A stretch of 64,000 nt of DNA from Plastoroseomonas arctica. GTDB lineage: Bacteria > Pseudomonadota > Alphaproteobacteria > Acetobacterales > Acetobacteraceae. The notes under the pieces are model-generated. The model searched no databases. It had not been told where the DNA came from and saw nothing but the letters and a program-made list of their open reading frames with translations. The stretch spans positions 1 to 64,000 of the forward strand of contig NZ_JAAEDH010000005.1 in assembly GCF_018128965.1 (NCBI RefSeq). Reading direction: 5' to 3'. The position numbers and the translations under genes are program-made. Below are positions 1 through 64,000 of this stretch, piece after piece. Every line of letters starts with the position of its first letter. The stretch's first letter is position 1.

Positions 1-77
<77 letters not shown>

Positions 78-637
78 GCTTGATCGAACTCAGAAAGACC
101 GCAGCAACATCGGCACTGCCGGCACGCAGCAATGCAGCAGGATGGGTGGTCGTTTCGATTCACCCATGCAGGCGCCTGCGTCAACAACGTATGTTTCCTC
201 GTCGAGGGTTATTTCATATCTCGTTGAGTGGTCGATACTGACCATCTTAATATTTGTACGCAGATCTCCTCTTGTATGACGCTTGGCTGTATTTTACCGA
301 CGCCAATCTGGCCCCGAGCCTTCTAGTCACCGCCATTCATGCTTCACGTTTAGCGTTAGCAAAACTGTCACCAGGATGTGCTAGGCATCCCGCACGAACG
401 AAATAGGAAAGGTTTGTGTTCGATTTACCATTCTGACACCTTCGTAGAGCGACTCAACGCATATGAGTGAGCTCAACTTTCGTTTTTTGCCGAGAACTGG
501 CCGCCCCGGAACCTCGACCCTCCCGAAACGCTGCACGGGGAACTCTGCTCCTATCGGCCACAAAGCTGGTTGATGAGGAAATCACAACGAATTCGATGCA
601 TACTGCTGCATCGATGGTTTTCGAATGGTTCTGGACA
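78..637. other. AT-richer intergenic spacer between tRNA and bcsZ
   Basis: About 560 bases without a convincing gene. By eye it is clearly less GC-rich than the rest of the window, with stretches such as TTAATATTTG near 247. An open frame in phase with bcsZ extends back to 467, but its translation up to 637 does not resemble a GH8 enzyme or a signal peptide. The only structured site I can point to is the possible promoter at 224-253. The lower GC and the position directly behind a tRNA gene would fit an old insertion boundary, but no integrase or repeated tRNA end was found. Confidence 0.6.
224..253 (+). promoter_or_regulatory. possible sigma70-type promoter with overlapping palindrome
   Basis: TTGAGT (224-229) and TAATAT (248-253) are separated by 18 bases, an acceptable housekeeping promoter. 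The spacer carries an inverted repeat TGGTC (229-233) / GACCA (240-244) with a 6-base loop, placed where a repressor could block polymerase. It lies about 385 bases before the chosen bcsZ start, so a long leader would be implied. Motif match only. Confidence 0.3.
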
Positions 638-1693
638 ATGACGCAACGGACCATCGCAGCCGACATCCAGCGCAGGCTCTTGCCGGGCGCCGCGCTTGCC
701 GGAGCGTTCCTTTCACGTCAGGCATCCGCAACCACTCCGCCCTGGTCAACCTTCAAGGCGCGGTTCCTTCAACCCGATGGCCGAATCCTCGATACCGGCA
801 ATGGCGGCGTTTCACACAGCGAAGGCCAGGGCTGGGGCATGCTCGTCGCCGCGGCCAATGATGACCGCGAAGCCTTCGACCGAATCTGGTCCTGGACCAC
901 GCAGACCCTCCGTCGCCCCGATGGGCTGCACTCATGGCGCTTCCGGCCAGGTGCCGCCGTCGATGACCCGAACAACGCGACCGATGGCGACCTTTACATC
1001 GCCTTGGCACTGGTGAGGGCAGCCGCGCGGTGGGACAGCGCGTCCTACCGCGATTCTGCCGCCCAGATCGCCCGGGCGATTCTGGGGGTCTGCACTGTCA
1101 CCCTGGGCGACTCCGTCCTTCTCCTGCCCGGTGCGCAGGGATTCAGCACGACCACCCATGTCACGATCAATCCCTCCTACTTCGTGTTCCCCGCCTTCCA
1201 GGCCCTCGCCGCGATCGCCCCCGACCCCCGTTGGTCACGGCTGGAACGCAACGCCCTGCAGATCCTCGATCGCGGTCGATTCGGCACATGGGCCCTGCCG
1301 CCTGACTGGCTCTCGGTGCATCGCGCCACCGGGCGATTGCAACTCGCCGACAACCGGCCGCCGCGCTTCGGCTTCGACGCCGTGCGGATCCCCCTTCTGC
1401 TCGCCTGGGGACGCCATCACGACGCCCCCGCGAACACCGCGGCCAGGAGGTTCTGGAGCAGCACAGGCGCCAACACGGCACCACCCGCTTGGGTCGATCT
1501 CCGCACCGCAGAGGTGGCGCCATACCCGGCCTCCTCGGGCGTGCGTGCCATCGCCCGCCTGATCGAGGCCGTTGCCCAGGGCCAGGGAAGTTTTCAGACA
1601 CCGAATCAGTTGATTACCGAGGATTATTACGCCTCAATGCTAGGACTACTGGCGGGCGTCGCTGCGGTTGACCTCAACCTTGTACGGCGCTGA
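638..1693 (+). CDS. bcsZ: GH8 endo-1,4-beta-glucanase of the cellulose synthase cluster
   Basis: Periplasmic endoglucanase (CMCax/BcsZ) that trims nascent cellulose and is needed for normal export and fibre assembly. I start at ATG 638, giving 351 residues, the usual length for BcsZ, because the frame then opens with a signal peptide (about residues 1-31, ending ASA). The frame is open back to 467, but that extra sequence has no family resemblance. The general-acid glutamate of GH8 sits in SEGQ (E62). The NNATDGDLY block (D116) and the conserved RFGFDAVRIP block (D247) supply the other catalytic and substrate-binding acids. No good Shine-Dalgarno precedes 638, so the start is the weak point. 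The gene leads the cellulose cluster, as CMCax does in Komagataeibacter. Confidence 0.9.
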   Translation: MTQRTIAADIQRRLLPGAALAGAFLSRQASATTPPWSTFKARFLQPDGRILDTGNGGVSHSEGQGWGMLVAAANDDREAFDRIWSWTTQTLRRPDGLHSWRFRPGAAVDDPNNATDGDLYIALALVRAAARWDSASYRDSAAQIARAILGVCTVTLGDSVLLLPGAQGFSTTTHVTINPSYFVFPAFQALAAIAPDPRWSRLERNALQILDRGRFGTWALPPDWLSVHRATGRLQLADNRPPRFGFDAVRIPLLLAWGRHHDAPANTAARRFWSSTGANTAPPAWVDLRTAEVAPYPASSGVRAIARLIEAVAQGQGSFQTPNQLITEDYYASMLGLLAGVAAVDLNLVRR

Positions 1694-1782
1694 TCCATTC
1701 GTATCGGCACAGGCACATCGACGGTTCTGCATTCGCTCGACAACGTGCTGAACAACGCAGCTGCCATGCGTCTGATTTCAGA

Positions 1783-1810
1783 GACTTGCCCGCGTGGGAC
1801 GCGCTATGAT
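1783..1810 (+). promoter_or_regulatory. weak promoter candidate before the 1828 gene and bcsQ
   Basis: A near-consensus -10 box TATGAT (1805-1810) lies 17 bases before the ATG at 1828. The best -35 at 16 bases' distance is only GACTTG (1783-1788), and the closer TTGCCC at 1786 would leave just 13. It sits in the 134-base gap after bcsZ, where an internal promoter for bcsQ-bcsAB-bcsC would make sense. Motif match only. Confidence 0.3.
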
Positions 1811-1827
1811 CCAGGTGTGAGGATGTT

Positions 1828-2241
1828 ATGTACCCAGGTGACACGGATGTCGGGCGCCTCGCTACTCGGATGGGCTCACCGAAATTCCCCTACATCCACT
1901 TCGGCAATGGCCCCATTCGGCTAGCGCCGAAGGCTGAGCAGTTGTCATTTGCGTCGTCTGCCGAGCCGATGCCCGCTTCTCCTGACAACGAAGCGCGCGT
2001 CGCACCTTCACCTGCCGCCGCGCCGGAGACGATGATGGCGCTGTCAATCGACTGGACTCCGCCGGCCGCCGCTCGGATCCCTGTCGCCGCCCCGGCGGCG
2101 GCGCCCGTCTCGCGCGCCGTTGTGCCGACAGACGGATTTCCTCTGCTCCGGGCTGCGTTGGGCGGCTCGCCATCCAGCACCACCACCAGCCTAGGGGACA
2201 CGGCCGCATGGCTTCGCGCGCGCGACCCGGCGCGGGCCTGA
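1828..2241 (+). CDS. unrecognised Pro/Ala-rich protein in the cellulose cluster
   Basis: A 137-residue protein with no family I can name. Residues 1-40 are mixed and polar-aromatic (KFPYIHFGNGPIRL). The middle (about 45-100) is a low-complexity Ala/Pro linker. The end (about 101-137) has a short hydrophobic patch (GFPLLRAALGG) and a basic tail. There is no signal peptide or membrane segment, so it is probably cytoplasmic. The start is supported by a GAGG 5 bases before the ATG, and bcsQ begins three bases after the stop. Small accessory proteins (BcsR, BcsO, BcsP, or CcpA in Komagataeibacter) often occupy this slot, so a cellulose-synthase accessory role is inferred from position only. Codon use and GC match the neighbours. 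Confidence 0.6.
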   Translation: MYPGDTDVGRLATRMGSPKFPYIHFGNGPIRLAPKAEQLSFASSAEPMPASPDNEARVAPSPAAAPETMMALSIDWTPPAAARIPVAAPAAAPVSRAVVPTDGFPLLRAALGGSPSSTTTSLGDTAAWLRARDPARA

Positions 2242-2244
2242 GGC

Positions 2245-3072
2245 ATGCCACTCGTTTGCATGAGTTCGCCCAAGGGCGGCGTGGGGAAGACGACACTCAC
2301 CGCGAACGTCGCCCATGCCCTGGCACGCGCGGGCCACCGCGTCGTCGTGCTCGATCTCGACCCGCAGAATGCGCTGCGGCTGCATTTCGGTGTCGCGCTG
2401 CATGACACCGCCGGGTTTTGGACCGCCTCGGGTGGAGACCCCCTGAGCGCGGTGCGCCAGACCACGGCCGGGCCCGCCCTGCTGCCGCATGGCAGCGCGG
2501 ACATGCACCAGGCTCTCCAGATCAACGCCAGCCTCGCGTCAAATCCCGCACTGTTGGCAGACCCCGTGCGGCGCCTTCTCGCCGATCCGGAGCTGATCCT
2601 GCTTGCCGACACACCACCTGGTGCCTCGCAGGCGATGGCGGCGATCCTGCCGATGGCGGCCCTCGTCGTCGTCATCCTGTTGGCGGATGCGGCGAGCACC
2701 GCGCTGCTGCCGCAGGTCGAAAGCGGCGCCTTCCTCGGCCAGGGGACCTTGGCCAACCTCGTCGCCTCGCGCGCCCGCTTCGTGCTCAACCAGGTCGATC
2801 CAGCCTCTCGCCTCAGCGTGAGCGCCGCGGAATCTGTGGCGGCCCATCTTGGTTCGCGCCTCCTCGGCGCCGTGCTGCGGGACCCCGCCATGAGCGAGGC
2901 GCTCGCGCATCAGCGCCTGCTGCTCGACTTCGCCCCGGACTCGACGGCGGCGCGGGACATCCGGCAGATCGCGCAGGCCCTGGCCGCCGCCTTGCCCAAG
3001 GCGCCGCCACCGGTCGCGGAGCCCGCGCCGCTGCCCCGGCTGCTCGACCCCGCGAGCTGGGGCCGGCCATGA
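2245..3072 (+). CDS. bcsQ: BcsQ, ParA/MinD-like ATPase for cellulose synthesis
   Basis: A 275-residue cytoplasmic ATPase of the ParA/MinD/SIMIBI family (YhjQ/BcsQ). In enterobacteria BcsQ is needed for polar localisation and assembly of the cellulose synthase. The deviant Walker A motif is clear at residues 9-17 (PKGGVGKTT, including the signature lysine K10). LDLDPQN near residue 37 is the switch I/A' region, and ILLADTPPG around residue 117 is Walker B. The protein ends with a Pro-rich tail. The length is normal (about 250-280). The stop overlaps the bcsAB start in ATGA (3069-3072), so translation of synthase and ATPase is probably coupled. The identification from motif plus context is firm. 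Confidence 0.9.
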   Translation: MPLVCMSSPKGGVGKTTLTANVAHALARAGHRVVVLDLDPQNALRLHFGVALHDTAGFWTASGGDPLSAVRQTTAGPALLPHGSADMHQALQINASLASNPALLADPVRRLLADPELILLADTPPGASQAMAAILPMAALVVVILLADAASTALLPQVESGAFLGQGTLANLVASRARFVLNQVDPASRLSVSAAESVAAHLGSRLLGAVLRDPAMSEALAHQRLLLDFAPDSTAARDIRQIAQALAAALPKAPPPVAEPAPLPRLLDPASWGRP

Positions 3073-6000
3073 GGGAAGGCGTTGCCATCAGGCCGTTCCG
3101 TCGCAAGGTGCTGGCGCTGCCGGCGCTGCTGATCGGCCTCTGCGCCCTGTTCATCTTCGTCACCGTGCCTCTCGAGCCGGTGGAGCAGCTCTGGCTGACC
3201 GGCGGCACCATCCTCGTCATGGCCGTGGTTCTGCGCGTGCCGGGGCGTCCGGCGACGCTGTTCCTGGCCGGGCTCTCGGTTGCGGTCACCGCGCGCTATC
3301 TGTTCTGGCGCGTCTCCGACACGATGGAGTTCGAGAGCTTCTGGCAGGCATTCTTCATGGTCGGCCTGCTGCTGGCCGAGCTCTATGCGGGCCTCGCGCT
3401 GCTGCTCGGCTACTTCCAGACGCTGTGGCCGCTGCAGCGCAAGCCCGTGCCGCTGCCGCGCGATCCGGCCGACTGGCCCACCGTCGACGTCTACATCCCG
3501 AGCTACAATGAGAGCCTCGATATCGTCCGGCCCACGGTCTATGCCGCGCTCGCAATGGACTGGCCGCCGGAGAAGCTGAACGTCTACATCCTCGACGATG
3601 GCCGGCGCCCTGATTTCCGCGCCTTCGCGCAGGCGGTGGGCTGCGGCTATGTCATCCGCCCCGACAATCGCGGCGCGAAGGCGGGCAACATCAACCACGC
3701 CGTCGCCCTCACCCAGGGCGAGTTCATCGCCATCTTCGATTGCGACCACGTGCCGACGCGCGCCTTCCTGCAATTCTCGCTTGGCTGGCTGCTGCGCGAC
3801 CGCAAGCTCGCGATGGTGCAGACCCCGCACCATTTCTATTCGCCCGATCCGTTCGAGCGGAACCTCGCCGGCGGCCATGGCGTGCCCAATGAGGGGCTGA
3901 TGTTCTACGGCGCGGTACAGCCGGGCAACGACCTATGGAACGCGACATTCTTCTGCGGGTCCTGCGCGGTGATCCGGCGTACGGCCCTGGTGCAGGCCGG
4001 CGGCGTGCCGACCGAGACGGTGACCGAGGATTGCCACCTCTCGCTGCGCATGCAGCGGCTGGGTTGGAACACGGCCTACCTGCGCATGCCGCTCGCCGCG
4101 GGTCTCGCGACGGAACGGCTGATCCTGCATATCGGCCAGCGTATGCGCTGGGCGCGCGGAATGCTGCAGATCTCGCGCATCGAGAACCCGCTGATCGTGA
4201 GCGGGCTCAGCCCGGCCCAGCGCATCTGCTACTTCTCGGCGATGTTCCACTTCGCCTTCGCCGTGCCGCGGCTGGTGTTCCTCACCTCGCCGCTGGCCTT
4301 CCTGCTTCTCGGGCATTCCGTCATCGCCGCCGCGCCGATCGCGATCCTCGCCTATGCCGGCGGGCATATCGGCCACGTGCTGTTCACCGCGACGCGCGTC
4401 ACCGGCAATGTGCGCCATTCGCTCTGGAGCGAGGTCTACGAGGTTGTGCTGGCGCTGTGGCTGCTGCCGGTCACGATCGCCACGCTCATCAACCCGCGCA
4501 AGGGCAAGTTCAACGTGACCGACAAGGGCGGCCTGCTGTCCGAGAGCCACTACGACTGGAAGGCGATCTGGCCGACCGTGGTGCTGGCCGTGCTGCTCGC
4601 CATTGGCGTGGCGAGCGGCGTGCGCGGCCTGCTCAGCAACCCGCCGGACAGTCTTGAATTCCAGGCCTACCTGCTGAACGGGGCCTGGGCGCTGCTGTGT
4701 CTGGTCCCGGTCCTGGCCGGCATCGCAGTCGGGCGCGAGCGCAAGCAGATCCGTCGCCAGGCGCGGATCGATGCGGTGCTGCCGGCAACCCTGGTGCTCG
4801 CCAACGGCATCCGCATCGAGGGCCACACGCAGGATGTCTCGCTCGGCGGCGTGTCATTCGCGGCGGACTCGCCGGCATCCGCCGCGGCACTGACCGCGGA
4901 GGAGCCGATCACCTGCTTGATCACCGCCTGTGGCGAGGAGATCAGCGTGCCCAGCCGGTTCCACGTGACTGTGCAGGGGCTCGTGCGGGTCCGCTTCACG
5001 CCGCGCGACCTAGTGGACGAGGCGCATATCACCCAGGTGGTGATGGGCCGCGCGGACGCCTGGGTCGGCTGGGATTCCTACCGGCGCGACCGGCCGCTCA
5101 ACTCCATCCGCAACATGCTGCTCAGCATGACCTCGGTCTTCGCCGGCCTTCGGCTGCGACCGCGTCGTCGCGCGTCATCGGAGGCCGGGATCGCCCCCGG
5201 GCGGCGCTCCGAGGTGCTGGCGCCGGTCAAGCTTTCCGCCATCCTGCTGGCCTTCGCCCTGCTGTCGGGGCCGGCACTCGCGCAGCCCCGCGCGGGCCAG
5301 CAGCTTTCGCTCCCGCCCATGTCGCTGCCGCCCGCGCCGGTGCTGGACGTGCCGTTGCCGGGCGCCGGGCAGGCACCACCGGCTGCCGGTGCAGCGCCGG
5401 CACTGCCCGTGGCGACACCCGGGCCGTTCACCGGCCCCGCATCCCTCGCGCCGGCGCCCGATCCGGCGGTACAGCCCGGCGCGGCCTCGGTCCGGACGCG
5501 ACAGGTGACCCTCACGCTCCGCCAGCTCGGGCTGCGCGGGCCGATGCAGCTGCGCAGCATCTCCGACCTGCAAGGCGTGTTGTTCGGCATCCGCGCGAAT
5601 GAAGTGGTGACCGAGGCGACGCTGACGCTGGGCGGCGCGATGTCGCCCGCCCTGGTCCCGGGGACCAGCCAGATTGTCGTCACGCTCAACGACCAGTTCG
5701 TCGGCACGATCCAGCCGGAGCGCGAGCGGCCTGCCTTCGGCCCGCTGACCTTTCCGCTCGACCCCACCACCTTCACCGAGCTGAACCGGCTCAACTTCCG
5801 CTTCGCCGGCCGCTATTCGGCCGAATGCAACGACCCGCTCTCGGGCCTGCTCTGGGCCACGGTCAACGAGCAGAGCGCGTTGCAGCTGACCATCGCGCGG
5901 TTGCCGATGACGCCCAACCTCGCCCGGCTCCCCGAACCCTTCTTCGATGCCCGTGCGCTGCGCACGCAGCTGACGCTGCCCTTCGTGCTGCCGGAGAATG

Positions 6001-7622
6001 CCGCGCCCGAGACGCTGCGCGCCGCCGCCATCGCGGCATCCTGGTTCGCCGTGAAGGCAGATTACCGGGGTGCGAGCTTCCCGGTCTCCGCCGCGCCGCC
6101 CGCGACGGGCCATGCGGTGGTGATGGTGGCGGGTCCCGATGCGAGCATGGGCCTGCCGTTGCCGCGCCTCGACGGGCCCACCATCCTGCTGCTGCCCAAT
6201 CCGAACGATCCCGAGGGCCAGTTGCTGGTCCTCGCCGGGCGCACTCCGCAGGAGGCGGCGCAGGCGGCACTCGGGCTCGCCGCCGGCCACGTCGGACTGT
6301 CGGGCACATCGGCGCGGATTGAAAGCCCCGCCCCGACGCGGCGGCAGCCCTATGACGCGCCGCGCTGGCTGCGGCCGGACCGAGCCGTGCGGTTCGGTGA
6401 GATCGTGGCCCCCGAGGACCTGCAATCCACCGGCTATGCGCCGGGCGCGGTCACCATCCCGCTGCGCACGGCGCCGGACCTCTACTATTGGCGCAGCCAA
6501 GCGCCGCGCCTCGACATCCGCTATCGCAACCCGCCGGCGCCGGTCATCGACCTCGCCGTCTCGCGCCTGGATGTCTCGGTCTCGGACCGCTACGTGCGCT
6601 CGCTGCCGCTGCGCGACCAGGATGCGCCCTGGCCGATCGATGTCGCGTTGCGCTGGATCGGCTTCGCCGACTCCGCGAATACGGCGAGCGCGAGTCTGCC
6701 GCCCTGGCTCATCTACGGCGACAACGAGGTCCAGCTGCGCTTCGACATGCGGCCACTCAACCGCGGCGATTGCGCGGGCATCCCCGGCGACGTCCGCACC
6801 GCGATCGACCCGCAGAGCTCGATCGACATCTCCGGCGCGCATCGTTTTGCGGTGCTGCCGAACCTGGCCTTCTTCGGCTCCTCGGGCTTTCCCTTCACGC
6901 GCATGGCGGACCTTTCCGAGACGGCCGTGATCATGCCCGAGCAGGCGACCCAGGCGGAGGTCTCGGCCTTCCTCAACCTGGTCGGGCGGCTCTCGGCCCG
7001 CGTCGGCGTGTCGGCCTCGGGGCTGACGGTGCTGCGCCCCGGTCAGGTGGCGCAGGCGCGGGAGAAGGACATCATCCTGATCGGCACGCTCGGCCGTCAG
7101 CCCGCCTTCGCCGAGCTGATGGGCAATGCGCCGGTCCGGCTCGACGGCAATCGGCTGACGCTCGATCTGCCGGAGGGCCTGCCTGCCAACCGTCGCCTGC
7201 TGCAGCCCGAACAGCGTCCGGGTGCCCGCGACCGCGCCGCCATCCTGCTCGGGATGGCGCCGGACCGGCTGGGCTTCGTCGCCGGATTCGAAAGTCCGGT
7301 CACGCCCGGGCGCTCGGTGATCGCGATCGGCGGCGGCACGCCGGGCGCGGTGCTGGCGATGAGCGAGGCGCTCGCCGACCCCGACCGGCAGGACCAGATC
7401 CAGGGCGACCTGATCCTGCTGCACGGCACCCAGCTCGAATCCTTTCGCACGGGCCAGAACTACACGGTCGGCCAGCTCCCCCTCTGGCTATGGCCGCAAC
7501 ACGCGCTCGAAGGGCGCTGGAGCCTGCTGGTGCTGATCGGCACCGTCAGCGCCTTCCTGCTCGGCGCGGTCCTGTACTGGTCACTCCGCCGGCGATCGGC
7601 GCGACGTCTTCGGGGGCTGTGA
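3069..7622 (+). CDS. bcsAB: fused cellulose synthase BcsA-BcsB (UDP-glucose 4-beta-glucosyltransferase)
   Basis: One uninterrupted frame of 1517 residues joins the inner-membrane catalytic subunit and the periplasmic subunit, as AcsAB does in Komagataeibacter. BcsA part: N-terminal membrane segments (about 15-130), then a GT2 domain with DDG near 178, DCDH (D224), TED (D321) and QxxRW (Q357-W361), then more membrane segments. A PilZ domain follows with RxxxR (R562-R566) and DxSxxG (D589-G594), so c-di-GMP activation is expected. A hydrophobic stretch at about 722-740, ending ALA, resembles the old BcsB signal peptide and now acts as a membrane crossing. The BcsB jelly-roll/flavodoxin-like region runs from about 790, and a C-terminal membrane anchor lies at about 1485-1504. 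The true start is the ATG overlapping the bcsQ stop; the frame is open further upstream but overlaps bcsQ. The polymer is threaded to BcsC. Confidence 0.95.
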   Translation: MREGVAIRPFRRKVLALPALLIGLCALFIFVTVPLEPVEQLWLTGGTILVMAVVLRVPGRPATLFLAGLSVAVTARYLFWRVSDTMEFESFWQAFFMVGLLLAELYAGLALLLGYFQTLWPLQRKPVPLPRDPADWPTVDVYIPSYNESLDIVRPTVYAALAMDWPPEKLNVYILDDGRRPDFRAFAQAVGCGYVIRPDNRGAKAGNINHAVALTQGEFIAIFDCDHVPTRAFLQFSLGWLLRDRKLAMVQTPHHFYSPDPFERNLAGGHGVPNEGLMFYGAVQPGNDLWNATFFCGSCAVIRRTALVQAGGVPTETVTEDCHLSLRMQRLGWNTAYLRMPLAAGLATERLILHIGQRMRWARGMLQISRIENPLIVSGLSPAQRICYFSAMFHFAFAVPRLVFLTSPLAFLLLGHSVIAAAPIAILAYAGGHIGHVLFTATRVTGNVRHSLWSEVYEVVLALWLLPVTIATLINPRKGKFNVTDKGGLLSESHYDWKAIWPTVVLAVLLAIGVASGVRGLLSNPPDSLEFQAYLLNGAWALLCLVPVLAGIAVGRERKQIRRQARIDAVLPATLVLANGIRIEGHTQDVSLGGVSFAADSPASAAALTAEEPITCLITACGEEISVPSRFHVTVQGLVRVRFTPRDLVDEAHITQVVMGRADAWVGWDSYRRDRPLNSIRNMLLSMTSVFAGLRLRPRRRASSEAGIAPGRRSEVLAPVKLSAILLAFALLSGPALAQPRAGQQLSLPPMSLPPAPVLDVPLPGAGQAPPAAGAAPALPVATPGPFTGPASLAPAPDPAVQPGAASVRTRQVTLTLRQLGLRGPMQLRSISDLQGVLFGIRANEVVTEATLTLGGAMSPALVPGTSQIVVTLNDQFVGTIQPERERPAFGPLTFPLDPTTFTELNRLNFRFAGRYSAECNDPLSGLLWATVNEQSALQLTIARLPMTPNLARLPEPFFDARALRTQLTLPFVLPENAAPETLRAAAIAASWFAVKADYRGASFPVSAAPPATGHAVVMVAGPDASMGLPLPRLDGPTILLLPNPNDPEGQLLVLAGRTPQEAAQAALGLAAGHVGLSGTSARIESPAPTRRQPYDAPRWLRPDRAVRFGEIVAPEDLQSTGYAPGAVTIPLRTAPDLYYWRSQAPRLDIRYRNPPAPVIDLAVSRLDVSVSDRYVRSLPLRDQDAPWPIDVALRWIGFADSANTASASLPPWLIYGDNEVQLRFDMRPLNRGDCAGIPGDVRTAIDPQSSIDISGAHRFAVLPNLAFFGSSGFPFTRMADLSETAVIMPEQATQAEVSAFLNLVGRLSARVGVSASGLTVLRPGQVAQAREKDIILIGTLGRQPAFAELMGNAPVRLDGNRLTLDLPEGLPANRRLLQPEQRPGARDRAAILLGMAPDRLGFVAGFESPVTPGRSVIAIGGGTPGAVLAMSEALADPDRQDQIQGDLILLHGTQLESFRTGQNYTVGQLPLWLWPQHALEGRWSLLVLIGTVSAFLLGAVLYWSLRRRSARRLRGL

Positions 7623-10600
7623 TGCGCATACTCAACTCCGCCGGCTTGGCGCTGCTGGCGGGCATCGCGGCCACACCGGGCTTGGCCCAGCCGGCCGCCG
7701 GCCCGGGGGTGGACCCGATCCGCGCGCTGGTGCAGCAGGGCGAGTTCTGGCTGCGGCAAAGTCGCTTCGACGTGGCGCTGCGCAGCTTCCGCCGGGTCCT
7801 GGACGTGCAGCCAGACAATGGCGCGGCCCTCGCTGGTGCGGCGCAGGCCGAAGCGGCGCTGGGCAATCGTGAGGCCGCCGAGGCGCTGACCGCGCGGCTG
7901 CGCGCCACCATCCAGCGCAGCGACCCGCTGCTGGCGCAGACCGAGGGTGCGCTGCGCACCGCCGCCGCCGGACCCGAGCAGCTCGCCGAGGCACGCCGCC
8001 TTGGCCAGGCCGGCCGCACCGCCGATGCCGCGCGCGCCTATCGCCGGATCTTCGGCGACGGGGTGCCGCCGGACGGCTTCGCGGTGGAGGTGTACTCGAC
8101 CCTTGCGGGTACGCCCGATGGCCGCCGGGAGGGTATGGCGGGCCTTGCCGAGCAGGTGCGGCGGCGGCCCAACGACGTCCGCGCTCAGCTCGCTTATGCC
8201 CAGGCGCTGAGCTGGACGCCGGACACCCGCAGCCAGGGTATCGAGCGCCTGCGCCTGCTCGCACAGCAGCGCCCGCCCGAGCCGGCGCTGCTCCAGGCGT
8301 GGCGCCAGGCGTTGATCTGGACCGGCCCGATCCCCGAGGCGCAGCGCGAGATGGAGGCGTTTCTCGCCATTGCGCCGAACGACCCGGTGATCGCGGAGCT
8401 CCTCGCCGCCACGCGCGACCCCGGGCGGCGGCGCGACGATGCGGCGGCGGAGGCCCGGCGCCTGGGCTTCGAGCGGCTCGAGGGCAGCCGCACCCGCGAT
8501 GCGGTCAGCGCCTTCGAACAGGCGTTGGCGCGCAACCCCAATGACGCCGATGCGCTCGGCGGCCTCGGCGTCGCGCGTCTGCGCGAGGGGAGGGCACGCG
8601 ATGCGCGGGACCTGCTCGGCCGCGCGATGGCCGCGGACCCGGTCGGCGCGCCGCGTTGGCAGCGCGCCTTCGACGGCGCGGCCTATGGCATCGACATCGA
8701 GGAAGCACGGCGCCAGATGCGCACCGGGCAGATGACCGGCGCGGAGACGCTGCTGCAGGCCGCGATCCGCCGGGACGTGACTGACCGATCCGAAGCGCAG
8801 ACGCTGCTGGGCGACATCCTGCTGCGCCGTGGCGACAATGCCCAGGCCGAGGCCCAGTACCGCGCCGCCCTGCAATCGCGCGCCGGCCAGGTCGAGGCCG
8901 CCACCGGCCTTTCCCGCGCGCTGCGCGCCCAGAATCGCGGCGCCGAGGCCGACGAGGTCGCGCGCCAGATCCCGCGCAGTCCGCCGGGCGAGATTGCGGC
9001 GGTGCCGGGTGCCGCGCAGCGCGCCCAGGCCGCGCGCGCCAGCGACCCCGAGACGGCGATGGCGCTGCTGCGCGCCGCGATCGCCGCCAATCCCAACGAT
9101 CCCTGGGGACGCCTCGACCTCGCGCGGCTGTTGCTGCGCCAGGGCCGCGGCGCCGAGGCCCGCGCCCTGATGGAGGAGCGGCTCGACCGCGGCGGCGCCG
9201 AGACGCTGTTCGCCGCCGCCCTCTATGCCGAGGCCGAGGGGCGCAGCGAGGACGCCGCGACGCTCATCGCCCGCATCCCGCCCGGGGCGCGCACCGCCGA
9301 CATGGCGCGCCTCGTTGCGCGATCGCGTGGCAATGCCGAGGTGGATGCCGCCGCGAATGACCTCGCCGGCGGCAGCCTGTTCGTCGCGCGCCAGCGCCTG
9401 CTTGCCATCGCCGCGCGCCAGGACCCCTCCGGCGCACAGGCCGCCGCCGTGATCCGCGCCTTCGGCCGCGCCAATGATTCGCGCGGCGCCGATGAGGCGT
9501 ATCGCGTCGCCATCGCGGCCAGTCGCGGGGGCCTGTCCACCGCCGCGCGGCTGACGCTGGCCGGTGCGATGCTGGAGGCGGGGCTCGACCAGCAGGCGCT
9601 CGCCCTCGGGCGCGAGGTCGCCCGCGACCCGCGCGCGAGTGCCGATGACCGACGCCAGGCGGAAGGGCTGCAGACCGGTGCGGCGATCCGCAATGCGGAC
9701 CGGCTGAACCGTGCCGGCGACCAGGCCGGCGGCTTCGACGCGCTGCGCCCGGTGCTGACGCAGAACCCGAACGACCCCGCCGCCAACGCCGCGCTCGCGC
9801 GCCTGTATCAAGGTGCCCGCCGCCCGGTCGAGGCGGCGCAGGTGGCCGAGACCGTATTGGCGCGCGATCCGCGCAACCTCGATGCGCGCCAGGTCGCGAT
9901 CGACGCGGCGATCCAGTCGCGCGACCTCCGCCGCGCCGAGGCGCTGGTCGCCGAGGCGCGCGTGCTCGCGCCCTCCGAGGCGCGGGTCTCGATCATGGAG
10001 GCGCGTGTGGCGCGGGCCTCGGGCGACCCGCGGCGCGCGACGCAGGCGCTGGAACTCGCGACCGAGCAGCGCCGTGCGGCGACAGGGGGCGACGCGCGCG
10101 GCGTCACCAGCGTGGCGTTCAGCGACAGCGGCAACCCGTTCCGGCCGCGCTCGGGCGCGTTCAGCCCGGTGCTGCCCACACGCGATCCGATCGGGGCTGA
10201 AATCGCGCGCGAGCTGGCCGCGGTACAGGATAGCAGCCGGGTCACCTTCGCCGCCGAACCCAATGTGCGGGCGCGCTCAGGCACGACCGGTCTCGACCGC
10301 CTGACGGAGATCTCCGCCGGCATCGAGGCGCGTGGTCCCCTCGCCGGCGGCGATGTCAGCGTTCGTGCAACGCCGGTCCTCGCCGATGCCGGCAGCTTGG
10401 AGCGCGACCCGAACACGCTGCGCCGCTATGGCGGCAACGCGCTCGCCGGGCCTGGCGGCGGCACCGCACCGCGCAGCAATTCGGCCGAGGGCGTGGGCTT
10501 CGGCGTGCAGTACCGCCGCGAGGGTCTGGTGATCGATGCCGGCACCACCCCGATCGGCTTTCCGCGAACCGAATTCGTGGGCGGCATCGAGATCTCGCCG

Positions 10601-11320
10601 GCGATCGGCAGCAACCTGCGCATCCGTGCGCTTGCCGAGCGCCGCGCGGTGACCGACAGCCTGCTGTCCTGGGCCGGCATCCGCGATACGCAGTCGGGGC
10701 GGGATTTCGGCGGCGTGATCCGCACTGGCGGGCGGGCGCAGCTGGAATACGGGCAGGGTCCGGTGACCCTCTACGCCGGCGGCGGCTATTCCTCCTTCAG
10801 CGGCCAGGGCGTGCAGGACAACACGCGTTACGAGGCGGGTGCCGGCCTGGGCTATCGGGTGTGGCGCGACGAGGAGAGCGAGCTCACCACCGGCGTCGAC
10901 ATCGCGCATTTCGGCTACCAGCGGAATTTGCGCTTCTTCACGCTGGGCCACGGCGGCTATTTCAGCCCGCAGAGCTACACGGCGCTGACGGTGCCGCTGG
11001 ACTGGCGTGGCCGCAGCGGCGACCTGACCTGGCGGCTGGGCGCGAGCCTCGGCTTCGCCTCCTTCCGCGAGGATGCGGCGCCGTATTTCCCGGGCAATGC
11101 GGCCCTGCAGGGCAGGCTCGAGGGGGCGGCGCGCAGCGACGGCACGCTGGTCACGCAATACCCCTCGCAATCCCAGTCCGGCGTCGTCGCGAGCGTGCGC
11201 GGCGACCTGGAATACCGGATCAACCAGCAGATCCGCGTGGGCGGGTTGCTGCGCTTCGAGCGGACGGCGGATTTCAACGAGACGCGGGGGCTGATGTACT
11301 TGCGGTATGCCCTCGAATGA
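7622..11320 (+). CDS. bcsC: BcsC, outer-membrane cellulose export protein
   Basis: A 1232-residue export protein. A signal peptide (residues 1-23, ending GLAQ) is followed by a long alpha-helical array of TPR-like repeats up to about residue 830. From about 893 onward comes a BCSC-type C-terminal beta-barrel rich in aromatic and Gly-containing strands, ending in the short strand YLRYALE. TPRs would span the periplasm and contact BcsB and peptidoglycan, while the barrel provides the outer-membrane pore. The start is ATG 7622, overlapping the bcsAB stop by one base (TGATG), so synthesis of pore and synthase is coupled. The length fits the family (about 1150-1350). No bcsD-like gene follows; the next gene is convergent. 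Confidence 0.93.
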   Translation: MRILNSAGLALLAGIAATPGLAQPAAGPGVDPIRALVQQGEFWLRQSRFDVALRSFRRVLDVQPDNGAALAGAAQAEAALGNREAAEALTARLRATIQRSDPLLAQTEGALRTAAAGPEQLAEARRLGQAGRTADAARAYRRIFGDGVPPDGFAVEVYSTLAGTPDGRREGMAGLAEQVRRRPNDVRAQLAYAQALSWTPDTRSQGIERLRLLAQQRPPEPALLQAWRQALIWTGPIPEAQREMEAFLAIAPNDPVIAELLAATRDPGRRRDDAAAEARRLGFERLEGSRTRDAVSAFEQALARNPNDADALGGLGVARLREGRARDARDLLGRAMAADPVGAPRWQRAFDGAAYGIDIEEARRQMRTGQMTGAETLLQAAIRRDVTDRSEAQTLLGDILLRRGDNAQAEAQYRAALQSRAGQVEAATGLSRALRAQNRGAEADEVARQIPRSPPGEIAAVPGAAQRAQAARASDPETAMALLRAAIAANPNDPWGRLDLARLLLRQGRGAEARALMEERLDRGGAETLFAAALYAEAEGRSEDAATLIARIPPGARTADMARLVARSRGNAEVDAAANDLAGGSLFVARQRLLAIAARQDPSGAQAAAVIRAFGRANDSRGADEAYRVAIAASRGGLSTAARLTLAGAMLEAGLDQQALALGREVARDPRASADDRRQAEGLQTGAAIRNADRLNRAGDQAGGFDALRPVLTQNPNDPAANAALARLYQGARRPVEAAQVAETVLARDPRNLDARQVAIDAAIQSRDLRRAEALVAEARVLAPSEARVSIMEARVARASGDPRRATQALELATEQRRAATGGDARGVTSVAFSDSGNPFRPRSGAFSPVLPTRDPIGAEIARELAAVQDSSRVTFAAEPNVRARSGTTGLDRLTEISAGIEARGPLAGGDVSVRATPVLADAGSLERDPNTLRRYGGNALAGPGGGTAPRSNSAEGVGFGVQYRREGLVIDAGTTPIGFPRTEFVGGIEISPAIGSNLRIRALAERRAVTDSLLSWAGIRDTQSGRDFGGVIRTGGRAQLEYGQGPVTLYAGGGYSSFSGQGVQDNTRYEAGAGLGYRVWRDEESELTTGVDIAHFGYQRNLRFFTLGHGGYFSPQSYTALTVPLDWRGRSGDLTWRLGASLGFASFREDAAPYFPGNAALQGRLEGAARSDGTLVTQYPSQSQSGVVASVRGDLEYRINQQIRVGGLLRFERTADFNETRGLMYLRYALE

Positions 11321-11395
11321 GTGGTCTGCAACGACCTGCGTAACCCCAGGATCCGCTTGCCAGCGCGACCGTGTTCCCGCATCTCCCGCCTTCTC

Positions 11396-11412
11396 GCGTC
11401 GGTGCGCGACGC
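11396..11412 (+). terminator. weak hairpin between convergent bcsC and ybdK
   Basis: GCGTCG (11396-11401) and CGACGC (11407-11412) form a 6-bp stem with a 5-base loop in the 104-base spacer between two convergent genes. There is no T-run on either side, so if it stops transcription it would need Rho or act only as an RNA end-stabiliser. Confidence 0.25.
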
Positions 11413-11424
11413 ACTCACTTCGCC

Positions 11425-12537
11425 TCAGCGCGCGGTACCGGCCGTCGCTGCTGCGATCCAGTCGACGGTGGCCGACAGAGCTTGCCGGGCGTTGCCGCGC
11501 GCACCGGCAAAAATGGCGAGCTGCCGGTCCGAACTCGTGCCTGTCTCCGCCAGCGTGCGCAGCCAATCCAGGTCGGCCTCGCATCCCAGCGCCGCCGCAT
11601 CCTCCCCGACTAGCGAAAGGATGCTGTCGAGCCCCACTCGGAACGGAACCGTGCCGCCGTCGGTGTCCAGGAACGCGGCGCGGATACCGTCGCGCTGCGC
11701 GCGCCAAAGGTTCTCCGCGGTGATCGCCCGTGCGGCACCGGATTGCCCACGGTTCAGCGACGGTGAACGATCGAGCAGCCGCACGAGGCAGCGATACAAG
11801 GCGGCGATCGCCATCGTGTCGTCGAGCCTGGTGCAGCTGTCGGCGACACGCAATTCCAGCGTGGGGTATCTAACGGAGGGCCGCAGTGTCCACCACAGGA
11901 AGCTGGCATCGGTGATCGCGCCCGAGCGCGTCATCGCCGCGACGTAGCGCTCGTAATCGGCCTCGTCTTCAAAGAGGTCGGGCAGCCCGGTGCGCGGCAT
12001 CTCGCCCCAGACGGAAAGGCGATAGGCAGCGAGCCCCGTGTCGCGGCCCTGCCAGAATGGCGAAGAGGCGGACAGCGCCATCAGCAGCGGGGTGAACGGC
12101 AGCATGCGGTTCATGAGATCGACACGCTCCGACGGCCGCGGCACCTCGACATGAACGTGCATGCCACAGACCACATTGCGCTGCCCGAGCATCTGCATCT
12201 GCTGCATCAGGCGGTCATAGCGTTGCTTCTTTGTCTGGCGCTGCCTGGCCCAGCGCGCCAGCGGCTGCGTACCCGAGGCCAGGACAAGCAGCCCGTGTTC
12301 CTTCCCGATCTCGGCCAGCCCGGCGCGCAGTTCCATCAGTTGCGCGCGGGCTGCGGCAGGGTTGTCGGAGGGCGAGGTGGCGACCTCGACCTGGGCCGCC
12401 AGCAGTTCGCGTTCCGCTGAAGGAATGCGCGCGCGAAGCGCATCGTGGTAGGCCTGCGTGTGTTGAGGCGTGTCGCGGGTGACGGCGTCTGCCAAAAAGT
12501 ATTCTTCCTCGATTCCGAAGCGATAGCGCGCGTCCAT
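11425..12537 (-). CDS. ybdK: YbdK-family carboxylate-amine ligase (glutamate-cysteine ligase type 2)
   Basis: A 370-residue cytoplasmic enzyme of the GCS2 family. Members join a carboxylate to an amine using ATP; E. coli YbdK has weak gamma-glutamylcysteine ligase activity and its physiological substrate is unclear. The N-terminal signature FGIEEEYFL (about residues 8-16) and the QVEVATSP block (near 48) carry the acidic metal/ATP ligands. The CGMHVHVEVP segment (about 122-131) and the TLELRVADSCT segment (near 223) are typical of the family. AGGA lies six bases before the ATG. The gene stands alone between the cellulose and trehalose clusters and is convergent with bcsC. A role in thiol or osmolyte synthesis is possible but not shown by the sequence. 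Confidence 0.88.
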   Translation of the reverse strand: MDARYRFGIEEEYFLADAVTRDTPQHTQAYHDALRARIPSAERELLAAQVEVATSPSDNPAAARAQLMELRAGLAEIGKEHGLLVLASGTQPLARWARQRQTKKQRYDRLMQQMQMLGQRNVVCGMHVHVEVPRPSERVDLMNRMLPFTPLLMALSASSPFWQGRDTGLAAYRLSVWGEMPRTGLPDLFEDEADYERYVAAMTRSGAITDASFLWWTLRPSVRYPTLELRVADSCTRLDDTMAIAALYRCLVRLLDRSPSLNRGQSGAARAITAENLWRAQRDGIRAAFLDTDGGTVPFRVGLDSILSLVGEDAAALGCEADLDWLRTLAETGTSSDRQLAIFAGARGNARQALSATVDWIAAATAGTAR

Positions 12538-12941
12538 GTCGTTCCTGCTGCGAAGGTTGCGTCGGCTTAGGGAATCTAGACGACCGATGAGCCCTGTCGT
12601 TGCTCAGGTGCAGTTCACTTCGCGGGATCGTCGTCGGAAGGTGCGAAGGACGGTTCTCCGCCATCCGATGGCGGAGCCTGTCGGCGGCCGAGAAGATGCA
12701 CTTGTTCCATGGTTCGCGCCTGCTGCGCCTGACCCTTTTGGCGCCGTATGTCTTGGGCGGACGGCTACAGCAGCAGATAACGCCACCCGCGCTGGACGAG
12801 CCATTCCGGTGGGGTGGGCGGGCCAAAAAAAAGATGCAGACCTCAGTCCTTGAGCACGATAGCCCCAGGGCCATAGGCCGGCGAGCCGCGCTCGCGCCAG
12901 ATCGACCCAAACTGGCCGACCGATACTATCCTACACCCGCA
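12538..12941. other. 404-base spacer between otsA and ybdK with a perfect hairpin and an A8 run
   Basis: No convincing gene. A perfect 9-bp inverted repeat with a 3-base loop occupies 12656-12676 (CTCCGCCAT / ATGGCGGAG). An eight-A run at 12825-12832 reads as U8 in RNA from the otsA strand. The stem that would precede it (around 12835-12850) is only 3-4 bp, so this is at best a poor intrinsic terminator for the trehalose operon. The ybdK promoter should lie between about 12540 and 12650, but no clear box is visible. Confidence 0.5.
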
Positions 12942-14339
12942 TCACGCGCGACCGACCACCGGCATGGCGGCAAGTCGGTTGTCGGTCAGCACGTGCATGA
13001 AGGACTCGCCCCATTCTTCGGGCGTCGCGCCACGAATGGCGTTCCAGGCCAGCTTCCAGCGCTCTCGACGTTCGCCAGGCGGCATATCGAGCGCCTGCTG
13101 CATCGCATCCGCCATGCTCTCGACGTCGTGCGGATTGACCAGCAGAGCCGACCCCAGCTGGGCGGCGGCTCCGGCAAAGAGAGAGAGGATCAAGACGCCG
13201 GGGTCCGCAGGATCTTGGGCGGCGATGAACTCCTTTGCCACCAGGTTCATGCCATCGCGGATCGGCGTGACGACGCCTACGCGCGCAAGGCGCATGAACC
13301 CGGCCAAGGTGTCACGCCCCTGCGCCTTGGCGATCAGTCGCAACGGTGTCCAATCCGGCTCCCCGAAGGCGCTGTTGATGGCGCCCGCGGCCGTTTCCAG
13401 GTCATGGCGCAGGGTGCGGTATGCGGGAACGTCCTCGCGCGAGGGCGCGGCGATGTTCAGCATCGTGGTGCTGCGCGGCGGCCGGCGCGCGAGCAGGCGT
13501 CCATAGGCGTCAAGCCGCTCGGGAAGTCCCTTGGTCGGATCCATCCGATCGATGCCGAGCAGCAGCGCTCTTCCGCCGAGCGACGTTGCCAGCCGACGCG
13601 AGGGCGGAAGCTGGACCTGCGCCGCCGCGGTCTGCGCGAATTCCTCGGCCGCGATCTCCACCGGAAAGACGCCGAGCTGAACGGCATGCCCGTCGAGCGA
13701 GATATGCTCGGCGTCGAAACGCTCCGCGCGCAGCAGCAGCGCTGCCGTCGCGGCAAAATTGTCACGGTCGGTGCGGGTCTGGAATCCGAGCAGGTCGGAG
13801 CCCATCAGCTCACGCAGCACGCGCTTGATGCCCGGCGCCGCAGCGACCGCCTCGGGCGCGGGAAACGGCACATGCAGGAAAAAACCGGCGTTGTTGGTCA
13901 CGCCGCGGGCGCGCAGCGCGCCCGGCAGCGCCATCAACTGGTAGTCATGCACCCAGATCGCATCATCGGGCCGAAGCATCGGTACCAAATGATCGGCGAA
14001 ACGGCGGTTGACACGCATGTAGCAATCGTAATCCGACCTGCGGAAATGCATGAGCTGCGGCAGGTTGTGCAGCATCGGCCACAGCACATCGTTGGAATAC
14101 CCAGCATAGTAGCCGCGATGCTCGACCTCGGTGAGATCAATCGTCGCGTATTCCACCGCTCCATCGCGCTTGATCACAGGGGCATTGCGCCCGGCGCTGG
14201 TAACCTCGCCACTCCACCCAAACCAAAGACCGCCACGGCGGCCCATCATTGCGTCGAGCGCTACGGCAAGCCCGCCCGCTTGCTGGCTACCGCGCGGGGC
14301 CGCAGGCACCCTGTTCGAAACCACCACAACGCGATTCAT
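12942..14339 (-). CDS. otsA: trehalose-6-phosphate synthase, paralogue 1 (GT20)
   Basis: A 465-residue cytoplasmic GT20 enzyme expected to make trehalose-6-phosphate from UDP-glucose and glucose-6-phosphate. Family landmarks include SNRV at the N-terminus followed by GGL, WFGWSGE (W39), the HDYQL block (near 131) and DGMNLVAKE in the C-terminal nucleotide-binding half. Arg265 and Lys270 of the phosphate-binding GxDRxDxxKG loop are kept, but the loop reads DPTKGL where the usual form is DYSKGL, and the FHYR segment after LWP is replaced by MLHN. It is therefore more divergent than the second copy at 54702-56099 and might accept a different acceptor. It is last in the glucan operon, overlapping treY in ATGA. 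Confidence 0.85.
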   Translation of the reverse strand: MNRVVVVSNRVPAAPRGSQQAGGLAVALDAMMGRRGGLWFGWSGEVTSAGRNAPVIKRDGAVEYATIDLTEVEHRGYYAGYSNDVLWPMLHNLPQLMHFRRSDYDCYMRVNRRFADHLVPMLRPDDAIWVHDYQLMALPGALRARGVTNNAGFFLHVPFPAPEAVAAAPGIKRVLRELMGSDLLGFQTRTDRDNFAATAALLLRAERFDAEHISLDGHAVQLGVFPVEIAAEEFAQTAAAQVQLPPSRRLATSLGGRALLLGIDRMDPTKGLPERLDAYGRLLARRPPRSTTMLNIAAPSREDVPAYRTLRHDLETAAGAINSAFGEPDWTPLRLIAKAQGRDTLAGFMRLARVGVVTPIRDGMNLVAKEFIAAQDPADPGVLILSLFAGAAAQLGSALLVNPHDVESMADAMQQALDMPPGERRERWKLAWNAIRGATPEEWGESFMHVLTDNRLAAMPVVGRA

Positions 14340-17092
14340 TCACCCTCCAGCAATGCGACGGGCAAGTGCCGCAACAGATCGCCGATCCGGATCGACGGTG
14401 CGCTGGGCGCGGCTTCTTGCAAAAGCGAATCTCGCATTATCCCGAGGTAGTGACGCGGCAGGACGAGTTTGGTTTCCGCCCAGAGTTCAGGCGCGACGTG
14501 AGGACGCTGTTCGACCAGCCGCGCGGCAAGGCGTGTCACGACCGTGACGCTCCGCTGCTTGCCCAGGCGCCGGCCGAAGGCGAGCACATGGCCCGCCATG
14601 GGACCCTCGACGGCGAGCGGCTCGTAGCTGCCTTCGGCATAGAGCGCCGGATGCCGCGCTCGGTGCAGCAGTGCTCGGTGCAGGATGGCCTGCTTGACGC
14701 GACCGTCGCGCCAGTGGTTCAGCAGTTGCGCCGGCGGGGTGCCGTCCGCCAGGCTTCGTTCCCGAAGCGGGAAATCCACAGGCCTTCGGTTGTCGGGGTC
14801 CACCAGGCTGAAATCCCACAATTCGGTGCCCTGATAGAGGTCCGGAACGCCAGGCGCGGTGCAGCGCAGCAGCAGCTGTGCCAGGCCGTTGATCGCGCCC
14901 GCCGGCGACAGGCGCTCCGCGAGGGCAGCGATCTCGCCGAGCACGGGGGCTTGTCGCGAGGGGTCGAAGAGATGGTCGAGGAAGCCGGTGCAGGCCTGTT
15001 CGTAGGCCTCGTCCGGCACCGCCCATTCGCTGTGGCGCTTGGCCTCACGCAGCGCCTTCTCCTGCCAGGCGGCGACGCGAGTGCGCAGTTCCGCGGTGCC
15101 CTCCACGTCCGAGGCGTCCAGCCCCGGTGGCCACGCGCCGAGCAGCGTCTGGTAGAGCATCGCCTCATCCGCGGCATCGGGCGCCGGCGCGCCGCCCGCC
15201 TCGCGCTTCAGCGGCGCGTTGAGCCGCGTCCAGCGCGTGAGCGCGGTCGCCCATTCCTCGGGCAGCTCGGATAGCACCGCGAGGCGCGCGCGCGCATCCT
15301 CGCCGCGCTTGTGGTCATGCGTGGCCGTCGCCAGCAGCGCCTGTGGCAGCTGCTGCGCCCGGTTGCGGTTGATGGCGTGAAACGCCGTGGGCGTCATGGC
15401 GAAGCGGGACGGCTCGCTGCCCACCTCGTTGCGGCTGATCAGGCGGCCGTAGCGGTAGAAGCCGGTGTCCTCCACGCTTTTCGCGGCGGTGGGCGCGGAG
15501 AGCTGCTGGAACCGGACGGCCGCAGCCAGGCGGGCGCGGCGCTGCGCCTGCGGCAGCCCGCGCGGCGCCTCGCCGCCCAGCCAAGTATCGAGCAGCTCCA
15601 GCAGCGGCTGGTCCTTGGCGCGGAGCGCCCGGCGCGCGCCGGCGAGCGCCCAGGTGAGGATGCGCCGATCCTCCTCGTCGCGGCCGGCGGGCGTGATGTA
15701 GAGACGATAGACTGGGAAATGCGCGAGCACTTCGGCGAGCACGCGGCGCAGCGCCGTCAGCGTCACGTCGCGCGTGACCAGGTCCTGATCGGCCACGCGC
15801 TTGAGCATGACCGCCGCGGCGTTGAGCTCGCTGGCGAGATTGTCGCGCAGGATCTGCCGGCGCGCGGCGACCGCCTCGGCCTCGAAGGCGGCGGGGCGGC
15901 CGGTGGTCTCGGACCAGAGCGTGGTGAGCGGCGCCTCGCCGGCCGGGTCGTGCAGCACCGCGGCGGCGCGGTCCATGAAGTCGTAGCCGGTGGTACCGTC
16001 GGTCTGCCAGTCGGGGCGCAGCGCCTCGAAGGGGGCCAGGATCTTCTCAACCCAGATCAGCGGCTCGAGGTCCGGCCGCAGCGCCTGCATTCGGCGGCGG
16101 AGCTTGCGCAGGTAGCGACGCGGATCTGCCAGGCCATCGACATGGTCGATGCGCAAGCCATCGATGCTGCCCTCGGCATAGAGCCGCTCGATCAATTCGT
16201 GGGTGGCGTCGTAGACCTCGGGTCGCTCGACCCGCAAGCCGGCGAGCGCGTTGACGTCGAAGAAGCGGCGCCAGTTGATCTCGTCGGTCGCGGTGCGCCA
16301 CCAGGCGAGGCGATAGTGCTGGCGCTCAAGAAGGCGGTGTAGCCGGGCGCGGCCGGCCTCCTGGTCGGGCGCGAAGGCCGCGAGAACCTGCGCGATGGCA
16401 AGTGCGCCCGGCGGCGTGGCGGCGATGCCGGCGAGGACAGCCTCGGCGTCGCGCGCAAGCGCCCGGCCACGTTCGCCGGCCGGGATGGCGGCGAAGGCGT
16501 CGATCGCCGGCGCGAGGGCGGGGTTGGCCGCGAGGCGCAGCATGCCCGCGATGTGCGGCGGGTGCAGCGGGAAACGGTGCTCGAAATAGCCGATGAACAG
16601 CTTGCCCGCCGCGGCGTCGAAGCGCATCGCAAGGTCGCCCGAGGCGAGTGCGGCGCCATAGGGCGCGCCGAGGAACGGCGCCAGGAGGCGATTGCGCAGG
16701 CTGGCGTCGGGCGGGTTCCAGTCGATGTCGAAGAAGCCGGCATAGGCGCTCTGGCGGCCCCATTCGAGAACGTCGAGCCACCAGGCATTGTCGCTGCCGC
16801 CGACACCCATGTGGTTGGGCACGATGTCGAGGATGAGGCCCATCTCGTGCGCATGCAGGGCCTGCACCAGTCGCTCCAGCGCCGGCTCGCCGCCGAGCTC
16901 GGGGTTGATCCGCGAATGGTCCACGATGTCGTAGCCATGCGTCGAGCCGGGACGCGCGGTGAGCAGCGGCGAGGCGTAGAGGTGGCTGATCCCGAGGCGC
17001 GCGAAATACGGCACCAGCGGCACCGCATCGTGCAGGGTGAAGCCGGCGTGGAATTGCAGGCGCGCGGTGGCGCGCGGCGGTGTGGCGGGCAT
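14336..17092 (-). CDS. treY: maltooligosyl trehalose synthase (GH13)
   Basis: A 918-residue GH13 enzyme that isomerises the reducing-end alpha-1,4 bond of maltooligosaccharides to alpha,alpha-1,1, giving maltooligosyl trehalose for TreZ. The family opening (HAGFTLHDAVPLVPYFARLG) is complete and the DIVPNHM block lies at 89-95. The nucleophile is D316 in DGLRIDHVDGL and the acid/base is E349 in LIWVEK. The long insertions typical of TreY after DIVPNH are present, and the length is normal. Its start is 115 bases after malQ, the one real gap inside this operon. Its stop overlaps otsA in ATGA. Substrate would come from glucan debranched by GlgX and reshuffled by MalQ. Confidence 0.95.
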   Translation of the reverse strand: MPATPPRATARLQFHAGFTLHDAVPLVPYFARLGISHLYASPLLTARPGSTHGYDIVDHSRINPELGGEPALERLVQALHAHEMGLILDIVPNHMGVGGSDNAWWLDVLEWGRQSAYAGFFDIDWNPPDASLRNRLLAPFLGAPYGAALASGDLAMRFDAAAGKLFIGYFEHRFPLHPPHIAGMLRLAANPALAPAIDAFAAIPAGERGRALARDAEAVLAGIAATPPGALAIAQVLAAFAPDQEAGRARLHRLLERQHYRLAWWRTATDEINWRRFFDVNALAGLRVERPEVYDATHELIERLYAEGSIDGLRIDHVDGLADPRRYLRKLRRRMQALRPDLEPLIWVEKILAPFEALRPDWQTDGTTGYDFMDRAAAVLHDPAGEAPLTTLWSETTGRPAAFEAEAVAARRQILRDNLASELNAAAVMLKRVADQDLVTRDVTLTALRRVLAEVLAHFPVYRLYITPAGRDEEDRRILTWALAGARRALRAKDQPLLELLDTWLGGEAPRGLPQAQRRARLAAAVRFQQLSAPTAAKSVEDTGFYRYGRLISRNEVGSEPSRFAMTPTAFHAINRNRAQQLPQALLATATHDHKRGEDARARLAVLSELPEEWATALTRWTRLNAPLKREAGGAPAPDAADEAMLYQTLLGAWPPGLDASDVEGTAELRTRVAAWQEKALREAKRHSEWAVPDEAYEQACTGFLDHLFDPSRQAPVLGEIAALAERLSPAGAINGLAQLLLRCTAPGVPDLYQGTELWDFSLVDPDNRRPVDFPLRERSLADGTPPAQLLNHWRDGRVKQAILHRALLHRARHPALYAEGSYEPLAVEGPMAGHVLAFGRRLGKQRSVTVVTRLAARLVEQRPHVAPELWAETKLVLPRHYLGIMRDSLLQEAAPSAPSIRIGDLLRHLPVALLEGE

Positions 17093-17207
17093 GCGGGGTC
17101 CTCAGGAAGCGATCGTCATGCGTCAAAGCGCCAGCGAGGCGCGGACGTTGCGCGGAGCGCGGAGAATCGAAGTCCAGGCGCGAGGGAATCTCGTTCCCCC
17201 CGTGCCG

Positions 17208-19220
17208 TCACGCGCGGCGCGCGGCCGTGAAGGAGGCGAGCCGGGCGGCGACATCGGGCGCATCGAGCATCGTCGCCGCCTCGCCGGGCATCCGCCGCTC
17301 CCAGTTCGGATGGCCCTCGACAGTGCCCGGAAGGTTGGGCTGTTCGACTTCCGCCATCGCATCCTCGAGCGGGAGGATTGCGAGTTCGCAGGCGCTGCGG
17401 CCGACCTGCGCGATGGCGGCATCGAGGAAGGGGATGGGGTTGTCCTCGGCGGGCCGCGGACCGGAGGCACTGCCTGTCGCCGACAGGCATTGCCATAGGG
17501 ATTCGCGCTCGGCTTCGCGCGCGCGGCGCTCGGCGTCGGCGTCGGGCAGCAACGCCAGGTCTTCGCGCCAGTCGATGTCGCGGCCGCGCCACCAGCCAAC
17601 CACCGTCGGCAGGTCATGCGTCGTGGTCATCGCCGCGGCCTCGCGGGTCCAGTGCGCGGGGTCGCGGAAGCCGCCCGCCTCGCCGCGCTCGAACCACAGC
17701 ACGCGCATCCCGAGCATGCCGGCATCGGTGATGTCTTGCGCGAAGCCCTCGGGCAGCGTGCCGAGATCCTCGCCCATGACGATCGCGGCGTGGCGATGCG
17801 CCTCGAGCGCCAGCAGGTGCAGCATCTCGCGCAACGGGTAGCGGAGGTAGGCGCCGTCCGCCGGCCCGGCACCGCGCGGCACCAGCCACAGCCGGCGCAG
17901 GCCCATCGCATGGTCGATGCGCAGGCCGCCGGCATGGCGCAGATTGGCGCGCAGCATCTCGATGAAGGCGGCAAAGCCATGGGCGGCCAGTGAGAGCGGG
18001 GAGAAGGTCGCCAATCCCCAATCCTGCCCGAGCGGCGAGAAGATGTCGGGCGGCGCACCCACGCTGGCGGCATCAAGGATGGAATCCTGGCGCTGCCAGG
18101 CATGGCTGCCGGCGCCATCGGTGCCGACCGCGAGATCCGCGATCAGCCCCAGCGGCATGCCGGCCGCACCGGCACGCGCCGCGGCGTCCGCGAGCGAGGC
18201 GTCCGCGATCCATTGGCAGAAGGCGTGAAACGCCACCTCGCCGGCGTGCTCGCGCGCGAAGGCCTGCACGCCGGGCGCCTGGGGCGAGCGCAACGCCATC
18301 GGCCAGTCGCGCCAATGCCACAGCGACGCGTCGCTTGCGAGCAGATGCGTGTGCAGTGCCTCGAAGCGGGCGTGCTCCTCCAGCGCGCGGCCGCCTTCGG
18401 CGCGGAACGCGAGGAAGCGCGGATCGTCACTTGCGGTCTCGAACAACGCGCGCAGCCGCGCCTGACGCCCGGCCGCGACCGCGGGCCAGTCGATCAGCAC
18501 CGCGTCGGTCGGCACCACGGCGGGCGCCGCACCCGGCAGCACCGCATCGGGATCGGCCAGCAGCGGGTTCAGGAACAGCCGGCTGGATGGCGAGTACGGC
18601 AGGAACTTTCCCGACCGTGCCGCGAATTGCGCGTGGGTGGGGCTGATCGCCAGCCCGGCGGCGCCATGCCGGGCCGCGGCCTCGGCGAGGTCACCGAGGG
18701 CGGTGAAATCGCCCGCACCACCATCGCCGGCGCGGCGCAGCGAGGGGATCTGGACCGCGAGCGTCCAGGGCTTGGCGTCCAGATGCGGAAGCGCGCCGAT
18801 CTCGACGAGGGAAGGGCAGCGCGACGGCGCCACGGCGATCGCCATGGCGACAGTGTCGAGGCTCAAGCGGTGGTATCCGACGCGGTCGAGCGTCGGAAGG
18901 CGTCCGGCGTCATCAAGGCGGCCTTCGAGCGTGCCGCCCTCCTCCCAGGCCAGCTTGAAGCGATGGCCGGGCCTGGCGCCGGGGAGGGGCAGGGGCTCGC
19001 CACCCTGCACGGTTGCGATCAGCGGCGGCGGTCGTGACGGCGGGGCCGAGAGACGCTGGTGTGCGTCGGCGATATCCGCCTCCGTCTCCGCATCGAGGCC
19101 AAGGGCCTTGAGCAGTGCGCGCTGCGTCTCCGGCGAGACCTGGTGCTCAGTGCCGCGCACGTCACGCCAGCGGGTCGCGATGCCGGCCGCCTCGGACAAG
19201 GCGAGCAATGTGTCATCCAT
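17208..19220 (-). CDS. malQ: 4-alpha-glucanotransferase (amylomaltase, GH77)
   Basis: Transfers alpha-1,4-glucan segments between maltooligosaccharides. I start at ATG 19220, which gives 670 residues and overlaps the treZ stop by eight bases; the frame is open further upstream but inside treZ. The N-terminal 60-140 residues form the small helical/beta domain seen in bacterial MalQ. The nucleophile is D436 in LRIDHAMGL and the acid/base is E484 in GEDLGTLP. The YSPSSRLFLNPL block (209-220) is a GH77 hallmark. Lying between treZ and treY, it can convert short, TreY-poor oligosaccharides into longer substrates. A single-enzyme maltose pathway is not needed to explain it. Confidence 0.93.
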   Translation of the reverse strand: MDDTLLALSEAAGIATRWRDVRGTEHQVSPETQRALLKALGLDAETEADIADAHQRLSAPPSRPPPLIATVQGGEPLPLPGARPGHRFKLAWEEGGTLEGRLDDAGRLPTLDRVGYHRLSLDTVAMAIAVAPSRCPSLVEIGALPHLDAKPWTLAVQIPSLRRAGDGGAGDFTALGDLAEAAARHGAAGLAISPTHAQFAARSGKFLPYSPSSRLFLNPLLADPDAVLPGAAPAVVPTDAVLIDWPAVAAGRQARLRALFETASDDPRFLAFRAEGGRALEEHARFEALHTHLLASDASLWHWRDWPMALRSPQAPGVQAFAREHAGEVAFHAFCQWIADASLADAAARAGAAGMPLGLIADLAVGTDGAGSHAWQRQDSILDAASVGAPPDIFSPLGQDWGLATFSPLSLAAHGFAAFIEMLRANLRHAGGLRIDHAMGLRRLWLVPRGAGPADGAYLRYPLREMLHLLALEAHRHAAIVMGEDLGTLPEGFAQDITDAGMLGMRVLWFERGEAGGFRDPAHWTREAAAMTTTHDLPTVVGWWRGRDIDWREDLALLPDADAERRAREAERESLWQCLSATGSASGPRPAEDNPIPFLDAAIAQVGRSACELAILPLEDAMAEVEQPNLPGTVEGHPNWERRMPGEAATMLDAPDVAARLASFTAARRA

Positions 19221-20988
19221 GGTCAGTGGTTCCGGCAGATATATCGAGCAGCAACGCGACCGTGCAGCGCGCGTCAAGACGCCCGGCGGCGAGTGCCGCG
19301 GCCGCGCCGGCGCGGGTCTCGTGCAGCAGGTCGCCGGCCAGGGTGGTGTCCACCGCCGCCTCGCCGAGGTTGCACGCAATCGCCAGCACGGCGCCGTCCC
19401 CCAGGCGCCAGCGCGCCACGACCGCCGCCTCACCGACGGCGTCGGCGCCGATGGCCTGTGCCCCCTGCAGCCGCGGGATGATCACGTGGTGGCGCAAAGC
19501 GAGAAGGGCACGATGTCGCGCGAGGATCGCGGCATGCGCGGGCAGTTCCGCTTCGGCGACGTCGGGGATCGAGCGGGCGAAGGTTTCCGTGTCGTTCGGG
19601 TCGGGTATGGACTCGCGCCTCACCTCGTCCTGGAAGGCGGCGAAGTGCGCGAATTCCGCGCGCCGGCCATCCCGAACCAGCGGAGCGAGTTCGGCGTTGT
19701 GGTCTGTGAAGAAGAAGAACGGCGCGGTCGCACCCCATTCCTCGCCCATGAACAGCATTGGGATCTGCGGGCAGAGCAGCAGCAGTGCGGTGGCTGCAGC
19801 CAGCGCGTCCGCATCCGCAAGATGCGCAAGCCGCTCGCCGAAGGCGCGGTTGCCGACCTGGTCGTGGTTCTGCAGGAACAGCACGAAGGCGGTCGGCGGC
19901 AGATGCGCCGAAGGTTCCCCGCGCGGCTGCTCGCGATGGCGGGAATGCTGCCCGGTGAAGACGAATCCCTGGCGCAGCACGGCGGCGAGTTTCTCCGCAG
20001 GCGCTTCGGCATAGTCGACGTAGTAGGCCTCGGTCTCGCCCGTCAGCAGGCGATGGAGCGTGTTGTGGCCGTCATCGTTCCATTGCGCGTCGAACAGATC
20101 GGCACCCAGGTGTCGGGCGGCGTTGTCCTCGTTCTCCAGCACCAGGTGGATGTGCCGGTCGGGGAGCGCAGCGCGCAGGCGGCGGGCGAGCTGGTCGAGC
20201 CAGTCCGGGTCGGCGATGGCGTGGACGGCGTCCAGGCGCAACCCATCGAAGCGGAACTCGCGCAGCCAGTAGAGCGCATTCTCCTCGAAATAGGCACGCA
20301 CCGCCGGCTCGTCGAAGGCGATCGCCGCGCCCCAGGGTGTGTGGATTTCCGGGTGAAAGAAGCGCTTCGCGACGGCGTGGAGATAGGCGCCGTCCGGGCC
20401 GAAGTGATTGTAGACGACGTCGAGGAACACCATCAGCCCCAGGCCATGCGCGGTATCGATCATCGCCGCGAGCTCTTCTGGCGTGCCGAGGCTGCTGTCG
20501 GGTGCGAAGGGCAGCACGCCGTCATAGCCCCAGTTGCGTCCACCGGGGAACGCGGCGATCGGCATCAGCTCGATCGCGGTGACCCCTAGCGCCTGGAGGC
20601 GCGGCAACGCCTCGGTGACGCCGCGGAACCCGCCCATCGCGCCGGCATGCAGCTCGTAGAGGATGGTCTCGTGCCAGGGACGGCCGCGCCAATCCGCGTG
20701 CTTCCAGGCGAAGCGCGATGTGTCGACGATGACAGACGCGTCGTGCACCCCGCCATCCTGCTGCCTCGAGGCGGGGTCGGGGAGCAACAGGCCGTCCACG
20801 CGGTAGCGATAGCGGTCACCGGCGGCGGCGGCGGTTTCGATGCTCCACCACCCATCGGCTTCTGCCAGCATCGGCGCAGGCGCGCTGCCGTCGCGCTCAA
20901 GCAGGACCGCACCGGCCCCGGGCGCCCAGAGACGGAAACGGGCCTGGGCTGGGCCGAGGAGGCAGGCGCCCCAACGCGTTTCTGTCAT
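19213..20988 (-). CDS. treZ: maltooligosyl trehalose trehalohydrolase (GH13)
   Basis: A 591-residue GH13 hydrolase that releases free trehalose from the maltooligosyl trehalose made by TreY. It has an N-terminal carbohydrate-binding-like domain (about 1-95, beginning TRWGACL) and then the catalytic barrel with DVVYNHFGP (190-198). The nucleophile is D253 in [11 protein letters not shown], the acid/base is E285 in HLVLENEDN, and the transition-state Asp lies in QNHDQVGN. These signatures separate TreZ from GlgB. The length is typical (about 580-600). It overlaps glgX upstream in ATGA and malQ downstream by eight bases. It is separated from treY only by malQ, so the TreYZ pair is intact in one transcript. 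Confidence 0.95.
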   Translation of the reverse strand: MTETRWGACLLGPAQARFRLWAPGAGAVLLERDGSAPAPMLAEADGWWSIETAAAAGDRYRYRVDGLLLPDPASRQQDGGVHDASVIVDTSRFAWKHADWRGRPWHETILYELHAGAMGGFRGVTEALPRLQALGVTAIELMPIAAFPGGRNWGYDGVLPFAPDSSLGTPEELAAMIDTAHGLGLMVFLDVVYNHFGPDGAYLHAVAKRFFHPEIHTPWGAAIAFDEPAVRAYFEENALYWLREFRFDGLRLDAVHAIADPDWLDQLARRLRAALPDRHIHLVLENEDNAARHLGADLFDAQWNDDGHNTLHRLLTGETEAYYVDYAEAPAEKLAAVLRQGFVFTGQHSRHREQPRGEPSAHLPPTAFVLFLQNHDQVGNRAFGERLAHLADADALAAATALLLLCPQIPMLFMGEEWGATAPFFFFTDHNAELAPLVRDGRRAEFAHFAAFQDEVRRESIPDPNDTETFARSIPDVAEAELPAHAAILARHRALLALRHHVIIPRLQGAQAIGADAVGEAAVVARWRLGDGAVLAIACNLGEAAVDTTLAGDLLHETRAGAAAALAAGRLDARCTVALLLDISAGTTDHG

Positions 20989-23066
20989 TCCGGGCGTCTC
21001 GCACTCAGGATGACGACGCTGCGCGCGGCGAGCGTCAGCGCATCGCCTTCGACCGCGCGCTCCTCCGCGTCGGGCACGTTGCTGTCGAGGCAGAGAGTCC
21101 AGGTCAGCGCCGGCGCGGGCAGGGTGAACACCGCCTCGCCCTCACCGGCATTGAGGAGGACGAGCGCGATATCGCCACCCACCATGCGTCGGAGCGCAAG
21201 GCAGCGTGCCTCGGGATCGTTCCAGGCGTCGGGCGAGATCACCTGGCCCGCATTGTCGAACCAGGCCATGTCGAGAATGCCTGGCGACGGCTCATGCTGT
21301 CCATGCATGAATTCGGGCGGGCGGAGCGCGGCGATGCGATGGCGCAGTGCGATCAGCCGGGTTGTAAAGCGATGCAGCTGCTCGGCCGCCGGCGTCGCGG
21401 CCCGCGTCCAGTCGACCCAGGACAGCGCATTGTCCTGGCAATAGGCGTTGTTGTTGCCCGACTGGGTGCGGTCGATCTCGTCGCCGCCCAGCAGCATCGG
21501 CGTGCCGGCCGAGATGAACAGCGTGGCCAGCATCGCGCGCTGCACCGCGCCGCGGGTGGCGAGAACGCCACCATCCTCGGTGTCGCCTTCGGCACCCCAG
21601 TTTCGCGAGAGATTTTCGCCATGGCCGTCGCGATTGTCCTCGCCATTGGCCTCGTTGTGCCGCTCCTCGTAGGCGGTGAGGTCGTGGAGCGTGAAGCCGT
21701 CATGCGAGGTGAGGAAATTCACCGTGGCCCAGGGACGGCGCCGGCGCCGGTCGAACAGATCCGCCGAACCCGAGATGCGCGCGGCGAGTTCCGCGCGCAT
21801 GCCGGGATCGCCGCGCCAGAAACGGCGCACGCCGTCGCGGAACTTGTCGTTCCATTCACCGAAGCCGGGCGGATGGTTGCCGACCTGGTAGCCGCCGGGA
21901 CCAATGTCCCACGGCTCGCTGATCAGCTTGACCTGGCTGAGCACCGGATCCTGGCGGATCGCGTCGTAGAATCCCGAACCAGGATCATAACCATCGGCCT
22001 CACGCCCGAGGATGGTGCCGAGGTCGAAGCGGAAGCCGTCCACGTGGTACTCGTTCACCCAGTAGCGCAGGCTGTCCATGACCATCTGCAGCACGCGCGG
22101 GTGCGAGAGGTTCACCGTGTTGCCGGTGCCGGTGTCGTTGATGTGCACCATCGGATCGTCGTGCAGCAGCCGATAGTAGGACGCGTTGTCGAGCCCGCGC
22201 CAGGACAGCGTCGGGCCCATGCCACTGCCCTCGCAGGTATGATTGTAGACGACGTCGAGGATCACCTCGATGCCCGCCGCGTGCAGGCGCCGCACCGCGA
22301 CCTTAATGGCGTTGCGCTGCCATTCCTCGACCAGGAAGCTGGGCTCGGGCGCGAAGAAGGCGAGGGTGGAATAGCCCCAGTAGTTGCGCAGGTTCTTCTC
22401 GACGAGGAAGCGGTCCTGGCAGAAGGCTTGGATCGGTAGCAGCTCGACGCTGGTGATCCCGAGGCGCTGGAGGTGCTCGATGATCGCCGGGTGACCGAGG
22501 CCCGCGAAGGTGCCGCGCTCGCGGGCGGGGATGGCGTCGTGCTGCATGGTCAGGCCGCGCAGATGCGTCTCGTAGATCACCGTGCGGTCCCAGGGGACGT
22601 CGGGGCGCTTGTCGTCGCCCCAGTGGAAGCTGTCGTCCACGATGACGGATTTCGGCATGGCCGGCGCGCTGTCGCGCCGGTCGAAGGTGGTCTCTGGCCG
22701 GCCGGTGCGATAGCCGAACAGCGCATCCGACCAACGCAGCGGGCCGGCGAGCTGTCGCGCATAGGGATCGATGAGCAGCTTGTTCGCATTGAACCGATGC
22801 CCGCGCGCCGGTTCATAAGGCCCGTAGGCGCGGTAGCCGTAGAGCTGGCCGGGCAGCGCATTGGGCAGGTAGCCGTGCCACACCTCGTCGGTGCATTGCG
22901 GCAGGGCGTGGCGCGCGATCTCGCGCCGCCCGGCCTGGTCGAAGAGGCACAGCTCGATGCGCTCGGCATGGGCGGAGAAGACGGCGAAGTTGACGCCAAG
23001 CCCATCCCAGTTGGCGCCGAGAGGATAGGGTTTGCCGTCTTGCAGCGGCGGGAGGCTGGCGCTCAT
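20985..23066 (-). CDS. glgX: glycogen debranching enzyme, isoamylase type (GH13)
   Basis: Hydrolyses alpha-1,6 branches of glycogen, freeing linear chains for TreY and MalQ. The start is ATG 23066, overlapping the glgB stop in ATGA and giving 693 residues; the longer open frame runs into glgB. Residues 1-150 form the N-terminal CBM48-like domain ([20 protein letters not shown]). The barrel has [10 protein letters not shown] (271-280), nucleophile D348 in [14 protein letters not shown] and acid/base E384 in [14 protein letters not shown]. The TSHDGFTL block carries the third acid. The length fits GlgX/TreX (650-720). In many bacteria GlgX works with TreY and TreZ as the treXYZ set, which this order reproduces. 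Confidence 0.95.
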
Positions 23067-25228
23067 GGAGAGGGTTCCGGAAGGAGGATCAGGGTTGCCA
23101 GCGGCGGCAGCAGCAGCGACAGCGACTGCGCCTCGCCATGGCTCGCGATCGCGTCCGTGCGCACGCTGCCGGTATTGCCCAGGTTGCCGCCGCCATAGGC
23201 CGCGGCATCGGTATTGATCACCTCGCGCCACTGCCCGGCGACCGGCACGCCGATGCGCCAGCCCTCCCGCGGCAGCGGCGTGAAGTTGCTGACGACCAGG
23301 GCCGGCGGTTCGCCATCATCGCCGAGCCGAAGGAAGGCGAAGACGCATTCCGCACTGGCATCGCCGATGACCCACCGGAAACCCTCGGCACTCGCATCAT
23401 GGCGATGCAGCGCGGGGTGGTCGCGATAAGCGCGGTTGAGGTCGCGGACCACCGCCTGCACGCCTCGATGCGCCGGATCGTCGAGCAGGTTCCACGCGAT
23501 GGCGGCGTCGTGGTTCCATTCGCGGGGCTGTGCGATCTCGCCGCCCATGAACAACAGCTTCTTGCCCGGATGCGCCCACATGAACGCGAAATAGGCGCGC
23601 AGATTGGCAAGCTGCTGCCAGCGGTCGCCGGGCATCTTCTCCAGCAGCGAATGCTTGCCGTAGACCACCTCGTCATGGCTCAGCGGCAGCATGAACTTTT
23701 CCGACCAGGCGTAGACCAGGCCGAAGGTCATCTCGTGATGGTGCCAGCGGCGGTAGATGGAGGGCTCCTCCATGTAGCGCAGCGTGTCGTGCATCCAGCC
23801 CATGTTCCATTTGAAGGCGAAGCCCAGGCCGCCCTCGGCGACCGGCGCGGTCACGCCCGGCCAGGACGTGCTTTCCTCGGCGACGACGATGGCGCCCGGG
23901 CAGCGCTCGGCCACGGTGGTGTTCAGCGTGCGCAGGAAATCGACAGCTTCCAGATTCTCGCGACCGCCATGGATGTTGGGGACCCACTCGCCGGCCTCGC
24001 GGGAGTAGTCGCGGTAGAGCATCGACGCCACGGCATCGACGCGGAGGCCATCGACGTGGAAATGCTCGATCCAGTGCAGCGCCGAGGCGAGCAGGAAGCC
24101 GCTCACCTCGCGGCGGCCGAGGTTGAAGATTGCGGTGTTCCAGTCGCGGTGGAACCCCTCGCGCGGGTCGGCGTGCTCGTAGAGCGCGGTGCCATCGAAG
24201 CGATACAGGCCATGCGCGTCGGTGGGGAAATGCGCCGGCACCCAGTCGAGGATGATGCCCAGCCCGGCGGCATGCGCACGATCGACGAACCGCGCAAAGC
24301 CATAGGGCGTCCCGAAGCGCGCCGAGGGCGCGAATTGCCCAAGTGGCTGATAGCCCCAGGAGCCGCCGAAGGGATGCTCCATGATCGGCATCAATTCAAG
24401 ATGCGTGAAGCCGAGGCCGGTGGCGTAGGGGATCAGGCGGTCACCGAGCGCGTCCCAATCCGGCGAACGCCCGGCATCGTCGCGCCACCAGGAGGCGGCA
24501 TGAACCTCATAGACCGAGATGGGGGCGGTTGCGGATTGCCGCGCGCCGCGCTGCGCGATCCACTCCGCATCGGTCCAGGAAAACGGCGCGGCGTCGGCGA
24601 TGACGGAGGCGGTGCCGGGCGGCAATTCGGTCGCTGCGGCGTAAGGGTCGGCCTTGGGCGGCAACAACGCCCCGTCGGCGCCGAGCAGCTCGTACTTGTA
24701 CGTCATGCCCGCGGATAGGCGCGGGATGAAGATCTCCCAGACGCCGCTGTCGCCGCGCCGGCGCATCGGGTTCCGGCGACCATCCCACCCATTGAACGGG
24801 CCGATCACCGAGGCGCGCCGCGCATTCGGCGCCCACAGGGCGAAGCGGGTGCCGAGCACGCCGTCGACGCGCATGGCCTTGGCGCCCAAGGTCCGCCCGG
24901 CCTCCACGAGCCGACCCTCCGCAAAAAGGCGCAGCTCCTCGTCGGAAAGCAGCAGTCCAAAGCTGTAGGCGTCTTCGACCTGCTGTGACGTGTCAGGCCA
25001 TGTGATGTCTAGCAGCGTCGATGGTCCGCGGCGTCCCTCGCCGGTGAACAGGCCCGCGGCGTGGGCGAGCGTCAGCGCGATCGGCTCGCCGTCGCCGGTG
25101 CGGATCGACACGGCGTGTGCGCCGGGCAGGAGGCAGCGAAACGTGCCGCCATGCCAGCCCAACACGGCGAAGGGATCGCCATGCCGGCCATGGACGAGCG
25201 CTTCGATGGCCGCGGCATCATCGCTCAT
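23063..25228 (-). CDS. glgB: 1,4-alpha-glucan branching enzyme (GH13)
   Basis: A 721-residue branching enzyme that introduces alpha-1,6 branches into alpha-1,4-glucan. It has the long N-terminal arrangement of E. coli GlgB: an N1 domain (about 1-105), a CBM48 domain (about 120-215) and the GH13 barrel. The nucleophile is D398 in [14 protein letters not shown], the acid/base is E451 in VVAEESTSW, and the third acid lies in [14 protein letters not shown]-terminal amylase beta-domain ends the protein. Start and stop both overlap neighbours in ATGA. Next to GlgE it would branch the maltosyl-extended chains, the known GlgE-GlgB partnership of mycobacteria. No glgC or glgA is in the window. Confidence 0.96.
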
Positions 25229-28200
25229 GCCAGGATCCGATCGACGAGCGTGGTGAGACCGCGCAGCGGCACGCCGATCCAGTCGGGGCGGTTTGCTGCC
25301 TCGTAGCGGATCTCGTAGGCGGCGCGCTCGATCAGGAACAAGTCGAGCAGGTCCGCGTCGCCGTCATCCGATTCCGGGCTAACGCCGCGATAGGCGGCGA
25401 GCAAGGCCGCCTCGGCCAGACCGCGCCAGGTTTCCAGCAGCGCCGCACGGTCTTCGGCTGCGGCCACCGCAGGTGCCGCGCCGAGCGGCTTGGCACTCAT
25501 CCACGCGGCATAGTCGAAGCTGCGCAGCAGGCCGGCCACGTCGCGCAGCGGGCTTCCCTTGGCGCGGCGTTCCTGCAGCGGCCGCGCCGGCTCACCTTCG
25601 AAATCCACGATCACGGCGTCGCCCTGCGCGACCAGAACCTGGCCCAGATGCAGGTCGCCATGGGTGCGCGTCTTCATCGCGCCCGCGACGCGCGGCGCCA
25701 TGGCGCGGATCGCGGCGCGCAATGCATCAGCGCGATCGCGCAGCGAGCCGGCACGGGCCGCATCGGCCTCGTCAGGCCAAGTATCGATCGCCTCGATATG
25801 GGCCAGCGCCGGGTCGAGCTGGGCGAGTGCCGCCACGACCCAGGCCTCACCGTCAGCTTCTGATGCCGTCTCCGGTGCGAATGCGGCGTCCTCGCTGGGC
25901 AGCGCGAGGGCGACGTGCAGCTCGCCGAGCCGGCGACCCAGGGCATCGGCGAAGCTCAGGTAGCCGGCGAAGCGGTCGGTCTCCGGCGCCTCGGCGGTCG
26001 GTGCTTCCTCCAGCGCGCGCTGGAGCCATTCAAGCGTCCAGGCAAAGGCGTCGCCCTGGTTGCGTACGAATTCCTGCACCAGGATCAAAGTGTGCGGCGT
26101 GCCGTCGGGCGCGACGCGCACCACTTCGCCGATCAGCGCGGGAATGTTCGCGAAGCCGAGCGCCGTGAGATGGCGCGTCACCTCCGCCTCGGGATGGATG
26201 CCGTCGCTGACGCGGCGGAGGATCTTGATCACCACCTTGTCGCCATAGACCAGCGAGGAGTTCGACTGTTCGCCGGAGAGGCGACGGATCACGGGCGCGT
26301 CGCCAAGCTCCATATCCTGGAGGCGCGCGGTGGGCAGGAAACGGATCTCGCCGCTGTCGCAGGGAAGCACCGCGTTGGCGCCGAGCGACGCCATGACGGC
26401 AGGGGGAAAGGCATCGGCAGCGAAGGCATCGGTCAGCAAGCCGATTCTCGGCCCCTTGCGCAGCCGCGACAGTGCGAGCTGGGATGCGAGCACGCCGCTG
26501 GTCTCGCTATCCTCGACCGCAGCGAGCGGGATCGCGTAACGCTGGATGGCGCCGCCGATCTGCGCCTCGACCTCGGCCAGCGTCACGAGGCTTTCGGTCC
26601 CGGGCAGGGTGACGTGGCCGCTGATGCGCAGCGATTCGATCTTCAGATCCTTGGCCGCGAACCAACGCCGCTTGGGCAGGTAGAGCGGCAGGATATCGCG
26701 CTCCAGCGTCGCGCGCGCGGTGGCGGTGAGGATGTCGCTGTCGGGCGCGCGGAACACCAGAGTGCGTAGTTCGGGCAGAGGCTCGGGCGGCGCTGCACGC
26801 CAAGCCGGCATCGCCGCGGCCTCGGCGAGCAGGAACCAGTAGAAGCCGTAGGGCGGCAGCGTCAGCAGATAGGGCAGCTGCCCGATGGGCGGGAAGGCGG
26901 TGCCGCCCAGCATCTCAACCGGCACGCGGCCGCCTATCGCGGAGAGATCGATCTCGACCGCCTGCGCGGTGCGCGCGAGATTGAACACGCACAGCACCTG
27001 CTCGTCGCCGAGCACGCGGATGTAGACGAGCACCTTGCGATTGTCGGGCGTGAGCATGCGCATCTCGCCGCGCCCGAAGGTGGCGCTCTGCTTGCGCACC
27101 GCGAGCATGCGCCGCGTCCAGTTCAGCAGCGAATGCGGGTCGCGCGCCTGGGTCTCGGCGTTGACCGCCTGGAAGCCGTACATCGCATCCTGCAGCGGCG
27201 GCAGCACCAGCGCCGCCGGGTCGGCGCGCGAGAAGCCGCCGTTGCGATCGGGCGACCATTGCATCGGCGTGCGCACACCGTCGCGGTCACGCAGGTAGAT
27301 ATTGTCGCCCATGCCGATTTCGTCGCCGTAGTAGATGACCGGCGTGCCTGGCATCGACAGCAGCAGCCCATTCATCAGCTCGATGCGCCGGCGGTCGCGC
27401 TGGAGCAGCGGTGCGAGGCGGCGGCGGATGCCGAGGTTGATCCGCGCCCGCTTGTCCGCGGCATAGGTGGACCAGAGATAGTCGCGCTCGCGGTCGGTCA
27501 CCATCTCGAGCGTCAGCTCGTCATGGTTGCGCAGGAAGATCGCCCATTGGCAGCCGTCGGGAATCGCTGGCGTCTGGCGGAGGATGTCGGTGATCGGGAA
27601 GCGGTCTTCCTGCGCGATCGCCATGTACATGCGCGGCATCAGCGGGAAGTGGAACGCCATGTGGCATTCGTCGCCGTCGCCGAAATACTGCTGCGTGTCC
27701 TCCGGCCACTGGTTCGCCTCGGCGAGCAGCATTCGGCCGGGGTGGCCCGAATCCAGCTTCGCGCGGATCAGTTTCAGGACCGTGTGCGTCTCGTCGAGAT
27801 TCTCGTTATTGGTGCCCTCTCGCTCGATCAGATAGGGCACGGCGTCGAGCCGCAGCCCGTCGATGCCAAGGTCCAGCCAGAAGCGCATCACGCTCAGCAC
27901 TTCCGCGATGACGCGCGGATTGTCGAAATTCAGGTCCGGCTGGTGGCTGAAGAAACGGTGCCAGAAATACGCGCCGGCCACCGGGTCCCACGTCCAATTC
28001 GAAGTCTCGGTATCGGTGAAGATGATGCGCGTGCCGTCGTAGCGCGTGTCGGTGTCCGACCAGACATAATAGTCGCGCGCCGCGCTGCCGGGCTTCGCGC
28101 GCCGGGCACGCTGGAACCACGGATGCTGGTCGGAGGTGTGGTTGATCACCAGCTCGGTGATGATGCGCAGGCCGCGCGCATGCGCCTCGCGTACGAAGCG

Positions 28201-28521
28201 ACGCAGATCGCCGAGGTTGCCGTAATCCTCGTGCACGCCGCGATAGTCGGCAATGTCGTAGCCATCGTCGCGGCGCGGGCTCGGGTAGAAGGGCAGGAGC
28301 CAGATGGTGTCGACGCCGAGGTCGACGATGTAGTCGAGTTTTTGGAGCAAGCCGGGAAAATCGCCGATGCCGTCGCCATCGGCGTCGAAGAAGCTCTTGA
28401 TGTGCAGCTGGTAGATGACCGCGTCGCGATACCATTGCGGATCGCCGGCGCCGGCGATGACAGGCTCACGCAATGGCGCGACGCGCGGCTGCGCGGCTTC
28501 ACCATGAGGGGCGCCGCGCAT
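25225..28521 (-). CDS. treS: trehalose synthase-maltokinase fusion (TreS-Mak)
   Basis: A 1098-residue fusion. Residues 1 to about 570 are trehalose synthase (GH13), which interconverts trehalose and maltose. It has [12 protein letters not shown] (125-136), nucleophile D226 in [11 protein letters not shown], acid/base E268 in [11 protein letters not shown] and D334 in RNHDEL. Residues from about 605 to 1098 are maltokinase with an aminoglycoside-phosphotransferase fold: the cap segment [11 protein letters not shown]766 in VVIKILRR, catalytic HGDLHLGQ (H954, D956) and metal-binding D973 in VDFEGEP. Trehalose can thus be turned into maltose-1-phosphate by one protein, the donor for GlgE encoded immediately upstream. 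The start is the ATG overlapping the glgE stop (TGATG); the longer frame lies inside glgE. Confidence 0.95.
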
Positions 28522-31500
28522 CAAGCGGCCTCCGCCGGACGGATCCGATAGATGGCGAAGGGTCGCACCGCGGGATCGATGCGCAGCGATTGCCGCCGCC
28601 CCTGCCAGCGGAAGCGTTCGCCGGTGAAGAGATCTTCGACCTCGACCGAACCATCGTCGGGTAGCGACCATTGCCATAGCGGCAAGTCCACCGCGCTCTC
28701 CTGCACCTGATGCGGATCGAGGCTGACGGCGCAGAACACCACGTTCGAGCGGTCCGGCGTCGCCTTGCGATACCACAGCACCTGGTCGTTTGCCGCATCG
28801 TGGAATTCGAGCGTGAGGTGACTGCGCATGGCGGGATTGGTCTTTCGAATGATGTTCAGCCGCGCGATCTCGTCGACGATGTCGCCTTGCGCCCGGTCGG
28901 GCCATGCGCGCAGCTGGTATTTTTCCGAATTGAGATATTCCTCGCGGCCGGGAAGTGCAGCGGCCTCGCAATATTCGAAGCCCTGGTAGACACCCCATAG
29001 GCCGGACAGCGTGGCGGCCAGAGCTGCGCGGATGAGGTGCCCAGGACGGCCGCCAGTCTGCAGAAAGAAAGGATTGATATCGGGCGTGTTGACGAAGAAA
29101 TGCGGACGGAAGAAGTCGCGTGGCGCCGTGGTCGTCAGCTCGGTGAGATAGTCCGTGAGCTCCACCTTGGTGTTGCGCCAGGTGAAGTACGTGTAGCTCT
29201 GCGAGAAGCCGAGCTTGGCCAGGCGATACATCAGCTTCGGCCGCGTGAAGGCTTCGGCCAGGAACAACGCGTCCGGGTAGGCGGCACGCACCTCGGCGAT
29301 CATCCATTCCCAGAACGGCAAGGGCTTGGTGTGCGGATTGTCCACGCGGAAGCATCGCACGCCTTGCTCTGCCCAGAACAGCACGACATCGCGCAACGCC
29401 AGCCAGAGCGAGGGGATTGCGTCCTCGGCGTAGAAATCGACGTTGACGATGTCCTCGTACTTCTTCGGCGGGTTTTCCGCGGTGCGGAGCGATCCGTCGG
29501 GCCGCCAGTCGAACCAGCCCGGATGCGCCTTCAGCCATGGATGGTCGAGGCTGCACTGGATGGCGAAATCGATCGCCAGTTCCAAGCCATGCTCGGCGGC
29601 GGCCGCGCGCAGCCGGGCGAAGTCCTCGAGCGTGCCGAGCTCCGGATGGAGCGCGTCGTGGCCACCCTCGGCAGCGCCGATGCCGTACGGGCTTCCGGGA
29701 TCATCGGGCGCCGCGGTGAGCGAGTTGTTGCGGCCCTTCCGGGCTTTCATCCCGATCGGATGGATCGGCGGGAAATACAGCGTGTCGAACCCCATGGCCT
29801 GAATGCGGGGCAACTGGGCGATGACATCGGCGAAGGTGCCGTGGCGCTTTCCGTCGCCAGCCTGGCTGCGAGGGAACAACTCGTACCATGCCGCGAAGCC
29901 CGCTGCCGTGCGTTCCGAGTCGACGCCGTACTCGCCGCTCTGGGCGAGGAGGGGGCGGGGGTCGGCCGCAGCCATCAGCGCCGCCGTTTCCCCGGATTGA
30001 AGAACGGCCAAACGCTCTGCCTCGTCGGCCGCGAGCAGCCGCGTCGCCAGCGCCGCGAGGGGTCCGCTCTTGCCTTCCGCAGCCTTGGCCAAGAGGAGCC
30101 GGCCTTCTTCGAGCGACAGCGTCACCGGCACGCCCGCCTTGCTGTTCTTCGCGAGCCCATCGGCGAAACTCGCGAAGGCATCGGGCCATGCCTGAATGCG
30201 GAAGCGGTAGGCGCCCAGGCGAAGCAGAGGGAACTCCGCGAACCAGCGATCATTGCCCGAAGGTGCCAGACGAAGTTCCTGCCATTCGGTCTCGTCCGCC
30301 GCACGCCACTGCAGAACGGCGCCGATTTTCTCGTGGCCGTCGGTGATCAGGTCCACCTCGACGCGCACGTTTTCACCCAGCGTCCGCTTCACCGCGAAGC
30401 GTCCGTCATCCACGCTCGGCCGCTCGGCTTCGATGGCGACGCGCGGCGCCGCTGCGGCATCGCGCGCGCCATCCTGGCCGCGCGACGCGCCGAGGATCGA
30501 CGTCGGTGCGGGCAGGCTCAGCGTACGGACCTCGGCACCGTGAAGAGACAAGCGCCCGACGCCGGCGAGCGCTGGCGACACGTCAGGCGGCACGGCACCC
30601 GGGTCCAGCGTGAGGGTGCGGAGAGGGTCGGTGTTGGCGAGTATCAGCGTCGATTGCGACCCCGCTGCGGTGTGGCGCAGCAGTGCGAGGATGGCGGTAT
30701 CGGGGCCGCTCACAGGCATCAGCGAGGCTTTGGTCGTGCCGCGGCTCGCGATGGCGGCGTTCGCGTCGCGAAGGGCGCCGCTGAGGTCATAGGGCGCGTT
30801 TTCCTGCAGCCACTCCCACTCCTCGGCAGTGCCACGCGCCGCATCAAGGGGGTGCCGCGCGCCAAACTCGTACCCCATCGGAACGAGCATCCCGGCGCCC
30901 AAGTTGCCGGCAAGCGCGATCCGCAGGCGGGCTGCAGCTTCACGCTCGTTTTCCGTGTGGGAGGAAGCCGAGCGGGGCGCGCCCGGCGCCTCCAGCGTCG
31001 CGATGGCGGGTGCCACGGCGGCGAGGCGCCACGCCTCCTCAACATACCAGGCGCGACGGGCGTCCCACCACGCAAGGCTGTCGAATACGTTTGCGAACCC
31101 GGCGCCGGCGAGCGAGGCAAGTTCATCCGGCGGAAGGCCGGGCGTCCAGGCCAGAAAGCGGCAGTCCGAGTGTGATGATATGATGGCGGCCCAATCCGCA
31201 GCCGAAAGCAGCTGCGGCGTCAGGCAACGGAACCCCGTGACGCCCCGCGCCTTCGCGTCGGCAACATCCTTCTCGACGGACTCGCGGGACGCGTCGCGTT
31301 CGGCGTTATCGAAGCGAGGATCCGGAAGTTCGGCTGACGCACCAGGCTGTGGCGCAAGATCCTGGTAGATCGGGATTTTGCTGACGCGCGCCCGCTCATC
31401 CGGTGCGGCCAATATGATGGCATCGCAACCCAGTGACGCGGCGTGCGCCCCCATCTGCGTCCAATCGGCAACCATGCCCGGCACGACCCAATAATAGGAG

Positions 31501-31577
31501 GTCGGCACTGAGGCAACCTGGTCGCGTTGGGTCCGTCTACGCGTCGCCGCGCTTTTTAACCCGACGCTTTCTGCCAC
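28521..31577 (-). CDS. glgE: GlgE maltosyltransferase with a degenerate N-terminal GH13 domain
   Basis: Alpha-1,4-glucan:maltose-1-phosphate maltosyltransferase, which adds maltosyl units to the non-reducing ends of alpha-glucan. The GlgE core spans about residues 378-1018, matching the usual 650-700 residues: an N-terminal GlgE (DUF3416-type) domain near 378-500, nucleophile D746 in FRVDNPHTKP, acid/base E775 in FLAEAFTRP, and the Asp of NTPDI. Before it lie about 375 extra residues that align with the same barrel but lack the catalytic acids (see findings). The start is GTG 31577 with GAGG seven bases upstream. It is first in the trehalose/glucan operon, about 20-30 bases after an EcfG-like promoter. 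Its stop overlaps treS in TGATG. Confidence 0.94.
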   Translation of the reverse strand: MAESVGLKSAATRRRTQRDQVASVPTSYYWVVPGMVADWTQMGAHAASLGCDAIILAAPDERARVSKIPIYQDLAPQPGASAELPDPRFDNAERDASRESVEKDVADAKARGVTGFRCLTPQLLSAADWAAIISSHSDCRFLAWTPGLPPDELASLAGAGFANVFDSLAWWDARRAWYVEEAWRLAAVAPAIATLEAPGAPRSASSHTENEREAAARLRIALAGNLGAGMLVPMGYEFGARHPLDAARGTAEEWEWLQENAPYDLSGALRDANAAIASRGTTKASLMPVSGPDTAILALLRHTAAGSQSTLILANTDPLRTLTLDPGAVPPDVSPALAGVGRLSLHGAEVRTLSLPAPTSILGASRGQDGARDAAAAPRVAIEAERPSVDDGRFAVKRTLGENVRVEVDLITDGHEKIGAVLQWRAADETEWQELRLAPSGNDRWFAEFPLLRLGAYRFRIQAWPDAFASFADGLAKNSKAGVPVTLSLEEGRLLLAKAAEGKSGPLAALATRLLAADEAERLAVLQSGETAALMAAADPRPLLAQSGEYGVDSERTAAGFAAWYELFPRSQAGDGKRHGTFADVIAQLPRIQAMGFDTLYFPPIHPIGMKARKGRNNSLTAAPDDPGSPYGIGAAEGGHDALHPELGTLEDFARLRAAAAEHGLELAIDFAIQCSLDHPWLKAHPGWFDWRPDGSLRTAENPPKKYEDIVNVDFYAEDAIPSLWLALRDVVLFWAEQGVRCFRVDNPHTKPLPFWEWMIAEVRAAYPDALFLAEAFTRPKLMYRLAKLGFSQSYTYFTWRNTKVELTDYLTELTTTAPRDFFRPHFFVNTPDINPFFLQTGGRPGHLIRAALAATLSGLWGVYQGFEYCEAAALPGREEYLNSEKYQLRAWPDRAQGDIVDEIARLNIIRKTNPAMRSHLTLEFHDAANDQVLWYRKATPDRSNVVFCAVSLDPHQVQESAVDLPLWQWSLPDDGSVEVEDLFTGERFRWQGRRQSLRIDPAVRPFAIYRIRPAEAA

Positions 31578-31607
31578 TTTGAAACCTCAATCGCTCACCG
31601 CAGGCGG

Positions 31608-31633
31608 AACGCGGGGATCACAGGGGAGTTTCC
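31608..31633 (-). promoter_or_regulatory. near-consensus EcfG (general stress response) promoter for the trehalose/glucan operon
   Basis: Read on the minus strand, GGAAAC (plus 31633-31628), then 16 bases, then CGTT (plus 31611-31608). The alphaproteobacterial EcfG/SigT consensus is GGAAC-N16/17-CGTT, so the -10 is exact and the -35 has one substitution (GGAAA with N17). Transcription would start near 31600, just ahead of the GAGG at 31588-31585 and the GTG at 31577. Trehalose genes are classic members of the EcfG regulon in other alphaproteobacteria, which supports the call. Motif match by eye, not experimental. Confidence 0.6.
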
Positions 31634-31687
31634 GCGCAGCGCGTTCCTGATGCGCGGTGAAGATCGTCGTTCACGAAACGACCGAGC

Positions 31688-32728
31688 CTACCGACGCGCG
31701 ACGCGGGCGCGCGGCTCCGGGCCGTGGCGCAGGGTGTCCACCGGCGCATCCATCGCGCGCTCCCACGCCAGGGCGCTCGCGACGATAGCGTCGAGATCAT
31801 CATGCTCCGGCCGCCACTGGAGCACCGATCGGATGCGGTCGTTGCACGCGACGAGGCTCGGCGGATCGCCCGCGCGACGCCCTTCCACCCTTAGCCTGAC
31901 GGGACGACGCGCCGCACGTTCCACCGCCCGCACGACCTCGTTCACCGAATGGCCACGTCCGTAGCCGCAATTCAGCACCTGGCTGCCGCCGCCCTCGCCC
32001 AGGTAGCGAAGCGCTGCGACATGCGCGCCCGCGAGGTCACTGACATGGATGTAGTCACGCACCCCCGTGCCATCTGGCGTGTCGTAATCCTGCCCGAACA
32101 CCGCCACCGCGTCGCGCCGGCCCAGCGCTGCCTCGCAGGCGACCTTGATGAGGTGCGTGGCATTGCGGTTGCGCGGTCCTGCGCGGCCGGCGAGGTCGGC
32201 GCCCGCGACGTTGAAGTAGCGTAGCGCCACCACCGCCATGTCGTTGGCCGATGCCACATCCTGCAGCAGCCGTTCCGCCGCAAGCTTGCTCGCGCCATAG
32301 GGGTTGATCGGGCGGCACGGCGTGTCCTCCGTCACCGGCGCCCCATCGGCGATGCCGTAGACCGCGGCCGTGGAGGAGAACACCAGCCGAGTGACGCGCT
32401 CGGCGACGCAGGCTTCCGCAAGGCTCAGGGTATTCGCGACATTGTTGCGCCAATAGCCCAAAGGCTTGGCGACGCTCTCGCTCACCACCAGCGAGCCCGC
32501 CAGGTGCACGACGGCGCCGACGCCGTGCCGGCGCAGGGTGCGACGCACCAGACCCGAATCGCCGGTCGACCCGCGCACCAGCGGCACCTCGACGGGCACG
32601 GCGTCGGCCACACCCGTGGAAAGATCGTCCAACACCACCACGGACATGCCGGAGTCGCGGAGGGCGAGGACCACATGGCTGCCGATGTAGCCGGCGCCGC
32701 CGGTGACCAGCACCGCAGCCTCGCTCAT
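31688..32728 (-). CDS. galE: UDP-glucose 4-epimerase-like SDR
   Basis: A 346-residue extended short-chain dehydrogenase that should interconvert UDP-glucose and UDP-galactose, or the N-acetyl forms. The NAD-binding motif is TGGAGYIG (9-16). The catalytic set is SST (118-120), with Y144 and K148 in the YGASK motif. The RYFNVAG and GVRDYIHVSDLA blocks near 190 and 226 are typical GalE. It is the last gene of the inositol operon, overlapping the PIG-L gene in ATGA. Its job there is probably to supply or tailor the nucleotide-sugar donor for the GT4 enzyme. The next gene, glgE, begins 110 bases downstream on the same strand behind its own promoter candidate. Confidence 0.88.
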   Translation of the reverse strand: MSEAAVLVTGGAGYIGSHVVLALRDSGMSVVVLDDLSTGVADAVPVEVPLVRGSTGDSGLVRRTLRRHGVGAVVHLAGSLVVSESVAKPLGYWRNNVANTLSLAEACVAERVTRLVFSSTAAVYGIADGAPVTEDTPCRPINPYGASKLAAERLLQDVASANDMAVVALRYFNVAGADLAGRAGPRNRNATHLIKVACEAALGRRDAVAVFGQDYDTPDGTGVRDYIHVSDLAGAHVAALRYLGEGGGSQVLNCGYGRGHSVNEVVRAVERAARRPVRLRVEGRRAGDPPSLVACNDRIRSVLQWRPEHDDLDAIVASALAWERAMDAPVDTLRHGPEPRARVARR

Positions 32729-33438
32729 CGCACGATACCGCGGGGCAGGCGTGCCGCGTCGCCCCGGAAGGATTCGACATCCCCCTCTGCGTTCAATGCC
32801 GCTTCGAGGCCCTTCATGCCGCCGAACTGGAACGGCAGCTGGGTTGTGTAGGCCGCGCAGGCGTGCAGCCGGGCCTGCGCGTCACCCTCGACCTGGCATT
32901 CCGCAAGACGCTTCATGTCAGCGTCGAACGGGCGGACGGACGCAGCGCGGGTGGCGTAGGGGAAATCGGTCCACCACAGGACGGGCCGCGCTTGCAGCCG
33001 CAGCGCCTGCACCAGCAGCACGTGGTCGACATGTCCGCCGACCGCCTGTGGGGCAAGCAGGAGGTCGGCTGGCCCGTCGGGCAACGTCTCGGCGAGGCCG
33101 TGCGCGGGGTCTTCCTCAAGCGGGCGACCGAACAGCGCCGCGGCATCCTGGTAGCCGCGATGCGGCGCCTCCGGCCAATTCAGCCACAGCGGCTCCGCGC
33201 CCAGCACGGCGCAGGCGGCCGCATCCTCGGCGCGGCGCAACGCCATGTAGTCCACATCCGGCGCGAGGCCCTTGTCGGTCTGGCAGGCCAGCGCGAAGCC
33301 GCTCGGCGCCGTGACGGAGCGGGTGAACACGGTGCAGACGGTCACCGACCAGCCTTGCTGCACCAGCCGCGCGAGCGTGCCGCCGCACGAGAAGGCGGCG
33401 TCATCCAGATGCGGTGACAAGGCCAGGGCGTGCGGCAT
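32725..33438 (-). CDS. PIG-L/LmbE family deacetylase
   Basis: A 237-residue member of the PIG-L family (MshB, BshB, LmbE), zinc enzymes that remove N-acetyl groups from GlcNAc-containing conjugates. The first zinc motif is SPHLDDAAFSCGG (H10, D13) and the second is GGHVDHVLL. I start at ATG 33438, which overlaps the stop of the upstream glycosyltransferase gene (TGATG) and places the zinc motif at the N-terminus as in relatives; 11 extra residues are possible upstream. Next to a GT4 transferase and inositol-phosphate synthase the arrangement recalls MshA/MshB of mycothiol synthesis, suggesting deacetylation of a GlcNAc-inositol or similar product. Substrate not established. Confidence 0.85.
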   Translation of the reverse strand: MPHALALSPHLDDAAFSCGGTLARLVQQGWSVTVCTVFTRSVTAPSGFALACQTDKGLAPDVDYMALRRAEDAAACAVLGAEPLWLNWPEAPHRGYQDAAALFGRPLEEDPAHGLAETLPDGPADLLLAPQAVGGHVDHVLLVQALRLQARPVLWWTDFPYATRAASVRPFDADMKRLAECQVEGDAQARLHACAAYTTQLPFQFGGMKGLEAALNAEGDVESFRGDAARLPRGIVR

Positions 33439-34664
33439 CACAACAGATGCGGCGCGGCGCGGAACCGACACGTCGCATCATGCGGCAGCTCCGTGTCCAT
33501 CGAGCGCGCACGCGGAACGGCGCCGCGCAACTGGCCGTAGACCTCCATGATCTGCCGGCCCACGGCTGCCCAGGAATAGGTTCGCCGGCACTCGTCGAGA
33601 GCCGCCTCGGCGAGGCGCCGGCGCAGCTCGGGCTCCTCGATCAGGCGACGCAGCGCGGCCGCTTGCGCCGGCACGTCGCCCGGCTCGACCAGCAGACCGT
33701 TCTCGCCATCGCGGAGGCAGTCCATCACCCCCACCGCGTGGCAGGACAGGCACGGCAGGCCGGACGCCATCGCCTCGAGGATGGTGTTGGAGAATCCCTC
33801 CGCATAGGTGGGAGAGACGAAGATGTCGCCCAGGGCATACACCGCGGGCGCATCCTCATAGGCCGCGTGGCCGGTGAAGCGGACATCAAGGCCGAGCTCG
33901 GCGGCCAGCGCCTGTGCGGCGTCATGATCGGGCCCGATGCCGGACACCACCGCCTCGAAGGCCACGCCGTCATCGCGGAGCAGACGCAGCGCGGCGAGGA
34001 AATCGAGCACGCCTTTCCGCCGGTCCACGCGGCCATGATAGAGCAGTCGCGGTATCGCTGCCGCCGCACCTGGCGCCTGCACCGGCTTGAAGCGCGTGAC
34101 ATCGACAGCGCCGGGCACGATGGTGAAGCGCTCCCGCGCCACGCCGAGCCGTTGCACGACTTCGCCGGCGAAGCTCTCGCAGCCGATGAGCAGGGCATCG
34201 GCGTTCTCGACCACGCGCAGCATGGCCTGCCGATGCGTCTCGCAGCACGAGCCCACCCAATGGCCGTCGCCGCCCTGGATGGACACCACGGCCGGGATGC
34301 CGAGCCGCTGCGCCGCGAGCAGCAACGTCCAGCCATTGGGATAGCCATACTGCGCATGCAGGATGTCGAAAGGGACCTTCGCGTGCTCGGCGAGGATGGT
34401 CTCCAGCATGTCGTCGACGTCGCGTTCGAAATCCGCGGGCGTGACCTCCTCGCCCACGGATCGCCGCCCCAGTACCGTGACGCCCTCGACGGCGGGCGGC
34501 GGACCGCCGCCATAGATGCGCGTGCCGGCCGCGTCGCCGCGATACTGGCTGACCATGGTCACGTCATGTCCGGCGGCCACCAGCTCCTGCAGCAGGTTCG
34601 CGGCATAGACGCTCATACCGCTGATGGCGGGAAAGAACCGGCGCGAGCAGAACAATACCCTCAT
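33438..34664 (-). CDS. GT4 family glycosyltransferase
   Basis: A 408-residue GT-B glycosyltransferase. The N-terminal Rossmann half opens with VLFCSRRFFPAISGMSVYA, with the Gly-rich acceptor-side loop of GT4 enzymes. The C-terminal half contains YHGRVDRRKGVLDFL (nucleotide-phosphate binding) and the E-x7-E signature EGFSNTILE. The last 20 residues after GAVPRA look like a non-conserved tail. The start at 34664 overlaps the isomerase stop in ATGA. There is no signal peptide, so it acts at the cytoplasmic face. With inositol-phosphate synthase in the same operon an MshA-like transfer of a sugar to inositol phosphate is plausible, but the family uses many donors and acceptors. Confidence 0.85.
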   Translation of the reverse strand: MRVLFCSRRFFPAISGMSVYAANLLQELVAAGHDVTMVSQYRGDAAGTRIYGGGPPPAVEGVTVLGRRSVGEEVTPADFERDVDDMLETILAEHAKVPFDILHAQYGYPNGWTLLLAAQRLGIPAVVSIQGGDGHWVGSCCETHRQAMLRVVENADALLIGCESFAGEVVQRLGVARERFTIVPGAVDVTRFKPVQAPGAAAAIPRLLYHGRVDRRKGVLDFLAALRLLRDDGVAFEAVVSGIGPDHDAAQALAAELGLDVRFTGHAAYEDAPAVYALGDIFVSPTYAEGFSNTILEAMASGLPCLSCHAVGVMDCLRDGENGLLVEPGDVPAQAAALRRLIEEPELRRRLAEAALDECRRTYSWAAVGRQIMEVYGQLRGAVPRARSMDTELPHDATCRFRAAPHLL

Positions 34665-35491
34665 GACCGGCACGCCTTCAGCCAGGCCATGGCGTCGGGC
34701 ACCATCGTGTGCGCGCGATGGCTCTCGCGCGAGAGCTCGACGCAGACCAGACCCTCGAAGCGGATCGCCTCGAGCGCATCGAGGCAGCCGGGGATGTCCA
34801 TGTCGCCCTCGCCGAACGGCAGGTGGGTGTGGTCGCCGCGGCGCATATCCTCGATGGCGACGGTGCCGACGACATCGGCGAATTCCTTGACGGCGGCGGC
34901 CGGCTCGCGCTCCTGCGTCACCAGGCAATGGCCGAGGTCGAGCGCCAGGCGCAGCTGCGGCAATCGACGTTGGAGCAGCAGCCAGTCGTCCAAGGTCTCG
35001 ACCAGCATCCCCGGTTCGGGCTCCAGCGCCGCGACCACGCCACTCGCTTCGGCATGAGCCAGCACGGCGGCGACGCCATCCGCGAGCCAGCCGGCGGCAT
35101 CGTCGCGATCCACACCGGGCAGCGGCACGCCGGCCCAGAACGACATCGCCTCCGCATCCAGGATCGCGCCGATGTCGATCGCCCGGTTGAGGAAGGCGAT
35201 GCGCCCGGCGCGCGCCTCGGGGGTGGGGGAGAGCAGGGTCGGCTCGTGCTTGCGGCGCGGGTCGAGCAGGTAGCGCGCGCCCGTCTCGATCACGCAGCCA
35301 AGCCCGTCGGCGCGCAGTCGTCGCGCGAGCGCCTCGGCGCGCTGCTGCCAGCCCTCCTCCATCGGGTCGAGGTGATGATGGTCGAGCGTGAGGGCCACCC
35401 CCGCATAGCCGGCATCGGCGATCAGGCCGATGGCATCGTCGAGCCGGTGATTGGCGGTGCCGTTGGTGTTGTAGGCATAGCGCAGCGTCAT
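34661..35491 (-). CDS. sugar phosphate isomerase/epimerase (xylose isomerase-like TIM barrel)
   Basis: A 276-residue protein of the AP-endonuclease-2/xylose-isomerase-like superfamily. Expected metal ligands are visible in EPEPGMLVETL (near 155-165), LDLGHC (near 184) and the EDMRRGDHTHLPFGEGDMD block (about 213-231), a hallmark of these isomerases and of inosose-type enzymes (IolE, IolH). The start at 35491 overlaps the oxidoreductase stop in ATGA. Pairing of a Gfo/Idh dehydrogenase with such an isomerase is a common module for oxidising and epimerising cyclitols or sugars, so in this operon it may modify the inositol ring or the attached sugar. The exact reaction cannot be read from the sequence. 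Confidence 0.8.
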   Translation of the reverse strand: MTLRYAYNTNGTANHRLDDAIGLIADAGYAGVALTLDHHHLDPMEEGWQQRAEALARRLRADGLGCVIETGARYLLDPRRKHEPTLLSPTPEARAGRIAFLNRAIDIGAILDAEAMSFWAGVPLPGVDRDDAAGWLADGVAAVLAHAEASGVVAALEPEPGMLVETLDDWLLLQRRLPQLRLALDLGHCLVTQEREPAAAVKEFADVVGTVAIEDMRRGDHTHLPFGEGDMDIPGCLDALEAIRFEGLVCVELSRESHRAHTMVPDAMAWLKACRS

Positions 35492-36486
35492 TGCGTGGCG
35501 GCTCCATAGGCGCGGTGCAGCAGGCGCATGGTGTGAAGATCGCGCGCCAGGCTGAAGGCGGGCTCCGGCGCGGCGAGCACATGGCGCGCGAAGGCCGCCA
35601 TCTGCCGGGTGAAGGGGGAGGTCTCGGCCTGCGGAACGGCCATGCGCGTGCGGATGCCGCTCGCGCCGCCGATGTGCCAGACGTCGCCGCCTGCGGTCTG
35701 GCCCATGGTGTTCTCGGCCAGCAGCTGCCCGGTGCTGCCGATCACCTCCAGGCGGCGGCGCGGCAGGCCCTCGGGGCAGTTGTAGGCGATGTGCAGCTGC
35801 GCGAGCACGCCGCGGGCGGTGCGCCCGATCAGCGCTGCCCCATCATCGACGGCGTAGTCCTGCACGCGCCGCTGCGTGAGCGCCGCCACCTCGACCAGCG
35901 GCTCGCCGGCGAGGAAGTCGACGAGGTCCAGGCCATGCGGTGCCAGGTCCATCATCGCGCCGCCGCCGGCGCGGGCCGGGTCCGCGCGCCAATTATCCGC
36001 CGCGAAGCCGGCGTCGACCCAGCACGCATAGACGATGCGGATGGCGGTGAGGGTGCCGATGGCGCCGCCGGCGATCGCATCGCGCATCGCCGCATGGGCA
36101 GGATGATGGCGCTGGTCGAAGGCGGTGCCGTAGGGAATGCCCGCGCGCGCGACGACGGAAGCCATCGCCTCGGCATCGGCCAGCGTGGCCGCCATGGGCT
36201 TCTCGCACAGCACGGGCTTGCCCGCCGCGGCGGCCGCCTCGACGCCTGAGCGGTGGAGATGGTTTGGCGTCGCGACATAGATCGCCTGCACAGCCGGGTC
36301 GTCGAGCATCGTCTCCAGATCGGCATGGGCACGTGCGCCCAGCACCTCTCCGGCGCGCCTCGCCTGCGGATCAGGGTCAGCGATGGCGGCGAGCGTGCCG
36401 CCCGACGCCAGCATCGCTGGCGCGGCGAAATCCCGCGCCACCCAGCCGAATCCCAGCACGCCCCAGGCCAGCCCCGACACGGTCAC
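35488..36486 (-). CDS. Gfo/Idh/MocA family NAD(P)-dependent oxidoreductase
   Basis: A 332-residue two-domain oxidoreductase. The Rossmann motif is GVLGFGWVARDF (about 9-20), and the catalytic EKP motif is present (CEKPMA, near residue 94). The C-terminal beta-sheet domain carries the expected NWRADPARAGGGAMMDLAPHG-type segment, whose DxxxH supplies the catalytic Asp and His. The start codon is GTG 36486 within a GTGA overlap with the methyltransferase stop. Relatives oxidise inositols (IolG), glucose or amino-sugar nucleotides at a ring hydroxyl. With inositol-phosphate synthase and a TIM-barrel isomerase in the same operon, an inositol or hexose ring oxidation is likely. Substrate unknown. 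Confidence 0.85.
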   Translation of the reverse strand: MTVSGLAWGVLGFGWVARDFAAPAMLASGGTLAAIADPDPQARRAGEVLGARAHADLETMLDDPAVQAIYVATPNHLHRSGVEAAAAAGKPVLCEKPMAATLADAEAMASVVARAGIPYGTAFDQRHHPAHAAMRDAIAGGAIGTLTAIRIVYACWVDAGFAADNWRADPARAGGGAMMDLAPHGLDLVDFLAGEPLVEVAALTQRRVQDYAVDDGAALIGRTARGVLAQLHIAYNCPEGLPRRRLEVIGSTGQLLAENTMGQTAGGDVWHIGGASGIRTRMAVPQAETSPFTRQMAAFARHVLAAPEPAFSLARDLHTMRLLHRAYGAATQ

Positions 36487-37598
36487 CAGCGCTCCGGCAG
36501 GGCGACCAGCTCGCGGCGGCGTGCCTGTTCGCGGAGGGCGGGTTGCGCCGCATCGAGGATGGCGCGCGACGGTGCGCTGGTCGTCTCGGGATAGGTTGCG
36601 CGAGACCCGTATTCGCGGCTGTAGCGCTCGCTCGGCCAGACGCGGCGCCCACCATCATCGTACAGCGGATTGCGCGACAGGGAGGTGCCCGACGCCGGCA
36701 GGGCGAGCCCACCCTGCACGGCACAAGCCGGTCGCAGGCCAGGGCCGGTCGCGATCGCGAAGGCCTCTGCGGCGGCGAGCGCCTCGCCGTGCGCAACCTT
36801 CGGCGCCCGGCCTGCGGCAAGGGCCTCGGTCAGCTCGGTATCATCGTAGAGCGCCGCGCCCGGGAACATGGCCGTGAGCTCTGTAGCCGTCATCGCGCTG
36901 CCGGTGGAAAAATTCGGCCAGTCCCGATTGTGCACGTGGCCGATCGCCAGGACGCCCAGTGGCGCGAGAAGGCGGTGCAGCCTGGCGAGGATCGCGGGCT
37001 TCGGCTCCAGGAAATAGAAGGCATCCTGGCAGGCGACGAGGTCGAAGGCTCCATCGGGCAGCGGCCAATCCTGCGCTGCGTCCATGCAGATCAGACGAGC
37101 CTCCGGCACCAGCCAATGCCGCGCGATCCAGAGCTTGGCGAAGACCACGTCGGCGCCGGTAACCGCCGCGCCGCGCAGCGCCAATTCGCGCAGGTGGTGC
37201 CCGATGCCGCAGGCGAGCTCGAACACCGAAGAGGGCGCCGGGCAATGCGCCTCGACCAGCGCGAGTCCGGCAAGGAAGGTCGGATCGGACCAGCGATGCG
37301 CGAAGTAATCCGCGACGGGTCCCCAGGCGAGCAGCGCCATCGCCTGCCGCAGCGTCAGCGTCTCGCGCCGGGTGACCAGCTCGCGCAGCGCTACGGGGTC
37401 GGCCGTGGGGCCCTGCCACCAGTCATCCTGGTCGCCGAGCAGCAGCACCAGCGCACCGGTGCGGTCGCCGTTATCCAGCCGCTCCAGCGCCGCCGCTGCC
37501 AGGGCCTCCCGCCCGGTGCGGAGAAAGGCGATCCCGTCCGGCGCCGGCCAGCGACGTCCCTGTGCGTCGCGCACCGAGTGTGCGGTGTCCGCGATCAC
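36483..37598 (-). CDS. class I SAM-dependent methyltransferase with unusual flanking regions
   Basis: A 371-residue protein. The central domain (about 120-230) is a Rossmann methyltransferase: motif I is VFELACGIG (125-133), an acidic residue follows motif II, and LVACQDAFYFLEP is the motif IV/post-IV region. Residues 1-100 form a separate N-terminal region reminiscent of the Trm112-like leader found on some methyltransferases but without zinc cysteines. Residues about 290-371 form an Arg/Tyr-rich tail (NPLYDDGGRRVWPSERYSREY) I do not recognise. The start is GTG 37598, within a GTGA overlap with the HD-like gene; the open frame extends upstream inside that gene. It probably methylates an intermediate or the final conjugate. 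Target atom unknown. Confidence 0.78.
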   Translation of the reverse strand: MIADTAHSVRDAQGRRWPAPDGIAFLRTGREALAAAALERLDNGDRTGALVLLLGDQDDWWQGPTADPVALRELVTRRETLTLRQAMALLAWGPVADYFAHRWSDPTFLAGLALVEAHCPAPSSVFELACGIGHHLRELALRGAAVTGADVVFAKLWIARHWLVPEARLICMDAAQDWPLPDGAFDLVACQDAFYFLEPKPAILARLHRLLAPLGVLAIGHVHNRDWPNFSTGSAMTATELTAMFPGAALYDDTELTEALAAGRAPKVAHGEALAAAEAFAIATGPGLRPACAVQGGLALPASGTSLSRNPLYDDGGRRVWPSERYSREYGSRATYPETTSAPSRAILDAAQPALREQARRRELVALPERW

Positions 37599-38515
37599 GC
37601 GGCGAGGCCCATGCGGTCGAGCAGCGCATCCTGGAACGGCTTGATCGGCCCGGCGTGGACCAGCGCCATCTCGTTCTGCAGATAGGCCATTGTGGTGCTG
37701 GCGGCGCGCAGGTGATGTTCCATCTGCAGGACGCGGTCGAGCGTGTCGGCGGCGTGGAACGCCTGGCCCTCGGCGGTCTCGACGTCGGGCAGGATGCGGC
37801 ACGCCTCGGCGACGCGGCTTCCCAGCGCCGGGGTCAGCTCCCCGAGTGCGAGTTCGGTGGCGCCGGAGATGGCGGGCGCCAGCCACTCGCCCAGCAAGGT
37901 CTCGCCGGCGAAACCGGCATCGGCGAGGAGGGCGTTGTGGAGGTGATGCGCGAGGGAGGCCAGGAAGACGCAGCCGGTATCGGCACCGGTCTCCGGCGCC
38001 AGCAGGACGGCCGCTACGGCGACGCAGAGGCAATGCTCGGCATGGTTCTCGGGCGGCTCCAGCATCAGCCTGGAGCGGCCGGGGGTGGTGGCACCGGCAC
38101 GGGGCTGCCGCGCCAGCCGCTCGACGAAGGCGGGCACCGCCATGGACACGCCCGGATCCGCGTCATCGTCGAGGTGCACCTGAGGCGAGCCGCCGCGCAA
38201 CCAGCGCCGCGCCGGCGCATCGAGCAGAACCGCGGCAGCGTCGAACCCGTTTCCCAGAATCTCCCGCACCGCCTCGCCCGGCAGGCCCGCGGCGTGCAGG
38301 CTGGCGGCATCCAGATCGCCCAGACGCGTCGCAACCAAGGCCCGCGCCGTGACGTCGCGCGCGACCGAGTTCGTCTCCTCGCCGGCCACAAGCCGCCGCC
38401 ACGCCAAAGCAAAAAGCCGCTCGGCGACCGATCCCGTCTGGTTGGCCGACCGCACGCGTTTGAGGTTGCCGATCTCGCGCAGCAGCGGCAGCCAGTGCGG
38501 CGAGGGCAGGTTCAC
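37595..38515 (-). CDS. HD-domain-like protein, possible phosphohydrolase
   Basis: A 306-residue, probably cytoplasmic protein. Residues about 150-275 have the spacing of an HD metal-dependent phosphohydrolase: NHAEHC (H158, H161), LAHHLHNA (H190, H191, H193) and HAADTLDRV (D257). The usual HD doublet reads HH here, so metal binding may be altered. Residues 1-100 are helical with no recognised domain. The start is GTG 38515 inside a GTGA overlap with the inositol-phosphate synthase stop. An inositol-phosphate or pseudodisaccharide-phosphate phosphatase is otherwise missing from the operon, so dephosphorylation is a reasonable but unproven role. It could instead be a structural or regulatory HD relative. 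Confidence 0.6.
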   Translation of the reverse strand: MNLPSPHWLPLLREIGNLKRVRSANQTGSVAERLFALAWRRLVAGEETNSVARDVTARALVATRLGDLDAASLHAAGLPGEAVREILGNGFDAAAVLLDAPARRWLRGGSPQVHLDDDADPGVSMAVPAFVERLARQPRAGATTPGRSRLMLEPPENHAEHCLCVAVAAVLLAPETGADTGCVFLASLAHHLHNALLADAGFAGETLLGEWLAPAISGATELALGELTPALGSRVAEACRILPDVETAEGQAFHAADTLDRVLQMEHHLRAASTTMAYLQNEMALVHAGPIKPFQDALLDRMGLAA

Positions 38516-39711
38516 GCGGCGGTATCCGCCATCAGCCAGCTGTGCAGCATGCGTTCCTGAACCGGGAAGGCGTGCTCGGGCGCGTCGCCGCGGGCCGTCA
38601 TCGGCGCCTTGAAGAACAGTGACAACTGCTCCTGCGGACCGGCCTCGCCGCGCTGCTGCGCGAGGTCGAGAACGCGCGCGATCTCGAGGACCAGCGGCGC
38701 CGCGAGCACGCTGTCCTTGCACAGGAAATTGACCTTGATCTGCATGCGCTGACCGAGGAAGCCGGTGACGTCGATATTGTCCCAGGCTTCCTTGTCGTCG
38801 CCACGCGGGCGGTAGTAGCGGATGTCGACCACATGATCCTCGACCGGGTAGCCGAGGATGGAGTCGAGGACGCTGCCCTTGGTGCCGAGCTTCGACTTCA
38901 GGCTGTCGGGGTCCTGGAGCGCCTCACCATCGCGATTGCCGAGGATGTTGGTCGAGAACCAGCCATCGACATGCAAGGCGCGCGCCTTGAACGCTGGGGC
39001 AAGCACGGTCTTGATCAGTGTCTGACCGGTCTTGCCATCCTTGCCGGCGAGCGGGACGCCGTGCCGCTGCGCGAGTTCGACGAGAGCCGGCACCTCCGCC
39101 GCCGTGGATGGGGTGAAATTGCCGTAAGGCACGCCCGCGGAAATCGCGGCATAGGCGTAGAGCATCGCGGGCCCGATCGCTGCGTCATCCGCATCCAGCC
39201 CGCGCTCGAACGCTTCGGGCGAGGCCCAGGCGTCGCTGGCCTGCGGCGTGCGCTCGGTCGAGGCGAGATTGATCATGACGACGCTGTCGAAATCGCCCTC
39301 GTCGCGGAACCGGCGCAGGTCATCGGTGATGGCGTCGATCGCCGCGCGATGGCCCGCGGCGGTGTGCATGTTCGCACCCTCGATCCGGCGGCAGTAGGCG
39401 GCACTCGCCACACCCGCCCAGGGACGGATCGCCGAGAGGGCGGGCTCGACACTGGCCATCTGGTCGGCAGGCAACACGCGATGTTCGACGGCCGCATCAG
39501 CCAGTGACTGTGCGTTGAGATCCCAGCCACGCAAGTAGAGATCCTCGTATTGCACCATCCGCGGAACCGAAAGATGGGCGAGCGGCAGTCCATCCATGCG
39601 ATTGGTGCCAAGCCGCAGAATTTCGAGCCCTGCTGCTGCTGTCGTTGCGACGGCACCACCCATGCCGATGACTGCCACGCCGATCTTTCGGCGCTTCGCG
39701 ATCACGTTCAT
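38512..39711 (-). CDS. ino1: inositol-3-phosphate synthase (myo-inositol-1-phosphate synthase)
   Basis: NAD-dependent cyclisation of glucose-6-phosphate to inositol phosphate. The protein has 399 residues from ATG 39711, which has GAGG nine bases upstream; another ATG lies three codons earlier but directly abuts that site. Family landmarks: N-terminal Rossmann motif VIGMGGAVATT, GKDGKTGQTLIKT (the GDD-K-SGQT counterpart that binds phosphate and NAD), WFSTNILGNRDGEAL, and YRPRGDDKEAWDNIDVTGFLG. It is first in an eight-gene operon with GTGA/ATGA couplings, 30-40 bases after a sigma70-type promoter. Free-living bacteria with Ino1 usually use it for inositol lipids or thiols (mycothiol); which product is made here is unknown. 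Confidence 0.92.
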   Translation of the reverse strand: MNVIAKRRKIGVAVIGMGGAVATTAAAGLEILRLGTNRMDGLPLAHLSVPRMVQYEDLYLRGWDLNAQSLADAAVEHRVLPADQMASVEPALSAIRPWAGVASAAYCRRIEGANMHTAAGHRAAIDAITDDLRRFRDEGDFDSVVMINLASTERTPQASDAWASPEAFERGLDADDAAIGPAMLYAYAAISAGVPYGNFTPSTAAEVPALVELAQRHGVPLAGKDGKTGQTLIKTVLAPAFKARALHVDGWFSTNILGNRDGEALQDPDSLKSKLGTKGSVLDSILGYPVEDHVVDIRYYRPRGDDKEAWDNIDVTGFLGQRMQIKVNFLCKDSVLAAPLVLEIARVLDLAQQRGEAGPQEQLSLFFKAPMTARGDAPEHAFPVQERMLHSWLMADTAA

Positions 39712-39747
39712 GCAACACATCCTCTTTCTTATTCATGGATCCACGCC

Positions 39748-39776
39748 GAATTATGCGGATCCGGACCAACGTACAA
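39748..39776 (-). promoter_or_regulatory. sigma70-type promoter candidate for the inositol operon
   Basis: On the minus strand TTGTAC (plus 39776-39771) and TAATTC (plus 39753-39748) are separated by 17 bases. Transcription would start near 39741, about 30 bases before the ino1 ATG and its GAGG site. It lies in the 153-base gap that follows the MFS gene, the most AT-rich stretch in this part of the window. Confidence 0.45.
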
Positions 39777-39864
39777 AGCATCGGAGCGGGACTTGGGCGT
39801 GTAACGACGCCTCGCAAGCCGAAGATGCGTCGCGATATTTTTCGCGCGGCGCGCAACTTCGACG

Positions 39865-41118
39865 TTACTGCTGAAACCGGCGCACCATGCTGGCGCTGCC
39901 CAGGGCCAGCAGGCCGTAGCCCGCGCCCACCGCAAGGGCGAGCGGCACCACGCCGAGCGCGGCGGCGGGCCCCGCGACAGCGGAACCGAGCACGTCACCC
40001 AGGTTGAGCGCGGCCATGTACAGCGCGAACCGGCTCGCCGCGACCGCGCCGCGGCTCGCATGCATCACCGCCGGCGCGAGAGCCACGAACGACAACGCGG
40101 ATGTGATGCCGGACAGCGACAGCGCCGCTGGTCCGGCCCAGCCGCCGCTCAGGCCGAGCACCGCGCCGGACGCCACATGCGCCGCGGCGCTGGCGCCGAG
40201 AAGCCATCCGAGCGCGCGCGCGGGCCCGACGCGGTCCGTCCATCGCCCGACAAGCCAGGCGCCGAGCGTGCCCGAGGCCAGGCCGATCATCCCCTGCGCC
40301 GTCGAGAGCGCGCCGGCGGTCCAGCCCTCCTGCTGGATCAGGTAGACCCCGAGAGGGAGGCGAAACAGCGCCCCGCAGAAATCCTGCAACAGGCAGAACA
40401 GGAGAAGGGCCAGATGAACCGGCCGGACCATGCCGCGGCCAAGCTCCGCGACCAGCGCACCGATGCGTGACCCTGTCGCGACCGTCCGCCGGCGCAGCGA
40501 CAGACACGCATCATCGGGTGCTTCGCGCACCAGCAGCGGCATGATCGCTGCCAGCAAGCCAAGGCACAGCAGCACCATCGCAGCCTGCGCGAGTCCGGCT
40601 TGCGGCAGCACCCAGGCAAAAACTACGGCGCCGACGGCGATGCCTGAAACCAGGCCGGCTCGCGTGCACGCCGTGGCCGCACCCATCTGATCGGTGGGCG
40701 TGTGATCGATGATCATGGCGTCGGTCGCGGTGTCCATCAGCGCGGCGCAGAGGCTGTGCAGCGTGAAGATCGCGGCGATGGTGGAGAGTTCCCCCGGTCG
40801 CGCCTCGCCAAGCCACAACAGGCAGGATTGCGCGGCGAGCGAGCCCGCCATGGCGGTCATCACCCAGAAGCGCCGCCGGCCCATGCGCATGCCGCCGAAC
40901 CGATCCACCACCGGGCCCCACAAGGGCTGCAGGATCCACGGCAGGCCGATGGCCGCGGCATAGGCGCCGAGCTCGGCCGTGCTGGCGCCGAGGCTCGCCG
41001 CATGGTTGGGCAAGGCCGTCAGGGCGAAGCCGGCGACGATTCCCTGGTAGAAATACAAGGTCGCGACGAGGGACAGCCGCCAGCTGGGTGAGGCCAGCAG
41101 CGGCCCTGGCGCGCGCAT
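39865..41118 (-). CDS. MFS transporter
   Basis: A 417-residue inner-membrane protein with about 12 hydrophobic segments in the 6+6 pattern of the major facilitator superfamily. The loop between helices 2 and 3 carries the MFS motif A-like GPVVDRFGGMRMGRR, and its repeat in the second half reads GRWTDRVGPAR. The start at ATG 41118 lies ten bases after the YcaO stop, with a GGACGG site; a longer frame runs into ycaO. Segments such as YFYQGIVAGFALTALPNHAA resemble the AmpG/muropeptide and sugar-conjugate transporters, but the substrate cannot be assigned. It is last in the MBL-YcaO-MFS operon and may export or import the product. Confidence 0.85.
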   Translation of the reverse strand: MRAPGPLLASPSWRLSLVATLYFYQGIVAGFALTALPNHAASLGASTAELGAYAAAIGLPWILQPLWGPVVDRFGGMRMGRRRFWVMTAMAGSLAAQSCLLWLGEARPGELSTIAAIFTLHSLCAALMDTATDAMIIDHTPTDQMGAATACTRAGLVSGIAVGAVVFAWVLPQAGLAQAAMVLLCLGLLAAIMPLLVREAPDDACLSLRRRTVATGSRIGALVAELGRGMVRPVHLALLLFCLLQDFCGALFRLPLGVYLIQQEGWTAGALSTAQGMIGLASGTLGAWLVGRWTDRVGPARALGWLLGASAAAHVASGAVLGLSGGWAGPAALSLSGITSALSFVALAPAVMHASRGAVAASRFALYMAALNLGDVLGSAVAGPAAALGVVPLALAVGAGYGLLALGSASMVRRFQQ

Positions 41119-41128
41119 CAGCCGTCCG

Positions 41129-42595
41129 TCATGCCGGAACCGGCAGGCCCTTCCGCCGCAGCCGCTCGCGCTGTGCGGAGAAGGTGCCGGGCTCGCGATA
41201 CAGCGGGTAGAGGCTGCCGACCAGCCGATCCGCGAGCGCAGCATCGAACCAGGCCGGCCCGCCGGAGCGGGCCTCGTCCTCCGGCCGCAGCAGGACACGC
41301 TTTGCACCCGCGCGCGGAGCATCGACCACCAGCGGATCCTGGCGCGCGCGGAGCCTGCGCACGCCGCGCCAGCCGATGCGGTGATAGCTCATCGTCTCGG
41401 CCTCCAGACCCGGCACCACGACCTTGACCACACGCACCGGATCACCAGGCGGCGAGCAATCGACGTAGAACACCTCGAGCCCCTCGGCGGCGAGGCGGCT
41501 GGTCAGTAAATCGAGGGTCGCCACCGACGTCGGCACCGGCGCGCTCGGCAGATCCGAAAGCTTCTGGCGGGATGATTCGGAGAAGACCGTATCGGCGAGC
41601 CGTGCCTGCAGTGCGGCCGCGTCGTCATCCAGCCAAGCCGTCATCGCCGCCAGGGCGCGGGGTTCCTCTTCCTCGACATCCAGCAGCGCAAGCTGCGGCG
41701 CGGTGTAGCTCTCGGGCAGATGCCGGAGGAGCAACTCGATCGGACCATGCGTCGCGGCCTTGCGCGCGCGCGATCCGCAGAATTCCAGCAGCGCCTTGCG
41801 CAGCGCACGGTCCCGGTCGGGGTGGGCCGCCTCGCCGCACGAGGTGACCTGGATCGGCACCGCCGGGCCGCCGCGATCGGGGCCCACCACGTAGAGGTTG
41901 CTGATGCCGAAATCGGTGGAAGCGAGCTTGATCGTGACGTCGATGTCGAGCGCGCTCAGCTTTGCCAACAGCGCGCGCACCTCGGGCTCGGGCACGGAAT
42001 CGGGCTCGACCACGAGCCCTTGATCCAGCGCGCGAAATCCGACCACGTTCCCGTCTCGCTGCAGGGCTTCCATGATGCCGTGGGCGATGGCGTGTTCGAG
42101 ATCAAGCCCGGCACCAAGGCCGCTCGTGATCGGCGTGATCAGCTGCGCCGGCCCGTGGACCATCTGGTAGCCGTAGGCGGCCACCCACTCGACGGGCAGC
42201 AAGGTGGTCTCGCCATCGGTCCAGCGCCGCGCCTCCGTCCAATCCAGCGTCATGTCGGCGGTGTAGTGGCTGCCCGCCGGCAGACAGAGGGTGAGCGGGT
42301 CGATCACGGGACGCTTCGCCGAAAGCGCGGCGTAGCTGCCGCGGATCGGCGTGATGCGCTCGACCTGCTGTTCGGCGTGGATTTCCTCGCAGAGCTCGCC
42401 CAAGGCGCCGACCTCGGCCTGGATGGCCGAGAAGCCGTAGCCATAGCCGGTCGTCGCGGGCTTGCCCGGCGCGATCAGGTTGGCCTGCACGACCGGTATA
42501 CCGGTCCTGTCCAGCGCATCGATGCGGAACACCGTCAGCTCGCCAAGACCTGCCAAGCTGTCGCGGAATGCCTGAGCCACGGCGTCCAGAGTCAT
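41129..42595 (-). CDS. stand-alone YcaO-domain protein
   Basis: A 488-residue member of the YcaO superfamily, ATP-dependent enzymes that activate amide bonds to form azolines, thioamides or amidines in peptides; E. coli YcaO itself is linked to RimO. The nucleotide/metal motifs are in place: the Ser/Glu-rich helix FSAIQAEVGALGELCEE (55-71), SGLGAGLDLEHAIAHGIMEA followed by LQRD (158-181, including E176 and R180), and AHPDRDRALRKALLEFCGSR (257-276). The C-terminus is LPVPA, only a partial version of the PxPxP tail of azoline-forming YcaOs. No TfuA, dehydrogenase or obvious precursor peptide is nearby. It overlaps the metallo-beta-lactamase gene in ATGA, so the two are probably functional partners. 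Confidence 0.85.
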   Translation of the reverse strand: MTLDAVAQAFRDSLAGLGELTVFRIDALDRTGIPVVQANLIAPGKPATTGYGYGFSAIQAEVGALGELCEEIHAEQQVERITPIRGSYAALSAKRPVIDPLTLCLPAGSHYTADMTLDWTEARRWTDGETTLLPVEWVAAYGYQMVHGPAQLITPITSGLGAGLDLEHAIAHGIMEALQRDGNVVGFRALDQGLVVEPDSVPEPEVRALLAKLSALDIDVTIKLASTDFGISNLYVVGPDRGGPAVPIQVTSCGEAAHPDRDRALRKALLEFCGSRARKAATHGPIELLLRHLPESYTAPQLALLDVEEEEPRALAAMTAWLDDDAAALQARLADTVFSESSRQKLSDLPSAPVPTSVATLDLLTSRLAAEGLEVFYVDCSPPGDPVRVVKVVVPGLEAETMSYHRIGWRGVRRLRARQDPLVVDAPRAGAKRVLLRPEDEARSGGPAWFDAALADRLVGSLYPLYREPGTFSAQRERLRRKGLPVPA

Positions 42596-43497
42596 CGCAC
42601 GTTCCCCGCCATGTTGCGCAGGTCATCGATCGGAATGCGGCGAACGCCCGGGCGTCGCGCCAGCTGGTCATCGAGCGAGGCCAGCGCCATCGCGGTGGTG
42701 ATGCCCGGCGCGTGCTCGAAGGGCGTGCAGATGGTGTCGAAATCCAGGGGCGCGATGACATCGCGATAGTGACGCAGTTCAGAGGGCGACAATGGAATGT
42801 CCTTGTGGAACGCCTTGTGGGAGGAGAGCGCGAGGTTGTTGCCCGCCGCATCCTGGTCGACCTTGAACGCGTCGCCGCAGAACAGGGTACGCCGGCCGGA
42901 ATCATGGAGCGCCGCCTGGCCTTCATAGTGGCCGCCGACATGGTGCAGCACCTGGCCGGGACGAAGCTCCAGCGTATCGTCGTAGGGCCAGGTCACGCGG
43001 AACGCCTTCGTCATCCGTAGATCATCCTTCTGAATGGCGAGGATTTCCGGCTTGAACACCTCCTGCAGCTGCCACAGCGCGCCGTAGCCATGGCAATGCG
43101 ACGCGGCGAGGAACCGGATGCCGCCGAGCCTGCGGATCTCCTCGAGCATTGGCGGCGTGTAGTAGGGCGCCGCCTCGAAGGCCGTGTTGCCGTCGGGATG
43201 CAGCAACAGCCACCCCGTGCCGTTGAGGCCGAAGCCAGGGCTGGTGGTGAACGCCACCATGTCGCCGGGCAGGCGACGCCAATCGCCCGTAAGCCGGGCC
43301 GCGACTTCGCCTTCGGTCAGGAAATGCCAGCCATCTTCGGGCAGGTCGTTGCGCGTGTCCTCACAGACGGGACAAGCGGCTGGCTTGAAATGCTTCTGCC
43401 AGAAGCCGCAATGGGCGCAGGCCCAGGGGGTCAGCGCCATGTCGAGCGCGATTTGCGGTTGGCCTGTGAACCCTGTGCCAAGAGGCTGCTCCATCAT
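42592..43497 (-). CDS. metallo-beta-lactamase-fold hydrolase with N-terminal zinc-ribbon/rubredoxin-like knuckle
   Basis: A 301-residue protein. Residues 27-45 hold two CxxC pairs (CAHC at 27-30, CPVC at 42-45), a rubredoxin- or zinc-ribbon-like knuckle. The rest is a metallo-beta-lactamase fold with SHCHGYG (H134, H136), HHVGGHYEG (H190) and FCGDAF (D209). The canonical HxHxDH motif is reduced to HxHxxG, so one metal site is probably missing or rearranged. The start is uncertain: two tandem ATGs at 43497/43494, or one at 43440 just before the CxxC motif. It leads an operon with YcaO and an MFS transporter, behind an EcfG-like promoter. Redox or hydrolytic role unknown. Confidence 0.8.
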   Translation of the reverse strand: MMEQPLGTGFTGQPQIALDMALTPWACAHCGFWQKHFKPAACPVCEDTRNDLPEDGWHFLTEGEVAARLTGDWRRLPGDMVAFTTSPGFGLNGTGWLLLHPDGNTAFEAAPYYTPPMLEEIRRLGGIRFLAASHCHGYGALWQLQEVFKPEILAIQKDDLRMTKAFRVTWPYDDTLELRPGQVLHHVGGHYEGQAALHDSGRRTLFCGDAFKVDQDAAGNNLALSSHKAFHKDIPLSPSELRHYRDVIAPLDFDTICTPFEHAPGITTAMALASLDDQLARRPGVRRIPIDDLRNMAGNVR

Positions 43498-43527
43498 CCG
43501 TATGGCCGGCGAGACCTATCGGAGACG

Positions 43528-43552
43528 AACACCCGACCTGGCGATTGGTTCC
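43528..43552 (-). promoter_or_regulatory. EcfG-like promoter for the MBL-YcaO-MFS operon
   Basis: On the minus strand GGAAC (plus 43552-43548), 16 bases, TGTT (plus 43531-43528). The -35 is a perfect match to the alphaproteobacterial EcfG/SigT consensus and the -10 differs by one base (TGTT for CGTT). A start near 43520 would leave a leader of about 23 bases. It matches the layout seen before glgE. Motif match by eye only. Confidence 0.45.
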
Positions 43553-43629
43553 GCGCCCTCGATGCGGTGGATGGGGCTTGGTGGAGAACGCGACGGGTGG
43601 CGGGGCACGGCGGCCCCGCCACCCCGGCA

Positions 43630-46600
43630 TCAATGCGCGGGACCGATGTCGGGGTCCGGCGCGACCGGCGCTTCCGCCGGCGGCGCCACCTTTGCCTTGC
43701 CCCCGCCACGGAACTTCTGCGCGATCACGTAGAATACAGGCGTGAACATCAGCCCGAAGATCGTCACCCCCAGCATCCCGTAGAACACCGCCACACCCAG
43801 GCTCTGGCGCATCTCGGCGCCGGCGCCCGTCGCCACCGTCAGCGGCAGCACGCCGAGGATGAAGGCCAGCGAGGTCATCAGGATCGGCCGGAGCCGCGTG
43901 CGGGCCGCCGCCGCCGCCGCCTCCCACCGCGACATGCCTTCCTCCTCGGCCGCGCGGGCGAATTCCACGATCAGGATCGCGTTCTTCGCCGCGAGGCCGA
44001 CGAGCACCACCAGCCCAACCTGCACGAGCACGTTGTTGTCGAGGCCCGCATGCTGCACGCCCAGCAGTGCCGCGAGCACCGACATCGGCGCGATCAGCAC
44101 CACTGCCAGCGGCAACAGCCAGCTCTCATACATCGCGGCCAGCACAAGGAAGACGAACACCACCGCGAGGCCGAAGGCGACCGGGGCCGTGTTGCCCTGC
44201 GTCGTCTCCTGCAGCGCGATCTCGGTCCATTCGTAGCCGAAGCCCTCCGGCAGCGCCGTGCGCATCACTTGCTCCATGGCCGCGATCGCCTGGCCGGTGG
44301 AGAAGCCCGGGATTGCCGCGCCCTGGACCTCGGCGGCCGGGAACAGGTTGTAGCGCGGCACGCGATAGGGGCCGGCCGTCTCGCGGAAGGTGGCCACGCT
44401 GCCGAGCGGCACCATGGCACCCGTATCCGTGCGCGCCCGAAGTGCCGCGATGTCCTCGATGGTCATGCGGTGCTGCTGGTCGGCCTGCGCCGTCACGCGC
44501 CAGGTCCGCCCGAGCAGGTTGAAGTCGTTCACGAAGGCCGAGCCGAGATAGATGCTCATCGCCTCATGCACGCGCGAAATCGGCAGCCCGATCATCTCGG
44601 CACGCGGACGGTCGATCTCCGCCAGGATCTGCGGCGTGGAGGTGTTGAACAGGCTGAAGGCGAAGGCGATGCCCGGCGCCCCGTTCGCCGCCGCCAGCAC
44701 CTGTTGCGTCGCGCGCTCCAACGCCTGCGGGCCGCGGCCCTGGCGGTCCTGGATCATCAGCTTGAAGCCGCCGCCAGTGCCGATGCCCGGCACGGGTGGG
44801 GGCGGGATCACCAGCACCAGCGCCGCATCCTCGCCCATCAGGCGACGCTGCAGGTCGGCCAGGATGGAGTTGCCGGTGACCCCGAGATGGGCGCGGTCCT
44901 CGAATGACCGCAGCCCCGCAAACACCACGCCGGTATTGGGTGCGTTTGTGAAGGTCGCGCCATCGAGGCCCACGAAGGCAATCGAGTTCGCCACACCCGG
45001 CACCGCCGCGATCGTGTCCGAGGCCCGCCGGATCACCTCGTCGGTGCGGCTGAGGCTGGAGCCCGGCGGCAGCTGGAAGGCCGCGATGATGTAGCCGCGG
45101 TCGAGCGGCGGGATCAGCCCGGTGGGCGTGACCAGCACCTGCCGCCCGGTGAACGCCAGCAAGCCGGCGTAGAGGATCAGCAGGATCACCGGCAGCCGCA
45201 CCAGCTTCCGCGTGAGCCCGCCATAGCCGAAGGAGAGCTTGTCGAAGAACCAGTTGAAGCCGCGGAAGAACAGCGTGACCGGCAGGAAGATGCGCCGGGG
45301 TTCCGCGTGCCCGTGCGGCTTCAGCAGCAGCGCGGCCAGTGCGGGCGAGAGCGTGAGCGACACGATCGCCGACAGCACGGTGGCGACCGAGATCGTCACC
45401 GCGAATTGCCGGTAGAAGGCGCCCGAGATGCCGTTGATGAAGGTGGTCGGGATGAACACCGCGACGAGCACGAGCGCGATGGCGATGAGGGCGAAGCCGA
45501 CCTCGTCCATCGTCTTGCGCGCCGCCTCCAGCGGCGAGAGCCCGAGCGCCATGTGCCGCTCCGCATTTTCCACGACGACGATCGCATCATCGACCACGAT
45601 GCCGATCGCCAGGATCAGCCCGAACATGGTGAGCGAGTTCAGCGTGAACCCGAGCGCGAGCAGGATGCCGAAGGTACCGATGATGGAGACCGGGATGGCC
45701 AGCAGCGGGATCACCGCCGCCCGCCAATTCTGCAGGAACAGGATGACCACGAGCACGACAAGCGCCACGGCCTCGAGGAAGGTCTCGAGCACCGCCTCCA
45801 TGCTCTGGGCGATGAAGCGGGTCGGGTCATAGACGATGTCGTAGGCGATGCCGGTGGGAAAGGAGCGCGCGGCCTCCTCCATGGTGGCGCGGATGGCGGC
45901 CGCGGTCGCCAGCGCATTGCTGCCCGGCCGCTGGAAGACGCCGATGCCGACCGCGACGCGGTTATCGAGCAGCGCGTTGATGGTGTAGTCATTCGCCCCG
46001 ATCTCGGTCCGCGCCACGTCGCGCAGACGGATCGTCGCGCCGTCGGCGCCGGTGCCGATCACCTGTTCGTCGAACTCCTCAGGCGTGGAGAGCCGGCCCT
46101 GCGCGCGCACCGAAACCTCGAAGGCGCCGGCACCGCTCGCCCGCGGTGCCTGGCCGATGGCGCCGGCCGCGACCTGCACGTTGGCGCGCTGCAGCGCCGC
46201 CACGACATCGCCGGCCGACATGCCGCGCGCCGCGACACGGTCCGGGTCGAGCCAGACGCGCATCGCATAGTCACGCGCGCCGAAGACCTGCGCGTCGCCC
46301 ACGCCTTCCAGCCGCGCCAGGCGGTCCTTGATGGTGAGCGTGGCGTAGTTGGAGACATATTCCGGGCTTCGGCTGCCGTCGGGCGAGAGCATGTGCACGA
46401 CCATCAGGAAGTCCGGCGAGGCCTTGCGGACGGTCACACCCAGGCGCCGGACATCCTCGGGCAGGCGCGGCTCGGCGATGGCGACGCGGTTCTGCACCAG
46501 CACCTGCGCCTGGTCCACATCGATGCCCTGGCGGAACACGATGGAGATCGCCACGCGCCCGTCGCCGGTGGATTGCGATGAGAGATAAAGCATCCCGTCG

Positions 46601-46821
46601 ACGCCGTTGATCTCCTGCTCGATGGGGCCGGCAACGGTGGAGGCGATCGTCTCCGCCGAGGCGCCCGGGTAGAAGGCCGTGACCTGCACGGTCGGCGGCG
46701 CGATCTCGGGGAACTCGCCGATCGGCAGGCGCGTGGCGGCGATGGCGCCGATCAGCGTGATGGCGATCGACAGCACAGCGGCGAAGACCGGGCGGTCGAT
46801 GAAGAATCTCGCGAGGCGCAT
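43630..46821 (-). CDS. RND multidrug efflux transporter, HAE1 (AcrB) family
   Basis: A 1063-residue inner-membrane proton antiporter. The N-terminus FFIDRPVFAAVLSIAITLIG is the standard first helix. The proton-relay Asp pair lies in GIVVDDAIVVVENAERHM on helix 4, and the closing NAILIVEFAR and RLRPILMTSLAFILGVLPL blocks are complete, so the pump looks intact. The start is ATG 46821, with a GAGGG about 10 bases upstream; the frame is open slightly further. It lies 160 bases after the adaptor gene, separated by a run of strong hairpins. The outer-membrane partner (TolC/OprM type) is not in the window. Substrates are unknown. Regulation is probably by the divergent TetR protein. Confidence 0.95.
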   Translation of the reverse strand: MRLARFFIDRPVFAAVLSIAITLIGAIAATRLPIGEFPEIAPPTVQVTAFYPGASAETIASTVAGPIEQEINGVDGMLYLSSQSTGDGRVAISIVFRQGIDVDQAQVLVQNRVAIAEPRLPEDVRRLGVTVRKASPDFLMVVHMLSPDGSRSPEYVSNYATLTIKDRLARLEGVGDAQVFGARDYAMRVWLDPDRVAARGMSAGDVVAALQRANVQVAAGAIGQAPRASGAGAFEVSVRAQGRLSTPEEFDEQVIGTGADGATIRLRDVARTEIGANDYTINALLDNRVAVGIGVFQRPGSNALATAAAIRATMEEAARSFPTGIAYDIVYDPTRFIAQSMEAVLETFLEAVALVVLVVILFLQNWRAAVIPLLAIPVSIIGTFGILLALGFTLNSLTMFGLILAIGIVVDDAIVVVENAERHMALGLSPLEAARKTMDEVGFALIAIALVLVAVFIPTTFINGISGAFYRQFAVTISVATVLSAIVSLTLSPALAALLLKPHGHAEPRRIFLPVTLFFRGFNWFFDKLSFGYGGLTRKLVRLPVILLILYAGLLAFTGRQVLVTPTGLIPPLDRGYIIAAFQLPPGSSLSRTDEVIRRASDTIAAVPGVANSIAFVGLDGATFTNAPNTGVVFAGLRSFEDRAHLGVTGNSILADLQRRLMGEDAALVLVIPPPPVPGIGTGGGFKLMIQDRQGRGPQALERATQQVLAAANGAPGIAFAFSLFNTSTPQILAEIDRPRAEMIGLPISRVHEAMSIYLGSAFVNDFNLLGRTWRVTAQADQQHRMTIEDIAALRARTDTGAMVPLGSVATFRETAGPYRVPRYNLFPAAEVQGAAIPGFSTGQAIAAMEQVMRTALPEGFGYEWTEIALQETTQGNTAPVAFGLAVVFVFLVLAAMYESWLLPLAVVLIAPMSVLAALLGVQHAGLDNNVLVQVGLVVLVGLAAKNAILIVEFARAAEEEGMSRWEAAAAAARTRLRPILMTSLAFILGVLPLTVATGAGAEMRQSLGVAVFYGMLGVTIFGLMFTPVFYVIAQKFRGGGKAKVAPPAEAPVAPDPDIGPAH

Positions 46822-46842
46822 AATACTTTGTCCCTCAGACGT

Positions 46843-46968
46843 CGTGCGAAGGCACGCCTTCGGCATGACGCGCGCGCTGCGCGCGCTTGGCTTCGCGCCC
46901 TGTCAGGGCGTGAATGGTTGGCAGGGTGGTCCGGACGTATCCGGCCGCTGTGCGGCCAGTGCGTCCGG
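46843..46968. repeat. cluster of palindromes between adaptor and pump genes
   Basis: Three separable inverted repeats crowd the 160-base spacer. (a) CGAAGGC (46847-46853) / GCCTTCG (46856-46862), embedded in a longer imperfect palindrome with arms like CGTCGTGC and GGCATGACG. (b) A 10-bp stem with one G-U pair, arms 46892-46901 and 46905-46914. (c) A two-tier stem: CCGGACG (46931-46937) with CGTCCGG (46962-46968), and inside it GGCCGC (46943-46948) with GCGGCC (46952-46957). They resemble REP-type intergenic palindromes, or RNA structures that set the adaptor:pump ratio by processing or attenuation. Confidence 0.6.
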
Positions 46969-46981
46969 GGCAGCGAAAGGC

Positions 46982-48229
46982 TTAGTCGGCAGAGGCCAGC
47001 GGGGCAGGGCCGATGCGGCCGGCTTGCGCTGTGACCGGCGTTCCCGGGCGGGCGCGGTGCAGGCCGCCGATGATCACGCGGTCCTGCGGCGTGAGTCCCG
47101 AACGGATGACCCGGAGCCCATCGACCAGCGCCCCGAGCTGCACGGGCTTGGGCGCGACCACGCCCTGCTCGTTGACCGTCAGCACCATGCGCCCGCCCTG
47201 ATCGGCGAGGATGGCGGAATCGGGCACCAGCAGCGAGGTGGAATCGCCCACGAAAAGCCGCAGCCGCGCGAAGCTGCCGGGCACCAGCAGGAAGCCGGGG
47301 TTCTGCACCACGGCGCGGCCGCGGATCGTCCCGCTGCGCGCATCGAACACGCTGTCGACGAAATCGAGCTGGCCACCGCGTGAGAATTCCGTCTCGTCGA
47401 GCAGGCGCAGCTGCACCGGCGTGCCGTCCTGCGCGCCGCCGGGGCGCATGCCACCGGCCGCCGCGCGGGCGTAACGGAGGTACTGCGCCTCGCTCGCGTC
47501 GAACACGGCATAGACCTGGTCGAGCGCCACGAGCGTGGTCATCAGCGTCGTGCCCTGCTGGACGAGGTTGCCGGCATCCACGCGGCGGTCGCTCACGCGG
47601 CCGTCGCGCGGTGCGCGGATCTCCGAGAATTCTAGGTCGAGCTCGGCCTGGCGCAGCGAGGCGCGCACCGCGGCGAGGCCTGCCTGCGCCTCGCGCAGCG
47701 TGCTGCGGCGATTGTCCATGTCCGCCTCCGAGGAGAAGCGCTGCGCCACCAGCGGGGCGTAGCGGTTCACCTGCTGCTCGGCGACGTTCACCCGGGCCTC
47801 GTTGCGCGCCACCTCGGCCCGCGCCGTGGCCACGGCGATCTGGAACGGCCGCTGGTCGAGGGTGAACAGCAAATCGCCGGCGCGAACCGGGGCGCCGTCG
47901 CGGAAATGCACCTCCATCACCTGGCCGGACACGCGCGGCCGGATTTCGACACGTGCGAGGGGCTCGATGCGGGCGGTATGCTCATCCCATTGCGGGACGG
48001 AGCGGGAGACGGGCGTCGCCACCGTCACCGGCGGCGGGCCCGCCGGGGGGCCTTGTGCAAAGGCGGGCGAGGTGGTGCCGACGGCGGCCAGGATGGCGAG
48101 CGCCGCGACGCCGTGACCCGCCCGGCCGGTGCTCGCGGCCAAAGTCTTCGTGAGCCAGGAAAACCAAGGCGTATCGCGGGGATTTTTGACTGGGGTGCTT
48201 GCAGGGCTCTTGTGTTGAAGGATCGACAT
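46982..48229 (-). CDS. RND efflux periplasmic adaptor (membrane fusion protein)
   Basis: Periplasmic adaptor of the HlyD/AcrA family linking the RND pump to an outer-membrane channel. I use ATG 48229 (415 residues) because GGAG lies seven bases upstream; an ATG two codons earlier would have it only one base away. A cytoplasmic leader of about 30 residues precedes a hydrophobic segment ending in TTSPAFAQ. Then come the lipoyl half-motifs (EIRPRVSGQVMEVHFRDGA and FSEIRAPRDGRVSDRRV), a helical hairpin between them (about 115-180), and beta-barrel and membrane-proximal domains. There is no lipobox cysteine, so it is not a lipoprotein. It is first in the pump operon, divergent from tetR across a 135-base operator region. 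Confidence 0.92.
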   Translation of the reverse strand: MSILQHKSPASTPVKNPRDTPWFSWLTKTLAASTGRAGHGVAALAILAAVGTTSPAFAQGPPAGPPPVTVATPVSRSVPQWDEHTARIEPLARVEIRPRVSGQVMEVHFRDGAPVRAGDLLFTLDQRPFQIAVATARAEVARNEARVNVAEQQVNRYAPLVAQRFSSEADMDNRRSTLREAQAGLAAVRASLRQAELDLEFSEIRAPRDGRVSDRRVDAGNLVQQGTTLMTTLVALDQVYAVFDASEAQYLRYARAAAGGMRPGGAQDGTPVQLRLLDETEFSRGGQLDFVDSVFDARSGTIRGRAVVQNPGFLLVPGSFARLRLFVGDSTSLLVPDSAILADQGGRMVLTVNEQGVVAPKPVQLGALVDGLRVIRSGLTPQDRVIIGGLHRARPGTPVTAQAGRIGPAPLASAD

Positions 48230-48250
48230 TGCCATTCTCCGAGGGCGGAT

Positions 48251-48333
48251 GTTACCGACCGGTTCGTCCCTATATAGAAGTTACCGGTCAGTCACATCAA
48301 GAGCAAAGTTTGCTGCACCGCAAAACGTTACCG
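48251..48333. promoter_or_regulatory. divergent promoter/operator region between efflux operon and tetR
   Basis: The heptamer GTTACCG occurs three times (48251-48257, 48280-48286, 48327-48333). Around the first two, GACCGGT (48257-48263) and ACCGGTC (48283-48289) form an inverted repeat flanking an AT-rich TATATAG stretch that could be a -10 region. The arrangement, in an intergenic region shared by a TetR gene and its likely target, is what a TetR-type operator looks like. Binding is inferred. Confidence 0.55.
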
Positions 48334-48364
48334 CCGGATCGCGGAGAAAAGGAGTTCACCCATC

Positions 48365-48949
48365 ATGTCCGAGGCCACGGCCACCAAGCCGAAAGCCGCG
48401 CAGCGCATCCAGAGCGCTGCCAAGGACCTTTTCTATCGCCAGGGGATCCGCGCCACGGGCGTCGAGGAGGTGTGTCGCGTCGCCGAAGCGACGAAGATGA
48501 GTCTCTATCGCGCCTACCCGAGCAAGGACGCGCTGATCGCGGCGATCCTGCGCGACGACGCCGCCGAGTGGGATGTGTGGTTCACCGAAGTGACGGCCGA
48601 TGCGCCTACGCCCGCGGGCAAGCTGCGCGCTCTGATGGTCGCCGCCTCCCATGAAATGGAAGACCCGGAGTTTCGCGGCTGCCCCATGCTCCTGGCCCAG
48701 GCAGAATTTCCCGACCCCGAGCACCCGACGCATCGCCTGGTCGCCGCCTTCAAGACGCATGTCTGCGACAAGCTGGTGGATCTTGCGCGAGAAGCGGGTG
48801 CGGCCGAGCCCCGGCGCCTGGGCGAGTTGCTGTGCATGCTGTTCGACGGGGCCTGGTCGAGCCTGCCCTATCTGGGCGGCAAGCGCGCCGGTGAGGTGCT
48901 GCGCGACGGCTCCGATATCTTTTTGAGGGCCTTTCTGCCAGCCGGGTAG
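48365..48949 (+). CDS. TetR/AcrR family transcriptional regulator
   Basis: A 194-residue regulator. The N-terminal helix-turn-helix (about residues 12-60: AAQRIQSAAKDLFYRQGIRA then TGVEEVCRVAEATKMSLYR) is a standard TetR DNA-binding domain. The remainder is the ligand-binding dimerisation domain, including the FRGCPMLLAQAEFPDPEHP segment seen in AcrR-type members. GGAG lies 10 bases before the ATG. It is divergent from the RND adaptor gene and shares a repeat-containing operator region with it, so local repression of the pump and autoregulation are expected. Ligand unknown. Confidence 0.9.
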   Translation: MSEATATKPKAAQRIQSAAKDLFYRQGIRATGVEEVCRVAEATKMSLYRAYPSKDALIAAILRDDAAEWDVWFTEVTADAPTPAGKLRALMVAASHEMEDPEFRGCPMLLAQAEFPDPEHPTHRLVAAFKTHVCDKLVDLAREAGAAEPRRLGELLCMLFDGAWSSLPYLGGKRAGEVLRDGSDIFLRAFLPAG

Positions 48950-49133
48950 GCGCGGTCCGCAGCCCGGTAAGTCCGCTTGGTGCGCGCGGCGGTAGGCCGC
49001 TGAGACAACGCGCGGCGCCCCATCCGGTCCTAGCGCGCAATTGACCGCGCCTGGGCTGTTTTCCCCGGCCACATCGCGGCTGGAGCGGGTTGCGGGGCTG
49101 TAACACCCGCTACGATCGATTAAGTTGGCGGAG

Positions 49134-50996
49134 ATGACCAAGACGTCGCATTTCCGCGCCGCAGCGCGGAGCGCTGTCACCTGGGTGTCGTTGCTGTTTG
49201 CTGCGATGCAGCCGCTGTCAGGCGTGGCGCAGGACCCCGCCGCCGAACCCGCTTCGGAACAACCCGCCGGCCTTGCCCATGCCGTCACCGTCCTGCCCTC
49301 CGGCGACGAGGCGGTGGACGAGCTTCTGCGTGCCGCCTCCGGACTGATCCGACTGCGTGCGCGGGCCCCTACCGACGCATCGGGACTCCAGGCGCGCATG
49401 CTGGCGGAGCCGGACCGCCTGCGCCTGGCGTTCGAATCGGAGGGCTACTGGGCCGGTCGCGCGACCGTTGCCCTGCGCGGCGCGCCCGATGGGGCGCCCC
49501 CCCCCACCATCGCGGAGGTGGAGGCGGCGCCGCGGCCGGTGAACATCGAACTCCGTCCTCGCCTTGGCCCGCGCTACACCATCCGCAGCGTGGTGACGGA
49601 CGGCGCTGATCCGATCGCGCTGGCTGCCGGTCAGCCGGCGCGCGCCGATACCGTGCTGGCCGTGCAGTCGCAGGCCCAGGCCGGCTATCGCGCCGCGGGC
49701 TACCCGCTCGCGCGCATCGAGCGCCAGGTGACGGTCGACCATGCCGCCCGGGCGATGGATGTGCGCTTCCTGGTCGCGCGCGGTCCGCTGGCGAGCGCCG
49801 TGGTCGCGACCATCGAGGGCAGCGTCGGTGTCCGGCCGGAGATCGCGCAGCGGGTGGCCGCGACGCGCCTCGCGGCCAACCCCTACAGCCCCGAACTGAT
49901 CGCGCAGACCAGGTCCGACCTGCTCGCTCTCGGCCCCTACGGATCCATCCGGGTCGAGGAGGGCACGGCACTCGACGCCGATGGACGCTTCCCGGTGACC
50001 TTCCGCGTGCAGGACCGCCCGTTCCGCGCCCTGACCGGCTCGGCGGGCTACGAGACGAATTTCGGCGCGACGGTCGGGCTGGGCTGGGAGCATCGCAACC
50101 TGCTCGGGGGTGCCGAACGGCTGACCATCGAGGCGGAGGCGCGGCGCCTCGGCAGCGCGTTCGACCGGACCAATGCGCGCCTGACGGGAACGTTCCGCCT
50201 GCCCATCCCGTTCGACTACGATGGTGCGCTGGTGAGCAGGCTTTCGTTCAACCGCGACCGCCTGGATGCCTTCGACCGCGACGCGGTGGAAGCCTCGATC
50301 CTGTATGAATGGCGCCTGAGCCGGCGCTGGACCGCGAGTGCCGGCCCCACGGCGGAAATCGGTCGGACGGGCCCGTCCGAGGGCGAGCTCCGGCCTTCCA
50401 ACCTCGTGGGCTTCGCCATGAATGCCCGCTACGACAGCACCGACAGTCCGCTCGATCCGCGCCGCGGCATCCGCCTGAACCTGAACGTGACGCCGAGCTA
50501 CTCGATCAGCCGATCCGAAGCCTACATGCCGACCCGCGCCACGGGTTCGACCTACATCGACCTCAGCGGCAATGGCCGGAGCGTGCTGGCCTTTCGGGCA
50601 AGCCTCGGTTCGTTGCTCGGCGCCGACGCGCCCAACGTGCCGCCGGCGCAGCGCCTCTATGCCGGCGGTGGCGGCTCGGTGCGCGGCTTCACCTACCAGA
50701 GCATCGGGCCACGCGACGCCCGCGACCGCCCGGCCGGTGGCGCCAGCCTGCTCGAGGGATCGGTCGAGTTCCGGCAGCGCTTCGGCGCGAGCCTGGGCGG
50801 CGTGGTCTTCGTGGATACCGGCGCGGTCGGCACGGATGCCTTCGCGCCGACGGACTCCCTGCGCGTCGGCGCCGGCGTCGGGGTGCGCTACTACACGGCC
50901 TTCGGGCCGGTGCGGGCCGACGTCGCCGTGCCCCTGGTGCGCCAGCCCGGCAGTTCCGGCTACGGCCTTTACATCGGGATCGGGCACGCCTTCTGA
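49134..50996 (+). CDS. tamA: TamA-like outer-membrane assembly protein (Omp85 family)
   Basis: A protein of about 620 residues: a signal peptide (first about 35 residues, ending SGVAQ), POTRA-like domains (about 40-290) and a C-terminal 16-strand Omp85 barrel. The barrel contains the conserved VRGF motif in GGGGSVRGFTYQSIGPRD (near residue 515) and ends GLYIGIGHAF with a terminal Phe. With TamB encoded directly downstream it forms the translocation and assembly module that helps insert outer-membrane proteins and maintain the envelope. The start is uncertain: ATG 49134 has GGAG immediately adjacent, and an upstream in-frame TTG at 49125 has no better site. The gene is separated from tamB by five bases. 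Confidence 0.88.
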   Translation: MTKTSHFRAAARSAVTWVSLLFAAMQPLSGVAQDPAAEPASEQPAGLAHAVTVLPSGDEAVDELLRAASGLIRLRARAPTDASGLQARMLAEPDRLRLAFESEGYWAGRATVALRGAPDGAPPPTIAEVEAAPRPVNIELRPRLGPRYTIRSVVTDGADPIALAAGQPARADTVLAVQSQAQAGYRAAGYPLARIERQVTVDHAARAMDVRFLVARGPLASAVVATIEGSVGVRPEIAQRVAATRLAANPYSPELIAQTRSDLLALGPYGSIRVEEGTALDADGRFPVTFRVQDRPFRALTGSAGYETNFGATVGLGWEHRNLLGGAERLTIEAEARRLGSAFDRTNARLTGTFRLPIPFDYDGALVSRLSFNRDRLDAFDRDAVEASILYEWRLSRRWTASAGPTAEIGRTGPSEGELRPSNLVGFAMNARYDSTDSPLDPRRGIRLNLNVTPSYSISRSEAYMPTRATGSTYIDLSGNGRSVLAFRASLGSLLGADAPNVPPAQRLYAGGGGSVRGFTYQSIGPRDARDRPAGGASLLEGSVEFRQRFGASLGGVVFVDTGAVGTDAFAPTDSLRVGAGVGVRYYTAFGPVRADVAVPLVRQPGSSGYGLYIGIGHAF

Positions 50997-51001
50997 CACG
51001 C

Positions 51002-54000
51002 ATGGTCCGGTTCCTCCTCCGTGCGCTGGGTGTGCTGATCCTGCTGCCGGTGCTGCTGATCATCATCCTCGCGACACCCTGGGGTGGCGCGCAGCTGGGT
51101 CGCGTCGCCATGTGGGCGGTGCCGGGTCTGACGCTCGAGGGCGTCGAAGGCCCGTTGCCGTCGCGGCTCTCCCTCGCGCGCGCCGAGATGGCCGACGCCG
51201 ATGGACCCTGGCTGCTGCTGGAGGGCGTCCGGCTCGACTTCGACTGGCTGGCCCTGTTTCACCGCGAGGCGCATGTGTCCCGGCTCAGCGCCGCCCGGGT
51301 CCGGATCGTGCGGCTGCCCGCCGGGGAGACGCCTGCGCCCGTGCCGGAGGAACCCGCGGCCATCACGCTGCCGGAGCTGCCGCGGCTGCCCGTCGCCATT
51401 CGCCTGGATACGCTGCAGGTGTCCCGCCTCGAGTTGGGTGAGGCTGTCCCCGGTGGGCCGGCGGTGCTCTCGGTCGACGGCGCGGTGCAGGTCGCCGACA
51501 CCGAGGCGGTGGCGCGGCTTGCGGTCACGCGCCTTGATCAGCCGGGCACCATCCAGCTCGATGCGCGGCTCGCCGACGGCGCACTCACGGCCCGGCTGGA
51601 CGCGGCCGAGCCCGCCGGTGGTGTGCTGGCGACGATGGCGGGCCGCGCGGAGGCCAGCTTCGAGGCTCGCTTGCGCCTGGAGGCGGGCCGCTGGCGCCTC
51701 GGCGCCCAGCTCGGCGACACCGGACTGGAAGGCGAGGGCACCCTGGACGTCGCGGGCGGCCTCGCCTTGACCGGCGAGCTGCGGGCGACGCCCGGCGCCT
51801 TCCTGCCGACGACGTTGCAGCCCCTCGCCCGGGAAGTGGTCCTCGGCATCGCGCTGCGCCAGGCGCCGGACGCGAGCTGGACCGTCGAGCGCCTGGCCGT
51901 CACGACACCCGCCGGTCGTTTGAACGGTTCCGCCCGAGCGGGTGCCGACGGTAGTCTTTCCGGAACCGGGCGGCTGGACCTCGCGACGCCGGAGGTGTTT
52001 CAGGCCCTGCTCCTACCAGGGCTTTCCTGGGCGTCGGCGCGCCTCGATGCGCGTCTCGGCGGCACGCTCGCCGCGCCCTCGGCCGAAATCGACGCGGCCA
52101 TCACCGAGCCACGCACGGGCACGCCCGCCGATCCCCTGCTTGGGGATAGCGTCACCCTGGCCGCGCGGGCGGCCGAGGGCGGCCGGGCGGTGCGCATCGC
52201 TCTCCGTGCCGCGCGCATCGAGCTTGCGGCCGAAGGCGCCGCCGTGGGCGACCTCGATCTCGCCATCCGCGGCAGCGTCGTCGATCCACCCAGCGCCGAG
52301 GGCCGGGTGACGCTGGAAGGGCGCGTCACCGGCACCGCCGAGGCCCCGCGCGCCCGGGCCGTGCTGCAGACGGAGCACCTGCGCGCCGGCGGCCGCCTGG
52401 TGGAAGCGCTGCGTCTGGCGATCGACGCTCGTCTTGACGCGCTGCATGCCGAGGCCGAAGGACGGCTGGACCGCCAGCCGCTGACCCTGCGCCTCGACGC
52501 CGCGACGGCGGATGGCCGCTTCCGGGTGAGCGGCCTCGACGCCGGCTGGGCCGGGGCGACCGTGCGCGGCGAGGGCGAGGGCCCGGTCGGCGGCCCCTTT
52601 GCCGGCGCGCTGGACCTCACCTTGCCCGACCTGGCGCGCTTCGCGCCTGGGCTCGGCGGCCGGCTCACGGCCTCGGCGCGCGCCGTCGCCATCCCCGGCG
52701 CCACCGGCCCGGCGGCGCAGGGCCTCACCTTGCGCGTGGAAGGTCCGGCACTGCGGCTGGGCGGCCAGCAGGGCCGCGTTGCGCTGGAAGCGAATGGCAC
52801 GCTCGCGGCCACAGAGCTGCGCCTGAGCGCGGCGAATGCGCAGGCGGGTCTGGAGGCCGCGGCGCGCATCAGCATCGGCGACGCGATCGAGGCGGCGATC
52901 AGCCGGCTCGAGCTGCGCGCCGGTCCCGAATCCGTGGCGCTGCAGGGCGGCGCGCGGCTGCGGCGCGAGGCGAATGGCGACATCACGCTGGCCTCGGCGC
53001 GCTTCATCTCGCCGCGCGGCGGCAGGCTCGTCCTCCAGGCACAGACCCGCGGCGATGCGCTGACGGCGCGCGCGGAACTCACGGCGCTGCCGCTGGCGCC
53101 GTTCAGCGGCGGTGCGGCCGAAGGCGTCTTGTCGGGCGAGGTGACCGCCAGCGGGCCACTCGCGAACCCGGACGCCCGGTTCAACCTGCGAGGAACGGGA
53201 TTGCGTGCGCTCGCGGCACCCACGCTGCCTCTCGCGCAGCTGACGGCAACGGGAACCGCCTCGGCCACCGCGGCCCGGCTCGAAGCGCGGCTCGACGCTG
53301 GGCCGGGCATCGCGCTGACCCTCGAGGCGGCGCAGCCGCGGGGGCTCGGCGCCGACGCCGCGACCGAGGCACGGCTGCGTGGGCGCCTAGATGTCGCCGT
53401 GCTCACCGCCCCGGTGCTGGCCGGCAGCGCGGCCCGGGCGAGCGGGCGCGCCACGCTCGACCTGCGCGTCTCGGGCACGCCCAACGCGCCGCAGCTTTCC
53501 GGCAGCGCCGAGCTCGCCGGCGGCCGCTATGCCGATTCCGAGCTGGGCGTGCAGATCAACGACATCACCGCGCGATTGAGCGCCGCGGGTCAGCGGCTGG
53601 TCGTCGAGCGCTTCGCGGCGACGACGCCCGGCGGCGGCCGGCTCGCGGCCGAGGGTTGGGTGGAACCGCTGGGCCAGGATATTCCCGCTTCCCTCACCTT
53701 CACCGCCGAGCGCGCGCGGCCAGTGCGGTCCGAGCTGGCCGAGGTGTTGTTGAACGCGAACCTGCGCGTCGCCGGTCCGTTGATGGCAGGCGGCCGTCTT
53801 TCTGGCCGCGTCGACTTGCTGCGCGTCGACATCCGCATCCCCGAGCAGCTCGCCGCGAACATCCCGCAGATCGGTGCCGTGCGGGAGGTCGGGCCACGCC
53901 CGCCTGGCCGCCCGGCGCCGGTGGCTCGGGGCAATGCCCGGCCGGGGCCACCGCCAGGCCCGCCCCTGGGGCTCGATGTGACCATCAGTGCGCCGCGCGC

Positions 54001-54676
54001 CATCTTCGTGCGCGGGCGCGGACTCGAATCCGAATTGGGCGGCGAGATCACCGTGCGCGGCAACCTCGCCGCGCCCCTGCCCGAAGGCAGCTTCCGGCTG
54101 CGGCGCGGCAGCTTCGATCTCGCCGGGCGTTCGCTGAACCTCACCCGGGGCGTGGTGAGCTTCGACGCCGGCACGCTGATGCCGAGCCTCGACTTTCTCG
54201 CCAGCACGCGCAGCCGGTCGCACACCATCACGCTCGCCATCACCGGCCAGCCCTCGGCACCGCAGCTCACCCTCAGCGCAGTCCCGGAGTTGCCGCAGGA
54301 CGAAGCGCTGGCGCGGCTGCTGTTCGACCGGGAGACAAGCCGCCTGTCGCCATTCGAGATCGCGAGCCTGACGCAGGCGCTCGGGCAGCTTGCCGGCGTG
54401 ATCACCGAAAGCCAGACCCCCGCCGCGCGCATCCGGGCCCTGCTGGGGCTCGACCGCCTCTCGGCCGGGCAGAGCCAGCAGGGCGGCGGGGCCACGGTGG
54501 AAGCGGGCCGCTATGTCGCGCCGGGCGTCTATGTCGGCGTGAGGCAGGGGACCAGCACCGCCACCCCGGGCGTGAACGTGCAGGTCGAGCTCACGCCCCG
54601 GCTGCGGCTCGAGGCGGAGACCCAGACAGGCGAGGCGGGCGACCGGCTCGGCCTGAGCTATTCCTACGAGTATTGA
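51002..54676 (+). CDS. tamB: TamB-like translocation and assembly module protein
   Basis: A 1224-residue inner-membrane-anchored periplasmic protein. One N-terminal helix (about residues 2-25, LLRALGVLILLPVLLIIIL) is followed by a very long beta-rich, Ala/Gly/Leu-rich repetitive region of the AsmA/TamB type. The C-terminal DUF490 domain is represented by GSFRLRRGSFDLAGRSLNLTRG, later FASTRSR-like strands, and the ending LGLSYSYEY, as in TamB proteins. Such proteins form a hydrophobic groove bridging the periplasm for lipid or protein transport. The start at ATG 51002 lies five bases after tamA, while the frame stays open upstream inside tamA. It is convergent with the otsA copy 25 bases downstream. 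Confidence 0.9.
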   Translation: MVRFLLRALGVLILLPVLLIIILATPWGGAQLGRVAMWAVPGLTLEGVEGPLPSRLSLARAEMADADGPWLLLEGVRLDFDWLALFHREAHVSRLSAARVRIVRLPAGETPAPVPEEPAAITLPELPRLPVAIRLDTLQVSRLELGEAVPGGPAVLSVDGAVQVADTEAVARLAVTRLDQPGTIQLDARLADGALTARLDAAEPAGGVLATMAGRAEASFEARLRLEAGRWRLGAQLGDTGLEGEGTLDVAGGLALTGELRATPGAFLPTTLQPLAREVVLGIALRQAPDASWTVERLAVTTPAGRLNGSARAGADGSLSGTGRLDLATPEVFQALLLPGLSWASARLDARLGGTLAAPSAEIDAAITEPRTGTPADPLLGDSVTLAARAAEGGRAVRIALRAARIELAAEGAAVGDLDLAIRGSVVDPPSAEGRVTLEGRVTGTAEAPRARAVLQTEHLRAGGRLVEALRLAIDARLDALHAEAEGRLDRQPLTLRLDAATADGRFRVSGLDAGWAGATVRGEGEGPVGGPFAGALDLTLPDLARFAPGLGGRLTASARAVAIPGATGPAAQGLTLRVEGPALRLGGQQGRVALEANGTLAATELRLSAANAQAGLEAAARISIGDAIEAAISRLELRAGPESVALQGGARLRREANGDITLASARFISPRGGRLVLQAQTRGDALTARAELTALPLAPFSGGAAEGVLSGEVTASGPLANPDARFNLRGTGLRALAAPTLPLAQLTATGTASATAARLEARLDAGPGIALTLEAAQPRGLGADAATEARLRGRLDVAVLTAPVLAGSAARASGRATLDLRVSGTPNAPQLSGSAELAGGRYADSELGVQINDITARLSAAGQRLVVERFAATTPGGGRLAAEGWVEPLGQDIPASLTFTAERARPVRSELAEVLLNANLRVAGPLMAGGRLSGRVDLLRVDIRIPEQLAANIPQIGAVREVGPRPPGRPAPVARGNARPGPPPGPPLGLDVTISAPRAIFVRGRGLESELGGEITVRGNLAAPLPEGSFRLRRGSFDLAGRSLNLTRGVVSFDAGTLMPSLDFLASTRSRSHTITLAITGQPSAPQLTLSAVPELPQDEALARLLFDRETSRLSPFEIASLTQALGQLAGVITESQTPAARIRALLGLDRLSAGQSQQGGGATVEAGRYVAPGVYVGVRQGTSTATPGVNVQVELTPRLRLEAETQTGEAGDRLGLSYSYEY

Positions 54677-54701
54677 GGAGCGGTCCGCGGATCCGCGCAG
54701 C

Positions 54702-56099
54702 TCAGCCTGGGGGCAGGGGATGCGGCCGCGCCGCCTCCAGCGCCTCGGTGAAGCGGCGGCGCCACCAGATCACGTCTTCGGCCTCGATGTTGTCCATCAG
54801 CCTGCGCCAGCGGGCGATGCGCTCGGCGAGCGGCATCGCGAGCGCGGTCGCGATGGCGTCGGCCATGTCTTCGGGCGAGTGCGGATTGATCAGCAACGCG
54901 TCGACCAACTGTTCGGCCGCCCCGGCGAAGCGCGACAGGATCAGCACGCCCGGGTCCGCCGGGTCCTGCGCGGCGACGTATTCCTTCGCGACCAGGTTCA
55001 TCCCGTCGCGCAGCGGCGTGACCAGCCCGATCCGCGCGGCGCGATACATCCCGGCGAGCTGGTCGCGCCGATGGCCCTTGTTGACGTAGCGGATGGGCAC
55101 CCACTCGGCGTCGGCGAATTCGCCGTTGATCCGCCCGGACAGCGCATCGAGATGCGCGCGGATTTCCTGGTAGCTCTGCACGTCGGCGCGTGACGGCGGC
55201 GCGATCTGGAGCAGGAACACCGCGCCGTGCTGGTCCGGATGCGAACCCAGGAAACGCTCATAGCCGAGGAACCGCTCCTCGAGCCCCTTCGAATAGTCGA
55301 GACGATCGACGCCGATGATCATGGTGCGGCCATTGGCGCTGAGCCGCATCCGCTCGAAGACGCCCAGCGCGACCTCGCTGGTCGCGCTGGCGCGGAACTC
55401 GGCGGTATCGATCCCGATCGGGCAGGCGATGGCGCGGATGGTGCGACCCTCATGGGTGACGCTGCCATCCTCGCCGAACTCCGCGTCCAGCTGCACGCGC
55501 GCATAGTCGCGGAACGCCTCGAGCGAATCCAGCGTCTGGAAGCCGACGACGTCGTAGGCGAAGACCGATTGCACGAGCTCGCGGTGGCTGGGCAGCGACA
55601 GCAGCAGCGGCGTCGGCGGCCAGGGAATATGCAGGAAGAAGCCGATGCGATTGCGGCAGCCGCGCTCGCGCAGCTTCTGGCCCAGCGGGATCAGGTGGTA
55701 GTCGTGGACCCAGACAAGGTCCTCCGCCTCGATCAGCGGCGCGACGGTGTCGGCGAAGCGCGCATTCACCCGCTCGTAGCCGCCGGCGAAGCCACGCTCG
55801 AACTCGGCCAGGTCGACCCGGTAATGGAACAGCGGCCACAGCGTGCGGTTGGCGTAGCCGTTGTAGTACTCGTCGATATCCTGCGCCTCGAGGTCGATGG
55901 TCGCCGTCGTCACGCCGAAATTGCGCTGGAAGTTGATGTGGCCGGAGAAATGGGCGGTCTCCTCGCCCGACCAGCCGAACCAGATGCCCGTGCTCTCCCG
56001 CAGCGCCGCGGCGAGCGCGACCGACAGCCCGCCCTGCGCGCCGCCCACATCCGACGTCGGCACCGAGACGCGGTTCGAGATGATCACCAGACGGCTCAT
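54702..56099 (-). CDS. otsA: trehalose-6-phosphate synthase, paralogue 2 (GT20)
   Basis: A 465-residue canonical OtsA. All main substrate contacts are visible: SNRV then GGL in the N-terminal loop, WFGWSGEE (W40), YYNGYANRTLWPLFHYR, the VHDYHL block (near 132), GVDRLDYSKGLEER (R266, K271) and DGMNLVAKEY. It starts at ATG 56099, overlapping the GH15 stop in ATGA; 28 extra codons are open upstream but inside the GH15 gene. With OtsB two genes upstream it forms a complete OtsAB trehalose pathway. It is closer to the consensus than the operon-4 copy at 12942-14339, so this is probably the main trehalose-6-phosphate synthase. Confidence 0.93.
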   Translation of the reverse strand: MSRLVIISNRVSVPTSDVGGAQGGLSVALAAALRESTGIWFGWSGEETAHFSGHINFQRNFGVTTATIDLEAQDIDEYYNGYANRTLWPLFHYRVDLAEFERGFAGGYERVNARFADTVAPLIEAEDLVWVHDYHLIPLGQKLRERGCRNRIGFFLHIPWPPTPLLLSLPSHRELVQSVFAYDVVGFQTLDSLEAFRDYARVQLDAEFGEDGSVTHEGRTIRAIACPIGIDTAEFRASATSEVALGVFERMRLSANGRTMIIGVDRLDYSKGLEERFLGYERFLGSHPDQHGAVFLLQIAPPSRADVQSYQEIRAHLDALSGRINGEFADAEWVPIRYVNKGHRRDQLAGMYRAARIGLVTPLRDGMNLVAKEYVAAQDPADPGVLILSRFAGAAEQLVDALLINPHSPEDMADAIATALAMPLAERIARWRRLMDNIEAEDVIWWRRRFTEALEAARPHPLPPG

Positions 56100-57892
56100 C
56101 GGACGGAGCTCCAGGGCTTGCTCAGCAAGCAGGCGCAATTGATCAAGCCGACAAGCGAATAGGTTTGCGGATAGTTTCCCCACAGCTCGCCGCTCAGCGG
56201 GTCGATGCCCTCGGAGAGCAGCCCCGCCGGCGTGCAGCGCTCGATCATCTCCTCGAACAGGGCGCGGGCATCGAGGATGCGGCCGGTGGCGTGCAGCGCC
56301 TCGATGAGCCAGAAGGTGCAGAGATTGAAGGCGGTCTTGGGCAGGCCGAAATCATCCTCGGTCGCGTAGCGCAGCATGGTGGAGCCGCGCCGAAGCCCCG
56401 TTTCCACCGCTTCCAGCGTCGCGCGGAAGCGCGGGTCGGCCGGGGTGAGGAAGCGCAGGTCGAGCAGCTGGATCAGGCTCGCGTCGAGATCATCGCCGCC
56501 GAAGGTCGCCGACAGCCGCTGGGTGCCTTCGCGCCAGGCGGCGGCTTCGATGGTGGTGCGAATGGCGGCCGCACGCTCGCGCCAGAACGCCTCGCGGTCC
56601 GTAAGGCCGAGCGTCGTCGCGGCGTTGGCGAGCCGGTCGCAGGCGGCCCAGCACATCGCCGAGGAATAGGTGTGGACGTTGCTGCGCGTGCGCAGCTCCC
56701 ACAGCCCGGCATCGGGCTGGTCATGCGCAAGCCAGGCGCGTTCGCCGACCATCTCGAGCGCGCGGAAATCCTCCATCCCCGCCATCCGGTACAGCCGCTG
56801 GTCGAAGAAGGCCTGGACGTTGGAGAGCACGATCTGCCCATAGGCGTCGTGCTGGACCTGCTCATAGGCCTGGTTGCCGACGCGGACCGGACCCATGCCG
56901 CGATAACCGTTGAGGCCGGTCTCCATCCGTTCGGTGAGCGCGGCGGTTCCGGCCACGCCATAGAGCGGCTGGATATGGCCGCCCTTCGCGTTGTCCACGA
57001 TGTTGCGCAGGTATTCGAGGTAGGTTTCCAGCACGTCTAGCGCGCCGAGGCGGTTCAGGGCCTGGACCGTGTAGTAGGCGTCGCGGATCCAGCAATACCG
57101 GTAGTCCCAGTTGCGCTGGGAGTCGGCGCTTTCGGGGATCGATGTCGTCAGCGCGGCGACGATCGCGCCGGTCTCCTCGTGCTGGCACAGCTTCAGCGTG
57201 ATTGCGGCACGGATCACCGTGGTCTGCCATTCGATCGGCGTCGCGAGACCGCGCACCCAGTGGCGCCAATCGGCAACGGTGCGCTCGAACATGGTCTCGA
57301 CCGTCTCGGCGACATCACCTTCGAAGGTCTCGTCCGGACCCAGGAAGAAGTACAGCGGCCGCTCGACGCGGAACAGCCGTTCATCCTCGATCCATCCGAC
57401 GGGCGCGGTCGTCGTCAGGCGCAAGGTCATGTCGTCGAGGATGTAGCGGATGTGGTTCGACCCGCGGGTCCGCTCGGGATCGGCGCTGCCCCAGGCACGC
57501 GCCGGTCGAAGCCGCAGGCGGACGCGCGGGCTGCCGGCGACGGGCCGGACGATCCTGACGAAGGCCACCGGGCGATAGGGGCGATGATGGCGGCTGAAGC
57601 GCGGGCAGAAATCGATGACGTCGATGACGTTGCCATCCGCATCGGCGTGGCGAGTCGTCAGCACCGGCGTGTTGCGCACGTAGCGCTGCTTGGTGGATGT
57701 CACCCCGTCGAGGTCGATCTCCCAGAAGCCGCGCGCGCCATCGCCCGCGCGGGGCTGGTCATCGAGCAGGGAGCAGAAGGCGGGATCGCCATCCACCCGC
57801 GGGACGCAGGCCCAGGAGAAGCGGCCGGCGCGATCGACAAGGGCGGAGACCTGGCAGTTGCCGATCGGCCAGAGATCGAGCGAGGCGGTCAA
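56096..57892 (-). CDS. GH15 family glycoside hydrolase (glucoamylase/trehalase-like)
   Basis: A 598-residue GH15 protein with an N-terminal beta-sandwich (about 1-230) and an (alpha/alpha)6 barrel (about 240-598). The NWDYRYCWIRDA segment (near 255-268) and the later GLLSEGIDPLSGELWGNYPQTYSLVGLI region carry the conserved carboxylates expected for acid and base. No signal peptide is present, so it is cytoplasmic. It is sandwiched between otsB and otsA with ATGA overlaps on both sides, an arrangement known in other proteobacteria and actinobacteria. GH15 members include glucoamylases and trehalases; the context suggests trehalose turnover or control, but the substrate cannot be decided from sequence. 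Confidence 0.88.
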   Translation of the reverse strand: MTASLDLWPIGNCQVSALVDRAGRFSWACVPRVDGDPAFCSLLDDQPRAGDGARGFWEIDLDGVTSTKQRYVRNTPVLTTRHADADGNVIDVIDFCPRFSRHHRPYRPVAFVRIVRPVAGSPRVRLRLRPARAWGSADPERTRGSNHIRYILDDMTLRLTTTAPVGWIEDERLFRVERPLYFFLGPDETFEGDVAETVETMFERTVADWRHWVRGLATPIEWQTTVIRAAITLKLCQHEETGAIVAALTTSIPESADSQRNWDYRYCWIRDAYYTVQALNRLGALDVLETYLEYLRNIVDNAKGGHIQPLYGVAGTAALTERMETGLNGYRGMGPVRVGNQAYEQVQHDAYGQIVLSNVQAFFDQRLYRMAGMEDFRALEMVGERAWLAHDQPDAGLWELRTRSNVHTYSSAMCWAACDRLANAATTLGLTDREAFWRERAAAIRTTIEAAAWREGTQRLSATFGGDDLDASLIQLLDLRFLTPADPRFRATLEAVETGLRRGSTMLRYATEDDFGLPKTAFNLCTFWLIEALHATGRILDARALFEEMIERCTPAGLLSEGIDPLSGELWGNYPQTYSLVGLINCACLLSKPWSSVR

Positions 57893-58644
57893 GCCATGCC
57901 CCCCGCGAGCCAGGATCGCACCGCCGCGGGGTTGTCCAGGCGATAGGCCGCGGCCGTCGGACGCGGGTTCCCGACGAGGATGCCGGTGCCGCCGAGTGCG
58001 CGTGCGGCTTCGAAGCCGGCCTCATCGGTCAGGTCGTCGCCCAGGAAGACCGGCTTCGTTCCGGCCATGCCGGCACGCTGCATCAGACGGGTGACGGCGA
58101 CGCCCTTGTCGCTTCCCGGGATGCGCGCCTCGACCATCATCTTGCCGGCCTGAACGGCAAGCCCGGACGCGGCGGCCAGCGCTTCGACGAGGGTCCGCGC
58201 CTCGCCTTCGAAGCCGGGGGCGAGGCGGTAATGCAGCGCGACGCCGAAGCTCTTCGGCTCGACGAGCGCCCCGGGATGGCGCGCCGCCGCGTCGCGCATG
58301 CGCGCCTCGACGGCGTCGAGGCTGCGCGGACGAAGGGGCTTCTCCTCGCCACCGTCGAAACGGTGTTCGCTGCCATGGCTGCCGGAGATCGCGAGCATGC
58401 GCGCGACGGGGCCGATCAGGGCGTCGAGTTGCGCGATAGAGCGACCGCTGACGATGGCCACGCGAGGGCCGTAGTGCCGCGCGAGCGCTGCTAGCAGGTC
58501 ACGCAGCCCGGCATCGACAAGGACGGCGTCCGGCGTCGCGGCGATCTCCACGAGCGTTCCATCGAAATCGAGAAACAGGCTGGAGGATTGCAGGAGCGCT
58601 TCGGGCGGCGGCGGCAATTCGGGCGGAAGACGGGTGAGAGACAT
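57889..58644 (-). CDS. otsB: trehalose-6-phosphate phosphatase
   Basis: A 251-residue HAD-superfamily phosphatase. The nucleophile and general acid lie in FLDFDGTLVEIA (D26, D28). Motif II Ser/Thr is in IVSGRS (near residue 65), the Lys and Glu of the cap region are in LVEPKSFGVALHYR, and the metal-binding acids are in FLGDDLTDEAGF (near 198). It removes phosphate from trehalose-6-phosphate made by OtsA. The length is typical. GGAG lies five bases before ATG 58644. It heads the otsB-GH15-otsA operon. The 140 bases upstream contain a perfect GGAAC but no fitting -10, so its promoter is unresolved. Confidence 0.94.
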   Translation of the reverse strand: MSLTRLPPELPPPPEALLQSSSLFLDFDGTLVEIAATPDAVLVDAGLRDLLAALARHYGPRVAIVSGRSIAQLDALIGPVARMLAISGSHGSEHRFDGGEEKPLRPRSLDAVEARMRDAAARHPGALVEPKSFGVALHYRLAPGFEGEARTLVEALAAASGLAVQAGKMMVEARIPGSDKGVAVTRLMQRAGMAGTKPVFLGDDLTDEAGFEAARALGGTGILVGNPRPTAAAYRLDNPAAVRSWLAGGMA

Positions 58645-58784
58645 TGTCGCTCCGGAGAATGCGCGGACATTAGGCGCGCGATGCCGTGTTTCAAACAGCG
58701 CACGGGACCGGTCGGTGCTGATAATTCGTTGATGGGGAGAACCGTTCCAGCTGCGGCGAGGCTCCAGCGCCCGCTACGCAGGGC

Positions 58785-59534
58785 TCATGGCCGCACGGCG
58801 GGCGTTTCCATCGCCATGCCCGCGGCCCTTCGCATGAGGAAGGCTTCGATCGCGATGTATTCGGGCGCGCCGTAGCGGAACGGCTCCGCGCGCACGCCCG
58901 TCATGCAGCCACGCAGGCGTCGTTGCAGCGAGCCGAGGCCTTGCCACTCCAGGCGATAGAGCGGATAGCCCGTGGGATGCGCCTGCGGGATGGTGCTGCT
59001 GCCCAGGCGTCGGCCGGCATTGTCGTCGTGGCACTGTGCGCAGGACAGATCGAGCTGCCCGCGGCGCTCGGCATAGAGCGCCGCACCTTCCGCCACCGCG
59101 GGCGCCAGGCGGGGATCATCCGGCGGGGCGATCGGCAGCCCCCGAGACTGCAGGCCGACATAGGCGGACAGCGCGAGGAGCCCGGGCGATTCCCGGTCCA
59201 GCGGCGGCGCGCCCTGACGCTCCGCGCGGCACTGCGCGATACGTCCGGCCAGGTCGATCGGTGCGCCACGCGCATCGTCCCAGGCGGGGTAGCGCGCCGC
59301 GACACCCGGCATCGAGGTCTCCGCAGCGCTGTGACAGGATGCGCAGGAGAACCCGGCCGCGCCGGCGGCGCCGGACCACAGCGCCTCGCCCTCCTGCACC
59401 CACAGCATGGCGGGGTTGGTGGCGTCGTCGCGCTGCAGCGCCTGGGTCTCGCGCGCCATGTCCTCGAAGCTGGAGCGACGCTGCTGGGCCGCGGCAGGGA
59501 GGCAGCACAGGAGCATCAGCAGGCAGCGCTTCAT
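58785..59534 (-). CDS. soxA: SoxA, di-heme cytochrome c subunit of SoxXA
   Basis: A 249-residue periplasmic cytochrome that, with SoxX, joins thiosulfate or a related sulfur compound to the carrier SoxYZ. A signal peptide (about 1-16, ending AAAQ) is followed by two heme-binding motifs, CASCH (64-68) and CAQCH (165-169), so it is the di-heme type. The cysteine that ligates the active-site heme and becomes a persulfide is C210 in RGCMTGVRAEPF, a SoxA hallmark. The start overlaps the soxZ stop in ATGA. It is last in the sox run. The following 140 bases hold no gene. Confidence 0.93.
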   Translation of the reverse strand: MKRCLLMLLCCLPAAAQQRRSSFEDMARETQALQRDDATNPAMLWVQEGEALWSGAAGAAGFSCASCHSAAETSMPGVAARYPAWDDARGAPIDLAGRIAQCRAERQGAPPLDRESPGLLALSAYVGLQSRGLPIAPPDDPRLAPAVAEGAALYAERRGQLDLSCAQCHDDNAGRRLGSSTIPQAHPTGYPLYRLEWQGLGSLQRRLRGCMTGVRAEPFRYGAPEYIAIEAFLMRRAAGMAMETPAVRP

Positions 59535-59851
59535 GCGACCGCGATTCGCCGCGTCTCGGTCTGGTCGAAGCCATTATCGCCTTCCCAGCGCAGCGTGAGC
59601 GTGCCGCTGGCGGCGACAACCATGGTGAATGACAGGAAGGGGTTGGCGGCGATGGCCGGCGAGAACTCGGCGGCGAAGACGGGCTCGTCGTCGAACCGCG
59701 CGGTGAAGCGTCGCAGGATATCGCGCGGAACGACGTTGCCGTCGGCGCCGGGGCGATAGCCGCTCTCCATCCCATGCTGGATGAGGGTGCGGATGGTGAT
59801 GGTCTCGCCAGCGTGGATCTCGCGCGGGATGTTGATCAGGACGCGGGCCAT
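59531..59851 (-). CDS. soxZ: SoxZ, sulfur-carrier complex subunit
   Basis: A 106-residue immunoglobulin-like protein that pairs with SoxY to carry the sulfur substrate during oxidation. The opening ARVLINIPREIHAGETITIR and the HGMESGYR block (near 26-33) are the usual SoxZ signature, and the end shows the GTLTLRWEGDNGFDQTETR strand pair. There is no signal peptide; SoxZ is normally exported by piggy-backing on SoxY. The start lies one base after the SoxY-like stop, and the soxA start overlaps its stop in ATGA. The length is typical. Confidence 0.93.
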   Translation of the reverse strand: MARVLINIPREIHAGETITIRTLIQHGMESGYRPGADGNVVPRDILRRFTARFDDEPVFAAEFSPAIAANPFLSFTMVVAASGTLTLRWEGDNGFDQTETRRIAVA

Positions 59852-59852
59852 C

Positions 59853-60293
59853 TCAACCCTCCAGGCAGGCGGCGAGCGTCACGATGACCTGCGCGCTGTC
59901 GGACCAGAACGTGCCATCCGAGAGGGCCGCCACCGCAAGCAGACGCTGTGAGGTCGCGAGCCGGATATGCGTGGCGAGCAGCGCCTGACCCGATCGCGGC
60001 GAGTAGTGCGCCGTGATGACGTGCGGCTGCGGATTTCGCTCGTTGAAGATGGCGATGGCGCTCACATGGTCGGCCTCGCTCATCGGGCTGTCGACGATGA
60101 CGGAGAGCGGCACGGTGTTGCCGTTCTCGACCAGCGGGGAGATGTCCATCGCGACGCGGCCGGGCGTTACCGCGGCGCCACCGGTGAACTCGCGCAGCGC
60201 GGCCGCCATGGCCTCGGGAGAAGCCCGGGCGGTGGCCGGCGGCAGCAGCAGGGTGGGTGCGGCAAGGAGCAAAAGGCGGCGGGGCGTGTTCAT
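59853..60293 (-). CDS. SoxY-related protein with an AAC-type carrier arm
   Basis: A 146-residue SoxY homologue with an N-terminal twin-arginine-like signal (TPRRLLLLAAPTLLLPP, residues 3-19) and the SoxY Ig-like domain. True SoxY ends in a swinging GGCGG arm whose cysteine carries the sulfur adduct. Here the last residues are TLAACLEG, keeping the cysteine (C143) but replacing its glycines. This matches the group usually named SoxY-related AACIE-arm proteins, which occur with SoxZ, SoxA, SoxX and a flavocytochrome. It probably binds a sulfur compound through C143, but its chemistry may differ from classical thiosulfate oxidation. It overlaps soxX in ATGA. Confidence 0.85.
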   Translation of the reverse strand: MNTPRRLLLLAAPTLLLPPATARASPEAMAAALREFTGGAAVTPGRVAMDISPLVENGNTVPLSVIVDSPMSEADHVSAIAIFNERNPQPHVITAHYSPRSGQALLATHIRLATSQRLLAVAALSDGTFWSDSAQVIVTLAACLEG

Positions 60294-60706
60294 GGGCTCT
60301 CCTCACGCAGCGTGACCAGGAAGGCAACCACGTCCTCGATGTCCTGGGCCGCCAGGATGGTGCGGCCTTGCAGCGCAGGGGCCACGCGGTTCAGCCCTTC
60401 GGTGCGGTAGTAGGAGGGCATGATGCTGGCCGGATTCAAGCGCCGCGAATCCATCAGCCGCAGCCGGAGCTCCGCCGCATCCCATCGCGCCCCGGCGCCG
60501 GCGAGGCTCGGTGCCAGGTTGCCCTGGAAGCGCTCCTCGGGGAACGGCCCGGCATGGCACAGCAGGCACAGCCCGCGCATGCGGTCGGTGATGATGGCGC
60601 GACCTCGCGCCGCATCGCCCGGCATGTCGGTGAGGGGTTCGGGCAGCCCCTGCGCCATGGCCGGAAGCGCCAGCAGCAGCGCGACCAGGAGGCTAGCCGA
60701 ACGCAT
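60290..60706 (-). CDS. soxX: SoxX, mono-heme cytochrome c subunit of SoxXA
   Basis: A 138-residue periplasmic cytochrome c. A signal peptide (about 1-19, ending AMAQ) is followed by a single heme motif CLLCH (47-51), the GNLAPSLAGAGARW segment characteristic of SoxX, and the distal Met in ASIMPSYY (near 94-101). It accepts electrons from SoxA during formation of the SoxY-sulfur adduct. Its start overlaps the end of the flavoprotein gene by 14 bases, and its stop overlaps the SoxY-like gene in ATGA. The length and motifs fit the family well. Confidence 0.92.
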   Translation of the reverse strand: MRSASLLVALLLALPAMAQGLPEPLTDMPGDAARGRAIITDRMRGLCLLCHAGPFPEERFQGNLAPSLAGAGARWDAAELRLRLMDSRRLNPASIMPSYYRTEGLNRVAPALQGRTILAAQDIEDVVAFLVTLREESP

Positions 60707-61922
60707 CGGTGGTGATGGTCTGGAACCAGTCCTCGGCGTAGTGCGCCTCCGCCTCGCGCGTGGTGGGCGGCGCGTTGAGCGGGGAGGTTCCGCCGGCGCC
60801 AGGGACGTCGGTCAGCAGCCCATTCGCCGGCCGGTAGACGCCGGCGATCGAGATGCCATAGCCGGGTGCGACCAGGCTGTAGCAAGTGTTCAGCAATCGC
60901 GGTGTCTGCACCGGCGTGCCGCGCAGGAGCGCGGCAACCGCGGCGGCGCAGACGCGCCCCTGGGCATTTGCCGCGAAGGCGGATTTCGGCATCGCACCCG
61001 CAATGGCGGCATCGCCGATCACGTGCACCCCAGGCACGAGGCGCGACTCGAAGCTCTCCGGATCGATCGGGCACCACAGGCTGCGATCGGCAACGGCGAG
61101 CACGCGTGCCAGGTCGCCGGCGCGCTGCGGCGGGATGACGTTGATGACCGCACCGTCGTGGTCGCCGAAATCGGTCGTGACGCGGCGCGCGCCGACATCC
61201 ACGCCGGTGACCTTGCCACCGCCGGAGAGCGGCACGTATTCGAGGATGCCGGGATAGAGCGCGGCCCAGGCGGCCTCGAACAGCCGCTGCTTCGAGAATG
61301 CATCCTTCGCATCCAGGACCAGCAGCTTGGACCTGGGCTTCCGCGTCTTTAGAAAATACGCGATCAGGCTGGCGCGTTCATAGGGCCCGGGTGGGCAGCG
61401 ATAGGGGTTTTCGGGAACCGTCATGATGACGGTGCCACCATCCTCCATCGCGTTCAGCTGACGCGCCAGCAGCTCGGTCTGGGCGCCCGCCTGCCAGGCA
61501 TGCGGAAGCGTCTCGCTCGCCGCCTCGGAATAGCCGGGCAGCGCATCGAAGCGCAGGGTGATGCCGGGCGAGACCACCAGGCGGTCGAACGGCAGCCGCG
61601 TTCCGTCGCCGAGCACGACCTCGCGCCCCGCGACGCCTGTCGCCGTGCCATGGACCACGGTGATGCCGGCGCGGCGAAGACCCTCATAGCCGAAGCGCAG
61701 CGTCGAGATCGGGCGCAGCCCGGCGATGACGGCATTGCTGAACGGGCAGGAGGTGTAGGTCTCGCGCGCCTCGACCAGGGTCACGGCAATGCCGTGGCCT
61801 TGAAGCGCGCGGGCACAGCTGGTGCCGCCGAAACCCCCGCCGATGACCACGACCTTGGGCACAGCCTGCGCCAGGGCAGGTGCGGCCAGCAGCATCGGCA
61901 GGGCGCGCCGGGTGAGCTTCAT
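60693..61922 (-). CDS. soxF: flavocytochrome c sulfide dehydrogenase flavoprotein (FccB/SoxF-like)
   Basis: A 409-residue FAD-dependent sulfide:cytochrome c oxidoreductase subunit. An RR-type signal (KLTRRALPMLLAAPALAQA, residues 2-20) is followed by the dinucleotide motif VVVIGGGFGGTSCARAL (24-40). Redox-active cysteines expected for FccB are found in YRCPPGPYERA (C176) and LLNTCYSL (C347). The C-terminal flavocytochrome domain (YGISIAGVY onward) is present. The 89-residue cytochrome encoded immediately before it is a likely electron acceptor. SoxF and FccB are very similar; the placement beside soxX favours the SoxF name, but sulfide oxidation is the safer functional statement. Confidence 0.88.
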   Translation of the reverse strand: MKLTRRALPMLLAAPALAQAVPKVVVIGGGFGGTSCARALQGHGIAVTLVEARETYTSCPFSNAVIAGLRPISTLRFGYEGLRRAGITVVHGTATGVAGREVVLGDGTRLPFDRLVVSPGITLRFDALPGYSEAASETLPHAWQAGAQTELLARQLNAMEDGGTVIMTVPENPYRCPPGPYERASLIAYFLKTRKPRSKLLVLDAKDAFSKQRLFEAAWAALYPGILEYVPLSGGGKVTGVDVGARRVTTDFGDHDGAVINVIPPQRAGDLARVLAVADRSLWCPIDPESFESRLVPGVHVIGDAAIAGAMPKSAFAANAQGRVCAAAVAALLRGTPVQTPRLLNTCYSLVAPGYGISIAGVYRPANGLLTDVPGAGGTSPLNAPPTTREAEAHYAEDWFQTITTDAFG

Positions 61923-62188
61923 CGCACGATCCAGGCGGCGATCGCCTGGCTCTCCTCCTCGGAGAAGCCCTTTGCGAGGCGGTCCATCAGCGTCGCCGGG
62001 CGGCGCCCCTCGCGGAATGCGCGCATCGCCTCGGCCACGTCAGCCGGGTCGCGTCCGCGCAGCGAAGGGATCGCGGCATCGGTGCGCGTCGACGCATGGC
62101 ACCCGAGGCAGGTCGAGGCACCCGGCGGTGCCTCCTGCGCCATGGCCATGGCGGGCCATGCCAGCAGCGCCAGCAGGCGCCAGCGCAT
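61919..62188 (-). CDS. small periplasmic cytochrome c
   Basis: An 89-residue class I cytochrome c: a signal peptide (about 1-18, ending AMAQ), one CLGCH heme motif (27-31), and a Met in ATLMDRLAKGF as possible distal ligand. It overlaps the flavoprotein gene in ATGA and the molybdenum hydroxylase gene in TGATG. It could be the cytochrome partner of the flavoprotein (FccA/SoxE-like) or the electron acceptor of the molybdenum enzyme, which in the isoquinoline oxidoreductase group often uses a c-type cytochrome. Sequence alone does not choose between them. Confidence 0.85.
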   Translation of the reverse strand: MRWRLLALLAWPAMAMAQEAPPGASTCLGCHASTRTDAAIPSLRGRDPADVAEAMRAFREGRRPATLMDRLAKGFSEEESQAIAAWIVR

Positions 62189-64000
62189 CAGGTGCGCCGC
62201 AGATCCGCGTCCTGCAACGGCAACTGACGGATCCGCTTGCCGGTCGCCGCGAAGATGGCGTTGAGCACGGCCGGCGCGGCGACCGCGATGGTCGGTTCGC
62301 CGACGCCGCCCCAGAAGCCGCCGGAAGGCATCAGAATCGCTTCCACCTTCGGCATCGCGTCCATCCGCATCACCGGGTAGCTGTCGAAATTGGTCTGCTC
62401 GATGCGCCCATCCTTCACGGTGCAGGACCCGTAGAGCGCGGCCGAGAGGCCATAGACGAAGCTACCCTCGACCTGCGCCGTGATCTGCTGCGGGTTGACC
62501 GCGTAGCCGGGGTCGGTGGCGGCGACGATGCGGTGGATCTTGAGCGCACCCGCATCGCTGACCGAGACCTCGGCGCAGGCCGCGACATAGCTGCCGAAGC
62601 CATGCGTCTGACAAAGCCCGCGGAACACGCGCTGCCCGCCGACATCCGGCGCCGGCGTGCCCCAGCCGGCGCGCGCTGCAACCGCGTTCAGCACGGCCAG
62701 GTGCTTGGGGTAATTGGCCATCAGCGCGCGGCGGAATTCGAGCGGATCCTTGCCGGCGGCATGCGCCAGCTCATCCATGAAGCATTCGAGGTAGATGGCG
62801 TTCTGGTTCAGGTTGACCCCACGCCAGAAGCCCGGCGGCACATGCGGGTTGCGCATGGCGTGGTCGATCAGCAGGTTGGGGATGCCGTAGCCGATATCGG
62901 CCTCGCCGCCGGCATTGTTGAGGCCCTGGAAGACCACCGGGTCGCGCCCGTCGCGGATGTTCTGCGGGAAGATGCCGGCCACGATCGATTGGCCGGAGAT
63001 GCGCATGTGCAGGCCAGAGAGGTTGCCCTGCGCGTCGAGCCCGGCGGTGAGCTTGCACATGGTGACGGGGTGGTAGCGGCCCTGGCCCATGTCCTCCTCA
63101 CGGGTCCACAGCAGCTTCACCGGCGTGCCGGGCATCTGCTTGGCGAGATCGACCACCTGGCGCACCCAGTCATGCACCGCGCCGCGCCGGCCGAAGCCGC
63201 CGCCGAGATGGATCTTGTGCACCTCGCACCGCGCCGGCGGCAGGCCGGCGGCCTCCGCAGCGGCGGCGTGCGCGGCCTCGCCATTCTGGGTCGGCGTCCA
63301 GACTTCGCAGCGCTCCGGCGTCCAGACGGCAGTGGCGTTCATCACCTCCATGCAGGCGTGGTTCTGGTGCGGGACGCCGTAGATGGCCTCGACCTTGCGT
63401 GGCGCCGCGGCGATGGCGGCGCGGGCATCGCCGGCCTGATTGCCGACGGCGGCCTGCGGGGCATCGAGGCCCGCGCGCATCACCTCGGCAAAGCTCGCCG
63501 AGGAGGCGGTGGCGTGCTCGCCCTCATCCCAGGTGATGGTCACCGCGTCGAGCGCGGTCTTGGCGCGCCACCAGGTGTCGGCCACGACGGCGACGGCGTA
63601 GTCACCCACGCGCAACACGCGCTTCACGCCGGGCATGCGCTCGGCGGCCGTGCTGTCCACGGCGCGCACCTTGCCGCCGAACACCGGGCAGGCGCGAATG
63701 GCCGCGTTCACCATGCCTGGCAGCTTCAGGTCCATGCCATAGACTTGGCTGCCGTTGAGCTTGGCGCGCGTGTCGAGGCGCGGGACGGGCTGGCCGGCGA
63801 TCTTCCAATCCGTCGAGGCCTTCAGCGGCACCTCGGCCAGCGCCGGGGCGGACAGGCGGCCCGCGGCTTCCGCCACCTGGCCGTAGGTCACGGTGCGCCG
63901 CGTCGGCATGTGGGTGATGACGCTCGCGGCGGCGGTGCACTCGCCGGCCGGAACGCGCCAGGCATTAGCCGCCGCCTGCACCAGCATCATGCGGGCCGCC
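62188..64000 (-). CDS. molybdenum hydroxylase large subunit, IorB-like (partial, 5' end beyond window)
   Basis: At least 603 residues of the molybdopterin-binding subunit of the xanthine dehydrogenase/aldehyde oxidase family, closest in style to isoquinoline 1-oxidoreductase beta subunit. The ATG at 63990 is internal: the frame stays open to the window edge and the upstream residues (AAR before MMLVQAAAN) continue the family pattern. Cofactor-binding segments are visible: HKIHLGGGFGRRG, GFWRGVNLNQNAIYLECFMDELA, and near the end GGVGEPTIAVAAPAVLNAIFAATGKRIRQLPL, whose Glu is the catalytic base. A small 2Fe-2S subunit (IorA) would be expected upstream outside the window. It is co-transcribed with the cytochrome c gene (TGATG overlap). 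Substrate unknown. Confidence 0.88.
   Translation of the reverse strand, partial: AARMMLVQAAANAWRVPAGECTAAASVITHMPTRRTVTYGQVAEAAGRLSAPALAEVPLKASTDWKIAGQPVPRLDTRAKLNGSQVYGMDLKLPGMVNAAIRACPVFGGKVRAVDSTAAERMPGVKRVLRVGDYAVAVVADTWWRAKTALDAVTITWDEGEHATASSASFAEVMRAGLDAPQAAVGNQAGDARAAIAAAPRKVEAIYGVPHQNHACMEVMNATAVWTPERCEVWTPTQNGEAAHAAAAEAAGLPPARCEVHKIHLGGGFGRRGAVHDWVRQVVDLAKQMPGTPVKLLWTREEDMGQGRYHPVTMCKLTAGLDAQGNLSGLHMRISGQSIVAGIFPQNIRDGRDPVVFQGLNNAGGEADIGYGIPNLLIDHAMRNPHVPPGFWRGVNLNQNAIYLECFMDELAHAAGKDPLEFRRALMANYPKHLAVLNAVAARAGWGTPAPDVGGQRVFRGLCQTHGFGSYVAACAEVSVSDAGALKIHRIVAATDPGYAVNPQQITAQVEGSFVYGLSAALYGSCTVKDGRIEQTNFDSYPVMRMDAMPKVEAILMPSGGFWGGVGEPTIAVAAPAVLNAIFAATGKRIRQLPLQDADLRRT

Follow-up and report, generated by a model that had tools for sequence, protein, structure and literature searches.

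A conserved gene cluster in two bacterial phyla as a candidate pathway for an inositol-derived, aminoglycoside-like molecule

Several described systems resemble parts of the locus considered here. The mycothiol pathway (Ino1, MshA, MshB, MshC, MshD) has in common with it an inositol phosphate synthase, a GT4 glycosyltransferase of the MshA neighbourhood and a PIG-L deacetylase, but in our locus the mycothiol cut-offs are not reached, no match attains the MshC level, most acceptor residues appear changed, and YcaO, MBL, HD, TIM and Gfo proteins are additional. The bacillithiol pathway (BshA, BshB, BshC) likewise shares GT4 and PIG-L, whereas here Ino1 is present, scores stay below the BshA and BshB cut-offs and BshC is lacking. 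Among solved structures the PIG-L protein lies closest to Dbv21 and Orf2, which belong to glycopeptide antibiotic GlcNAc deacetylation, although Pfam recognised no NRPS in our 11-protein unit. In the Ino1-type ebo clusters of Streptomyces, Gemmatirosa and Natronococcus, Ino1 lies beside or near a TIM isomerase, as it does here; those clusters carry a UbiA prenyltransferase, TatD and a phosphodiesterase/phosphatase (in Streptomyces also EboA and EboE), whereas ours has GT4, PIG-L, YcaO, MBL, HD and Gfo/Idh together with, in most copies, a methyltransferase. YcaO clusters of the TOMM/azoline and thioamide types share the YcaO domain, for which the TIGR00702 cut-off is reached here (77 bits against 75.65), but no subfamily or equivalog cut-off is reached and the unit contains no recognised precursor or partner. 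One YcaO gene cluster in Roseomonas mucosa is mentioned as a RiPP cluster in PMC8776678.

The first-pass annotation of the window, meaning the whole 64,000-nucleotide stretch that was analysed, had described a coupled inositol operon of eight genes on one strand. All eight are indeed present on the minus strand (39711-31688) with zero internal stops and overlaps of 4, 4, 4, 4, 4, 1 and 4 nt at the seven junctions, and their family assignments agree with Pfam and NCBIfam profile matches. They include ino1, a myo-inositol-3-phosphate synthase gene (38512..39711; NAD_binding_5 199.7 bits, Inos-1-P_synth 114.9 bits; closest solved structure 7nwr), a SAM-dependent methyltransferase gene (36483..37598; Methyltransf_11 53 bits) and galE, for a UDP-sugar 4-epimerase (31688..32728; TIGR01179 417.8 bits, cut-off 262.3). 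The eight-gene boundary was nevertheless wrong, as the unit is larger: YcaO and MBL genes that prove to be core had been missed, and galE, coupled here and peripheral elsewhere, had been included. Genes for an MBL-fold protein with an N-terminal CxxC...CxxC stretch (42592..43497; Lactamase_B 23.5 bits, cut-off 22.7), a YcaO-family ATP-dependent enzyme (41129..42595; Pfam YcaO 187.5 bits) and a lineage-specific, weakly RhtX/FptX-like MFS transporter (39865..41118; MFS_1; TIGR02718 67.5 bits, cut-off 356) precede ino1 on the same minus strand. MBL and YcaO together span 43497-41129 and overlap by 4 nt; the only gaps inside the unit are one of 10 nt and the 153 nt between MFS and ino1. As this GC-rich window holds 114 ORFs of at least 170 aa, long open frames alone are weak proof, and the evidence lies in domain matches and conservation.

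That conservation is extensive. Genes for Ino1, HD, methyltransferase, Gfo/Idh, YcaO, TIM barrel, GT4 and PIG-L occur together in 74 of 80 public loci, with identical gene order and a single strand in all 74 complete ones. Order and strand are also kept in the six complete loci among the seven from relatives, a count that leaves out two further loci. The public carriers comprise the Methylobacterium group (63/80), Roseomonas-like genera and Sphingomonas; in one carrier (L042) the 10 kb of upstream sequence covered contain no ino1. A near-complete copy, in which the methyltransferase was not matched and the HD protein had no Pfam match at 0.001, lies on a plasmid of Hymenobacter volaticus (Bacteroidota), and of 34 plasmid records a search placed Ino1 near TIM in 31; the annotation of two of the remaining three shows the same pairing. 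YcaO was matched in 76 of the 80 public loci, the remaining four being interrupted by contig ends, whereas MBL is linked to the cluster in only 17 (none of the 63 Methylobacterium-group loci). Among 100 genomes of relatives, the window's own included, strong MBL matches nevertheless occur in all eight with a strong HD match and in none of the 92 others (Fisher 5e-12, shared ancestry not corrected for); in one, G019, the MBL gene lies outside the cluster and is clearly unlinked. Full-length Ino1 is found in seven of the same eight, the eighth contig stopping before ino1, and again in none of the 92, which include a genome (G017) whose weak HD match (E 1e-9) lies in a neighbourhood (L105) free of cluster matches and was counted negative. 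YcaO is a core member because it belongs to the conserved eight-family set, and MBL because its strong matches fall in exactly the eight strongly HD-positive relatives; galE, matched in 6/80 public loci and 3/7 loci of relatives, is peripheral. MFS matches occur in five of the 80 loci, immediately upstream of ino1 only in L010 and L104. The conserved set comprises about nine genes in bacteria of two phyla.

We judge the chances to be about even that the cluster is dedicated to the biosynthesis of a small molecule derived from inositol and resembling an aminoglycoside, best read as an inositol-aminosugar pseudodisaccharide bearing a YcaO-installed group, a structure deduced from the genes. The reactions that we infer from the observed gene content, order, co-occurrence, two-phylum presence and protein families follow from homology for Ino1 and more loosely for the remaining steps. 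Ino1 would convert glucose 6-phosphate to inositol 3-phosphate. The TIM enzyme may rearrange the cyclitol or a keto form, a role suggested by relatives that sit beside Ino1 in ebo-type clusters, with Gfo/Idh carrying out an oxidation or reduction alongside this step. GT4 would add an N-acetyl-hexosamine, from which PIG-L would remove the acetyl group. Using ATP, YcaO could activate the oxygen of an amide-type group so that nitrogen or sulfur is introduced, giving an amidine, thioamide or azoline; the MBL protein would be its constant partner. The HD-fold protein is probably a metal enzyme whose chemistry has changed, the methyltransferase would provide a dispensable tailoring step, and MFS may transport the product. 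The cluster could also serve two processes. The earlier interpretation survives in outline, as one coherent undescribed pathway that includes Ino1 and is not mycothiol. Its gene set needs correction, and its parallels of PIG-L with MshB and of GT4 with MshA, like its simple HD dephosphorylation, are weakened. A full-text literature search, with subscription papers mostly outside its scope, found no published description of the cluster.

YcaO enzymes mostly act on peptides, and it is therefore necessary to consider a system in which a peptide or protein is the target of YcaO and MBL, in a RiPP-like or McrA-thioamide-like manner, while the sugar genes make an attached decoration. The nearest solved YcaO relative is MJ1094 (E 3e-25), which we take to be a methanogen thioamidation enzyme, well ahead of the azoline enzyme LynD (E 3e-8). 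However, the McrA-thioamidation model TIGR03266 scores 95.2 bits where 365 are required, and for the SagD-type subfamily model TIGR03604 the score is 99.8 bits where 219.25 are required. The C-terminal PxPxP of azoline-type YcaO enzymes is not common to the 12 C-termini compared, the two gaps in the window's unit leave hardly any room for a precursor gene, and the 15 listed of 246 short ORFs with cross-group matches all lie downstream of PIG-L. On balance we consider peptide modification unlikely. A point against the small-molecule reading is that the conserved genes include neither an amino acid ligase nor an obvious amide donor to supply what YcaO would activate. Separately, a UDG gene follows PIG-L in many loci.

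A locus for decoration of an envelope glycolipid, LPS or capsule would accommodate GT4, the adjoining galE of the window, the mdoH gene that adjoins the cluster in one plasmid, and the gene for an LPG_synthase_TM-type membrane protein (one member identified) near 55 Methylobacterium-group loci. We regard this as improbable, given that no envelope-polymer gene was recognised among the identified neighbour families common to the three groups and that galE is matched in so few loci.

The resemblance to mycothiol logic noted in the first-pass annotation (Ino1, GT4 and PIG-L) holds for the GT4 protein (33438..34664, minus strand; Glyco_trans_1_4), which lies in the MshA/BshA neighbourhood, with Tll1590, MshA and BshA its nearest solved structures. 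It does not extend to the MshA equivalog TIGR03449 (95.6 bits, cut-off 462.5), nor to PIG-L (32725..33438, minus strand; 55.5 bits, computed with a longer start at 33471), which lies closest to the glycopeptide GlcNAc deacetylases Dbv21 and Orf2 and not to MshB. The acceptor (inositol-phosphate) contacts of MshA are, we assume, N25, K78, Y110, H133/T134 and R154, residue types that agree with its sequence; by alignment, GT4 keeps the tyrosine, has serine for asparagine, keeps neither the lysine nor the histidine/threonine, and has the arginine off by one. The mycothiol Ino1 equivalog TIGR03450 reaches 43.5 bits (cut-off 638). The predicted lack of an MshC-type ligase was borne out, the single match in the genome scoring 274.8 bits against 485.1; this model also matches in 14/14 control genomes, as expected of the related CysRS. 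BshA (TIGR03999) scores 78.8 bits against 273.7, BshB1 24.7 against 182.5 and BshB2 18.6 against 195.25, and BshC (PF10079) has no match in the genome, whereas the same model matches 3/14 control genomes. Judged from sequence, the cluster is neither mycothiol nor bacillithiol, since none of the mycothiol or bacillithiol equivalog cut-offs is reached, there is no MshC-level match or BshC, and PIG-L is nearest the glycopeptide-antibiotic deacetylases. The same data make it distinctly unlikely that another low-molecular-weight thiol is built on this logic by an unrelated cysteine-adding enzyme, perhaps YcaO, even though Ino1, GT4 and a deacetylase co-occur and a gene for BshB1 lies next to the Hymenobacter copy; moreover, we know of no YcaO that ligates cysteine. 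The Gfo/Idh/MocA oxidoreductase (35488..36486, minus strand; Pfam match; IolG 126.3 bits, NCBIfam cut-off 355) has 1,5-anhydrofructose reductase (2glx) as its closest solved structure and is equally close to anhydrofructose reductase and inositol dehydrogenase; it may therefore act on something other than the inositol ring, a point against the main reading.

The TIM-barrel isomerase/epimerase is of the ebo-associated type (34661..35491, minus strand; AP_endonuc_2 118.7 bits), and its predicted model (pLDDT 90.9) has a ketose-epimerase fold (Z 30.6). It is 45-51% identical to the TIM proteins of bacterial ebo-type clusters and 30.6% to that of Natronococcus, and shares motifs with the Streptomyces and Gemmatirosa proteins. 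A variant ebo cluster, in which other genes have replaced ebo ones and the prenyl-cyclitol product is unchanged, would explain these motifs and the Ino1 and TIM pair common to both, but is highly improbable, as UbiA, TatD and an EboF-type phosphatase/phosphodiesterase have no Pfam match among the unit's 11 proteins and the annotation of two of the Streptomyces ebo clusters shows no counterpart of GT4 or PIG-L. A phosphodiesterase role for TIM also appears less likely: CbiR scores 24.8 bits against 105 and the fold search favours ketose epimerases, which leaves the shared H221/H223 unaccounted for.

The "HD-like" protein (37595..38515, minus strand) is a true HD_3-family relative (27.3 bits, cut-off 22.5) with altered active-site residues. 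Its predicted model (pLDDT 90.8) matches HDDC2 best (4l1j; Z 14.2, rmsd 3.3, 169 aligned), followed by YfbR (2pau; Z 12.3, rmsd 3.9, 164 aligned), so the suggested structural search does return an HDDC2/YfbR-type fold, at a Foldseek E of 0.1 and with Z values that unrelated helical models can also reach (up to 14). YfbR/HDDC2-type phosphohydrolases use an HD metal pair and a catalytic Glu (HDxxE). By eye, this arrangement is absent here and the usual HD motif is replaced by HHxHN (H190 H191 H193 N194), invariant (87/87), which makes the simple dephosphorylation tentatively proposed before doubtful. A MIOX- or PhnZ-type oxygenase was also considered and may still apply, although neither is among the matches listed in the fold searches.

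If the pathway is as we propose, many Methylobacterium species (63 loci) would make an undescribed inositol-derived compound, YcaO chemistry would reach beyond peptides, an HD-fold enzyme would work with an unusual active site, and the unsolved ebo pathway would be joined to an aminoglycoside-like branch through a common Ino1 and TIM front end. Methylorubrum extorquens, a genetically tractable relative, may permit direct testing. More speculatively, and with confidence well below even, the product might belong to a novel class of protective compounds, as an inositol-glucosamine pseudodisaccharide with a YcaO-installed thioamide, amidine or azoline. It would be made by the first YcaO to act on a free small glycoside, aided by its MBL partner and by an HD-fold enzyme in which HHxHN forms a metal site of a new kind. 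The cluster would have spread by plasmid between Alphaproteobacteria and Bacteroidota, and its product would protect perhaps against sunlight, oxidants or drying.

A defence system was rejected, PADLOC at 1e-5 matching only the methyltransferase among nine proteins. The EcfG-like general stress promoter GGAAC-N15-18-CGTT was found upstream of ino1 in 0/85 cases (shuffled mean 0.66); a looser pattern gave 50/85 matches, had no control and carries no weight. Within the window's family, reaction-centre genes (PF00124 over cut-off) occur in all eight strongly HD-positive genomes and in 12 of the 51 others tested for HD (Fisher 6e-5), the sixtieth family genome (G801), without these genes, being outside the HD-tested set. 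In a wider sample of 50 loci (L106 plus 49 from the public set of 80, with 49 genomes searched) the association fails outside this family, and a strict link to phototrophy was rejected for that reason: reaction-centre genes are present in 34/49 carriers, namely 31/32 of the Methylobacterium group, 2/10 Roseomonas-like, 0/6 Sphingomonas, and G405.

The eight genes that run from 39711 to 31688 on the minus strand are free of internal stops in an ORF check and overlap at successive junctions by 4, 4, 4, 4, 4, 1 and 4 nt, which bears out the single-strand, overlapping operon described in the first-pass annotation. Pfam supports Ino1, an HD_3-fold protein (HD), a methyltransferase, Gfo/Idh, a xylose-isomerase-like TIM barrel (TIM), GT4, PIG-L and an epimerase, the last exceeding the GalE cut-off. 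The window sequence holds 114 ORFs of at least 170 aa; long ORFs are cheap here, and our evidence was therefore taken from domains and conservation. Directly upstream, the unit continues on the minus strand with a metallo-beta-lactamase-fold gene (MBL; 43497-42592), which overlaps a YcaO gene (42595-41129) by 4 nt. An MFS transporter gene (41118-39865, minus) stands 153 nt before ino1.

When GTDB contigs were scanned for the HD protein, 111 relatives appeared, and the best 80 were retained; these loci come from the Methylobacterium group (63), Roseomonas-like genomes (11) and Sphingomonas (6). Ino1, HD, methyltransferase, Gfo/Idh, YcaO, TIM, GT4 and PIG-L are all present in 74 of these 80, and gene order and strand are identical in every complete locus (74/74). 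Five of the other six end near a contig edge, and the sixth (L042, an Acetobacteraceae carrier) has no ino1 match in the stretch read. Because it is present with its order kept in those 74 loci, YcaO is a core member of the cluster. MBL is linked in 17 of the 80, galE matched in 6 and MFS in 5; the window shows a rearranged version, with MBL-YcaO placed in front. Seven of the eight families first proposed as an operon hold together across these neighbourhoods, whereas galE does not, and YcaO joins the core. Nine further loci were fetched from related genomes. Two were excluded, L105 for lacking the cluster and L107 because its 3.9-kb contig holds no more than ino1, HD and a partial methyltransferase; six of the seven counted are complete and in the same order, and one is cut by a contig end. 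One of these seven (L103, from G026) comes, by its coordinates, from the same genome as public locus L037.

Across 100 related genomes, that of the window included, HD is matched in nine, one of which (G017, E 1e-9) is nevertheless without the cluster. A strong MBL match (E 1e-78 or better) occurs in exactly the remaining eight, the best in any other genome being 1e-22. Full-length Ino1 is found in 7 of these 8 genomes versus none of the 92 others; in seven of those 92 the matches are only weak and partial, at E 1e-11 to 1e-14. Genome G019 carries the cluster without MBL, the gene lying on another contig, and in G028 it also lies on another contig, the contigs being too short to judge linkage. 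In five genomes of one genus (g278), taken from the arrangement to be Methylobacterium, MBL is located away from the cluster, with 41-44% identity. The cluster is rare overall: counting the window's own genome each time, the HD profile is positive in 3 of the 385 genomes searched across the class, and a strict GT4 search in 6 of the 398 searched across the phylum.

Mycothiol and bacillithiol can both be dismissed, as originally argued for the former: neither set of cut-offs is reached, and the genome, listed as 99% complete, has no MshC-level match and no BshC. Among solved proteins, those nearest to GT4 are Tll1590, MshA (the comparison that had been suggested) and BshA, although the MshA cut-off is not reached; a nearly invariant loop, SIQGGDGHWVGSCCETHR, falls at the site of the MshA acceptor loop. 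Dbv21 and Orf2 are nearest to PIG-L. The closest solved structure to Ino1 is 7nwr, and the TIM model (pLDDT 90.9) folds like a ketose epimerase, the best match having a Z of 30.6 and 254 aligned positions at rmsd 2.0. Gfo/Idh scores 126 bits against IolG, under its cut-off, with anhydrofructose reductase as the closest solved relative. The YcaO profile is nearest to MJ1094 (E 3e-25), followed by LynD. MBL matches Lactamase_B only weakly, and neither NCBIfam nor the solved structures (at E 0.01) gave a hit to it. In the structural search proposed for HD, its model (pLDDT 90.8) is HDDC2/YfbR-like by VIA-align, but a Z of 14.2 cannot settle kinship when the protein is helical, and the Foldseek E is only 0.1. 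Its HHxHN motif is present in all 87 sequences compared, one from the window and the others from 86 loci; H158, H161, D257, D260 and H287 are likewise invariant. The usual HD motif is HDxxE, and positions were paired by eye.

TIM relatives occur in 34 plasmid records, with an Ino1 match within 7 kb in 31 by search and Ino1 nearby in two more by annotation. Six records examined beyond four copies of the present cluster all hold ebo-type (prenyl-cyclitol) clusters. Four Streptomyces clusters comprise Ino1, a UbiA prenyltransferase, TIM, EboA, TatD, EboE and a phosphatase/phosphodiesterase; that of Gemmatirosa reads TatD-phosphodiesterase-UbiA-Ino1-TIM, and the archaeon Natronococcus has a similar set. 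The accessible text of published work proposes an isoprenoid-cyclitol compound as the ebo product (PMC5133447) and describes in vitro farnesylation of quinolines by an EboC relative (PMC9235831); the word "inositol" is not found in the accessible parts of two ebo papers (PMC5133447 and PMC6282210). TIM proteins of both groups have motifs in common. We infer that Ino1 and TIM supply the cyclitol at the front end of both pathways, and that glycosylation here substitutes for prenylation. Judged from gene families and linkage, the pathway probably begins with Ino1, TIM and Gfo/Idh, which would make and then rearrange an inositol phosphate. GT4 would glycosylate this product and PIG-L deacetylate it, after which YcaO with MBL is predicted to add a nitrogen or sulfur group; methylation may be optional. 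A ligase is absent from the conserved genes.

The four plasmid-borne copies belong to Roseomonas haemaphysalidis, Methylobacterium aquaticum, M. bullatum and Hymenobacter volaticus; the last was isolated from air and is of a different phylum from the other three. The Hymenobacter copy (L114) has ino1, HD, Gfo/Idh, MBL, YcaO, TIM, GT4 and PIG-L, with no methyltransferase match found. Its Gfo/Idh (13732-14780) and GT4 (18001-19232) are each in two pieces, as is HD in genome G405 (L106 9447-10312), through either decay or sequencing error. In midpoint-rooted trees with long branches, Hymenobacter Ino1 and TIM group with the alphaproteobacterial proteins, apart from the ebo ones (100/100 and 100/99), and inter-phylum transfer is the likely explanation for this copy. 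A gene for the bacillithiol deacetylase BshB1 adjoins it on the opposite strand (L114 20167-20901).

Hints at the ecology of the carriers are circumstantial. A gene family with one uracil-DNA-glycosylase-type member (UDG, PF03167) follows PIG-L in 39 of 81 compared loci, 31 from the Methylobacterium group and 8 Roseomonas-like (e.g. L050 17626-18411). Our impression is that several carriers are leaf isolates, by name, or come from air; a strict link to phototrophy was rejected. An Acetobacteraceae survey, in its accessible part, counts a single YcaO gene cluster of Roseomonas mucosa among the RiPP clusters (PMC8776678); that one may be a copy of the present cluster. In the window, galE adjoins a GlgE-type glucan locus (25225-31577, minus) of GlgE and a trehalose synthase/maltokinase-like fusion with alpha-amylase, maltogenic amylase C-terminal and Mak_N_cap domains; the 80 public loci showed no match to GlgE. 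Upstream of the cluster (43630-48235) are genes for an RND-type efflux pump, identified by ACR_tran, and for an adaptor of the HlyD type. On the R. haemaphysalidis plasmid, the cluster is flanked by mdoH and by two genes of the spore photoproduct lyase family, which lie side by side (L115 16961-20632).
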